Origin: Pelosinus propionicus DSM 13327
GTDB lineage: Bacteria > Bacillota > Negativicutes > DSM-13327
Assembly (NCBI RefSeq): GCF_900114615.1
Contig: NZ_FOTS01000046.1
Location: 1-39,055 of the forward strand
DNA length: 39,055 nucleotides
Direction: 5' to 3'
Under the pieces are notes generated by a model. It worked only from the letters and a program-made list of their open reading frames with translations, was not told the origin of the DNA and made no database searches. Of this stretch, positions 1 to 39,055 are shown piece by piece. Numbering within the stretch: the stretch's first letter is position 1; every line of letters starts with the position of its first letter. The position numbers were made by a program, and so were the translations under genes.

Positions 1-5
1 AAACT

Positions 6-299
6 TTATAAGCAATTAGAAGCATCTTTCTTAAATTTAAAGAAAACATTAATACTTCCATCATTCTTGATTAAAAAGATTTCTGAAAGATATTCGGATA
101 ATTCTTCAACGCTTAAACGACTAACGTCTTGCAGGAAAAACTTGCAAAAAGCGTTCTTTGTTTTTGTTTCATCTACAGAAAGTTCAAGCTGAAATATTTT
201 ATCAGCTGTCGAAAGTTTTCGATCTCCATCTAAACAATGTTCTGAACGCTCCGAAAGTAGCTGTAACTGCTTTTGGAGTATTTCTTTTTGCTCACTCAT
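6..299 (-). CDS. Hypothetical protein of the integrated element
   Basis: I do not recognise this 97-residue acidic protein. I chose the ATG at 299 because a strong AGGAGGTGAG ribosome site lies just upstream; the open frame extends further but without such a site. The N-terminal third (about residues 1-35) looks like a short coiled coil (MSEQKEILQKQLQLLSER). The rest is a small mixed fold with no Cys/His motif or membrane segment. It is the most distal visible gene of a minus-strand run of small genes (1083-1247, 614-1036, 386-592, then this one), which are probably accessory genes of the mobile element. AT-rich codon use fits the element rather than the chromosome to the right. Confidence 0.6.
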   Translation of the reverse strand: MSEQKEILQKQLQLLSERSEHCLDGDRKLSTADKIFQLELSVDETKTKNAFCKFFLQDVSRLSVEELSEYLSEIFLIKNDGSINVFFKFKKDASNCL

Positions 300-385
300 A
301 ATATTTCTCACCTCCTTTGCATAATCTCCGATACATACGCATATACTAGACTGGGAAAGTCTACGCGATTTTCGCTGATAAAAAA

Positions 386-592
386 TTAAATCCACATTTC
401 AACGATAACCGGATCATCATCTACGCTTGGTGCCACCCTGATAAAAAACCCTGCTGGAATTGCTGACCTGACATCTGCTAACGTATCCCTAACGATTACA
501 AATTCCGTAGGTTTATCAGAATACCAAAGCCTTGCAACATATTTACCAAGATAATCACTTGGATTTTTATACACGACTATTATAGGAATCAC
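386..592 (-). CDS. Small hypothetical protein, GTG start
   Basis: This is a 68-residue protein with alternating hydrophobic strands (MIPIIVVYKNPSDY at the start, DDPVIVEMWI at the end), which suggests a compact beta-rich domain. The start is GTG at 592 behind AAAGGAGC with 8-base spacing, and no in-frame ATG lies upstream. It is followed closely by the 6-299 gene on the same strand, so the two are probably cotranscribed as part of the element's small-gene operon. I see no family match and propose no function. Confidence 0.55.
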   Translation of the reverse strand: MIPIIVVYKNPSDYLGKYVARLWYSDKPTEFVIVRDTLADVRSAIPAGFFIRVAPSVDDDPVIVEMWI

Positions 593-613
593 GTTGTATG
601 CTCCTTTCAGTCC

Positions 614-1036
614 TCATGGTTGGGGGCTATTTTTTATAACACCAGAAAAAACTGAACGACTTACTAAAGATAGACAACGAACTAGTATTGAATGAACCTC
701 ATCATGCGTTAACCCTTCATCACCAAGCAATTCCAGCAATATATAAGACAGTTGTAAGTGTTTTTGTGCCTTGGATGCCGATGGTGTCGGTTGTATGGTT
801 TGGTATGGATAATTGCGCACATAGTTATTATTGCGTATCCCTTGTTGGATAGGAGGACGTCCATAATTATCAGATAAAAAAGGCAAGCTATCAGTTGTAC
901 AATTAGGTAAACCGCAATTAAACTTTCCACCTGTTTTCCAGCAGTTGCATATAGTTACTAGCTTTGTTTTGCATAGTGAACAAAAATTGCCTTGTGGGAC
1001 TGCTGCTTTGCAATGAGGGCAAATTACTTTATTCAT
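614..1036 (-). CDS. Zinc-ribbon protein of the integrated element
   Basis: This 140-residue protein starts with a classic zinc ribbon: CPHC at residues 6-9 and CSLC at about 19-22. Four more cysteines follow (CNC at about 30-32, then a CGLPNC stretch), so one or two zinc sites are likely. A Pro/Asn/Gln-rich linker (about 60-85) leads to a helical C-terminal part (about 90-130) with no recognised fold. The ribosome site GAAAGGAGC precedes the ATG at 1036. The role is unknown; DNA or protein binding is plausible for a mobile-element accessory protein but is only inference. Confidence 0.6.
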   Translation of the reverse strand: MNKVICPHCKAAVPQGNFCSLCKTKLVTICNCWKTGGKFNCGLPNCTTDSLPFLSDNYGRPPIQQGIRNNNYVRNYPYQTIQPTPSASKAQKHLQLSYILLELLGDEGLTHDEVHSILVRCLSLVSRSVFSGVIKNSPQP

Positions 1037-1082
1037 GTATTTATGCTCCTTTCTTCATTTTGATCAAATTCAAACAGGCATT

Positions 1083-1247
1083 TTACCTGCCTTCCATAGC
1101 CACACTGTTGATCTTATTAATCATGATGTTAGCTAATTTACGATTAAAAATATCTGGATGCTTGTCAGTATCAAAATTGATTATCGTTACATGTGTAGTA
1201 AATTTAGGATATTTAGTGGTGATGGTGAATGGGGATTTAATTGCCAT
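1083..1247 (-). CDS. 54-residue small protein with a strong ribosome site
   Basis: This is a short open frame. The ATG at 1245-1247 is preceded by GAGGTGATC at a good distance, and it ends with TAA at 1083-1085. The product begins MAIKSPFTITTKYPKF and ends INSVAMEGR. It has a beta-rich start and a helical, basic end, with no cysteine and no signal peptide. It sits between the XRE gene and the zinc-ribbon gene on the same strand, so it looks like the first accessory gene of the minus-strand run. I do not recognise the family; the call rests on the ribosome site, codon use and operon position. Confidence 0.5.
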   Translation of the reverse strand: MAIKSPFTITTKYPKFTTHVTIINFDTDKHPDIFNRKLANIMINKINSVAMEGR

Positions 1248-1283
1248 AAGTGATCACCTCGCTTTCATTTTTTCCTCCAAAAC

Positions 1284-1298
1284 TCTACTTTAAGTAGA
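1284..1298. promoter_or_regulatory. Palindromic operator, copy 1 (TCTACTTTAAGTAGA)
   Basis: This is a perfect 15-base palindrome that overlaps the stop codon of the small XRE gene. The same motif recurs in the divergent intergenic region (1534-1548, 1597-1611). The three copies bracket the small XRE gene and point to a phage-type repressor binding them. Confidence 0.55.
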
Positions 1299-1490
1299 AT
1301 CTCTAGAGAAAAAAATTTCATCATATGGTATATCTACTATTTTAGATATTTTCTTCGCTTGCGCAATTGTGGCAAGCTCTGGATTTTGTTCAATTTTTCG
1401 ATATGTCTGGACATGAATTCCTAGAGTTTTAGCCAGGTCATCCTGCTTTAAGTCTTTCATGAGCCTTGCTTTTTTTATACTTAAAGACAT
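1290..1490 (-). CDS. Small XRE-family DNA-binding protein (Cro-like)
   Basis: This is a single helix-turn-helix domain of about 66 residues. The HTH runs over roughly residues 10-45 (KDLKQDDLAKTLGIHVQTYR). I chose the ATG at 1490 because AAAGGAGAT lies about 10 bases upstream; an earlier in-frame ATG at 1511 precedes that ribosome site. It is divergent from the larger XRE gene at 1648 and shares an operator-bearing intergenic region with it, the layout of a cI/cro or ImmR/Xis switch in phages and ICEs. It probably controls the minus-strand small genes or counteracts the larger repressor (inference). Confidence 0.75.
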   Translation of the reverse strand: MSLSIKKARLMKDLKQDDLAKTLGIHVQTYRKIEQNPELATIAQAKKISKIVDIPYDEIFFSRDST

Positions 1491-1533
1491 TAGATTAAGA
1501 TCTCCTTTCATCGTTATTATGCTTTCATGTTAA

Positions 1534-1548
1534 TCTACTTTTAGTAGA
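1534..1548. promoter_or_regulatory. Palindromic operator, copy 2 (TCTACTTTTAGTAGA)
   Basis: TCTACT and AGTAGA arms are separated by TTT, in the control region between the divergent XRE genes. A half site (AAGTAGA) follows at about 1563-1569. Confidence 0.6.
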
Positions 1549-1596
1549 AAGTCAACGCCCTAAAGTAGATTTTTTTAAAATTTATGTTGATTTTTT

Positions 1597-1611
1597 TCTA
1601 CTTTTAGTATA
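1597..1611. promoter_or_regulatory. Palindromic operator, copy 3, close to the repressor promoter
   Basis: TCTACT-TTT-AGTATA is a near copy of the 1534 site. It lies about 40 bases upstream of the XRE/ImmA start at 1648, where it would overlap the promoter of that operon. Autoregulation by the XRE protein is the natural reading. Confidence 0.55.
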
Positions 1612-1647
1612 CTATCTAACTAAATCATATTAATAAAGGTGGTTACC

Positions 1648-2136
1648 ATGGCTATTGGAGATAATATAAAAAAACTAAGAAAATTTCATGACTTATCTCA
1701 AAAAGACTTGGCTTTAATTGCAGGCGTAAGCGATAAGGCCGTGTCTACATGGGAAAGTGGAGCAAAAGAACCACGTATGGGTGTAATTCAGAAAATTGCT
1801 GATCACTTTGGATTACAAAAAAGCAATATAATTGAAGATAATGGTTTAGATAATATATATCAGATGCATGATAATGGAAGAGTAAATACAGTTTTTCAGA
1901 GTAAACTTGCTAATTCTCTCCCTGCATTAAATCCTAGAGACGAGCGCAGTATAAAGAAAAAATTAGAATCTGTTCTAAATGACCTTATGCCAGAAAACGC
2001 TCTAGCCTATTATGACGGTGATGAGCCAATGAGCGATGAGGATAAGGAACTTCTCCGCATCTCCCTTGAAAATACTATGAGATTAGCAAAACAAATGGCA
2101 AAACAAAAATTTACTCCTAATAAATTTAAGAAATAG
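1648..2136 (+). CDS. XRE-family repressor (ImmR-like)
   Basis: This 162-residue regulator has a canonical N-terminal HTH (about residues 5-60, DLSQKDLALIAGVSDKAVST then WESG). It carries a longer C-terminal part that ends in a basic helix (MAKQMAKQKFTPNKFKK). I chose the ATG at 1648 because AAAGGTGG sits at the right distance; a GTG at 1639 is also in frame but overlaps that site. The ImmA-like peptidase gene starts 21 bases downstream. In ICEBs1-type elements, ImmR holds the element silent and ImmA cleaves it after DNA damage or signalling. The pairing here suggests the same immunity switch, but cleavage is not shown by the sequence. Confidence 0.85.
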   Translation: MAIGDNIKKLRKFHDLSQKDLALIAGVSDKAVSTWESGAKEPRMGVIQKIADHFGLQKSNIIEDNGLDNIYQMHDNGRVNTVFQSKLANSLPALNPRDERSIKKKLESVLNDLMPENALAYYDGDEPMSDEDKELLRISLENTMRLAKQMAKQKFTPNKFKK

Positions 2137-2157
2137 CCTCAAGGGAGGATTTCATAA

Positions 2158-2583
2158 ATGATAAAAGATGTTGTAGAAAATTTAATAAAAAAATATAAAA
2201 CAAATTGCCCTTTTACATTAGCCAAGAAATTGAACATCATTGTTCTATATGAAGATTTGGGCGGCACTATGGGTTACTTTAGTAAAGACTTTAGATTTAA
2301 ATTTATTCATATTAACCAATCTCTTGATAAAAGGGAAAGCACTTTTACATGCGCCCATGAACTTGGACATGCTGTTCAACACCATGATGTTAGTACACCA
2401 TTCTTAAAACGCCACACACTATTTTCAATTGACAAGGTCGAACGTGAAGCTAATACTTTTGCCGTAGAGCTATTACTTCCAGACACATTATTGCAGGAAC
2501 ATGCTGACTGCAGCCTGTTTAATATAGGAAAAACTGTAGGGATACCTGGTAAACTAATAAAACTTAAGAGTCAATTCAAATAA
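2158..2583 (+). CDS. ImmA/IrrE-family metallopeptidase
   Basis: This 141-residue zinc peptidase has the HExxH motif in CAHELGHAVQHH (His67, Glu68, His71). A downstream E-A-N-xF-A segment (VEREANTFAVELLLP, about 98-112) supplies the third ligand typical of the family. The ribosome site GGGAGG precedes the ATG. It is shorter than some ImmA proteins but complete in the catalytic core. It lies in one operon with the XRE repressor and is predicted to cleave it to release the element. The recombinase gene follows after a hairpin. Confidence 0.88.
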   Translation: MIKDVVENLIKKYKTNCPFTLAKKLNIIVLYEDLGGTMGYFSKDFRFKFIHINQSLDKRESTFTCAHELGHAVQHHDVSTPFLKRHTLFSIDKVEREANTFAVELLLPDTLLQEHADCSLFNIGKTVGIPGKLIKLKSQFK

Positions 2584-2618
2584 AGCCAGCATCCTATTAA
2601 TTTTATAGGATGCTGGCT
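2584..2618 (+). terminator. Hairpin between immA-like gene and recombinase
   Basis: A perfect 14-bp stem (AGCCAGCATCCTAT at 2584-2597 with its complement at 2605-2618) surrounds a 7-base loop. It begins right at the immA-like stop codon. The following sequence is AT-rich but lacks a clear T-run, so it may be a weak terminator or an mRNA-stabilising element that separates integrase expression from the immunity genes. Confidence 0.5.
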
Positions 2619-2644
2619 AATCTTATAATATAGGAGTGATTTTT

Positions 2645-4138
2645 ATGATAACCGCAATTTATGTTCGAGTTTCGACAGATCAACAGGCTGAACATGGTTA
2701 CTCTCTTAAAACTCAACTTGAAGCCTGCCGTGTTAAAGCAAACGAATTTGGCGCAACAGAAATAATCGAATTTATAGACGATGGATATTCTGGTGAATAC
2801 TTAGATAGACCTGCTATGAATAATCTCCGTTCTGAAGTTAGTGAAAAGAAAATAAATCTAGTAATGGTATATGATCCTGATCGCTTAGCTCGTAATCTTG
2901 CTCACCAGCTCATTATTACAGATGAAATAGAAAAATCAGGAGCGCAACTTAAATTTGTTTCTGTGACTTTTGAGAGATCTGCAGAAGGAAAATTATTTTA
3001 TTCTCTACGTGGAGCTGTGGCAGAATTTGAAAAAGCCAAAATTCTTGAACGTTCATTACGCGGAAAGAAAGGAAAATTAAAGACCGGGAAATTACTACAA
3101 GACAGCAATTTGTTTGGTTATGATTGGGACGAGGAAAAATCTAATTATATAATTAATGAAAAAGAGGCTGAAACGGTTAGATTAATTTATAAAATATTAC
3201 TTGAACAAAAAATCGGATGTTTGCGCATTGCTCATATATTAAATGATCAAGGATTAAGAACATTGAAAGGATTCCCTTGGCATTATACGTCAGTATATAG
3301 GATATTAACAAATGAGAAGTACGCTGGTAATCATATAGGTTTAAAATATTGTAATTATTTTTCAGAACTAGGCAAAAAAAAGCGAAAATTACGTGATGAA
3401 AACGAATGGGTGCAAGTTTCTGTTCCGGCTATTATAGAAAAATCTATTTGGGATGATGCTCAAAAGCAGCTATCCGAAAATAGAACTAACAGCTCTCGAA
3501 AAACTATACGCATATATTTATTACAGAATTTACTTACGTGTGGCAATTGTGGACGCAAAATGTCTATCTTTCATTCTAGTAGCAACTCCCCTACATATTA
3601 TGGGTGTCGCTCAAAGAGAGGCGTCTCTGGAAATGGGAATTGCGGTGCTCGACTCATTCAAGTTGACCAATTAGAAATTGCTATATGGAGTACCTTGCAA
3701 AATATTTGTTCAGATGAAACAAGTCTCAAAAAATATATAAAGCAGCACGACGAAAACGCAACTCAAGATAATAATATTAAAAAAGTATTGGATAACTTGA
3801 ATAGCCAAGAAAAAAAATTGATTAAACAACGAGACACCGTTATGAGATGGTTTTCTCAGCAATTGCTTAGTGATGAAGATGCTGAGAAAAAGTTACATGA
3901 GATAAAAAAGCAACTTGACTCTATAAATAATTCCAGAAAAAAAATTAAACCTACTATTCGAAACAAGCGTACAGTAAGTGAAATTATTTCTATATTTAAA
4001 AGCTATGATATTCAAAACATCACAACAATAGAGCAAAAGCAGGTGATAAACGACTTAATAGAAGATATAAAAGCAGAAAGAATTGATCATGTTTTTAGAA
4101 GCGATGCAGAAATTTCAATTAATATTACCTTTCTTTAA
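2645..4138 (+). CDS. Large serine recombinase (site-specific integrase)
   Basis: This 497-residue large serine recombinase integrates and excises the element. The resolvase domain is at about 1-150, with the catalytic serine in YVRVSTDQQ (Ser10) and the conserved DRLARN region at about 80. The recombinase domain follows (about 160-270, RIAHILNDQGLRT). A zinc ribbon (CGNCGRKM then YGCRSKRG, about 300-335) is followed by a long coiled coil (about 375-435). I chose the ATG at 2645 because TAGGAGTGA precedes it; a GTG at 2636 overlaps that site. The gene ends only 18 bases before the truncated comFC, as expected for an integrase next to its attachment site. No tyrosine-recombinase gene is seen. 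Confidence 0.93.
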   Translation: MITAIYVRVSTDQQAEHGYSLKTQLEACRVKANEFGATEIIEFIDDGYSGEYLDRPAMNNLRSEVSEKKINLVMVYDPDRLARNLAHQLIITDEIEKSGAQLKFVSVTFERSAEGKLFYSLRGAVAEFEKAKILERSLRGKKGKLKTGKLLQDSNLFGYDWDEEKSNYIINEKEAETVRLIYKILLEQKIGCLRIAHILNDQGLRTLKGFPWHYTSVYRILTNEKYAGNHIGLKYCNYFSELGKKKRKLRDENEWVQVSVPAIIEKSIWDDAQKQLSENRTNSSRKTIRIYLLQNLLTCGNCGRKMSIFHSSSNSPTYYGCRSKRGVSGNGNCGARLIQVDQLEIAIWSTLQNICSDETSLKKYIKQHDENATQDNNIKKVLDNLNSQEKKLIKQRDTVMRWFSQQLLSDEDAEKKLHEIKKQLDSINNSRKKIKPTIRNKRTVSEIISIFKSYDIQNITTIEQKQVINDLIEDIKAERIDHVFRSDAEISINITFL

Positions 4139-4200
4139 TGCCTATTATATGTTTTATTATTCATCCATCGTAATACCCGTGGTTATAATATCATCTACCA
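4139..4200. other. Element-chromosome junction (attL/attR) inside comFC
   Basis: The comFC reading frame is typical of the family up to its PRPP-like motif and the following TMDE, then stops at TAA (4157-4159), where normal ComFC continues for some 25-40 residues. The serine recombinase gene ends at 4138. The crossover core must lie near 4155-4200, probably in the codons for TTGITMDE. The exact core dinucleotide cannot be fixed with one junction. Confidence 0.65.
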
Positions 4201-4738
4201 ACAATATATGCTTTTCTTTTACCACTTCAGGGCGCGTAATGCTAAACGCGCCCTTTATATTTTCTTTTCGTTTTGCTAGAGTCAGCTCCCATTGAGGAAT
4301 GGTACGCCTGCCCCGTACTAATAGTTCTGGCATCCACTGAAGTTTTTCTTTCTTTGACCATTCCTTAAAGATAACCTCTGTCTGATTATAACCCCTCTCT
4401 CGCAGACGATCCGTATGTAATGGTACAGGGATTACATACTCAATCGTTGAAAATAAGTGCGCTAATTTACTGTTGATTAATAGCCAATTCAGATGAATGC
4501 CATATTTCTTTTGTTGACGAAATTTCATATCGTGAATAATCCGCTTTAGACCACCTGTATATTCGCATACCACGCGACAGGAGTCTAAGGATTTTAATCG
4601 ATGCTCCAGAAGATTAATTTCTCGAACCGCCAAAATAGCGGATAAACAGATAGAGCACCATGCCCCATGCTCCTGCACTAAGGTTTTACAGTAAGGACAT
4701 TTGGGAGGATAAAGGATATTCAAAAAAGTATTCCACAT
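4157..4738 (-). pseudogene. comFC: comFC, 3'-truncated by element insertion (ComF family phosphoribosyltransferase-like)
   Basis: This is a ComF-family protein needed for DNA uptake or processing in naturally competent bacteria. It has a four-cysteine zinc ribbon (C14, C17, C28, C31), then a phosphoribosyltransferase-like domain ending in HILLVDDIITTG (177-188). Family members run on past this motif for one or two more helices; this one ends five residues later at MDE, exactly where the mobile element begins. Its ATG overlaps the recD2 stop by one base (TAATG), so it is translationally coupled to recD2. It may still yield a partly folded protein, and excision would restore it. The missing 3' part should lie at the far end of the element, outside the window. 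Confidence 0.85.
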
Positions 4739-6894
4739 TACAACTCTTCTCCCCGCAGCCGTTCTGCCAGTAGGGAATAGCGCCTTTTGGTGCGGTCATT
4801 AGATAAGGCAGTGTTAAGTGCAGCCTTGCTGCCTAAGAGAACCACTCTTTCTTTCGCTCTTGTTACGGCGGTATACAGCAAATTGCGCTGCAGCATAATG
4901 TGATGTCCTGAAATTAGGGGCATAATGACAACGGGATATTCGCTGCCCTGACTTTTGTGGACACTCATGGCGTAAGCAAGATGCAGTTCATCAATTTCTC
5001 CGCGTTCATAGATCACATTCTGCTCGGGATAACGAACGGCAACTCTGCCGTTTTGAATGCCTGTAATGAAGCCAATATCTCCGTTATATACCCCTTTGGT
5101 ATAATTATTTTTCATTTGCATGATCTTATCGCCTTCCCGCAATACCTGATTGGCGCCAGAGATAGAAGCTTTCCCTTCTCTTTCTGGATTTAAGGCTTGT
5201 TGGAGCAGCTTATTTAAATTCTCCACACCGCACACCAATCGATGCATAGGCGCCAAGACTTGTACATCATAAGAAACATTAAAACCTTCTTTAGGAAGCT
5301 GCTCATGGCACAACTCTACAATGGCATCGGCAACTGCATCACTGTCACTAATTTCAAGAAATTGAAAGTCCTTACTGCTTTTAAAATCAGGCAGCATTCC
5401 CCGATTAATCTGATGAGCATTCATAACGATCATACTTTCACCAGCCTGACGAAACACCTCTGTCAAACGCACCACTGGCACAGTCGTTGAACGAATGATA
5501 TCTTTCAATACCGATCCGGGACCAACCGCAGGCAGTTGGTCTACGTCCCCGACTAAGATGACTCGGCAGCCATCTGGTATCGCCTGAAGAAATGAATTCA
5601 TCAGGGAAATATCCATCATCGAAACTTCATCAATGATGACCACCTCTGCATCTAATGGCTCATTCTCATTACGCATAAACAAAGGGGCTCCCTCGACTCC
5701 CCCCGTAGATTCCAATAGCCGATGAACAGTCATTGCTTCCCGGTCGGTAGCCTCACTTAAGCGTTTTGCCGCCCGCCCGGTAGGTGCGCCTAAGAGCAGC
5801 TTAAATCCTTGATTTTCTAGAACATCCAGCATACCTCGCACAACCGTAGTTTTACCCGTACCAGGCCCACCCGTTAAGACTAAAACACCATGCAGTAATG
5901 ATGATAATACAGCTTCACGCTGGGCAGCTGCCAATGTGATTCCTGATTGTTTTTCCCAGCCGTCCACAATTGCCGGTAAATCATCATCAGGAGCCTGTGT
6001 AGCCCTGTCTTTTAAACGCAATAATCGCTCCGCTACCCTTTTTTCTGCATAGTATAAATGGCGGGGATAGATTAGAGTCATCCCATGAAAATCTTCCACA
6101 CATAAACGACTTTCTTGAATCAAAAAAGATAGATGTCTAGCTACATCTATGGGATCAACCAGCAGCAGCTTGGCAGCTTCCTGTACCAGAGTCTCTTCAG
6201 GTACACAGCAATGACCTGCTTGAGAAATTTGCAGCAATGCGAAATCAATTCCTGCAGTGATCCGTTCCTCGTGATTGCGTTCTAATCCCAAAGACATGGC
6301 AATTTGATCTGCCGTGCGAAATCCAATGCCTTGTACTTCTTGCGCTAATCGATAGGGGTTTTCTTGCAAAACACTAATTGCCAAAAATCCGTACTGGGTA
6401 AAAATCTTACCGGCATAGGCTCCCGTTACTCCATTCATTTCTAAGAATAACATGACTTCATGCATCTCCGATTGCTGAGAGTAAGCCTCGTGAATTGCCT
6501 CCGCTTTCTTTTTGCCTATCCCTTCTATTTCTTGTAAGCGCTTAGGCTTTTCTTCGATGATTTTCAATGTATCTAAGCCGAATTGCTTTACTAAACGTGC
6601 CGCCATGGCTGGACCAATCCCTTTAATAGCACCAGAGGCCAAAAAACGTTCGATGCCTTTCACACTGGCTGGCGCCACTTTTTTGAAGCTTGCTGCTTTA
6701 AATTGACGGCCAAAACGAGCATGCTCCGCCCATTCTCCTGTCAGCTCCAGCTGTTCACCCACTAAAGGCACCAGCATGTTGCCGACCACAGCGACAGTGC
6801 CATTCTCATTAGCTGGTTTTAACTTAAATACGACAAAACCATTATCGGTATTATGAAATATTATATTTTCTACGGTACCTTCTAAATGTTCCAC
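4738..6894 (-). CDS. recD2: RecD2-type ATP-dependent DNA helicase
   Basis: This 5'-3' superfamily-1B helicase has the long N-terminal region typical of RecD2 (YrrC) in bacteria without RecBC. N-terminal OB-like and helix-hairpin-helix segments (AIKGIGPAMAARLVKQFG, then IEGIGKKKAEAI) come first. Walker A GGPGTGKTT is near residue 340, then DEVSMMD, GDVDQLPAVGPG, VHKSQGSEYP and YTAVTRAKE. I chose the GTG at 6894 (product starts MEHLEGTVENIIFHN) because GTGGAG lies 7 bases upstream and family homology begins there. The open frame has a TTG at 6942 with no ribosome site. It should act in replication-fork and mismatch or recombination repair. It is coupled to comFC downstream. Confidence 0.93.
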   Translation of the reverse strand: MEHLEGTVENIIFHNTDNGFVVFKLKPANENGTVAVVGNMLVPLVGEQLELTGEWAEHARFGRQFKAASFKKVAPASVKGIERFLASGAIKGIGPAMAARLVKQFGLDTLKIIEEKPKRLQEIEGIGKKKAEAIHEAYSQQSEMHEVMLFLEMNGVTGAYAGKIFTQYGFLAISVLQENPYRLAQEVQGIGFRTADQIAMSLGLERNHEERITAGIDFALLQISQAGHCCVPEETLVQEAAKLLLVDPIDVARHLSFLIQESRLCVEDFHGMTLIYPRHLYYAEKRVAERLLRLKDRATQAPDDDLPAIVDGWEKQSGITLAAAQREAVLSSLLHGVLVLTGGPGTGKTTVVRGMLDVLENQGFKLLLGAPTGRAAKRLSEATDREAMTVHRLLESTGGVEGAPLFMRNENEPLDAEVVIIDEVSMMDISLMNSFLQAIPDGCRVILVGDVDQLPAVGPGSVLKDIIRSTTVPVVRLTEVFRQAGESMIVMNAHQINRGMLPDFKSSKDFQFLEISDSDAVADAIVELCHEQLPKEGFNVSYDVQVLAPMHRLVCGVENLNKLLQQALNPEREGKASISGANQVLREGDKIMQMKNNYTKGVYNGDIGFITGIQNGRVAVRYPEQNVIYERGEIDELHLAYAMSVHKSQGSEYPVVIMPLISGHHIMLQRNLLYTAVTRAKERVVLLGSKAALNTALSNDRTKRRYSLLAERLRGEEL

Positions 6895-7074
6895 AGCGTT
6901 ACTCCACTTTAAAATAATTATCAATTCTTTTTTTATTCGCAAGTTTCTGCCTAAATCCTGCCAGGAGAGGAAAATAACCAGATATTGTACATTAGCAGGA
7001 CTAGACAGTCATTGAAATTCGGTGTATCTTAGAGGAATATCCCATCAAGAAAAAAATATAAAGGGGTTTTTACA

Positions 7075-7323
7075 ATGACGACTTATAACACAGCTGGCGT
7101 ATGTGCCAAAGAAATAGATTTTGAATTGAAAGATGGAATTGTAACCAATGTACGATTTAACGGTGGCTGTCCTGGTAATCTACAGGCGATAAGTATATTG
7201 GTAGAAGGGATGCCCGCTGAAGACGTTATCAAAAAATTAAAAGGCATTACTTGCGGGCAGAAGACAACTTCCTGTACGGATCAATTGGTTCATGCAATAT
7301 TGAAACAGCTCGAAAAGCAGTAA
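7075..7323 (+). CDS. TSCPD-domain protein (TIGR03905-like)
   Basis: This 82-residue stand-alone TSCPD domain is the small cysteine-containing module also found at the C-terminus of adenosylcobalamin-dependent ribonucleotide reductases. Conserved features are VCAKEI, FNGGCPGN (Cys near 29), GITCGQKTTSCTDQL (two Cys near 61 and 68) and a terminal helix. A metal or nucleotide-binding role is suspected for the family but not established. The ribosome site AAAGGGG precedes the ATG. It is divergent from recD2 and followed by a strong hairpin, so it is a monocistronic unit. Confidence 0.8.
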   Translation: MTTYNTAGVCAKEIDFELKDGIVTNVRFNGGCPGNLQAISILVEGMPAEDVIKKLKGITCGQKTTSCTDQLVHAILKQLEKQ

Positions 7324-7340
7324 GACGGAAAGCGCAAATT

Positions 7341-7389
7341 GCAATAACCCCCAGTACATCGATTAGATCGATCTACTGGGGGTTATTGC
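7341..7389. terminator. Long near-perfect hairpin after the TSCPD gene
   Basis: A 16-bp perfect stem (GCAATAACCCCCAGTA with its complement) is continued, after one C/C mismatch, by a second self-complementary pair ATCGAT/ATCGAT around a TAG loop. It lies between convergent genes, so it is probably a bidirectional terminator, although no T-run follows on either strand. Confidence 0.7.
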
Positions 7390-7454
7390 ATTGCACCTTA
7401 TAAATTAGCTGCTATTTATTGCTGCTAACTCAATACATGCCACCTCTTCATTAG

Positions 7455-7667
7455 TTACGCCAATACTGCGGTATCCTTGCTATTAATGCGTGCTTCTACG
7501 ATTTGAGATAAATCTCCGGTTTTACTTTCAAAGACTTTTTTAGCAATAATATCCTCCATGACCGTTTTTACTTCTGCCAGAGTCAGGTTTTCTTTCGGAT
7601 CTGCAATGCTTAGTGTGACTTCTTTGCCGCCATCACTGCGAAAAACCATATCCAATGTTTTTGCCAT
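7455..7667 (-). CDS. DUF2922 family protein
   Basis: This 70-residue protein begins MAKTLDMVFRS and has the alternating pattern of DUF2922 (KEVTLSIADPKENLT, then a helix EVKTVMEDIIAKKVF). AAGGAGGTGA lies 9 bases before the ATG at 7667; a GTG six bases earlier is too close to it. It pairs with the DUF1659 gene just upstream, a frequent couple in Firmicutes. No function is known for either family. The pair is preceded by a sigma-70-family gene on the same strand, so the three are likely one operon. Confidence 0.82.
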   Translation of the reverse strand: MAKTLDMVFRSDGGKEVTLSIADPKENLTLAEVKTVMEDIIAKKVFESKTGDLSQIVEARINSKDTAVLA

Positions 7668-7707
7668 TGCCACTCACCTCCTTACTAGCAGATTTTTTTA
7701 AGATCAC

Positions 7708-7932
7708 TTAAGCATTGACTAAATTGCCGTCGTCTTGTCTGCTAATACCGATTACTGCATGGGTCTGCAAATTGGCAATTGCCTGCGCTACTGCGTATAC
7801 ATCTGTATCCGCAGCACTGACTTTCACGTTTTTATAGCTTCTTTGACGCTGCACCGGCTGCCCCTTAGCATTTACACCATTTTCAATCGTAATTACCATT
7901 TTACTGGCTTGCGGTACTTTATTCACTGCCAT
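7708..7932 (-). CDS. DUF1659 family protein
   Basis: This 74-residue protein (MAVNKVPQASKMVITIENG at the start) has the DUF1659 signature of two strands, the conserved RQRSYKNVK segment and a helix DTDVYAVAQAIANLQ. The start is ATG 7932, chosen for AAGGGGGTGAGA upstream; a GTG at 7941 overlaps that site. The sigma-factor stop codon lies at 7938, so the genes nearly touch. The function is unknown; tight linkage to the sigma factor and DUF2922 suggests a common regulon. Confidence 0.82.
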   Translation of the reverse strand: MAVNKVPQASKMVITIENGVNAKGQPVQRQRSYKNVKVSAADTDVYAVAQAIANLQTHAVIGISRQDDGNLVNA

Positions 7933-7937
7933 TTGTC

Positions 7938-8519
7938 TCACCCCCTTTCACTGCTATACATTCCAGCGCATAGGATCTTTAAACGTGCAAATCCTCGCTG
8001 CCGCAGGTTGTATACTGCTTGTGTCGTGATTCCCATGGCTGCTGCTACGTTTGTCAATTTTTCTTGTCCAATTACCGTTCTTAAAATTACTTGCCGTTGT
8101 TTTTCAGGCAGTGTATCAATGAAACTCCTAAGCTCATGAGACAGCAAACGTTCTTCTACTTCTCCAGGCACATCCGCATTGTCCGGTAAGTAGTCAAAAA
8201 AATCAACCTCTTCTCCTTCCTGACCACCTTCCAGCTGCTCTTCCTGCCAAATGCGACGTTCTTTTTTAAACAAATTCCAAATTGCAAATTTAACCTTACT
8301 CTTCACATAGCCTGCAAAATGTACACCGCTATTTCCATCATATGACTTCACAGCTTGAACCACAGCTAACCAGGCTTGGGCTTCTGCTTCTTCTGTTATC
8401 GTTCGCAAATGGGCCTGATGTGCATACTTCTTAACCAACCCGGTAAAGCAAGTGCAAATTTCCTGAAAAGCTTCTTTGTCACCCCTTTGAGCATTTCTAA
8501 CCAACTGATGTAATTCCAT
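7938..8519 (-). CDS. Sigma-70 family RNA polymerase sigma factor
   Basis: This is a 193-residue small sigma factor. Region 2 begins VRNAQRGDKEAFQEI (about 8-22), with the -10 recognition helix around YVKSKVKFAIWNLFKKERR (about 89-107). An acidic linker (EGGQEGEEVDFFDYLPDN) follows, then region 4 with an HTH (LTNVAAAMGITTQAVYNLRQRG, about 158-179). I chose the ATG at 8519 because ATAAGGTGAG precedes it; the frame extends 18 codons upstream without a ribosome site. No anti-sigma gene is adjacent. It heads the DUF1659/DUF2922 cassette and may drive it (inference). Confidence 0.85.
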   Translation of the reverse strand: MELHQLVRNAQRGDKEAFQEICTCFTGLVKKYAHQAHLRTITEEAEAQAWLAVVQAVKSYDGNSGVHFAGYVKSKVKFAIWNLFKKERRIWQEEQLEGGQEGEEVDFFDYLPDNADVPGEVEERLLSHELRSFIDTLPEKQRQVILRTVIGQEKLTNVAAAMGITTQAVYNLRQRGFARLKILCAGMYSSERG

Positions 8520-8596
8520 TTTTCTCACCTTATGGCGAGAAACCGGTTTCTCTGATATTAGCGCTGAGTTCAATCTATCACTTTAATTGCAAACAA

Positions 8597-8640
8597 ACAA
8601 AAGCCGACCTGCATGTCACTTGACATACAAGTCGGCCTTA
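8597..8640 (-). terminator. Rho-independent terminator of the ABC-F gene
   Basis: On the minus strand the arms GCCGACTTGTATGTCA and TGACATGCAGGTCGGC form a stem around a two-base loop. TTTTGTTTGTTT follows it. It lies downstream of the ABC-F gene and upstream of the sigma-factor gene, separating the two. Confidence 0.85.
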
Positions 8641-8672
8641 AAATAATTAGGAAAAATGCTTTGCAGTCTTAT

Positions 8673-8757
8673 GAACCGCAGAGACGCAGAGAACACAGAG
8701 AAAAAAATAGAGAGGGTTAGAAAAATCCTCTCTGCGCACTCTGTGCCTCTGCGGTTC
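8673..8757. repeat. Dispersed palindromic repeat, copy 1
   Basis: The outer arms GAACCGCAGAGACGCAGAG and CTCTGTGCCTCTGCGGTTC are inverted complements, with an inner pair (AGAGAGGgtt / CCTCTCT) and an AT-rich middle. Related copies lie at 13155-13239 and 17156-17234, with a shorter relative at 10833-10860. All are intergenic. Confidence 0.8.
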
Positions 8758-8781
8758 AAATGTTTTGTCTTTTTCTCTATT

Positions 8782-10677
8782 CTATTCCTCTGTCATCTCT
8801 ACCCAAGCATCATATTTTTCTGCTAGCGCCGTTTGAGCTTTACTGTATTCATCTGCCAATTGCTGACTGGCATTTTGATCTTCGTGACTGGCAGGATCGT
8901 TGAGACGGTGCTCTAAGGTTTTAATCTCTAATTCCAGCATGGCAATTTCACCTTCCAGCTTCTGCTGGTTCTTTAAACTCTTCGCTTGATCTGTCTGACG
9001 CTGACGCGGCCGCCCACTCTTTTTGACAATCGATTCCTGCTTGGCAACTACTACTTGAGCTGTAGCTGCTTCTTTCTGCTGGATTAACTTCTTCTCCCGA
9101 TAGTAGCTATAGTTTCCGGCATACTCCTCTAATTTCCCATCCGCCAATTCCACCATACAATTTGCTACTTTATCCAGAAAATATCGATCATGAGAAACGG
9201 TTAGAAAGGTACCTGGAAAGCTTAAAATTGCTTCTTCTACCGCTTCTTTTGCAGGTATATCCAAATGATTGGTTGGTTCATCCAGAATCAAAAAGTTAGC
9301 TCCTGTTAGCATGAGCTTAAGCATCGCCAGCCTTGATTTCTCACCACCGCTCAATTCACCCACAATCTTGAAAACATCATCTCCTCGGAACAAAAAGGCT
9401 CCCAGATAGTGTCTTGCTCTTTCTTCGCTAAAACCATATTCCTGCATGATTTCATCGACAATTCGATTTTTGCCGTTCAATCCTTCATGTTCCTGTGAGA
9501 AATAACCAATCTTCACTCTACTGCCAAGTTTCACTCTACCGCCAACAGGCGTTAACTCACCTGTCAGTAGTTTCAATAATGTAGTCTTCCCTGCTCCATT
9601 GGGGCCTACTAAGGCTACGCCATCCCCCTTACGAATTAAGAGGGATACTTTTTCAAAAATCTTGCGCTCCCCATAGGCAGCCGAGGCCTCTTCCAGCTCA
9701 GCTACCCGTTCTGCACACTCACTAGGAGGATTAAATCCGAAAAAATCAAAACGAGCAATATTAGCCGGCTGAACAATCCGCTCTAAACGCTGCAGCTGTT
9801 TTTCCCGTCCCCGTGCTTGCTTAGACTTAATCCCCGCCTTGTACATTCGAATGTACGCTTCGGTTTTGGCAATGTGATCCTGCTGCTTCTCATAAGCGTT
9901 TTCCAAAGCTGCCATATTTTCAGCTTTTTGCTGCATATAGGAGGTATAGTTGCCTTTATAAGCAGTCAAAGCTTTATTTTCCAGTTCAATGATCCGATTG
10001 ACCACCTTATCCAAGAAATAACGATCATGCGAAATGATTAGTACGCCGCCAGGGTACCCAATCAGAAATTCTTCCAGCCACTCTACCATCCCAATGTCCA
10101 AATGATTGGTAGGTTCATCTAAAAATAAAAAATCAGGCTGACGAATTAAGGCTCTCGCCAAGCAAATCCTGGTTTTTTGCCCGCCCGAAAAGGTTTCAAT
10201 TTTCCGTGAAAAATCCTCTGTAGTAAAGCCTAGACCAAAAGCAACACGTCGAATATTATTCTCATATTCGTAGCCCCCGCCCCGCTCAAATTTGTCCACC
10301 ACTTTTGCATATTCTTTCATTAGTCCATCTAGAAGGCTTTCCTCTTTTTCGACTGCAATCGCCTGTTCTAATTCATGCATTTTATCCTGACAAACCAATA
10401 TGTCGGTGTATGCAGAGCATAATTCCTCATAAAGCGTTCCCTGATGCAAGGTAGAATCCTGCTGGACATAACCAATGTTCTCACCGATCGGTACTGCCAC
10501 ACGCCCTCCGTCAACAGCTTCCAGCCCCAGCAAACAGCGCATGAGCGTCGTCTTACCTGTGCCATTGGCACCAATTAGCCCAATGGTATCTCCGCGATCT
10601 AATTCAAATGACACATTGGTAAATAGGGTCTCAATACCAAAAGATTTATGTAAATTTTCTACTCGTAATATTCCCAT
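8782..10677 (-). CDS. ABC-F family ATPase (ribosome-associated, Uup/YdiF type)
   Basis: This 631-residue protein has two ABC ATPase domains and no membrane domain. Domain 1 has GANGTGKTT (about 36-44), SGGQKTRICLARAL and LFLDEPTNHLD. A long linker helix pair (about 245-310, the P-site tRNA interaction motif region) follows. Domain 2 has GPNGAGKTT, LSGGEKSRLAMLKL and LILDEPTNHLD. A charged C-terminal coiled coil (about 545-631) resembles the Uup/YdiF DNA- or RNA-binding tail. ABC-F proteins act on the ribosome in translation or antibiotic protection; the tail favours a housekeeping role over a resistance one. The ribosome site AGGTGGAG precedes the ATG, and the gene has its own terminator. Confidence 0.92.
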   Translation of the reverse strand: MGILRVENLHKSFGIETLFTNVSFELDRGDTIGLIGANGTGKTTLMRCLLGLEAVDGGRVAVPIGENIGYVQQDSTLHQGTLYEELCSAYTDILVCQDKMHELEQAIAVEKEESLLDGLMKEYAKVVDKFERGGGYEYENNIRRVAFGLGFTTEDFSRKIETFSGGQKTRICLARALIRQPDFLFLDEPTNHLDIGMVEWLEEFLIGYPGGVLIISHDRYFLDKVVNRIIELENKALTAYKGNYTSYMQQKAENMAALENAYEKQQDHIAKTEAYIRMYKAGIKSKQARGREKQLQRLERIVQPANIARFDFFGFNPPSECAERVAELEEASAAYGERKIFEKVSLLIRKGDGVALVGPNGAGKTTLLKLLTGELTPVGGRVKLGSRVKIGYFSQEHEGLNGKNRIVDEIMQEYGFSEERARHYLGAFLFRGDDVFKIVGELSGGEKSRLAMLKLMLTGANFLILDEPTNHLDIPAKEAVEEAILSFPGTFLTVSHDRYFLDKVANCMVELADGKLEEYAGNYSYYREKKLIQQKEAATAQVVVAKQESIVKKSGRPRQRQTDQAKSLKNQQKLEGEIAMLELEIKTLEHRLNDPASHEDQNASQQLADEYSKAQTALAEKYDAWVEMTEE

Positions 10678-10774
10678 CGCTCCACCTCAACCAAACCTCG
10701 CAAGGCTGTACTTCTTATAACATTATACCCGGCAAAAGAATAGCCCGCAAGGGAAGAAAGAAACCAAGAGCAGG

Positions 10775-10800
10775 GATTGCTTCGCTATGCTCGCAATGAC
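10775..10800. repeat. Dispersed repeat unit (GATTGCTTCGCTATGCTCGC core)
   Basis: An imperfect palindrome with ATTGC/GCAAT ends lies between the encapsulin and ABC-F genes. Similar units are common intergenic repeats in many genomes. Only one copy is visible here. Confidence 0.45.
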
Positions 10801-10832
10801 AGACAAATGGAGAAAAAGCTTCATAAAAAAAG

Positions 10833-10860
10833 AGACACAGAGGGTACACCCCTCTGTGTC
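10833..10860. repeat. Short relative of the dispersed palindromic repeat
   Basis: GACACAGAGGG and CCCTCTGTGTC arms surround a six-base loop. Arm sequence and flanks (CTTTGTGCATCT) resemble the repeats at 8673, 13155 and 17156. It lies just downstream of the encapsulin gene and could also act as its terminator. Confidence 0.6.
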
Positions 10861-10894
10861 CTTTGTGCATCTACAGTGATAAACTGCTGCTTCC

Positions 10895-11731
10895 CTACTC
10901 AATTGTACAAATTGCATCGGGACGGCGTACTAATAGAGCCGCTGTCTCTAATACTCTAAAGGTATGATTCATATTGGCAGCTCCCATATAAGAAGTAGTC
11001 ATATCCTGACCAACTGCCAAGTTCACATTGTGACCACCAGTGGCTAATACGACTGCCTTGTTGCCGCTAATGGTGTTGGAATAATATACTCCACCAGTAA
11101 TTAAGGCTTTCACCTGATCCAATTCCAACATTCCAGTATTACCATACACCCGTACCATGCGGCCAAAGAGAAGAGGGCTCACTACCATGGCATAAGGACC
11201 ATAATGTCCAGCTTCGCTCAAAGCACTAACGGCTTTTACTGCATCAGCCAAAGCACTGCCTGGCTCATCCCAATTGCTGATTTTTACAGTCTTGCGTCCT
11301 TGTACATTCAGCAATCCAACTTGGCCGAGTTCTTTGTTGCCATTGAAAATTAGATTATCTTCCTGAACGGCTACATAGTTCGCAGCTACCGCAGCAGTAC
11401 TGACATCAAGAGGCAATCCCATATGACGATCGGCTTCTACATCCCGCCACATAATTCTAAAATCTTTGTAAAGCATTGGTACACTCGTCGTCGCACGAGA
11501 ACTAGGCGCTACAATAAAATCTTCCTGTTCTCCAACCATATCTATACCTGTAGACGAAGTTCCGCTAAAAATCGAATATGGAATCGTATATACTCCAGGA
11601 CCCATAGGTCCTAACACTTCAATTACTCTTCTGCCTACCAACATACGACGAGCTGTATTCACAACTGCCTCATCAACCTTTGCCCATTCCGTTTCTGTCA
11701 AAGGTGCTGAATCCCGATCTAAAATATCCAT
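10895..11731 (-). CDS. Family 1 encapsulin shell protein
   Basis: This is a 278-residue HK97-fold shell protein of a protein nanocompartment. It has the typical N-terminus of the linocin/CFP29 family (MDILDRDSAPLTETEWAKVDE, the cargo-binding helix). GRRVIEVLGPMGPG, a peripheral domain with EDNLIFNG and LLNVQGRKT, GPYAMVVSPLLFGRM and the A-domain end AVGQDMTTSYMG follow. Length matches family 1 (260-290). GGGAGGAG precedes the ATG. It lies 23 bases after an encapsulated-ferritin gene, so the cargo is an iron-oxidising ferritin and the compartment is probably an iron store. The upstream zinc-ribbon gene may belong to the same transcript. Confidence 0.93.
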   Translation of the reverse strand: MDILDRDSAPLTETEWAKVDEAVVNTARRMLVGRRVIEVLGPMGPGVYTIPYSIFSGTSSTGIDMVGEQEDFIVAPSSRATTSVPMLYKDFRIMWRDVEADRHMGLPLDVSTAAVAANYVAVQEDNLIFNGNKELGQVGLLNVQGRKTVKISNWDEPGSALADAVKAVSALSEAGHYGPYAMVVSPLLFGRMVRVYGNTGMLELDQVKALITGGVYYSNTISGNKAVVLATGGHNVNLAVGQDMTTSYMGAANMNHTFRVLETAALLVRRPDAICTIE

Positions 11732-11754
11732 ACTATCTCTCCTCCCTTTTTAAT

Positions 11755-12111
11755 TTACTTTTTACCAAATAGATTACCAACAGTTGCAACTTTCTCATCC
11801 GCATCGTTTGAAGCTCCACTTACTACGCGATCTTCTTGCGCCATCGTGTGGTCTTCAGCGAATTTCTCTCGCTGAATGACATCAATTCGAGCTAAGAGAT
11901 GCGTGATCTCTGCGACATGTTCTTTTTCATCATCCCGAATATGCTCCAGCAATTCTCTAACTTCTTCATTATCAATCCTATCAATGTGAGCCTGATACTG
12001 ATTAATTGCTTCCAATTCTCCGATTAAATCTTCACGCAGCCAAATAATTACCTGCTCTAAGCCAGCATCTTTTACATCTTCACCTTTGGTTTCAGTTTTG
12101 CTATAAGCCAT
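11755..12111 (-). CDS. Encapsulated ferritin-like protein (EncFtn) with cargo-loading tail
   Basis: This 118-residue two-helix ferritin-like protein forms its di-iron centre across a dimer interface inside the encapsulin. Metal-site residues of the family are visible at the expected positions: Glu32, Glu34, Tyr39, Glu62 and His65 (in GELEAINQY and DDEKEH). The Trp38 and Glu31 of the Rhodospirillum protein appear as Gln and Gly here. A flexible linker (about 90-108) leads to ATVGNLFGKK at the C-terminus, which matches the pattern of encapsulin loading peptides. AAGGAG precedes the ATG. It oxidises Fe(II) and passes it into the shell lumen (family knowledge). Confidence 0.92.
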   Translation of the reverse strand: MAYSKTETKGEDVKDAGLEQVIIWLREDLIGELEAINQYQAHIDRIDNEEVRELLEHIRDDEKEHVAEITHLLARIDVIQREKFAEDHTMAQEDRVVSGASNDADEKVATVGNLFGKK

Positions 12112-12247
12112 AATTCATCAACTCCTTATCCAAAATTAACACTAGACCCCACGCTGCAAATACAAAAGCGGCATTGCAAGCAAAGGCTCCGTTTGATTAT
12201 CCTTTCGACATGCCCCATGATTTTCCTTGTATTCTTTTTTGCTTTTC

Positions 12248-12412
12248 TTAATATTCTTCATAACTACTTTCAATTATGCGGCATTTTACCTCATCGCACA
12301 CCATATCACAAAAAGGGCAGCGTACAATGTTTTCATCATGAGAGCCAAACACCCCTCCGCATCGGGTGCATTTATAACTGCTTTCGCCATGATCAACCCG
12401 CTCATTTAGCAA
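12248..12412 (-). CDS. 54-residue zinc-ribbon protein upstream of the encapsulin genes, TTG start
   Basis: This is a short frame with a TTG start at 12412 behind AAGGGGG (8-base spacing). The product contains YKCTRCGGVF (Cys15, Cys18) and VRCPFCDMVC (Cys32, Cys35, Cys39), plus Cys44. The pattern CxxCG...CPxC is a rubredoxin-like zinc ribbon. It lies about 136 bases upstream of EncFtn on the same strand with no clear terminator between, so it is likely the first gene of the encapsulin operon. It could bind zinc or iron; electron delivery to the ferritin or regulation are possible but unsupported. No C-terminal loading peptide is obvious. Confidence 0.7.
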   Translation of the reverse strand: MLNERVDHGESSYKCTRCGGVFGSHDENIVRCPFCDMVCDEVKCRIIESSYEEY

Positions 12413-12498
12413 TTGGATTTCCCCCTTATTTCCTTGGTATTATTAAAGTATGTGAAATAATAGGACCGTCTATACAAAAAAACATTGCTCCAAAGCTC

Positions 12499-12527
12499 TT
12501 GTTATTTTACCCAAATTTTGTTATTAT
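12499..12527 (+). promoter_or_regulatory. Predicted sigma-A promoter of the ComK-like gene
   Basis: TTGTTA (12499-12504) and TATTAT (12522-12527) are separated by 17 bases. The expected start point, near 12534, lies just before the LexA box, so a bound repressor would block initiation or escape. Confidence 0.6.
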
Positions 12528-12539
12528 AAAAATAAAAAT

Positions 12540-12553
12540 CGAACATATGTTCG
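12540..12553. promoter_or_regulatory. LexA/DinR SOS box
   Basis: CGAACATATGTTCG fits the Gram-positive LexA consensus CGAACRNRYGTTYG at every position. The palindrome extends to 18 bases (12538-12555). It is just downstream of the predicted promoter and 17 bases before the start codon of the next gene. Confidence 0.85.
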
Positions 12554-12570
12554 ATAATAAGGAGCTATCA

Positions 12571-13128
12571 ATGTTAAAAAAATTACCTATTTTTAATCAT
12601 ATTGCTGCTATTCTTCCTCACTATACTACGGAAGGTGACACTACGACGATTATCACAACAGACGGCAAACAGACTTCCACACCGACTTCCATTCGTACCG
12701 TTTTGCGGCGCTTAGCCCATAGCCGCGCTATGGATCTCACAGCTTTAAGACAGCATACGAACCTTGCTACTGGTCAAAGAATTCTGCAGCCACTGCCCAT
12801 TGCTCCTGGGCTTGTCCTATGCCCTATGAAAACAAGGATACCGAAAATAGCTGGCGATACAAGTACAGGATATATTAATTATCATGCCGTAATGGGTGTG
12901 GCTGAAAATAATTGTAATACCTATCAAGCAGTTATAACACTAACCGGGGAAACAGACATTCCTATTTATTGGACTACAGCTACGGTAAAAAAACATTTGC
13001 AATCCGCCAAACTAGCAATGTCTTGTACCGCCCAGTCATCGGATTCTCATCCCAATCTCATGCCCATTGCCCAAAAACTAGTGGAGATTATTTATGATAT
13101 TTTGGTGTTAAAACATGGAAAAGAATGA
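12571..13128 (+). CDS. Putative ComK-like transcription factor under SOS control
   Basis: This 185-residue protein starts at the ATG 12571, with AAGGAG six bases upstream. The frame runs much further upstream, but that part has no ribosome site and crosses the promoter and SOS box. By eye the order of motifs resembles ComK: an AILPHY start, IITTDGK, then PLPIAPGLVLCPMKTRIP followed by GYINYHAV, a second VITLTGETDIPIYW segment and a helical end. The two segments IITTDGK...TVLRRLAHSRA and VITLTGE...TVKKHLQSAKL look like an internal repeat. ComK activates competence genes in Bacillus. The match is weak and needs a profile search; otherwise it is an unknown SOS-regulated protein. Confidence 0.5.
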   Translation: MLKKLPIFNHIAAILPHYTTEGDTTTIITTDGKQTSTPTSIRTVLRRLAHSRAMDLTALRQHTNLATGQRILQPLPIAPGLVLCPMKTRIPKIAGDTSTGYINYHAVMGVAENNCNTYQAVITLTGETDIPIYWTTATVKKHLQSAKLAMSCTAQSSDSHPNLMPIAQKLVEIIYDILVLKHGKE

Positions 13129-13154
13129 AAAGGACGTTTAAACGCGAAGAGCTT

Positions 13155-13239
13155 TTTAACCGCAGAGAACACAGAGGGCACTGAGGGGGATATGTAATAT
13201 ACTAAATAAAATTTCTTTTCTGTGTTCTCTGCGGTTAAA
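13155..13239. repeat. Dispersed palindromic repeat, copy 2
   Basis: The arms TTTAACCGCAGAGAACACAG and CTGTGTTCTCTGCGGTTAAA are perfectly inverted over 20 bases around an AT-rich centre. It lies between the convergent ComK-like and membrane-protein genes. Confidence 0.8.
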
Positions 13240-13264
13240 CCATCGTCTACAGTGAATCCCATCT

Positions 13265-13744
13265 TCACCTGGCTGCTCTTTTGAGCATGACGTCTTGATA
13301 ATCCTGGCGCAATAGACCGCATACTGCAACCATAAAGTCATCAATGCTCATGCGATGCGCCAAATCCATAACATGAACAATACTGCCGCGGCACAGGGCG
13401 ATAGCATCACTTACAGGCCGTATCTCTTCTGAAAACATAACTACTTTCATAATGGGAATATCTCCAACCAATCGTTCTAAAATCATTGCAGTAAAATCGT
13501 CGGAACTTACATCCACCACAACAATATCACAATCCACCTCTGCCCTTTCAATCTCATGAGCCAAATAACGCAGCAAATCTTCTACTCTGTAATCTAAATT
13601 TCTTACCACAATTAAGAAACTACAGCTTGGTACAGATACTAAACGAGGCTCCAGCCACCATTTCCAAAGGTCACGAATACAATACCACATTCCGTACATA
13701 GCCAGAGACAATAAAATCACACTCGCTGTATAGGAAAAAAACAA
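13265..13744 (-). CDS. Membrane-anchored protein with glycosyltransferase-2-like fold, TTG start
   Basis: This is a 159-residue protein with one N-terminal membrane helix (about 3-22, SYTASVILLSLAMYGMWYC) and a cytoplasmic domain. SFLIVVRNLDYRVEDLLRYL, CDIVVVDVSSDDF and GSIVHVMDLAHRM resemble the nucleotide-binding half of a family-2 glycosyltransferase, but no complete catalytic set is seen and the protein is short. The start is TTG at 13744, behind AAAGGGGG with 9-base spacing. It lies 62 bases downstream of the response regulator on the same strand and may be cotranscribed. No function is assigned; it might be a sensor partner or a decayed transferase. Confidence 0.65.
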   Translation of the reverse strand: MFFSYTASVILLSLAMYGMWYCIRDLWKWWLEPRLVSVPSCSFLIVVRNLDYRVEDLLRYLAHEIERAEVDCDIVVVDVSSDDFTAMILERLVGDIPIMKVVMFSEEIRPVSDAIALCRGSIVHVMDLAHRMSIDDFMVAVCGLLRQDYQDVMLKRAAR

Positions 13745-13806
13745 AAGATCCTACCCCCTTTATCATGGGATAGGATATGATATGCAAATTACACGGAAAG
13801 GTGCAT

Positions 13807-14490
13807 TTACTCTAATATTACAAGTTTATGCTTGATCGCATACAATACAGCTTGAGTACGGTCATTTACACTAATTTTTCGGAATATATTGGTCAGATGA
13901 TTCTTAACTGTTTTTTCACTTAAGAACAGGCTTTTGGCAAGCTCCTGATTGCTCAGTCCCCGGCATACCCCCTGCAATACCTCATATTCCCTATATGTCA
14001 AGCCTTCTTCCCTACGATTGATCGTCCGGACTACTTCACAGACCTTCGCTTTTTCCTTATTCTGATTAGTACGACTAAACTCATTGAAGATTCGCTTTGC
14101 CAAGGTTGGATAAATATAGGATTCGCCAGCATATACCGTACGAATGGCCGTCACTAGCATACCTGGGTCAATATCCTTTAACAAATACCCAACAGCGCCA
14201 GCTTTTATTACTTCCATTACATAACTTTCATCATCATGCATGGTTAAAACAATCACTTTAACCGCTTTCTCTTGCTCATTAATTTTTTTTATAACTTCCA
14301 AACCGTTCATACGGGGCATATTTATATCCAGCAGAAGAACGTCGGGAGTTAAAGCAATGGCTTTGTCTACCGCTTCTGCCCCATCACAGGCTTCACCAAT
14401 TACTTGAAAATCATCTTCTAGTTTCAGCACATTTATGATGCCTTGCCGCAATAGGGCGTGATCATCCGCAATCACTATCTTAATCGCCAT
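13807..14490 (-). CDS. NarL/FixJ-family response regulator (DegU-like)
   Basis: This 227-residue regulator has a receiver domain (1-120) with the acidic pair Asp9/Asp10, phosphoacceptor Asp55 in LLLDINMP, Thr83 and Lys105. It has a C-terminal LuxR-type HTH (about 165-225, LTYREYEVLQGVCRGLSNQELAKSL, then SEKTVKNHLTNIFRKI). I chose the ATG at 14490, with AAAGGTAGGTGG upstream. Its layout and linker resemble DegU, which controls exoenzymes, motility and competence in Bacillus, but no histidine kinase gene is adjacent, so the kinase is unlinked. An SOS-linked ComK-like gene nearby makes a competence role worth considering. Confidence 0.85.
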   Translation of the reverse strand: MAIKIVIADDHALLRQGIINVLKLEDDFQVIGEACDGAEAVDKAIALTPDVLLLDINMPRMNGLEVIKKINEQEKAVKVIVLTMHDDESYVMEVIKAGAVGYLLKDIDPGMLVTAIRTVYAGESYIYPTLAKRIFNEFSRTNQNKEKAKVCEVVRTINRREEGLTYREYEVLQGVCRGLSNQELAKSLFLSEKTVKNHLTNIFRKISVNDRTQAVLYAIKHKLVILE

Positions 14491-14533
14491 AGCAGCCACC
14501 TACCTTTCAGTAATAAAATTCTCCAAAAACAGT

Positions 14534-14565
14534 AAAAATCCTGTTACAAGTAACAGGATTTTTTT
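14534..14565. terminator. Bidirectional terminator after pgi
   Basis: AAAAATCCTGTTAC and GTAACAGGATTTTT form a 14-bp stem with a two-base loop and T-runs on both strands. It separates pgi from the response regulator gene. Confidence 0.85.
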
Positions 14566-14578
14566 GGGAATATCTTCT

Positions 14579-16054
14579 TTATTTTTTTAAGGCCTTTAGT
14601 CTAGGTCCCATTAGACGCTTATATGCTTCTACCCCCGGTTGATCAAAGGCATCGACATTTGCCAATTCTCCTTCATAAGCAACAGATAATGCCAGCATAT
14701 ATAATAACTCACCTAAATGATACGCATTCAAAGTAGGCAATATCAACGTTGCGTTAAAGCGTTCATCGTTGATCAAAGCCTCTGCATTAGCCTCTCGTGC
14801 TACATCCAATGCCTGGCTCAAATAAATAGAAGATATCTCAGAAAGCTTAGTGACAGTTGGGAAAACATCAGGAATAATGGCATCCTGTTCCCACTGAACC
14901 ACCTTTACAAACTGAACCACTTTATCTTTTTTGCCATCTTGATGCTGCTGTGTCTGAGCGTGCATGTCCGTTGTCCCAACGGCTACTATGGGAGTACGAC
15001 CATAAAACACTTCTGCGCCTTCACGATCCGTTCGTTTGCCTAAAGACTCAGCTAACAGCTGTACATACCATTCTGCCACTGATTTTAAGTAATCAGCGTA
15101 AGGCATGAATACTTCAATGTCACGACCATATTTTTCTGCGGCAATGAATTTCAAGGCTGCATTTAATTTCGCTGGATTCTTATAAATATCCGAAGTCTGA
15201 CATGCCTGATCCATAGCTTTCGCGCCAGCCAAGAAGCTGTCAATATCCATACCAATGCAAGCAGCTGTCACTAAACCGACTTCTGAGAAAATACTAAATC
15301 TGCCACCCACGCCATCTGGAACGCTAAAAGTAGGCCAGCCTTGCTCCATGGCTAAATTCCCCAATAAAGTAGCCTTTTCACCTCTCGCAGGGTCTGTTAC
15401 TGCCACGACTTCAATGTTCAGCAATGGAGCTTGCTGCTTCAAAGCATCATACATCACCATGAAAGTCGACATCGTATCTAAAGTGCCGCCCGATTTTGAA
15501 ATCACCACTAAAACGACTTTATATGTATTAGGCTGCCCGTGAACAGCTTTCAGCCGTGCATCTGCAAGCAGATGCTCAACCATGTCAGCCGTTCGTCTGG
15601 CATCAATGTTATTGCCATTAAAGTACAGCTTCGGAAACCCATTGCGTTCTTTAACACTTTTTGCATTCCAAAACTCACCGCAATGAATATCAAACAAGAC
15701 CTTGTTCCCTAAGTAAGAACCTCCGATGCCAAACGTCACTACGGCATCCACATTGTTTTGCAGCGAACTGCCAAATTCCTTCAATCTTGTAATGGATGCT
15801 GGAGAGTTTAAGTTCCCTTCCTTGACATAAGGCAATTGGGAAAATAATACTCTTTCCGGCGTACCATCCTTGGACAAATGTCCTCGAACTTCTCCTGTCG
15901 CCCGCATGGTCTCAATAGCCTTTTGGGCAGCAGCCAGTTTTTCTGCCAGCTCCTCTACATCACCAGCTGTGACTTTACCAGCTCCATACAAATTACCATA
16001 GTCAAAGGAAAAACCCGAGGCTAATGTTAAACAATTGTCTTGCTTACTATTCAT
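14579..16054 (-). CDS. pgi: Glucose-6-phosphate isomerase
   Basis: This 491-residue SIS-domain isomerase interconverts glucose-6-phosphate and fructose-6-phosphate. Signatures seen are FGIGGSYLGNKVLFD (about 107-121), VVISKSGGTLDTMSTF (sugar-phosphate binding, about 183-198), GVGGRFSIFSEVGL (about 249-262) and the C-terminal DQPGVEAYKRLMG, whose Lys near 481 is the catalytic base region. The start is ATG 16054 with GGGAGG upstream. It is followed by a strong terminator. Upstream on the same strand lie galU and phosphoglucomutase, which together lead from fructose-6-phosphate to UDP-glucose for cell-surface glycans. Confidence 0.93.
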   Translation of the reverse strand: MNSKQDNCLTLASGFSFDYGNLYGAGKVTAGDVEELAEKLAAAQKAIETMRATGEVRGHLSKDGTPERVLFSQLPYVKEGNLNSPASITRLKEFGSSLQNNVDAVVTFGIGGSYLGNKVLFDIHCGEFWNAKSVKERNGFPKLYFNGNNIDARRTADMVEHLLADARLKAVHGQPNTYKVVLVVISKSGGTLDTMSTFMVMYDALKQQAPLLNIEVVAVTDPARGEKATLLGNLAMEQGWPTFSVPDGVGGRFSIFSEVGLVTAACIGMDIDSFLAGAKAMDQACQTSDIYKNPAKLNAALKFIAAEKYGRDIEVFMPYADYLKSVAEWYVQLLAESLGKRTDREGAEVFYGRTPIVAVGTTDMHAQTQQHQDGKKDKVVQFVKVVQWEQDAIIPDVFPTVTKLSEISSIYLSQALDVAREANAEALINDERFNATLILPTLNAYHLGELLYMLALSVAYEGELANVDAFDQPGVEAYKRLMGPRLKALKK

Positions 16055-16119
16055 TAGACAACAACCTCCCTATATTTTTACACATATCTCTGGCAACACG
16101 ATCCGCCATTGCCTTTCTT

Positions 16120-16151
16120 AAAGAAAGATGGCACGTAGTGTCGGAGTGTGC
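16120..16151 (+). repeat. Dispersed sequence with GATGGCACG core, copy A
   Basis: AAAGAAAGATGGCACGTAGTG and its continuation match 30336-30367 with only a few differences. Both copies are intergenic. A CTTTCTT/AAGAAAG hairpin overlaps the left edge. Confidence 0.45.
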
Positions 16152-16158
16152 TTAACCA

Positions 16159-17079
16159 CTATTTACTACACTCTTCCTTTCCATTCTTGCCTACCACCAG
16201 AGGACCAACCGTCCTGATCAAATATCGTAAAAAATCATCCCGCAAGTCAGGACGCTTTAAGGCAAATTCAATAGTCGCTTCTAAATATCCCTGCTTATCG
16301 CCCACATCATAACGTCGGCCTTCAAAATTATAGGCATACACCGAATGCTGCTCCATAGCCAAGGTACGTATTGCATCCGTCAGCTGTATCTCCCCGCCTT
16401 TCCCTGGCAGCGTATCCTCCAAGATCGCAAAAATCTCAGGCTGAAGAATATAGCGTCCCATCACGGCCATACGAGAAGGAGCTTCTGATATAGCTGGTTT
16501 TTCCACAAGATCTACAGCCTGCCACACATTCTGCTTCATCTTCACAGGTTTTACAATCCCATAGTTGCAAACCTTATCCTTGGGAACCTCCTGCGTTCCT
16601 AGAATCGTACCATAACAGTCATCAAAGACACTCATCATTTGCTTTAAGCAAGGTACACCAGCATCAATAATATCATCACCTAACAGAACAGCAAAGGGTT
16701 CATTCCCCACAAACTGTTTGGCACACAACACGGCATGTCCCAATCCCTTTGCTTCCTTCTGCCTTACATAATGAATTGTAACATCAGCAATTTCCTCTAC
16801 CAGATTTAATAAATCGTACTTGCCCTGCTCTTTAAGCAGCATCTCCAGCTCTACTGACCGATCGAAATGATCCTCAATGGAACGCTTATTTCGCCCTGTA
16901 ATAATAAGAATTTCTTCAATGCCTGACTGAACTGCTTCTTCAATGATATATTGAATTGCCGGCTTATCCACAATCGGCAGCATCTCTTTAGGCTGCGCCT
17001 TCGTCGCAGGTAAGAATCTTGTCCCCATCCCTGCCGCAGGAATCACCGCCTTGCGAACTTTTCCCAGTCCTTTTTTCAT
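16159..17079 (-). CDS. galU: UTP-glucose-1-phosphate uridylyltransferase
   Basis: This 306-residue nucleotidyltransferase makes UDP-glucose from UTP and glucose-1-phosphate. The N-terminal signature VIPAAGMGTRFLPATKAQPK (about 13-32) holds the nucleotide-binding loop. EMLPIVDKPAIQYIIEEA, FAVLLGDDIID, a VEKP segment, GGEIQLTDAI and GRRYDVGDKQGYLEA follow. Length is normal for the family. AAGGATGG precedes the ATG. It is placed between pgi and the phosphohexomutase on one strand, so the three supply UDP-glucose for glycan synthesis. Confidence 0.94.
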   Translation of the reverse strand: MKKGLGKVRKAVIPAAGMGTRFLPATKAQPKEMLPIVDKPAIQYIIEEAVQSGIEEILIITGRNKRSIEDHFDRSVELEMLLKEQGKYDLLNLVEEIADVTIHYVRQKEAKGLGHAVLCAKQFVGNEPFAVLLGDDIIDAGVPCLKQMMSVFDDCYGTILGTQEVPKDKVCNYGIVKPVKMKQNVWQAVDLVEKPAISEAPSRMAVMGRYILQPEIFAILEDTLPGKGGEIQLTDAIRTLAMEQHSVYAYNFEGRRYDVGDKQGYLEATIEFALKRPDLRDDFLRYLIRTVGPLVVGKNGKEECSK

Positions 17080-17155
17080 CTTAGCACCATCCTTAGCTGT
17101 GATTATTATTTTTGTGCTCTTTTGTCATTGCAAACAGAGCAAATAGAACGATTTT

Positions 17156-17234
17156 ACCGCAGAGACGCAGAGGACGCTGAGGGGGATTTTTAATCCTATC
17201 TATCTTTTCTCTGTGTTCTCTGCGCCTCTGTGGT
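17156..17234. repeat. Dispersed palindromic repeat, copy 3
   Basis: ACCGCAGAGACGCAGAG at the left pairs with CTCTGCGCCTCTGTGGT at the right. It lies between galU and the phosphohexomutase gene and shows the same architecture as 8673-8757. Confidence 0.8.
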
Positions 17235-17314
17235 TCGGTTATCTTTTTTCCACGCATTTTTCTATGCCCTTTTTAAGGGGCTTTTCTTGATAATGACATT
17301 ACGCCATTCCCTCG

Positions 17315-18697
17315 TTACCCCAACTTTTCAATGGCGGCTAATAACTCACCCGTTTTTTTCTCCATCAAAGAAGTATCGCCTCGGCTCTCCACATTCAGAC
17401 GAATTAATGGCTCTGTATTGGACATTCGCAGATTAAACCGCCAGTCATCATACTCTACACTCAATCCGTCTGTATAATCAACAACAGCCCCTGAGGCTAC
17501 AAACTGCTTTTCTATTTCTGCCACCACCATCTGGGCATCCTTGACGCGTCGATTGATTTCTCCGCTTACAGGAAACTTCTTCATTCGTGCTCCAACCAAT
17601 TGAGACAACGATGTACCTGAAACACTCATATTCTCCGCTACCAAAAGCCAGGGGATCATACCGCTATCACAATAGGCAAAATCTCTAAAATAATGATGGG
17701 CTGACATCTCTCCGCCATAAATCGCATCTTCCTGCCGCATGCGTTCTTTAATAAAGGCATGACCGGTTTTACACAAGATAGGTATACCGCCAGCTTCCTG
17801 TACCAATTCAATCGTATTCCATGTTAAACGCGGATCATGAATAATTTTTGCCCCGCTATGACGCCGCAAAAAGGCTTCTGCTAAACATCCAACAATATAA
17901 TACCCTTCAATAAATTGGCCTTGCTCATCAAATAAGAAGCAGCGGTCGAAATCGCCATCCCAAGCAATCCCAAAATCAGCACCGCTTTCTCGGACTACCA
18001 TGGCTGTTGCCTCTCGATTCTCAACTAGCAAAGGATTGGGAATTCCATGTGGAAACGTCCCATCCGGCGTATGATATACTTTAATAAACTCAAAAGGCAA
18101 TACCTTTTCCAATGCATCAAGAGTCGGTCCTGCGCAGCCATTGCCTGCATTGACGACAATTTTCAACGGTTTTAATAGCGCTACATCTACATAAGTAAGC
18201 AAATGCTGTACATACTCTTTCATGATATCATACTGCTCTACTGTCCCTTTGACAATACCAGCAATCTTATCCTGTGAAAAATCCCCAGTAACTACCTGAT
18301 CCTCTAACTCTCGCAGCCCTGTATCACCGCTAATCGGCCTTGATTCTTTGCGTACCAACTTGAGTCCATTATAGTCCATCGGATTATGGCTGGCTGTTAC
18401 CATGATCCCCCCATCGACTCCTAGATGGGATGTGGCAAAATATATCATTTCGGTACCGCATAAACCAATGTCAATTACATGGCAGCCCCGATCCGTGAAG
18501 CCCCTTATTAATGCTTTCGTCAAGCTCTCGCTGGACAGCCGTACATCTCGCCCCACTACCACTGTCTTTGCCTGAAACAACTCTACAAAAGCCCATCCGA
18601 TACGATAGGTTACTTCCTCATTCAATTCATCAGGTACCCTGCCCCGAATATCATAGGCCTTAAAGGCATCTCTTTTAACAACAATATCTTGTGTCAT
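17315..18697 (-). CDS. Phosphomannomutase/phosphoglucomutase
   Basis: This 460-residue alpha-D-phosphohexomutase converts hexose-6-phosphates to hexose-1-phosphates. The active-site serine loop [11 protein letters not shown] carries Ser103. The metal loop DGDFDRCF is near residue 240, the sugar-binding loop [10 protein letters not shown] near 320 and the phosphate loop [10 protein letters not shown] near 430. I chose the ATG at 18697 behind AGAAGGAGG; the frame extends 52 codons upstream through a hydrophobic but unsupported stretch. The product of Pgi can feed this enzyme, and its glucose-1-phosphate feeds GalU. Confidence 0.92.
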
Positions 18698-18971
18698 TAA
18701 AAAGCCCTCCTTCTCTATATTCAACCCTTCATTATATTCCCAAGGAAAGTAATATATGCTAATAACTTCGACAACTTGTAAATCTAATCCTGCTGCTAAC
18801 CAGTGAAGAGCCAGAAACAAAAAATAGTGTGACACCTTCACTCTCATATACATCTTTCATTGGATATTTTCGCACTTTTATGTTACACTGTGCTTAAGAA
18901 TAGACACCCCAATACCCCTTATGAAAACGATCACCTACGGATTGTAAATTACTAAGAAAGGAGCTCAACAA

Positions 18972-19436
18972 ATGCCTAGTGAAGAATTATTACGAGAAAT
19001 CCTTACCGAAATTAAGTCCGTAAAAATTGATGTTTCTACATTAAAAGACGATGTCTCTGCACTAAAAAGCGATGTCTCTACACTAAAAAGCGATGTCTCT
19101 ACACTAAAAAGCGATGTCTCTACACTAAAAAGCGATGTCTCTACATTAAAAATCGATGTCTCTACACTAAAAAGCGATGTCTCTACATTAAAAATCGATG
19201 TCTCTACATTAAAAAGCGATGTTTCAGACATCAAAGCCACTATGGTAACCAAAGATGAATTTACGCATGCCATTCGTGAACAGCAGCAAGATGTTATGAA
19301 AATCTTGGAATTAACGGATAAAAAAATGGATCGTGTAGAATCTGAAATCAAAAACATTCGTCGCGATATCCGAACGATTGAAGCCGTAACCGTTAAGAAT
19401 TGGAATGAGATTCTAGATTTAAAAGAAGCGAAGTAA
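18972..19436 (+). CDS. Small coiled-coil protein built from heptad tandem repeats
   Basis: This is a 154-residue soluble protein. Residues 20-89 are ten near-identical heptads (DVSTLKS type) that predict a long coiled coil, encoded by 21-bp tandem repeats. A second charged helical segment (about 95-150, ending EAVTVKNWNEILDLKEAK) follows. AAAGGAG precedes the ATG, and TTGGAT/TACACT promoter-like boxes lie about 80-115 bases upstream. There is no membrane helix. Similar short coiled-coil proteins are common in Firmicutes without a known role. The repeat number could change by slippage, which would alter coil length without breaking the frame. Confidence 0.75.
   Translation: MPSEELLREILTEIKSVKIDVSTLKDDVSALKSDVSTLKSDVSTLKSDVSTLKSDVSTLKIDVSTLKSDVSTLKIDVSTLKSDVSDIKATMVTKDEFTHAIREQQQDVMKILELTDKKMDRVESEIKNIRRDIRTIEAVTVKNWNEILDLKEAK
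19029..19238 (+). repeat. 21-bp tandem repeat array, about ten units
   Basis: Consecutive 21-base units of the type GATGTCTCTACACTAAAAAG plus C encode DVSTLKS. Several central units are identical at the DNA level, and differences cluster at the ends and at an AGC/ATC switch in the last codon. Confidence 0.9.
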
Positions 19437-19526
19437 CGTCACCCTTTACCTAGCTCTTCTGAGAATAATTTCAATAAAATCGAACAAACAGTTATTATTT
19501 TATTATGTTCAATAGAAAATGAAGAA

Positions 19527-19561
19527 TAAGGGGCAAAGTCGTAAAATGACTTTGCCCCTTA
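19527..19561. terminator. Hairpin terminator between convergent genes
   Basis: TAAGGGGCAAAGTC and GACTTTGCCCCTTA form a 14-bp stem with a GTAAAAT loop, between the coiled-coil gene and the dehydrogenase gene. There is no strong T-run. Confidence 0.7.
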
Positions 19562-19580
19562 TTAGCACCACTTTACTTTA

Positions 19581-20654
19581 TCATTTTTCCCCCTCTAAAA
19601 TATAGGGAATACCACACCGCTCACCTTCTTGCCGCAATTCTTTCAAGACGGCTTCCGAAATAGTAACTCCTTCCCGTAACCGTTGCTCCTTTTTTCGCTG
19701 CTCAATTTCGCCAGGAAGAAAGATTTCATCAACCCCATCTGCAGGTGAAGTTTGTTTAATTTCCCCTATGAGTTTATCAATCCCAGCCTTAAACTGATCA
19801 ATCGGAAGGAAACTTTCAATATGAATCGCACCAAATAAGTGACTGATGCCCGTTGGTTCTTCAAAATCTGCATACATATCCTTGATATGTGGACCAAAGG
19901 TTCCGCCTGCCAAAACGCCTGATAAAACATCAATTAATAATGCTATAGCAGATCCCTTGGCACCTCCAAAGGGAAGGGGTGTGCCAATTACCTTGCCGTC
20001 GTATACCTCTTTTGCTACCGTCGTAGCCGCCCCGAATTGATTCAGAGCCCACCCTAAGGGAATGGGCAGGTTATTCTTGGCCGCCAATATAACCTTCCCC
20101 AGTGCAACAACGCTTGTCGCCATATCAGCAATAATCGGCCGCTGCTTGTCTGCCGGCACAGCAACGGCAAAGGGATTTGTGCCAAAGAAAGGGGTTTTGC
20201 CACCCCACGGCGCCATCCTAGCTGCCCCATTGGTAGCCGTAAAGCCAATCATATCCTGCTGCAGGGCAAGCCGGGCATGATAGGCCGCGGTACCATAATG
20301 ATTCGAATTTTTCACGACAACAAAAGATATACCCGTCCTTTTCGCTTTTTGCAATGCCAGTTCCATCGCTTTTACCGCTGCAACGGCTCCCAGACTATTG
20401 CAAGCATCGATTACAGCCGTCCCAGGCGAATCGGATACTACGCGAAGTGCAGAACAAGGATGGACCGCCCCCAGGCGAATTCTTTTTAAATAGATTGGAA
20501 TTCTCGAAACTCCATGAGATTCCACACCCATTAAATCCGCATCCACCAAGTTATCAGCACTGATCGAGGCTTCCTCTTCGGGTACACCCACTTTTTCAAA
20601 TAACGTTTTGCAATACATGAACAAATTCTCCGTTTTAATTGTTTTGCTGTTCAT
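19581..20654 (-). CDS. Ldh2-family malate/L-lactate-type dehydrogenase
   Basis: This 357-residue NAD(P)-dependent 2-hydroxyacid dehydrogenase of the LDH2/MDG2 family is unrelated to classic LDH. It has GVESHGVSRIPIYLKRI (catalytic His region, about 44-60), VVVKNSNHYGTAAYHA (about 111-126), PFFGTNPFAVAVP and DMATSVVALGK (about 155-185), and PFGGAKGSAIALLIDVLSG. The substrate could be malate, lactate, ureidoglycolate, diketogulonate or another 2-oxoacid pair and cannot be fixed. It overlaps the MFS gene by four bases, and it shares an operon with an RraA-type aldolase, so a branched or hydroxy dicarboxylate is plausible. Confidence 0.88.
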   Translation of the reverse strand: MNSKTIKTENLFMYCKTLFEKVGVPEEEASISADNLVDADLMGVESHGVSRIPIYLKRIRLGAVHPCSALRVVSDSPGTAVIDACNSLGAVAAVKAMELALQKAKRTGISFVVVKNSNHYGTAAYHARLALQQDMIGFTATNGAARMAPWGGKTPFFGTNPFAVAVPADKQRPIIADMATSVVALGKVILAAKNNLPIPLGWALNQFGAATTVAKEVYDGKVIGTPLPFGGAKGSAIALLIDVLSGVLAGGTFGPHIKDMYADFEEPTGISHLFGAIHIESFLPIDQFKAGIDKLIGEIKQTSPADGVDEIFLPGEIEQRKKEQRLREGVTISEAVLKELRQEGERCGIPYILEGEK

Positions 20655-21997
20655 TCGCCATTCCTCCTATTTATTTGACCTACTTGCATCGGTTCAATCA
20701 TTGTTAAAAGGAGCAAGAAAGTAAGCAGAGAACTGCCTGCCAAAAAAGTAAACACCATATCCCAGCTAGACCCGTCCAAGATCATTCCAACCACTAGCGG
20801 TGCAAAAGCACCGCCAAGCGACCCGCCTGTGTTAACAATGGAGGCGGCAAAAGGATATCTTTCTTTTGATGCAATCGCCATGGGATAGACCAAAAACGTA
20901 GAGTAACCAAGATTCAAGAGAATACCGGCCAGAAGGAGAACCAAAGCTAATACCACCGGATCATTCGGAGAATATACCAAAGAATACATCATAAATACGG
21001 TCGACGCCGTGGTTAAAAGCATTACAGGCTTTCGACGCTGGGCAAAAACTTTATCAGACAACCATCCCCCAATGATATTCCCTAGCATGGCACCAAGCCA
21101 AGGGGCTGCTGCAACGAACCCCATTTTCATAATCGAAAATTTCTTAACGGTCACCAAATAGGTAGGTACCCATGTCATGATGGCATAGGTAATACCGACC
21201 ATCAAAAAGTATCCGATTGTGCATCCCCAAAGATCCCAGGAAAGGAGTACTTTGCGATTTGTATCAAGTGGCTGAACGATTGTAGTGCGAATCATTCGAT
21301 CTAGCCACTCTAGCGACTCTATGCTCTTCTTCTCCTGACTTTCTGCACTTGCTGCATGTACCAACCGAGTAGACTGAATATAGCTCACTTCCCCCTGGGA
21401 GCAGAAGGGACTTTCCTGCGGACTGTCTTTGACCAACCAAAACCACAAGATGGCCGTGATGAAACCAGGAAGAGCAAATAGATAAAATACCTCTCGCCAG
21501 CCAGCAACAAGGATGATAAATGCACAGATAGGTGGGACAACTGCCGGAGCGAATTTAATCGCGGAAATAAAGACACCTGTTGCGATCCCTTTTTCCTGAG
21601 GTGGAAACCAGCGATTAATAGTAGTAACAATCCCAATGTTGATGGGCCCTTCAGCAAGTCCCAATAACACCCGAGCCGCTTTCAGGTGAAAAACAGAAGA
21701 GGCCATTCCAATAAAGTAAGTTGCCATTGAGGTCAATATGATTGAAATAGAAAAAATGCCACGTACTCCCTGCTTGCCAAATATGTGACCAGCAGGAACT
21801 TGAATAAAAGCATAACCAATATAAAACAGGCTGGTCATAGCCCCAATATCCGTATTGCTCATCTTGAAACTATCTTTGATAAAAGGAATCACAACGCCAA
21901 TATTAGCTCGGTCAGCGCCAGCGATCATGTATACGACAAAGATCATCGTCAGAACTACCCAACGAAACTTTGTTTTTTCTGCTACTATCCCTTGCAT
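20651..21997 (-). CDS. MFS transporter, anion:cation symporter type
   Basis: This 448-residue carrier has about 12 membrane helices and a long cytoplasmic loop in the middle (about 195-240). Features are DRANIGVVIPFIKDSF in the first loop, LGLAEGPINIGIVTTINRWFPPQEKG (family signature about 110-135) and a repeat-type GGWLSDKV in the second half. This pattern is typical of the ACS family that moves tartrate, glucarate, galactonate or hexuronates. I chose the ATG at 21997 with AAAGGTAG upstream; the frame has an earlier ATG without a site. It probably imports the acid consumed by the flanking aldolase and dehydrogenase. Confidence 0.88.
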   Translation of the reverse strand: MQGIVAEKTKFRWVVLTMIFVVYMIAGADRANIGVVIPFIKDSFKMSNTDIGAMTSLFYIGYAFIQVPAGHIFGKQGVRGIFSISIILTSMATYFIGMASSVFHLKAARVLLGLAEGPINIGIVTTINRWFPPQEKGIATGVFISAIKFAPAVVPPICAFIILVAGWREVFYLFALPGFITAILWFWLVKDSPQESPFCSQGEVSYIQSTRLVHAASAESQEKKSIESLEWLDRMIRTTIVQPLDTNRKVLLSWDLWGCTIGYFLMVGITYAIMTWVPTYLVTVKKFSIMKMGFVAAAPWLGAMLGNIIGGWLSDKVFAQRRKPVMLLTTASTVFMMYSLVYSPNDPVVLALVLLLAGILLNLGYSTFLVYPMAIASKERYPFAASIVNTGGSLGGAFAPLVVGMILDGSSWDMVFTFLAGSSLLTFLLLLTMIEPMQVGQINRRNGE

Positions 21998-22035
21998 TAT
22001 ATGCACTACCTTTACCATATATTTCTTTTTATCAA

Positions 22036-22713
22036 TTAATCTATGATTTCGCAGCCTCGCTCAGCAAGTGCCTTATCAACCCAGCTCCGATCCCATTTCA
22101 TATTTTTAATATCTTCCATAGTCTTTTGTTCCGCCTGGTTTTTTGCCTTAGTTTTTTGCAATAACTCGAATGCATCTTGCGGCTTTATGACTACCAGACC
22201 ATCCTCATCACCAACCAGAATATCACCAGGTTCAATGACTGCCCCACCACAAGAAACAGGAACATTGATTTCCCCAGGACCATCTTTATAAGGACCAGCC
22301 GGAGTTACCCCTGCTGCATAAATCGGGACACCGAGATTTTTTAAAGCGCCACTATCTCGAATAGCGCCATCAATCACAAAACCTGCAATTCCCCTTTTCT
22401 TCGCCCACAATACCATCAATTCACCCATAATGGAGTTACTGACATCTCCTTGTGCATCCACTACCAGCACATCACCAGGCAGAGCCATATCTAAGGCTTT
22501 GTGAAGCAGAAGATTATCGCCAGGACGTGACTTAATGGTAAAAGCTGTCCCTAACAAGGGCACATTATTCATAGGACGAAGACGTGCATGGATACACGAC
22601 ATGCGATTCATGTTATCCGCAATATTAGCCACTGGCAGTCCTGTAAAACTTTCGATTATTGCTTTTGAAGGGCGGTTAATTGTCTTGTAAATACGCAATC
22701 CTACATTTGACAT
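22036..22713 (-). CDS. RraA-family aldolase/decarboxylase, copy 1
   Basis: This 225-residue protein is of the RraA/HMG-CHA aldolase family. These class II enzymes cleave 4-hydroxy-4-methyl-2-oxoglutarate-type substrates or decarboxylate oxaloacetate. Arg and Asp of the catalytic motif are present in GFVIDGAIRD (about 111-120), along with GELMVLWAKKRG before it and VGDEDGLVVI near 165. The presence of these residues argues for an enzyme and not the RNase E inhibitor RraA. AGAGGAG precedes the ATG. It is the first gene of an operon with the MFS carrier and Ldh2-type dehydrogenase; a second copy with about 29 differences lies at 23666. Confidence 0.88.
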   Translation of the reverse strand: MSNVGLRIYKTINRPSKAIIESFTGLPVANIADNMNRMSCIHARLRPMNNVPLLGTAFTIKSRPGDNLLLHKALDMALPGDVLVVDAQGDVSNSIMGELMVLWAKKRGIAGFVIDGAIRDSGALKNLGVPIYAAGVTPAGPYKDGPGEINVPVSCGGAVIEPGDILVGDEDGLVVIKPQDAFELLQKTKAKNQAEQKTMEDIKNMKWDRSWVDKALAERGCEIID

Positions 22714-23086
22714 GTTTCTACACTCCTCTTTGATGATGGATGAAATAAAAGACTACGCCCATTGCTTAAAATTCATGGAATCCGTCTACTCTTGCTACGA
22801 TTAACATTTACGTGTCCTGTTCGATGCGTTATAATAAAATTGTATAGTTTTAAAAACCATGATTTTTAAGCTTTTTAGGCACATATTCATTTCTTTTATG
22901 AAGCAGCACTTTGCTTGGCGGCTTGGATGCTTCATACCGGACCTTTTACCTTAGTACGATATTTGGATTAATTACCACTTGTACTAAAAATTCACCTCGC
23001 TTTTTGCTGCATATACTCCCTGTACCGTTTCTCTAGAACGGCACTCTCTAATTGGGATGAGGAAATTTTCCCCTGTTTTAATTATA
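22714..23086. promoter_or_regulatory. Non-coding control region upstream of the RraA/MFS/Ldh2 operon
   Basis: I see no gene in this stretch. It has AT-rich, promoter-like sequence (TATAAC/TTTAAA on the minus strand near 22830-22855) and an inverted repeat ATGAAGCA/TGCTTCAT near 22899-22936. The divergent XRE gene with its three operators borders it on the right. Confidence 0.35.
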
Positions 23087-23104
23087 GTACACTTATAAGT
23101 GTAC
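23087..23104. promoter_or_regulatory. Operator O1 of the XRE regulator
   Basis: GTACACTTATAAGTGTAC is a perfect 18-base palindrome. Two related sites follow at centre-to-centre distances of 31 and 32 bases, about three helical turns each. Confidence 0.75.
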
Positions 23105-23117
23105 GGTCAATACAAAA

Positions 23118-23135
23118 ATACACATATAAGTGTAT
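23118..23135. promoter_or_regulatory. Operator O2 of the XRE regulator
   Basis: ATACACATATAAGTGTAT is the near-palindromic middle site. It lies in the likely promoter of the XRE gene. Confidence 0.7.
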
Positions 23136-23150
23136 TTTATAACAAAATAG

Positions 23151-23166
23151 AACACTTATATGTGTT
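23151..23166. promoter_or_regulatory. Operator O3 of the XRE regulator
   Basis: AACACTTATATGTGTT sits just upstream of the ribosome site of the XRE gene, a position suited to autorepression. Confidence 0.7.
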
Positions 23167-23183
23167 TAGAGGTGTTACCGTAT

Positions 23184-23543
23184 ATGAATTATGTAGATAT
23201 AGGCTTACGATTAAGGCATATCCGTGGTAAGATCAGCCAAAAAGATTTTGGTGTTCAATTTAATGTATCTAAATCCTATGTAAATAATGTGGAGCATGGT
23301 TCAAAACCGAGCCTTGAGTTTCTGATTGGGATTGCGGTCGCTTTTGATACATCATTGGATTGGATTCTGTTAGGAAAGCAATCACAACGTAATCCAAGTA
23401 CTAAGAGCGGAGCAGAAAACCTCCTACGCAATGAGCTGCTTCAGATTTTTGATACTCTTCCTCCTGCGGTTCAACCTGTCATGATCGGAGCTATCAAAAC
23501 CATTTTACAACATTCCACTGATGCTAAAAATGAGATTGACTAG
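23184..23543 (+). CDS. XRE-family regulator of the RraA/MFS/Ldh2 locus
   Basis: This 119-residue protein has an N-terminal HTH (about residues 6-60, GLRLRHIRGKISQKDFGVQF, then SKSYVNNVEHG). A helical C-terminus (about 80-112) probably dimerises. I chose the ATG at 23184 behind AGAGGTG; an ATG at 23160 is in frame but lies within operator O3. It is divergent from the RraA-MFS-Ldh2 operon and convergent with the second RraA gene. Three spaced palindromes in front of it suggest that it represses itself and perhaps the divergent operon. The effector is unknown. Confidence 0.8.
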   Translation: MNYVDIGLRLRHIRGKISQKDFGVQFNVSKSYVNNVEHGSKPSLEFLIGIAVAFDTSLDWILLGKQSQRNPSTKSGAENLLRNELLQIFDTLPPAVQPVMIGAIKTILQHSTDAKNEID

Positions 23544-23576
23544 GGATAAACAGCCTAAGTAGGACAAGGGATTTTA

Positions 23577-23636
23577 ATGATAAGATAAGCCTGGATCACC
23601 AAGACATGTCTTGATGATCCAGGCTTATCTTATCAT
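23577..23636. terminator. 60-base near-perfect palindrome between convergent genes
   Basis: The outer arms of 22 bases (23577-23598 and 23615-23636) are perfectly complementary. The core CAAGACATGTCTTG is itself palindromic, so the whole block is one palindrome with a single C/A mismatch. It lies between the XRE gene and the second RraA gene and is probably a bidirectional terminator, though no T-run follows. Confidence 0.65.
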
Positions 23637-23665
23637 CGGGTACTATTGTCCTATAAGCGCAATTT

Positions 23666-24343
23666 TCATTCTATGATTTCACAGCCGCGCGCAGCAAGAG
23701 CTTTGTCGACCCAGGTCCGATCCCATGACATACCTTCAATTTCTTCCATACTCTTTTGCTCTGCCAAATTTTTTGCTTTGGTTTTTTTCAATAACTCTAG
23801 CGCATCTTGCGGCTTTATGACTACAAGACCATCCTCATCACCAACCAAAATATCACCAGGATGAATGACTGCGCCACCACAAGAAACGGGTACATTGATT
23901 TCTCCAGGGCCATCTTTATACGGACCAGCCGGAGTGACTCCAGCCGCATAAATAGGAATACCGAGATTTTTTAACGCTCTCACATCTCGAATGGCACCAT
24001 CAATTACAAAACCTGCAATTCCCCTTTTCTTCGCCCACCGCACCATTAATTCACCCATAATCGAGTTGCTGAGATCACCTTGCGCATCTACCACCAAAAT
24101 GTCGCCAGGCTCAGCTAGATCCAGCGCTTTATGAAGCAGAAGATTATCCCCAGGACGGGATTTAATGGTAAAGGCTGTTCCTAGCAGAGGCACTTCATTC
24201 ATGGGGCGAAGACGCGCATGAATACACGACATACGATTCATGTTATCCGCAATAGCAGCCACTGGCAGTCCTTTGAATGCTTCGATGACTGCCTTTGGAG
24301 GGCGATGGATCGTCTTGATAATACGCAATCCTACATTTGCCAT
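23666..24343 (-). CDS. RraA-family aldolase/decarboxylase, copy 2
   Basis: This is a 225-residue paralogue of the 22036-22713 protein. About 29 substitutions are visible by eye (roughly 87% identity), many conservative and clustered in the first 30 and last 50 residues. The catalytic GFVIDGAIRD motif and VGDEDGLVVI are intact, so both copies should be active. I chose the ATG at 24343 with GAAGGGA upstream; the frame starts seven codons earlier without a site. It is alone on its transcript, bounded by the 60-base palindrome. The divergence suggests an older duplication kept for dosage or for a second substrate. Confidence 0.88.
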   Translation of the reverse strand: MANVGLRIIKTIHRPPKAVIEAFKGLPVAAIADNMNRMSCIHARLRPMNEVPLLGTAFTIKSRPGDNLLLHKALDLAEPGDILVVDAQGDLSNSIMGELMVRWAKKRGIAGFVIDGAIRDVRALKNLGIPIYAAGVTPAGPYKDGPGEINVPVSCGGAVIHPGDILVGDEDGLVVIKPQDALELLKKTKAKNLAEQKSMEEIEGMSWDRTWVDKALAARGCEIIE

Positions 24344-24448
24344 AGCAGTATCCCTTCTTTTCACTTTTTAACACTTACTATTTTAAAAAATTTCCACCTC
24401 GTATATCAAAAACATATGCTATATCTTCACCATCAGAACCAGAATCAT

Positions 24449-24812
24449 ACCAACCACTCGACCTCTCATCCTATTTTTTAGCAGACTCCCACACTAATGA
24501 CTGCATCATCAACTTTATCGCATCGGAAAAACCTTGCTTATAATAAATCTCCCCTGCAATGGTTTCCAGTGTTGTAAAGTTGTCATGCATTTTGTAGATG
24601 ATTTCCATATTTTCTGTGGTTAAGGTTGCCGCTAACGTTTTTTCTAAGTGATCCGCTTCTCCTTCTGCCCGGCAATATCGTTCCGAAACGTCCCCTAGAT
24701 CCCTTAGATTCTCCTAATCGTGCATGAGCCTTAGCTCTCGCATGGTCGTTTCAAAAATTCTCAATTTATATTCCCCCATTCCGACTGCCTAAGGCAGTAG
24801 AGCCCATGTTAG
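24449..24812. repeat. Direct repeat, copy 1 (left flank of the AbiE locus)
   Basis: About 364 bases match 27269-27631 at well over 90% identity. The repeat covers a whole small gene plus short flanks on both sides. Identity ends sharply near ACCAACCACTC on the left and CCCATGTTAG on the right. Confidence 0.85.
24471..24779 (-). pseudogene. Broken copy of the DUF6809-like small gene
   Basis: This is the same 309-base gene as 27291-27599. The Phe codon 22 (TTT in the intact copy, 27534-27536) is TAG here (24714-24716), so translation would stop after MRELRLMHD. The rest of the frame is undamaged, including the ending WESAKK, and most other changes are silent or conservative, so inactivation looks recent. 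Beyond its natural stop the frame reads on for about 30 codons (GWYDSGSDGEDIAYV...) to 24378, perhaps the tail of another lost gene. Confidence 0.75.
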
Positions 24813-24970
24813 ATTTTATCATCTCTCCTTTTCTGAAACAGCATCCCTGTGTTTTTGTACAGGTTAGAATTAGGACTGTTGACAGCAAATTGTGAAGGTT
24901 ACTTTTCACACGGTCTGCCATTCCTCGTGGCATATAGCCTTCGTTCTTTTCTGACTTATCAAAAGAAAAA

Positions 24971-25040
24971 TGTACTTAAACGAAAACATATAATATAATA
25001 ATTAACATATAAGTACAGTTTGTCAGCGTACTTATGTGTC
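24971..25040. promoter_or_regulatory. Inverted-repeat operator of the AbiE operon
   Basis: TGTACTTA (24971-24978), TAAGTACA (25010-25017) and GTACTTATGTG (about 25028-25039) form overlapping inverted repeats in the AT-rich promoter region. AbiEi antitoxins autoregulate by binding such repeats, so this is the likely site. Confidence 0.6.
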
Positions 25041-25086
25041 AATAATGTTAACACAAAGTTTCATTTTTGTACGGGTGGTGTTAGAT

Positions 25087-25680
25087 ATGACTTATACCGA
25101 ACAGATTATAAATATAGCCAAGAACCATAACGGGATGGTAACAGCAACACAAGTTACGGAGGCGCAAATACCAAGACGCTGTTTGACGGAATGCGTAAAG
25201 AAAAACGTTTTATTCAAAGTAGACCGTGGGGTTTATGTACTGCCGGATATATGGGAAGATGAGATGCTCATTTTTCAGTATAAATACCCCAAAGGTATTT
25301 TTTCCTTTGGAACAGCACTCTATTTACATGGCTTAACTGATAGAACGCCACTTCGCTATACCATGACATTTCCCCAGGGCTATAATATATCCGCTGCGCA
25401 AAATAACGGCATAGATGCTAAAATTGTTACCGTGAAACATTATACCTTGGGGGTAATGGAAATGAACTCCCCCCATAACAATAAAATCAGAGTGTATGAT
25501 CAGGAACGTACTTTATGCGATATTGTGAGAGGGAAAAATGCCGTTGATGTGCAAGTGGTGAATGCGGCCATGAAAAGCTACGTAAAATCCAAAGATAAAA
25601 ACATCGACAAGCTATATCGTTATGCGGAGAAGTTAAGAGTAAAAGCCAAGATCGCGCAGTATATGGAGGTGCTTTTATGA
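25087..25680 (+). CDS. AbiEi-family antitoxin (type IV toxin-antitoxin)
   Basis: This 197-residue antitoxin and transcriptional autoregulator has an N-terminal winged-helix domain (about 1-75, NGMVTATQVTEAQIPRRCLT, then VDRGVYVLPD). The AbiEi C-terminal domain follows (FSFGTALYLHGLTDRTP, YDQERTLCDIVRGKN). I chose the ATG at 25087, behind GGGTGGTG; the frame begins earlier at 25036 without a site. Its stop overlaps the toxin start (ATGA). In phage defence of the AbiE type the toxin stops growth of infected cells, and the antitoxin counters it without direct binding. Confidence 0.88.
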   Translation: MTYTEQIINIAKNHNGMVTATQVTEAQIPRRCLTECVKKNVLFKVDRGVYVLPDIWEDEMLIFQYKYPKGIFSFGTALYLHGLTDRTPLRYTMTFPQGYNISAAQNNGIDAKIVTVKHYTLGVMEMNSPHNNKIRVYDQERTLCDIVRGKNAVDVQVVNAAMKSYVKSKDKNIDKLYRYAEKLRVKAKIAQYMEVLL

Positions 25681-26522
25681 GAACAAGGAACCCAATGCAG
25701 CTAAAGGCATTGATCAAAAGAGAGGCGGAAGAAAAAAATATTACCGCGCAGCTTGTCATGCAGAATTATATGTTGGAGCGATTACTGGAACGCATATCTT
25801 TGTCTAAATACCGTTCCAATTTTATATTGAAAGGCGGCTTTTTAATCGCCGCAATTGTTGGGCTGGATACGCGGGCCACCATGGATTTGGATACGACGAT
25901 TAAGGGTATGGCATTGACGGAAGAATCCTTGCGGACCATTTTTGAGGAAATTGGGAGCATTCCGATCGATGATGATGTTTCTTTTGAGATTGCAGGCTTG
26001 ACCGAAATCAGGGAAGGCGATGTGTATCCAGGTATTCGCGTGGGATTAAAAGCTAAATACCCACCTCTAGATGTTCCGTTATCCGTTGATGTTACGACCA
26101 ATGATAAAATCACGCCGCACGAAGTGGAATACACCTTCCAGCTAATGTTTGATGAGCGTACTATTAACATTTTAGCCTACAATTTAGAAACGGTTTTGGC
26201 TGAAAAGATAGAAACCGTGCTTTCACGAAGCATCGCCAATACAAGACCGAGAGATTTCTATGATATTTACATTCTCTATACATTAAGAAAAGAGGAATGC
26301 AATCCTAGCGTATTAAAAGCGGCATTGACAAACACGGCGGAAAGGCGGGGCAGTCTGCATACTTTAGAAGAACACGAAATCATTTTAGACGCCATTCAAA
26401 GCAGTGATACTTTGCAAGGATTTTGGGGGAAATATCAAAAAGAATTTAGCTATGCCCAAGGCATTGCGTTCGATGATATTTGTAACCGTATCCGTGAAAT
26501 TATGGCAGGGATCCGTGAATAA
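25677..26522 (+). CDS. AbiEii/AbiGii-family nucleotidyltransferase toxin
   Basis: This 281-residue toxin has a DNA-polymerase-beta-like nucleotidyltransferase fold. The catalytic region is visible as LKGGFLIAAIVGLDTRATMDLD (Asp70 and Asp72 as metal ligands). Downstream ALAEKIETVLSR-like sequence (VLAEKIETVLSRSIANTRPRDFYDIY, about 180-205) holds the conserved Lys and the RxxDxYD segment. AbiEii-type enzymes block growth by adding nucleotides to tRNA or other targets. The ATG overlaps the antitoxin stop, so translation is coupled. A short hairpin GTGGTC/GACCAC (26530-26546) follows the gene. Confidence 0.9.
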   Translation: MRTRNPMQLKALIKREAEEKNITAQLVMQNYMLERLLERISLSKYRSNFILKGGFLIAAIVGLDTRATMDLDTTIKGMALTEESLRTIFEEIGSIPIDDDVSFEIAGLTEIREGDVYPGIRVGLKAKYPPLDVPLSVDVTTNDKITPHEVEYTFQLMFDERTINILAYNLETVLAEKIETVLSRSIANTRPRDFYDIYILYTLRKEECNPSVLKAALTNTAERRGSLHTLEEHEIILDAIQSSDTLQGFWGKYQKEFSYAQGIAFDDICNRIREIMAGIRE

Positions 26523-26651
26523 AGGCAAGTGGTCAATTCGACCACCTTGTATTGGTAAGTGTATAGAGTGAATATGCAGCCAAGCGAGAAAAAAGCAGCC
26601 ACAAGGCAAAAAATACATTCCAACCCTTTTTTACTCACATTTCAGACTAGG

Positions 26652-27065
26652 CTATAAGACTCGAATGGAACAACGCAATGTTAAGCTCAAAAAGCGAGCG
26701 CTCCTCCTGGAAACTGTTGTAATGCAAATGATATCAATTTTTACCATCGAATAAACTTGAGTAGTCCCGTAATAACACCAATATATTCTCGACAGCCAAA
26801 TAACCAATTCTTTACGAGTATATATATATTCTGATTTCAAAATAACCACTAATGCAATTCCCTTAATTTGCAAAAACTCTTGAATCTGTGCTTCGTGATT
26901 ATCATCCGATTTATGCTCTTCCATAACGTCCATACATGCCTCTTGGCTAAATTCCATATGAAACCTTCTGAATCTCTCTATCGCTGCTACATTATGGCTT
27001 TCAGAAAGCATATTTAAAATTTCCACAAACTCTGATAAGTAGCTATCTCCAGTTTCGCCCAACAC
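26652..27065 (-). pseudogene. Fragment of an unrecognised gene
   Basis: The first 95 or so residues have normal protein character (SYLSEFVEILNMLSESHNVA; RFRRFHMEFSQEACMDVMEE; a KSEYIYTRKELVIWLSRIY end). The last 40 are Cys/Arg/Ile-rich and look like out-of-frame reading. The frame also extends upstream of the TTG/GTG start (KYKITHNLKLPLGARVLGE) to a stop with no ribosome site. I conclude this is a decayed remnant lacking both proper ends. It lies beside a phage tail-collar fragment. Confidence 0.4.
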
Positions 27066-27163
27066 TCTGGCACCTAAAGGCAGCTTTAAATTGTGTGTAA
27101 TTTTATACTTTTAACGGTGTTATCCTTAGGACGTTTTAAAATGACAAGCGCTTGCCAATTGGT

Positions 27164-27268
27164 TTAATACTTAATACAATAATTAAGCACAATATAAGGC
27201 GGCATGTTGTTATGAGCCCCACCATCACCAGTTGAACTTGTAGAATATATAGAAGTCGCATCATCTCT
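27164..27268 (-). pseudogene. C-terminal fragment of a phage tail-collar-type protein
   Basis: This minus-strand frame of about 35 codons ends at TAA 27164-27166 and contains STSSTGDGGAHNNMPPYIVL then NYCIKY. HNNMPPY-VLNY-I is the hallmark C-terminus of tail-collar (short tail fibre or microcystin-dependent) proteins. Everything upstream is replaced by the duplicated DUF6809-like segment, so only the tail end is left. It is evidence for a former prophage here. Confidence 0.7.
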
Positions 27269-27631
27269 ACCAACCACTCAACCTCTCATCCTATTTTTTA
27301 GCAGACTCCCACACTAATGACTGCATCATCAACTTGATCGCATCGGAAAAACCTTGCTTATAATAAATCTCCCCTGCGATGGTTTCCAGCGTTGTAAAGT
27401 TATCATGCATTTTGTAGATGATTTCCATGTTTTCAGTAGTTAAGGTTGCCGCTAACGTTTTTTCTAAGTGATCCGCTTCTCCTTCTGCCCGGCAATATCG
27501 TTCCGAAACATCCCCTAGATCCCTTAGATTCTCAAAATCGTGCATGAGCCTTAGCTCTCGCATGGTCGTTTCAAAAATTCTCAATTTATATTCCCCCATT
27601 CCGGCTGCCTAAGGAGTAAAACCCATGTTAG
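27269..27631. repeat. Direct repeat, copy 2 (right flank of the AbiE locus)
   Basis: This is the second copy of the segment at 24449-24812. It carries the intact version of the small gene. The two copies enclose about 2.5 kb with the AbiE operon and phage remnants. Confidence 0.85.
27291..27599 (-). CDS. Small helical protein, DUF6809-like
   Basis: This 102-residue, mostly helical protein begins MGEYKLRIFETTMREL. It has an acidic-basic central helix (EADHLEKTLAATLTTENMEIIYK) and ends with GEIYYKQGFSDAIKLMMQSL. The pattern resembles DUF6809, small proteins of Firmicutes and their phages with no known role; I give this family with modest confidence. The start codon follows a TTAGGCAGCC stretch with only a weak ribosome site. 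A nearly identical but broken copy lies at 24471-24779. Confidence 0.6.
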   Translation of the reverse strand: MGEYKLRIFETTMRELRLMHDFENLRDLGDVSERYCRAEGEADHLEKTLAATLTTENMEIIYKMHDNFTTLETIAGEIYYKQGFSDAIKLMMQSLVWESAKK

Positions 27632-27678
27632 TGGGGTAGTCCAGCAACAGCCTTTTTTAAATGGGGAAATTAAAAAAA

Positions 27679-27709
27679 CGCATGCCAGGTTTTATAACCT
27701 ACACATGCG
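27679..27709 (-). terminator. Minus-strand terminator
   Basis: CGCATG...AGGTT/AACCT...CATGCG makes a stem with bulges, followed on the minus strand by seven T residues. It would end a transcript that comes from the right, where only a stop-to-stop frame of about 64 codons (27730-27923) is seen. Confidence 0.65.
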
Positions 27710-27729
27710 CTATTGCTTCGTCGTTTGTA

Positions 27730-27923
27730 TCAATATCCTGTAACATGGCTTATTGGGGAAACACCGTACAGACAGAATGTCCCCTTTGTAAATAAAGGTT
27801 TCTGCTTCCTTACAGCCTTGTTACTGGATATAACAATCGATTGCTCAATGCAGCCGCTAGCCTCTGCCAAAACTCCAGCCTCTACTATACCCCGAACATA
27901 CCTTTGCTTGTAAAGAGGAAAAG
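27730..27923 (-). pseudogene. Possible gene remnant without start codon
   Basis: This open minus-strand frame of about 64 codons has protein-like composition (YVRGIVEAGVLAEASGC; LFTKGTFCLYGVSPISHV) but no ATG or ribosome site. A terminator follows on the same strand. I do not recognise it; it may be the 3' end of a lost gene. Confidence 0.25.
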
Positions 27924-27936
27924 ATCACGGTATAAT
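27908..27936 (+). promoter_or_regulatory. Strong predicted promoter of the small RNA
   Basis: TTGTAA (27908-27913) and a perfect TATAAT (27931-27936) are separated by 17 bases. The expected start is near G27943, exactly at the first base of the closing helix of the RNA below. Confidence 0.7.
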
Positions 27937-27942
27937 AAATCT

Positions 27943-28037
27943 GTCGTCGTGGACAGTTTAGCTGTTACGTGTAGGTGATGTTACCACCTGCTCGTGCCTG
28001 TGAGTGCGCCAACACTTACAGGTCACGGCGACTTTTT
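27943..28037 (+). ncRNA. Predicted 95-nt structured small RNA (four-helix junction)
   Basis: The 5' end GTCGTCGTG pairs with CACGGCGAC (28024-28032) in a 9-bp closing helix directly before TTTTT. Inside are three hairpins: GACAG/CTGTT (27952-27966), GTAGGTG/CACCTGC (27971-27991) and CCTGTGAGTG/CACTTACAGG (27997-28022). CGTG at 27993-27996 can instead extend the last hairpin by pairing with CACG at 28024-28027, so the closing helix and a terminator-like stem compete. No open frame of note lies within it. Promoter, start, structure and T-run all agree. I do not recognise the family; an antisense, type I antitoxin-like or switch RNA is possible. Confidence 0.6.
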
Positions 28038-28116
28038 AATTTCCACCTATTTCTAATTATATCGTATTGGGGAGAGAATGCAAGCAAATGAGTGCTTTTT
28101 TCTGGTTGAATATAAA

Positions 28117-28203
28117 CTAACCCGCAATTCGTTATCTACATGAACAACACCGTTCAGAAATAAGCTGGTAAGTAAACTGTATTTTCTGTAGGCTGCAACG
28201 GCT
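28117..28203 (-). pseudogene. Fragment of a D-cysteine desulfhydrase gene
   Basis: This segment closely resembles 35533-35617 inside the intact desulfhydrase gene (shared CCCGCAATTCGTTATCT, TGAACAACAC and GGCTGCAACGG blocks). The minus-strand reading gives NGVVHVDNELR against NRVVHGDNELR in the intact enzyme. Only about 29 codons remain, between the small RNA and an ATPase fragment. Confidence 0.7.
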
Positions 28204-28208
28204 CTACT

Positions 28209-28361
28209 ATAAAAAGAATCATTACTGCCCTGCAAATTGAAGCAGGTATTATGATTGAAGCGAAAAATACACTGATCATATTTGATGAAGTACAAGAAGT
28301 TCGAGAACATCAGAAACCTTACCACCAATATCAGAAGCTAAAAATCAACGATGCTCCTTAG
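28209..28361 (+). pseudogene. Fragment of an AAA ATPase (DUF4143-type)
   Basis: The plus-strand frame reads KRIITALQIEAGIMIEAKNT then LIIFDEVQEV, the Walker B region of the AAA/DUF4143 ATPase family, then drifts into unrelated residues and a stop. There is no start and no Walker A, so it is a remnant. Confidence 0.65.
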
Positions 28362-28366
28362 AGATA

Positions 28367-28780
28367 TTAAATTTTATCGATAACTTGCTGTTTGAACGTT
28401 TCAACATCTTTTAATTTTTCCTGTAAAATCATATATACCACATTTGCATCTACATCAATATATTGATGAGCTATCATATTACGAAATGCTACCATTTTAA
28501 TATAGATAGCAGCATGCGGCTTTGTCCAATATCCATGATCCGACAAAATTCGAAAACCATCGGATAGCACATCAATTTCCCCTAATTCTTCATCAGCTAC
28601 GATATGATTTACAATATCAATCATACAATTGATAATGATGAAGAGGTTATATTCTACTACATCTCTGGCAACTGGATGACTGATAAATTCATCATAATTC
28701 ATTGAAGTATAAACCTGTATTTTTCGTAGTGACTTTTCAATTTGATATAATTTTCGCTCTAAGACGTCCCGTTTAACCAT
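28367..28780 (-). CDS. hepT: HepT-family RNase toxin (DUF86, HEPN)
   Basis: This 137-residue four-helix HEPN protein acts as the toxin of type VII HepT/MntA toxin-antitoxin systems. The R-x4-H-x-Y RNase motif is seen as Arg100, His105 and Tyr107 in RNMIAHQY. An N-terminal helix with KLYQIEKSLRKIQVY is typical. The start ATG overlaps the end of the upstream MntA gene by eight bases, so the pair is translationally coupled. In studied systems MntA adds AMP to the Tyr of this motif and silences the RNase; the same Tyr is present here. Confidence 0.88.
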   Translation of the reverse strand: MVKRDVLERKLYQIEKSLRKIQVYTSMNYDEFISHPVARDVVEYNLFIIINCMIDIVNHIVADEELGEIDVLSDGFRILSDHGYWTKPHAAIYIKMVAFRNMIAHQYIDVDANVVYMILQEKLKDVETFKQQVIDKI

Positions 28781-29195
28781 TCTTGTTCCCTCTCAATAAA
28801 TGCTGCCTAGAATAGCGCGCCCAATATCTCACATCATTGTATTCCTTAACAACCCGCAGGGAGTATTCTGCTTCAAACAATGCATTGCGCGATAAAAGTA
28901 TCTTTTTTTGCATATTTGCTGTATGTTTAATCAAGGGCTTCGCATTATTTAGCACCACTAAATCAATTTCTTTGTTCACCAGCTCCATAAGATCTGCCTT
29001 TAATTGCAAATACCAATCCATATCTGTCAATACCGTATGATCCTCAACATAAACAGCAATGTCCATATCACTGAAACGAGTAGTAAAACCAGTAGCATAA
29101 GAACCGAACAACCAAGCAAACATAATATCCTGGCGCTCCGCAAAGAAATCTCTTAACTTTTGAATCAAATCCATTTCAAGCTTTTTCTTTGTCAT
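28773..29195 (-). CDS. mntA: MntA-family minimal nucleotidyltransferase antitoxin
   Basis: This 140-residue MNT protein has the active-site motif GSYATGFTTRFSDMDIAV: Gly31-Ser32, then Asp43 and Asp45 as metal ligands. A helical C-terminal extension (about 95-140) is typical of MntA. It should AMPylate and inactivate the HepT toxin encoded directly downstream. GGCGGTG precedes the ATG. The antitoxin-first order and overlap match the known operons. It lies in a cluster with two other nucleotidyltransferase-based pairs. Confidence 0.88.
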   Translation of the reverse strand: MTKKKLEMDLIQKLRDFFAERQDIMFAWLFGSYATGFTTRFSDMDIAVYVEDHTVLTDMDWYLQLKADLMELVNKEIDLVVLNNAKPLIKHTANMQKKILLSRNALFEAEYSLRVVKEYNDVRYWARYSRQHLLRGNKNG

Positions 29196-29317
29196 AATTT
29201 ACACCGCCTCACATCCACTCGACCCTATATTTGTTATTATACCAATAATACCTTCAAAACACTAGATGAAAGTCCCCTCTGTCAACAAACGTCCCAACTG
29301 GCAAACAATTCCGATAA

Positions 29318-29358
29318 AAACAAGGGAAAAAAGTCACAATGACTTCTTCCCCTTGTTT
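29318..29358 (-). terminator. Terminator of the HI0073/HI0074-like operon
   Basis: A stem of about 18 bp with two G-U pairs (AAACAAGGG...AAGTCA and TGACTT...CCTTGTTT) has a CAA loop. On the minus strand it is followed by TTTTTATC. Confidence 0.75.
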
Positions 29359-29360
29359 CA

Positions 29361-29783
29361 TCAGTTCTTCTCTTCATTCAAAGTGTTTCCGCCCTCATTA
29401 TTCTCAATGGCAGCAATAATCTTGCGAACTTCCTCAGGTAGTCGCTTTGCGCTTTCATAAACCCTATTCGCTATATCCGGATCATATGTATGTGAAGTCA
29501 TATTCCTATCTTCTAGCATTTCAAACCAAATATCAACATTCTGAAGATATCCTGCCTCAAAAGCACTCCGGATTGCCTGTCTTGGTAAAACTACTTCTAT
29601 TCCCTCTATTTTCAGTGCTTTTTTTAACACTTTCCATGCCAATTCAAAACAATATTCAAACCGTTGTATTGTTGCATCCCTGACAATCTCAGAAAAAGAA
29701 TGTTCCAATACTTCATCCAACGTAGACAAAGCTTTTTTTAACCGACTTAGGTGAAAAACGAGTTCTTCCTTTTTTGTTTCCAT
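29361..29783 (-). CDS. HI0074-type nucleotidyltransferase substrate-binding protein
   Basis: This 140-residue helical bundle of the HI0074 family (HEPN-like, TIGR01987) partners an MNT-type nucleotidyltransferase. Conserved features are TIQRFEYCFELAWKVLKKAL (about 37-56), LPRQAIRSAFEAGYL and the motif EDRNMTSHTYD (about 90-100), which carries the family Arg-x4-His pattern (R-NMTS-H). The start lies inside the upstream gene with GGGGTGG as ribosome site; the overlap is 37 bases. The pair is often classed as a toxin-antitoxin-like module, with the helical protein as the potential RNase. Confidence 0.87.
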   Translation of the reverse strand: METKKEELVFHLSRLKKALSTLDEVLEHSFSEIVRDATIQRFEYCFELAWKVLKKALKIEGIEVVLPRQAIRSAFEAGYLQNVDIWFEMLEDRNMTSHTYDPDIANRVYESAKRLPEEVRKIIAAIENNEGGNTLNEEKN

Positions 29784-30175
29784 ATTTCCACCCCACCTTT
29801 CACAGCAATTTTGATAAATTCTGGTGAAAGAACCGCAAAATCAACCAAATCTACTCGCGCAGGAATAGGAAACTCTTCTAACGTTTCCTGTAACTCTGCC
29901 AAAAGATCCACGGATAATCCATCCTCTGCATAATATCCTAGATCATAATCAGACTTTTCATGTGCCATTCCTGTCGCCCGAGATCCGAATAAGAAGATAT
30001 CAGCATCAGTATGAATAAAAGCATTAAGAATAGTCCTCTTAATTGCTTCCTGCTCATGGTAAACCGTGAAACCATCTTCATCTAATACTCGATAACCAAG
30101 CTTTTTCCAAGGACGCCATTCTTGTCGACGTAATACTGGATGAGAAGTAGACAGACGTATGTATGGAACAATCAT
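29747..30175 (-). CDS. HI0073-type minimal nucleotidyltransferase
   Basis: This 142-residue MNT protein has the motif GSRATGMAHEKSDYDLGY: Gly64-Ser65, then Asp76 and Asp78. It carries an unusually long N-terminal extension (about 45 residues: SHPVLRRQEWRPWKK, then VLDEDGFTVYHEQ) before the first catalytic-domain helix. Typical HI0073 proteins are 100-115 residues, so an internal start or a genuine extra segment is possible; the ribosome site at the ATG is weak (GGACGGG). It overlaps the HI0074-type gene and forms a two-gene operon. Confidence 0.82.
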   Translation of the reverse strand: MIVPYIRLSTSHPVLRRQEWRPWKKLGYRVLDEDGFTVYHEQEAIKRTILNAFIHTDADIFLFGSRATGMAHEKSDYDLGYYAEDGLSVDLLAELQETLEEFPIPARVDLVDFAVLSPEFIKIAVKGGVEIWKQKRKNSFFT

Positions 30176-30335
30176 GTGTCTTACCCGTCCTTTCCATAAT
30201 ATATGCCATTGTGATTAGTGTAGCATAACATAATTACAGTGTCAAAAAGAACCCTACGCCTTAGAATAGTAAGCTGAAAAATAAAACAGCCATAGCCAAA
30301 AGCCACAGCTGTAAAAAATTCTCTTAACCCCCTCT

Positions 30336-30367
30336 AAAGAAGGATGGCACGAAGTGACTAGGTGTGT
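30336..30367 (+). repeat. Dispersed sequence with GATGGCACG core, copy B
   Basis: AAAGAAGGATGGCACGAAGTG and its flank match 16120-16151. It lies in the gap between the toxin-antitoxin island and the cysteine locus. Confidence 0.45.
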
Positions 30368-30387
30368 CTGTGGCATTCACAATAATA

Positions 30388-30420
30388 GATGCCTACTTAT
30401 CTAAGTGATAAATAGGCATC
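30388..30420 (-). terminator. Terminator after the desulfidase gene
   Basis: GATGCCTACTTATC and GATAAATAGGCATC form a 14-bp stem with one mismatch. It lies just past the stop codon of the desulfidase gene on the minus strand, followed there by TATTATTG. Confidence 0.65.
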
Positions 30421-30443
30421 TTATCGACAGCCAATAAATTTTC

Positions 30444-31754
30444 CTATTTTTTGTTCAACATAATCTGTAAAATCTGCTCATCCATTTGGGTCATTCCTTG
30501 GCAGGCCAGTACTCCTAAATTCGCAATGGATTGATCCACATCCTCCGCCACAATTCCGTCATTCCCTGTAACTCGAATTCCCTCAAGAGCCAGCAATACT
30601 GCCTTATACCCAGACATAACAGAAGTAGACACCTTCATTGCGCAGCTATTAGACGCACCGTCACAGATAAGCCCCGCCAAATCGCCAATCATGTTAGAAA
30701 TGGCCATACTGGCCACCCTAAAGTCCTTTTTCAGAAGCCAAGCCATTCCTGCAGCAGCTCCCATAGAAGCCGTCGTAACGGCGCACAATGCCGATAACTT
30801 CGGGAGCTTATCATGGATATAGATGGCCATCATGTGCGACAGCATTAACGCTCGAATCAGCGATTCTTCATTCGCTTTTACATATTCAGCAACCACGACG
30901 ACAGGCATGGTTGCCGCTATTCCCTGATTGCCAGAGCCGGAATTGGTCATCGCCGGCAATGCTGCCCCTCCCATTCTTGCATCAGACGCAGCGGTCGTAC
31001 GCATCAATATTTGAGTGAGTAGACCATCTGTTAAGAGCCCTTGCTGCCTCTGACGATCCATAGCATTCCCAATATGTAAACCATACTGCCCACTCATACC
31101 TTCATGGGATAAAGAGGAATTTAGTTCAGCAGCTTCATGAATAAAACGAATCATCTCTAATGGCACTCCCATGGCAAAATCAAAAACATCCCGAGCCTGA
31201 ATACCAGCTATGGTGGATTTATCTTCTACAGCATTTGCGACATAATCCTCAAGCTCCATTTCAAATACCACTTTGCCATTTTCCTCAATGCGTACCACTT
31301 GGGTATGAGTATCGGCAATGGCAACCGTTACCCACTCTTTACCATGCATTACTTTTGCTTCCGAATATAAAACATGGGGTACATCAGCTACCATAACCTG
31401 AACCCGCCCCTGGGCAACCATTTGCTGTGCTTTTCTGACCTGCGCAGGAGTGAGATTCTTCAGAACTTCCAGCTTCCCCCACGGATCACCGCCAATCGCT
31501 CCTACAGCAGCAGCAATAAAAAGCCCCGTCGTACCTGTTCCTGGTACGGTAACTCCCATACCATTTTTCATCAAGTTGGCTGAGACCTTAGCTTCAATTC
31601 TTTCAACTGACTTACCTAGCCTTTGCGCTGCAATCGCTGCAGCCAGCGCTAAAGAGACAGGCTCAGTGCATCCCAATGCTGGCACTACCTCTCTTTTTAC
31701 AACCTTGATCATTTCCAGCCATAAAGAATTTATTTTAGAATCGATCTTCTTCAT
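30444..31754 (-). CDS. cyuA: L-cysteine desulfidase (CyuA/UPF0597 family)
   Basis: This 436-residue iron-sulfur enzyme breaks L-cysteine to pyruvate, sulfide and ammonia. It shares the fold of the serine dehydratase alpha subunit. Seen are EVVPALGCTEPVSLALAAA (about 22-40, first cluster Cys), NGMGVTVPGTGTTGLFIAAAVG, TNSGSGNQGIAATMPVVVVAE and GLICDGASNSCAMKV (two Cys near 370-378), which together can hold an oxygen-labile [4Fe-4S] cluster. The gene follows a CyuP-type permease on the same strand, as in the E. coli cyuAP pair. Anaerobic cysteine catabolism fits the overall locus. Confidence 0.88.
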   Translation of the reverse strand: MKKIDSKINSLWLEMIKVVKREVVPALGCTEPVSLALAAAIAAQRLGKSVERIEAKVSANLMKNGMGVTVPGTGTTGLFIAAAVGAIGGDPWGKLEVLKNLTPAQVRKAQQMVAQGRVQVMVADVPHVLYSEAKVMHGKEWVTVAIADTHTQVVRIEENGKVVFEMELEDYVANAVEDKSTIAGIQARDVFDFAMGVPLEMIRFIHEAAELNSSLSHEGMSGQYGLHIGNAMDRQRQQGLLTDGLLTQILMRTTAASDARMGGAALPAMTNSGSGNQGIAATMPVVVVAEYVKANEESLIRALMLSHMMAIYIHDKLPKLSALCAVTTASMGAAAGMAWLLKKDFRVASMAISNMIGDLAGLICDGASNSCAMKVSTSVMSGYKAVLLALEGIRVTGNDGIVAEDVDQSIANLGVLACQGMTQMDEQILQIMLNKK

Positions 31755-31797
31755 ATCAAATTCTCCTCATTTTTTAATTCTCAAAGAGACACAAATA

Positions 31798-33114
31798 TTA
31801 CGCAAAAGCTAAAAATGGAGATATACAAAGTAAAATACCCGTCGCAATGATTATTTTGAGTGAAATTCCTTTATATTGCTGAAGAAATGGTACTTGATAC
31901 ACTAGATAAGCTGGGATTAAACAACCCACCAAACCAAAAATAGGACTGCAAATGGATGTAAAACTCAAAACAGGCGCATTTAGCACAATGGCTCCCCAAG
32001 ACAACAATACCGTAAATACCATAATGCCATAGCCGACGAATCCCTTATGAATCCGCTCTTCCGGCATGATACGCCGCAGCACATTCATAACCAAACCTTG
32101 GCACGCTTCTCTAAAACCTAGATATACGCCAAAATAAGCTGTCATTACTGCAAAAATATTCAAAATCAAACTAAAAATCTTCACTATTTGCTGATTGCTG
32201 GTACCACTCCCTTGTGCCACCATCGCCAAGGCCGAGATATTTTGCTGAGAAGCATGGACAGCCTGTTCATGGCCCATAGCTAAGGTAAAGGATACGGCAT
32301 AAAAGAACACAGTAACAAATAAAACACCAAAAGCAATATTCATGGCACGCATTGCTTTATACCTTGCTACTTCAATAGATTTTTCATGAGATCGGTAGGA
32401 AATCACCATCGGACTCAAACTTTGAATAAATAAAATAGAAGTCAACGTAAAGGGAAGCATAACCACTGCGTCCTTGATTAAGCTCCCTAATGATGGAAAG
32501 GAGCCGATATTGACCAAATCCCAGCGACTTACCATAGCCAGTCCAAGAAAAGCCACCACAAACAGCTTTGTCAGTACCATCCCCGTAGAAATCTTAAACA
32601 ATACCTTTTCTCCTCGCGAAGCTAACGCCACCAAACAGCAAATCAAAATTAGACCATAAAAGGGATTGGTCGACAGCAAGGATTTTGTCAATCCAAAGGA
32701 TTGTAGAAAAGAAGCACTATCATTTGTAATGGCTGTAGAATATACAAACACCCAAATCACCAGCATGATAAAATATAACGCTCCTAAAAACATCCCCCAA
32801 TTTTTCCCCAGATACCCTGCAATCACACTGGGATAGTCTTTGCACTCCGGCGAAGCAGCTAACGTGTTAATAAATAGCTTTTGAAATAAATACATGGCAG
32901 GATAACCAATAACAGAGGAAAGTAAGAATACCCATAGCCCCATTAACCCAACCTGTACAGGCAAAAAAACAATTCCTGCACCAATAGCCATACCAATGCT
33001 CATAATAATCCAGCCCCAGTCAGTGGCATCAAACCGAGTGGCCTCTTTCCATTCTTTTTCCGTCATATGAGCTTGTCCTACAGAAGCCTCGTATTTCCTA
33101 GCAAGTGAGTCCAT
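31798..33114 (-). CDS. HAAAP-family amino acid permease (CyuP-like)
   Basis: This 438-residue membrane transporter has about 11 helices. It belongs to the hydroxy/aromatic amino acid permease family by its start (ATDWGWIIMSIGMAIGAGIVFLP), the PLPFTLTSILFIQSLSPMV-type central region and the C-terminal FGLVGCLIPAYLVY. The nearest relatives by pattern are YhaO/CyuP, which takes up cysteine or serine, as supported by the adjacent desulfidase. The ribosome site is weaker than for its neighbours (GGAGGGC, then TTTATAAA). It is the first gene of the operon, and its promoter faces the divergent YheO-like regulator. Confidence 0.87.
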   Translation of the reverse strand: MDSLARKYEASVGQAHMTEKEWKEATRFDATDWGWIIMSIGMAIGAGIVFLPVQVGLMGLWVFLLSSVIGYPAMYLFQKLFINTLAASPECKDYPSVIAGYLGKNWGMFLGALYFIMLVIWVFVYSTAITNDSASFLQSFGLTKSLLSTNPFYGLILICCLVALASRGEKVLFKISTGMVLTKLFVVAFLGLAMVSRWDLVNIGSFPSLGSLIKDAVVMLPFTLTSILFIQSLSPMVISYRSHEKSIEVARYKAMRAMNIAFGVLFVTVFFYAVSFTLAMGHEQAVHASQQNISALAMVAQGSGTSNQQIVKIFSLILNIFAVMTAYFGVYLGFREACQGLVMNVLRRIMPEERIHKGFVGYGIMVFTVLLSWGAIVLNAPVLSFTSICSPIFGLVGCLIPAYLVYQVPFLQQYKGISLKIIIATGILLCISPFLAFA

Positions 33115-33279
33115 TTTATAAAGCCCTCCAATATTTTTTATTCGTCATAAGTGGTCAAGAAGATAAAAGGTAAGAAAAAGTCAAATAATTTTGATAATTA
33201 AAGCTACTCATGCATGTCCTCGAGTTATGTTATAATATTACAAAGTTATAACACTTCGTATTAGGCTGGGAGGCAAATC

Positions 33280-33954
33280 ATGAAAGAATTAGTACAATGG
33301 AAAAACTATATTGATCTTGTAAAGTTTTTAGGTAAATGCCTTGGTGACAATGCTGAAATTGTCTTGCATGATCTAACTGATAATGAACATTCTATAATCG
33401 CAATCGAAAATAGTCATGTTACCGATAGAACCATTGGTGCTCCCATTACCATGTTCGCCCTTAATAAACTTAAGGAAATGGAGCATACCGATCAATCTAG
33501 CATTCTGAACTATAAGGGAACATCGCGCAAGGGCGTCCCCTTGCGCTCTTCCAGTTTTATAATTCGGGACACACAAGACCGCCCGATCGGTATGCTATGT
33601 ATCAATATTGATATCTCAGATTATATCCGAGCAGAAGAAACGCTTAAAAAGTTATCCTTTATACCTGAATTGCATACTATTAAAAAACCCTTACACGATC
33701 TGCACGAAAATTTTCCTAATTCCGTTTCTGATCTGGTTAGCGATGCCATCAAGGAAGTATTAGGTGACGAAACAATAACTCCATCTAAGCGTCTTTCCAT
33801 TGCGGAAAAAATAAAAATAGTAGATCACCTTAGTAAAAAAGGGCTATTCCTGGTAAAAGGCGCAATCAGCGAAGTAGCTACTCAACTTGCCACATCTGAG
33901 GTAACAATTTATCGGTATATTAACAAAATCAGTAAACATGGTAAGAAAAGCTAA
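33280..33954 (+). CDS. YheO/DauR-type transcriptional regulator (PAS + HTH)
   Basis: This 224-residue regulator has an N-terminal YheO-like PAS domain (about 5-115, LGDNAEIVLHDLTDNEHSII; GMLCINIDIS) and a C-terminal HTH (about 175-218, KIVDHLSKKGLFLVKGAISE, then VATQLATSEVTIYRYI). DauR, of this family, controls D-amino-acid catabolism in Pseudomonas, which matches a locus with D- and L-cysteine enzymes. GGGAGG precedes the ATG. It is divergent from the permease-desulfidase operon and convergent with ridA. The ligand is probably cysteine or a derived 2-aminoacrylate (inference). Confidence 0.87.
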   Translation: MKELVQWKNYIDLVKFLGKCLGDNAEIVLHDLTDNEHSIIAIENSHVTDRTIGAPITMFALNKLKEMEHTDQSSILNYKGTSRKGVPLRSSSFIIRDTQDRPIGMLCINIDISDYIRAEETLKKLSFIPELHTIKKPLHDLHENFPNSVSDLVSDAIKEVLGDETITPSKRLSIAEKIKIVDHLSKKGLFLVKGAISEVATQLATSEVTIYRYINKISKHGKKS

Positions 33955-33977
33955 ATTGCTTAGCATCAAAGATTATC

Positions 33978-34361
33978 CTATTTTGCAATCATTGCAATTG
34001 CCTCGACTTCGACGAGTCCGTCCTTCGGTAATTTGGAAATTTCAATAGCACTTCGCGCTGGAAATGAAGTAGTAAAGTACTGCTTGTAAATCTCATTCAT
34101 AGCAGAAAAGTCGTTCATATCCTTTAAGAAAACAGTCGTCTTTACTACATCTTGCATACCGGCTCCTGCTTTTTCAAGAATTGCTTTCAGGTTTAATAAA
34201 GACTGAGTAGCTTGTTCTTGAAAGCCATTTTTCATTTCTCCCATCTTAGGGTTTATCCCAAGCTGGCCGGATACAAAAATCATATTCCCTGCTATAATAC
34301 CCTGTGAATATGGCCCAATCGCAGTTGGAGCATCTTTAGTCATAATAACCTTGTTTTGCAT
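33978..34361 (-). CDS. ridA: RidA-family enamine/imine deaminase
   Basis: This 127-residue YjgF/RidA trimer subunit hydrolyses reactive 2-aminoacrylate to pyruvate and ammonia. Seen are GPYSQGIIAGNMIFVSGQLG (about 16-35), Arg103 in FPARSAIEIS (carboxylate-binding Arg of the active family) and Glu120 in LVEVEAIA. AAAGGAG precedes the ATG. Cysteine desulfhydrase and desulfidase release aminoacrylate, so a dedicated RidA in the locus makes biochemical sense. Two palindromes of the type ATGATAA-N4-TTATCAT lie upstream. Confidence 0.92.
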   Translation of the reverse strand: MQNKVIMTKDAPTAIGPYSQGIIAGNMIFVSGQLGINPKMGEMKNGFQEQATQSLLNLKAILEKAGAGMQDVVKTTVFLKDMNDFSAMNEIYKQYFTTSFPARSAIEISKLPKDGLVEVEAIAMIAK

Positions 34362-34396
34362 TTACAAATCTCCTTTGATATTTTTTTTTCATATTT

Positions 34397-34414
34397 ATGA
34401 TAATATTTTATCAT
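34397..34414. promoter_or_regulatory. Palindromic operator upstream of ridA, copy 1
   Basis: ATGATAATATTTTATCAT is a perfect 18-base palindrome. A second, nearly perfect copy is centred 28 bases away at 34425-34442. Confidence 0.6.
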
Positions 34415-34424
34415 TTCATCTACT

Positions 34425-34442
34425 ATGATAATAAATTATCGT
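34425..34442. promoter_or_regulatory. Palindromic operator upstream of ridA, copy 2
   Basis: ATGATAATAAATTATCGT shares the ATGATAA-N4-TTATC pattern with copy 1 and has one mismatch at the end. Confidence 0.55.
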
Positions 34443-34537
34443 CGATTTGTAAATATTTTTTCATTTTTTCTGATATTTTGTTTTTTGCTAATCCTAAGGA
34501 AGCGACTGTTAGATTTTGAAACATAGGCTGATTTCAA

Positions 34538-34719
34538 TCAACGGTTAGCAATTCTACCAAAGTGCTTCAGACTTTTTTGCAGAAGAAGAAGTGATAGTTG
34601 CCAAACAAGATGATACTGAAATAGATACACTTCCTGATCATGTACAGAAAGAGCTAGATTTAGCTAGAGAATTTATTCTTTACAAATATGGCATAAAGAA
34701 AGGTCCTACAGATAAATAA
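34538..34719 (+). pseudogene. Possible gene remnant, C-terminal part only
   Basis: This plus-strand frame of about 56 codons runs from a stop codon without ATG or ribosome site (FAEEEVIVAKQDDTEIDTLP; VQKELDLAREFILYKYGIKK) to TAA. The composition is protein-like, so it is probably the end of a lost gene. The rest of the 34379-34860 gap holds the two operators and a terminator. Confidence 0.35.
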
Positions 34720-34774
34720 CAACAATATTACAAATAAAAGCCTCATATATATGCATTTGATTGATTAAAAAAAG

Positions 34775-34820
34775 CTAAGGAGACCGAGTCATAAAATGAC
34801 TCGGTCTCCTTAGTTTTTTT
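34775..34820. terminator. Strong bidirectional terminator
   Basis: A 17-bp perfect stem (CTAAGGAGACCGAGTCA and complement) has a five-base loop and runs of seven A on the left and seven T on the right. It ends the desulfhydrase/transport operon (minus strand) and the plus-strand remnant. Confidence 0.9.
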
Positions 34821-34860
34821 ACATGATTGAAACAGCAAAAGCAAATGGAAATCCAGAAGT

Positions 34861-35883
34861 TCAGGTCAGCCACTTGCCCAGGATCTCTTTTTCGGCAAAC
34901 AAGGCTAAGGAACCTCCTGTATGCAAAAATATAACTGTACTGCCTTTTGGTATTTCCCCACTTTGGATACCATGCAACAATCCGGAAAAGGCCTTGCCTG
35001 TGTAAACCGGATCCAATAAAATACCTTCTGTCTCTGCCAGCAATCGAATCGCTGCCGAAGATTCTTCATTCGGAATTTCATATCCAGGTAAAAAAAATCC
35101 ATGATCAATCGTAAGATCGTCTTCAGTTAATGGAATATCAGACCCAATTCTTTTCAGCGTATCCGTGGACAGCTGCAATATTTTAGGCGGATACTCGGCA
35201 TCCTTACTTCCAACTGCAACAGAAACAATCTTTGTAGAAGCACCCAATACCTTTTTCCCCGCAAGCAGCCCGGAAAGTGTTCCTCCAGACCCGGTGGCAT
35301 GAAACAGATAGTCGGCTTTGATGTTATTTTGCAGCAGCTGCTCAGAAAGCTCTAAAAAAGCATTCACAAACCCCGTTGAGCCAACCGGGCTTGCACCGCC
35401 GCTGGGGATACTATAACATGTATGCCCTGCCGCTTCTAATTCCTGTCCCCTAATCTTTGCCGCTACTTCTGATTCTTCACGACTATCTGTAATATGAATT
35501 TCAGCCCCCATGATATTGTCTAGCAATAGATTAGCCCGCAATTCGTTATCTCCATGAACAACACGGTTTAGAAATAAGATGGGAATTAAACCGTATTTTC
35601 TGCAGGCTGCAACGGTTTGCATTGCATGATTGGACTGGGTAGCCCCGAAGGTAACCACATGATCACATCCCTGTTCCAGTGCATCCCCCAGCAGATATTC
35701 CAGCTTTCTAATTTTATTGCCGCCAAAAGGGGTAAACCCCGATAAATCTTCTCTTTTAAGATAGATTTCAACCCCCAACCGCTTGGAAAGTCTATCTAAG
35801 CGATGACAAGGAGTCGGATAAAATCCCAATTGCACTTTTGCCAGTTTATAAAGATTTTTTTTGATCTGATTAACATTTTCCAT
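34861..35883 (-). CDS. dcyD: D-cysteine desulfhydrase (PLP enzyme)
   Basis: This 340-residue fold-type II PLP enzyme of the ACC deaminase/D-cysteine desulfhydrase family converts D-cysteine to pyruvate, H2S and ammonia. The PLP lysine is Lys57 in GGNKIRKLEY. Substrate-side GATQSNHAMQTVAA (about 77-90), the phosphate loop HATGSGGTLSGLLAG (about 195-209) and LLDPVYTGKAFSGL follow. I chose the ATG at 35883 with AGGTG upstream; the open frame extends 47 codons into the ABC ATPase gene. The order cystine ABC transporter then desulfhydrase parallels the E. coli fliY-dcyD-yecSC group. A fragment of a similar gene lies at 28117. Confidence 0.88.
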   Translation of the reverse strand: MENVNQIKKNLYKLAKVQLGFYPTPCHRLDRLSKRLGVEIYLKREDLSGFTPFGGNKIRKLEYLLGDALEQGCDHVVTFGATQSNHAMQTVAACRKYGLIPILFLNRVVHGDNELRANLLLDNIMGAEIHITDSREESEVAAKIRGQELEAAGHTCYSIPSGGASPVGSTGFVNAFLELSEQLLQNNIKADYLFHATGSGGTLSGLLAGKKVLGASTKIVSVAVGSKDAEYPPKILQLSTDTLKRIGSDIPLTEDDLTIDHGFFLPGYEIPNEESSAAIRLLAETEGILLDPVYTGKAFSGLLHGIQSGEIPKGSTVIFLHTGGSLALFAEKEILGKWLT

Positions 35884-35920
35884 TATGCACCTGATTTCTC
35901 CGATTAGTACCACTCGGATT

Positions 35921-36673
35921 TTAAATTGAAAAGCTCCATCTGGGCAGAATTCTTTCCAAGAATTGTTTTGTACGCTCCTCTTTTGGATTGGAAAAGATCT
36001 CCTTTGGACTTCCTTCCTCCACAATTACTCCTTCATCCATAAAGACAATGTGATTAGCGATATCGTTTGCAAAAGACATTTCGTGGGTTACCACCACCAT
36101 GGTAATTCCATCTTGTGCAACCTTCCGCATAACGGCAAGCACTTCGCCAACCAGTTCCGGGTCCAAGGCAGAAGTCGGCTCATCAAACAAAATCACTTCC
36201 GGATTCAACGCAACTGCACGGGCAATGCCAACGCGCTGCTGCTGCCCACCGGAAAGCTGCAATGGAAAAGAATCATATTTATCAGTAAGCCCTACCTTAT
36301 CAAGTGCTTTTTGAGCAATTTCTTTTGCTTGGGCAACTGGAACGTTTCTGGCAGTCACAAGTCCTTCCATCACATTTTCTAAGGCAGTCATATTGCTAAA
36401 AAGATTATAATTTTGAAAGACCATGGCTGTTTGTCTGCGGACATTTAAAATTTCCTTACTGGTAGCATGTTTAAAACTTATTTTCGTATCACCAATTGTC
36501 AATTCACCGTCATCTGCCGCCTCCAAAAAATTAATGCAGCGTAATAATGTAGTCTTCCCAGAGCCGCTTGGGCCTAAGACGACAACAACCTCCCCCGTCT
36601 TTACACTCAAATCAACACCCTTAAGCACTTCATTTTTCCCAAAAGACTTGCGAACCCCCTTTAACTGAATCAA
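35921..36673 (-). CDS. Cystine/amino-acid ABC transporter ATPase (TcyN/YecC-like)
   Basis: This 250-residue polar amino acid transporter ATPase has Walker [10 protein letters not shown] (about 34-42), the Q-loop VFQNYNLF, the signature [14 protein letters not shown], Walker [15 protein letters not shown] and a switch His in VVTHEM. Closest by pattern are YecC and TcyN, the cystine importers. The start is TTG at 36673 behind AGAGGTG. The gene abuts the upstream permease with no gap and is followed by dcyD, which supports cystine or cysteine as substrate. Other polar amino acids cannot be excluded by sequence alone. Confidence 0.88.
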
Positions 36674-36674
36674 C

Positions 36675-37409
36675 CTATAACACCTCTCTTCTTAGATTAT
36701 TTTCCTGCACTCTATACTGATATTTCTTCAAATGCTTCTCCAAAATAATGGACACCCTTTCAACGGTCAGACACATCATCCAATAAATCATTGCTGCAGC
36801 GATATACGCTTCCAAGAAACGATAATTGATTTGGGCAGAAGTTAAAGCCCCATTCATCACATCGACAACCGTGATTAGATATACAATAGAAGATCCTTTA
36901 ATGAGTCCGATAAAGTTATTGCACAAAACAGGAACTGCAAAAGGAAACGCCTGGGGCAGAACCACGCGCCGTAACGTCTGCCATCTGGTAAGTCCAACAG
37001 AATACCCAGCTTCATACTGCCCATCATCCACCGAAATAAGGGCACTACGCATCGTTTCCGATATAACTACTACTGCATAGATGGAAATGGCAACAATACC
37101 AATATATGTTTTATCCATAAACCGCAAAGCATCTGCCCATCCGTACCATTGGGACAAGAAATCAAGAGGTTTGAGTATTAGAAAATTCATAATAAACAGA
37201 TGCAGCACCAGCGGAATCCCCTTGGTTACTGGAATCAAAATATCTGCCAGTTTTGCTATGATTCTGATACGAAATCTCCTACATATAGCAATCCATGTTC
37301 CAAAAACGATCCCGATGAAAAGGGGAAGCACTGACAGCATTAGTGTCGTCGGAATGTATTTCACAGCAACTTTGAGGGAAGCAGCAACATATTGAAAATC
37401 AAAAATCAT
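36675..37409 (-). CDS. Cystine-type ABC transporter permease 2 (TcyM-like)
   Basis: This 244-residue inner-membrane permease has about five helices and the His/Glu/Gln-family EAA loop ([22 protein letters not shown] has the core, about 132-153). AGGAGGTGATGG precedes the ATG. It pairs with the 37414-38100 permease to form the heterodimeric channel of a TcyLM type. The start lies a few bases after the previous gene's stop, so the two are coupled. Confidence 0.87.
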
Positions 37410-37413
37410 GCCA

Positions 37414-38100
37414 TCACCTCCTATTCAAAATCAACCTTTTTTCAGCATGCAAAAACATTTTTTCCAATAGCAGACTTACTACGATAAAAACAACTGCAAT
37501 TACAGCATACCCTTCCAATTCATGATAGGTACGATTCCCAATGGCCTGGGCCTGACCGATCATATCTAAGATACCAAGAGTAAAAGCAAGAGACGTAGAT
37601 TCAAACGTATTTACAACTCGAGTTCCAAAAACAGGAAATGCAATTAGAAATGCCTGAGGCAATATAACGCGACGAAGTGCTTGCCAGCGACTTAATCCGA
37701 TAGAATAAGCCGCCTCGCGCTGTCCCTGGGGTACACTTAAAATAGCCGAACGAATAATCTCTGAAATAAACGCCGCATTATTGAATCCGTAAGCGGCTAA
37801 AACAAAGTACAATTTTTCCCACTGATTAATATCGATTCCCATTGCATCCAGCAAAAGCGGCAGCCCATAATAGACAATAAATAATTGGATGATTATCGGC
37901 GTTCCACGGATAAAAGATACATAGACTACGGCAATATGGTTGAGTACAGGTATCTTGTAAATGCGGATTGCTGCAATTAGCAATCCTAATAGCATGCCTA
38001 CTGTAATAGAAAATACTACGATCAGTAATGTTATATGAAAGCGGGATATAATAGCAGGGAAATATTCAAAAACCAGCTTTATGTCAAATAGACTTCCCAC
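37414..38100 (-). CDS. Cystine-type ABC transporter permease 1 (TcyL-like)
   Basis: This 228-residue permease has the same layout as its neighbour: an N-terminal helix pair, SFIRGTPIIIQLFIVYYGLP (about 62-81), and the EAA loop EAAYSIGLSRWQALRRVILP (about 133-152). The GTG start at 38100 follows AAAGGGGGATG. The first and last helices differ enough from permease 2 for a true heterodimer. It is the second gene after the binding-protein gene that the IS element has cut. Confidence 0.87.
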   Translation of the reverse strand: MGSLFDIKLVFEYFPAIISRFHITLLIVVFSITVGMLLGLLIAAIRIYKIPVLNHIAVVYVSFIRGTPIIIQLFIVYYGLPLLLDAMGIDINQWEKLYFVLAAYGFNNAAFISEIIRSAILSVPQGQREAAYSIGLSRWQALRRVILPQAFLIAFPVFGTRVVNTFESTSLAFTLGILDMIGQAQAIGNRTYHELEGYAVIAVVFIVVSLLLEKMFLHAEKRLILNRR

Positions 38101-38178
38101 TTCCTCATCCCCCTTCTTTCGTATTTTTCAAAATATCGATACTCATTACGAATCGATTTTCCATTGAGGACCATATCC

Positions 38179-38565
38179 TTATTCCACATTATAATCCGTA
38201 TTTGTATATTCAAAAGACAACTTAGACAGCGTTCCATCTGCCTTCATTTCTTTTAAGACCCTATCAATATCATCCCTCAATTGAACCTCATTTTTGCTGA
38301 GAATAAAATATGCCTGTGATTGGCTGAACAAACCATCCTCGATAATTCCCAATCCACCGCCAAAGGCTTCATTGTTACGGTTGAATGTTTTCTTTGTCAT
38401 AACGCCGGCATCCAATCGCCCGTTGACAATGTCATCATACACCACGCTGGCTCCGCTGGAGGTATATACAATATTAATCTTTTTATCATGTCCCTGATTG
38501 TATTTTTCCAGGAGAGCTGCCGTATTGCTTCCCTGTGTATAAACGCTAATATATAAGTGAGCCAC
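38179..38565 (-). pseudogene. Substrate-binding protein of the cystine-type ABC transporter, 5'-truncated by an IS
   Basis: Only the C-terminal ~125 residues of a family-3 periplasmic-type binding protein remain: YISVYTQGSNTAALLEKYNQ at the start, VVYDDIVNGRLDAGVMTKK (the second-lobe pattern), AYFILSKNE and LSFEYTNTDY at the end. The signal peptide and first lobe are missing, and the apparent first codons (GTG GCT CAC) come from the IS end. The transporter therefore lacks its binding protein unless another copy exists. The full gene would continue beyond the IS. Confidence 0.85.
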
Positions 38566-38604
38566 TTAAGCAGAAAACGCTCACGAAAAAATGAGCCACC
38601 TTAA
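38558..38604. mobile_element. Terminal end of an IS21-like insertion sequence
   Basis: TGAGCCACTTAA (38558-38569) and TGAGCCACCTTAA (38592-38604) are repeated terminal motifs, as in IS21-family ends that begin with TG. The first sits exactly at the break in the binding-protein gene. The element continues to the right beyond the window, so its other end and target duplication are not visible. Confidence 0.7.
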
Positions 38605-38658
38605 ATAAAAATAACCTTTAAAATAGACGTAAGGAAGTCTGTTTTGGAGGGATAAAAG

Positions 38659-38898
38659 GTGGTCATCACATTGGAAGACTATGCTGAAATACGCAAACTA
38701 TTTAATTTTGGTACCAGCAAACGCGCAATCGCCAAAAGACTTGGCATATCAAGAAATACAGTAGATAAATACTGCCAAGGTGACACTGCTCCGTGGAACA
38801 AAAAGGCCTACAATCGCCAATCGACAATCATCAGTGATGAAGTAATGAATTTCATTCAACAGTGCTTAGAGCAATCTGGTAATATGTCAAGCCCATAA
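38659..38898 (+). pseudogene. istA: IS21-type transposase IstA, truncated after 79 codons
   Basis: The first 79 residues match the N-terminus of IstA: MVITLEDYAEIRKLFNFG, then a helix-turn-helix KRAIAKRLGISRNTVDKYCQ. The GTG start follows GGAGGGATAAAAG. Full IstA proteins have 350-500 residues and a DDE domain; here a TAA follows at codon 80, and the sequence after it no longer resembles IstA. So this copy is truncated or recombined. Confidence 0.75.
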
Positions 38899-38928
38899 AA
38901 AATAAGTTTTGTAAGTAATCCGCAAAAA

Positions 38929-39055
38929 ATGGGTGCACTAAACAAGCCTCTTCTTCAAGCCGAAGAAAAAGTAAATAAATGGGATCTATTAACTTTGGCT
39001 TACTCTACTTGGAGAGTAAAGCTGATGGTTGGCCAGCAATCCAAAAATCAGCCGG
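38929..39055 (+). CDS. Partial open frame running off the window
   Basis: From the ATG at 38929 the frame is open to the end (MGALNKPLLQAEEKVNKWDL; STWRVKLMVGQQSKNQP). It is in the same frame as the istA start but separated by the stop at 38896. I do not recognise it. It has no clear ribosome site, so it may be non-coding or part of another element. Confidence 0.25.
   Translation, partial: MGALNKPLLQAEEKVNKWDLLTLAYSTWRVKLMVGQQSKNQP

Follow-up and report, generated by a model that had tools for sequence, protein, structure and literature searches.

Mobile elements that split the coding part of competence genes have been described in other bacteria. Prophage insertions in comYC, comFA and comK, together with insertions of other elements in comM, were read as a defence against removal by transformation (Croucher et al., PMC4774983), pneumococcal prophages occupy integration sites that inhibit transformation (PMC12637031), and in Staphylococcus pseudintermedius a prophage lies in comGA (PMC7029219), as the available parts of these papers describe. 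For the Listeria A118-type prophage in comK, the available part of PMC7029219 describes restoration of the gene by excision, as we predict here for comFC. The element of Pelosinus propionicus DSM 13327 described below likewise interrupts a competence gene within its coding region, but its target is comFC, the phosphoribosyltransferase-like partner; it thus differs from the A118-type case in the gene and in the protein class. The inverted repeats, 4-base core and adjacent recombinase that we find are shared with Alicyclobacillus phage MMB025, integrated in sigK (PMC13141910, available part), and with the B. subtilis skin element, although the target in those systems is a sporulation sigma factor and here it is a competence gene.

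The analysed window is the entire contig C57 (39,055 bases) of genome G000, a draft assembly of 5.41 Mb in 134 contigs with a contamination value of 3.73. comFC is precisely split there by an inserted element, which starts at the break in the gene, occupies the window from base 1 to about 4170 and continues past the left edge (base 1) of the contig, while most of the interval 4139-4738 belongs to the host gene. The features of the element and its borders are the following (window positions, unless contig C133 is named).

6-395, minus strand: 129-aa protein with no assigned function, at the contig edge (open reading frame list and family search)
386-592, minus strand: 68-aa protein, a conserved neighbour of the next gene, in the same order in the tailed-phage contig (locus L085)
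614-1036, minus strand: 140-aa cysteine-rich protein with no family match, 74% identity in the same tailed-phage contig
1284-1298: operator-like palindrome TCTACTTTAAGTAGA, exact
1290-1511, minus strand: second helix-turn-helix (HTH) protein, divergent, in a Cro-like position (family matches)
1534-1548: operator-like palindrome TCTACTTTTAGTAGA, exact
1597-1611: operator-like near-palindrome, one mismatch
1639-2136, plus strand: ImmR/RstR-like HTH repressor (family matches)
2158-2583, plus strand: ImmA/IrrE-like M78 peptidase (family matches)
2584-2618: 14-pair hairpin, terminator-like on the minus strand, between the ImmA-like gene and the integrase
2636-4138, plus strand: large serine integrase, 500 aa, with Resolvase, Recombinase and zinc ribbon domains (Pfam, all over cut-off; phrog_95)
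4144-4170: one attP arm, of which 4144-4166 is an inverted copy (96%) of C133:7527-7549
4157-4738, minus strand: 5' part of comFC, 193 codons, the final three codons and the stop coming from the element arm
4170-4173, minus strand: attL core TTAC (comFC sense), with AC at 4171-4170 as the likely (deduced) crossover dinucleotide
C133:7522-7525, outside the window: attR core, mate of attL
C133:7666-7836, plus strand: Spo0E-like 56-aa protein (PF09388, E 2e-14; locus L033), about 140 bases from attR

recD2 (TIGR01448) precedes comFC on the minus strand. The short ComFC (193 aa) fits the ComF/GntX models through residue 192-193, with scores below the curated cut-offs; against the Pfam Pribosyltran model it reaches 22.8 (cut-off 26.3), and an intact relative reaches 37.8. 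In seven relatives of the genus, comFC comprises 215 codons after the start position (full length about 216), and in two loci of the same family it extends to residue 215-216. The region missing from the short protein corresponds to about 23 residues that are conserved after the PRPP motif in the genus relatives, and none of the relatives read carries the short form. The original prediction that ComFC loses its end exactly where the element begins holds for the truncation and was shifted as regards the boundary: since the favoured crossover core TTAC lies at 4170-4173, the Met-Asp-Glu-stop that closes the short open reading frame is already element sequence. The recombinase gene does adjoin the junction: its reading frame ends at a distance of 18 bases from the stop codon of comFC.

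A missing 3' fragment of comFC had been expected at the other end of the element. With the 3' part of comFC from a relative and the genes downstream as a query against the own genome, we obtained a single match (C133:6004-7525, 87% identity), which ends at the expected comFC codon near base 7525; it is followed by 628 bases unlike comFC and then by the end of the contig. Read in the sense of comFC, the sequence is GGTATTAC followed by GATGGATGAATAATAAAACATATAAT at the left junction and ATTATATGTTTTATTATTCGTCCGTTAC followed by CTTGGATGAATGTGCC at the right one, the break falling between the two strings of each pair. When the host flanks are joined, they give one open comFC of 216 codons, in frame, that aligns with its relatives throughout. 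Excision would therefore be predicted to restore the exact gene, and the proposal that a serine-recombinase element has entered comFC behind the PRPP-like motif is borne out by the integrase domains, the far junction and the restored frame. In a draft of 134 contigs with contamination of 3.73, the two comFC pieces might also be suspected to derive from two strains or from a misjoin; however, the assembly holds one comFC 5' place and one 3' place, bordered by two halves of one palindrome, and we regard such an artefact as extremely improbable. Our searches of the assembly revealed no further attB- or attP-like junction and no excised form.

The sequences attL and attR have TTAC in common, which spans Ile-Thr codons of DDIITTGIT-L. 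Put together, the element ends form a palindrome with 22 of 25 matching arm positions, centred on AC, and in the control (1000 shuffles, 45 centres each) the best shuffle reached 18. A second string common to attP and attB, TGGATGAAT, is found two bases beyond TTAC; with this string as the core, a frame of 216 codons is likewise restored, Met replacing Leu, and 21 of 25 positions match, the dyad centre being unchanged (AC). The residue after the PRPP motif is Leu in all nine loci of the same genus or family (L003-L011) and Met, Leu or Ile in more distant loci. Because of the dyad centre AC and of the Leu in these nine loci, we favour TTAC, short as it is, as the crossover core, with TGGATGAAT as a less favoured alternative. 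An attP of two inverted arms around a short common core, with its centre on the crossover dinucleotide (bases deduced), is the arrangement expected for a large serine integrase. A match to the attP-arm pattern in one viral contig was dismissed as chance, there being no integrase or comFC at the site (reading frames judged by eye).

The attB lies within a conserved coding stretch, i.e., the PRPP-loop codons, and since these encode a conserved protein motif, the site may exist in many hosts. This would also suit a neutral choice of site, in which the integrase uses conserved codons and the loss of ComFC is irrelevant to the phage. No comFC was recognised beside 29 related integrases (reading frames by eye, most without a family search), so the integrase group overall does not appear to favour competence genes, and the host may not be transformable. 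comEC was over the cut-off in all eight genus genomes, which is weak evidence for a role of the competence machinery, as the same search was positive in 12 of 14 control genomes, E. coli included, and says little on transformability. Against a neutral choice stands the recurrence of competence genes as prophage sites in the available parts of PMC4774983, PMC12637031 and PMC7029219, and we hold this reading to be possible, though doubtful.

Among solved structures, the integrase best matches that of TP901-1, and its top-ranked phage match (33.7%) is from Alicyclobacillus phage MMB025. Listeria A118-type prophages also carry a serine integrase. The integrase alone as a query retrieved no relative in scans of the genome contig and viral contig collections; in the integrase tree, its pairing with locus L035 was given no meaning, both being long branches flagged by the program. 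Adjoining the integrase is a lysogeny switch composed of HTH genes, an M78 peptidase and operator-like repeats, as expected for a tailed prophage. The operator-like motif TCTACTTTWAGTAGA occurs in three copies, all in the switch region, two of them exact and one with one mismatch. Scanning for it gave 9 matches, a number reached by 1 of 100 shuffles; six are the three switch sites counted on both strands, and the other three, at 25209 and 28203, have three mismatches. The supposed SOS/ImmR-type switch was supported in part: ImmR/ImmA-like genes do adjoin the integrase, but the SOS motif GAAC-N4-GTTC is absent from the window's part of the element, which was the part scanned, its one exact site in the window lying outside the element. 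We identified no directionality factor for the element, whose middle is unassembled, and no tRNA in the window.

The left-end genes connect the element with phages. A relative of the 140-aa protein, with the 68-aa neighbour alongside, is encoded by the 40-kb IMG/VR contig UViG_3300033434_000011 (G380), which also encodes terminase, portal, major head and tape-measure proteins; no relative of the 140-aa protein was found among named phages, and none of the 129-aa protein in the viral contigs. By DNA search, two further contigs of the own genome, C127 and C20, match the early genes of this phage contig in order; they overlap by 95 bases and encode a Sak4-like protein, SSB, helicases and primase. 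Both were assigned to the element by synteny with the phage contig, the join of C57 to C127 being made by synteny alone, and the outer element-side ends of C57, C127, C133 and C20 showed no exact 95-base overlap with the other contigs read. Since the left-end genes match a tailed-phage contig and C127 and C20 continue its early region, the element is probably a prophage, intact or not, with an unassembled middle. The likeness to UViG_3300033434_000011 consists in the 140-aa and 68-aa left-end genes and in the order of the early genes; unlike our element, that contig has no recognisable relative of the comFC integrase, although it may be a fragment.

A DNA-level search of the whole assembly with the rest of the phage contig did not reveal head and tail genes of the element; beyond C127 and C20, it gave weak matches on C60 and C66 only. 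A protein search of 68 of the 134 contigs, many of them over their first 20 kb only, yielded structural matches solely on the same two contigs, which look like other phages, separate from the element. C66 (loci L101, L104 and L105) is a second phage-like contig; its tail genes resemble those of G380, but it was rejected as part of the element in view of its 47.9 kb and its many phage-like reading frames of its own. With no structural gene placed in the element, one could take it for an integrative conjugative element, or for what is left of a phage, that carries this same integrase and switch, and an ImmR/ImmA pair adjoining an integrase also fits ICEBs1-type elements. Such an identity is, however, at odds with the match of the left-end genes and of C127 and C20 to a tailed-phage contig, in order, and appears to us quite unlikely.

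A cluster, about 49 bases long, of TTATCCACA repeats, which we take to be DnaA-box-like, was seen at four places (C133:7869-7917, C25:345-393, C41:15129-15175 and C59:132493-132541), one of them inside the element. Several other features of the window were also recorded: an encapsulin (Linocin_M18) adjoining an EncFtn-like ferritin (10895-12111, minus strand), an AbiEi/AbiEii-type toxin-antitoxin pair (25036-26522, plus strand), two adjacent nucleotidyltransferase pairs, in which Polbeta is combined with a HepT-like partner and with NTase_sub_bind, respectively (28367-30175, minus strand), two closely similar RraA-like genes (22036-22713 and 23666-24364, minus strand) and a tandem heptad-like repeat (VSTLKSD) at 18965-19436, open on both strands, with coiled-coil families matching the plus strand. 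The right contig end (38961-39055) recurs inside C119 (12069), beside an HTH reading frame at 38659, and may represent a transposase repeat at which the assembly stopped.

Related integrases were observed at other sites as well. In the own genome, a 45% relative of the comFC integrase lies inside spoVK (L076, G000:C83:103000-119000, 3907-8853), and the SpoVK model is matched by one gene piece at positions 3-135 and by the other at 137-261. In six of eight genus genomes (the own genome, G001, G003, G005, G006 and G007), an orthologous integrase adjoins the N-terminal piece, which is interrupted at the same point in all of them, and the C-terminal piece was found in the own genome and in G003, the two that were read far enough, about 4 kb and 8.8 kb away, respectively; in this survey (loci L076, L077, L041-L043, L047, L048, L054 and L058), the G004 contig ends too soon and no G002 locus was included. 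Two genomes of another family (G302 and G309) likewise have a related integrase next to spoVK, and at locus L062 (G037:C118) a related integrase directly abuts the 3' end of an apparent sigma factor gene, judged by eye. The serine-recombinase element in spoVK resembles the skin element. The two papers on intervening elements that were searched contain no occurrence of spoVK, nor does any title or abstract opening in the literature retrieved point to such an element.

A class-wide search for comFC itself matched 348 of 380 genomes, the own genome included; among the matches listed, comFC elsewhere reaches at least residue 212 of 216, only the own genome has it split, and G319 shows a single internal TGA. 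As one genome only carries the insertion, we make no case for recurrent targeting of comFC. The joined gene compared with five genus members has a dN/dS of 0.080-0.131, and the members among themselves 0.075-0.156; the 3' piece (about 22 codons) carries little weight in these values, and its protein is identical to that of G004. Such a lack of decay would be expected either if the insertion is recent or if the restored gene is under selection. The latter would be in line with active lysogeny, in which excision timed by host or phage, without phage production, would turn comFC and DNA uptake on conditionally, as in Listeria comK. The exact in-frame restoration of the gene, its dN/dS, the ImmR/ImmA-like control and the presence of related recombinases of the same genus inside spoVK, like developmentally excised elements, speak for this. 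Nevertheless, the assembly shows no excised form, there is no regulatory link to competence, a recent insertion would account for the absence of decay just as well and the carrier is a single genome; we therefore think that such a switch is unlikely.

Taken together, our results most probably reflect a temperate tailed phage that uses a large serine integrase to integrate site-specifically in comFC, disabling ComFC while resident and restoring it on leaving. The consequences for the protein may be judged from H. pylori ComFC, in which, according to the available part of PMC9005727, the strand 183-AIA-185 is part of the core sheet and the change of T165, in the PRPP loop, to Ala abolishes nucleotide binding, the variant restoring transformation to a level more than 40-fold below wild type. 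In our own motif alignment, AC falls in the codon that matches T165 (157-DDIITTGTTL-166), and the lost piece of ComFC holds the strand that matches residues 183-185. In the presence of the prophage, ComFC would retain the PRPP loop with this threonine but lack the helix behind it as well as the final strand of the core sheet; from this we infer a loss of function, and natural transformation would presumably be impaired. The ImmR-like repressor would keep the phage silent, the ImmA-like peptidase would probably relieve repression, and upon induction the integrase and a directionality factor would excise the prophage and make comFC whole again.

In our view, the likeliest reason for the choice of the site is a conflict with the host's transformation machinery: a phage that resides in a competence gene would evade replacement by imported homologous DNA. 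A switch that serves the host is conceivable but less likely. Through the Spo0E-like gene near attR, the element may have a dampening effect on sporulation too; that the prophage acts on two host decisions, stopping DNA uptake by splitting comFC in the threonine codon of the nucleotide-binding loop and holding back sporulation through a Spo0E-like phosphatase, with excision under ImmR/ImmA control releasing competence, nevertheless seems to us very unlikely.

The splitting of competence genes by prophages is known, and comFC looks like a new target. The word comFC does not occur in the main text of PMC4774983, the gene is absent from the integration sites described in the available parts of PMC4774983, PMC12637031 and PMC7029219, and no prophage in comFC is described in those of PMC2516327 and PMC11477304 or indicated by the titles or abstract openings of the literature retrieved on comFC and prophages. 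With this locus, the ComFC step of DNA uptake would join the competence functions that are hit by prophages. The attB and attP sites as deduced here are precise enough for a direct test, and may serve to find out whether prophages and transformation are also in conflict outside the groups examined to date.
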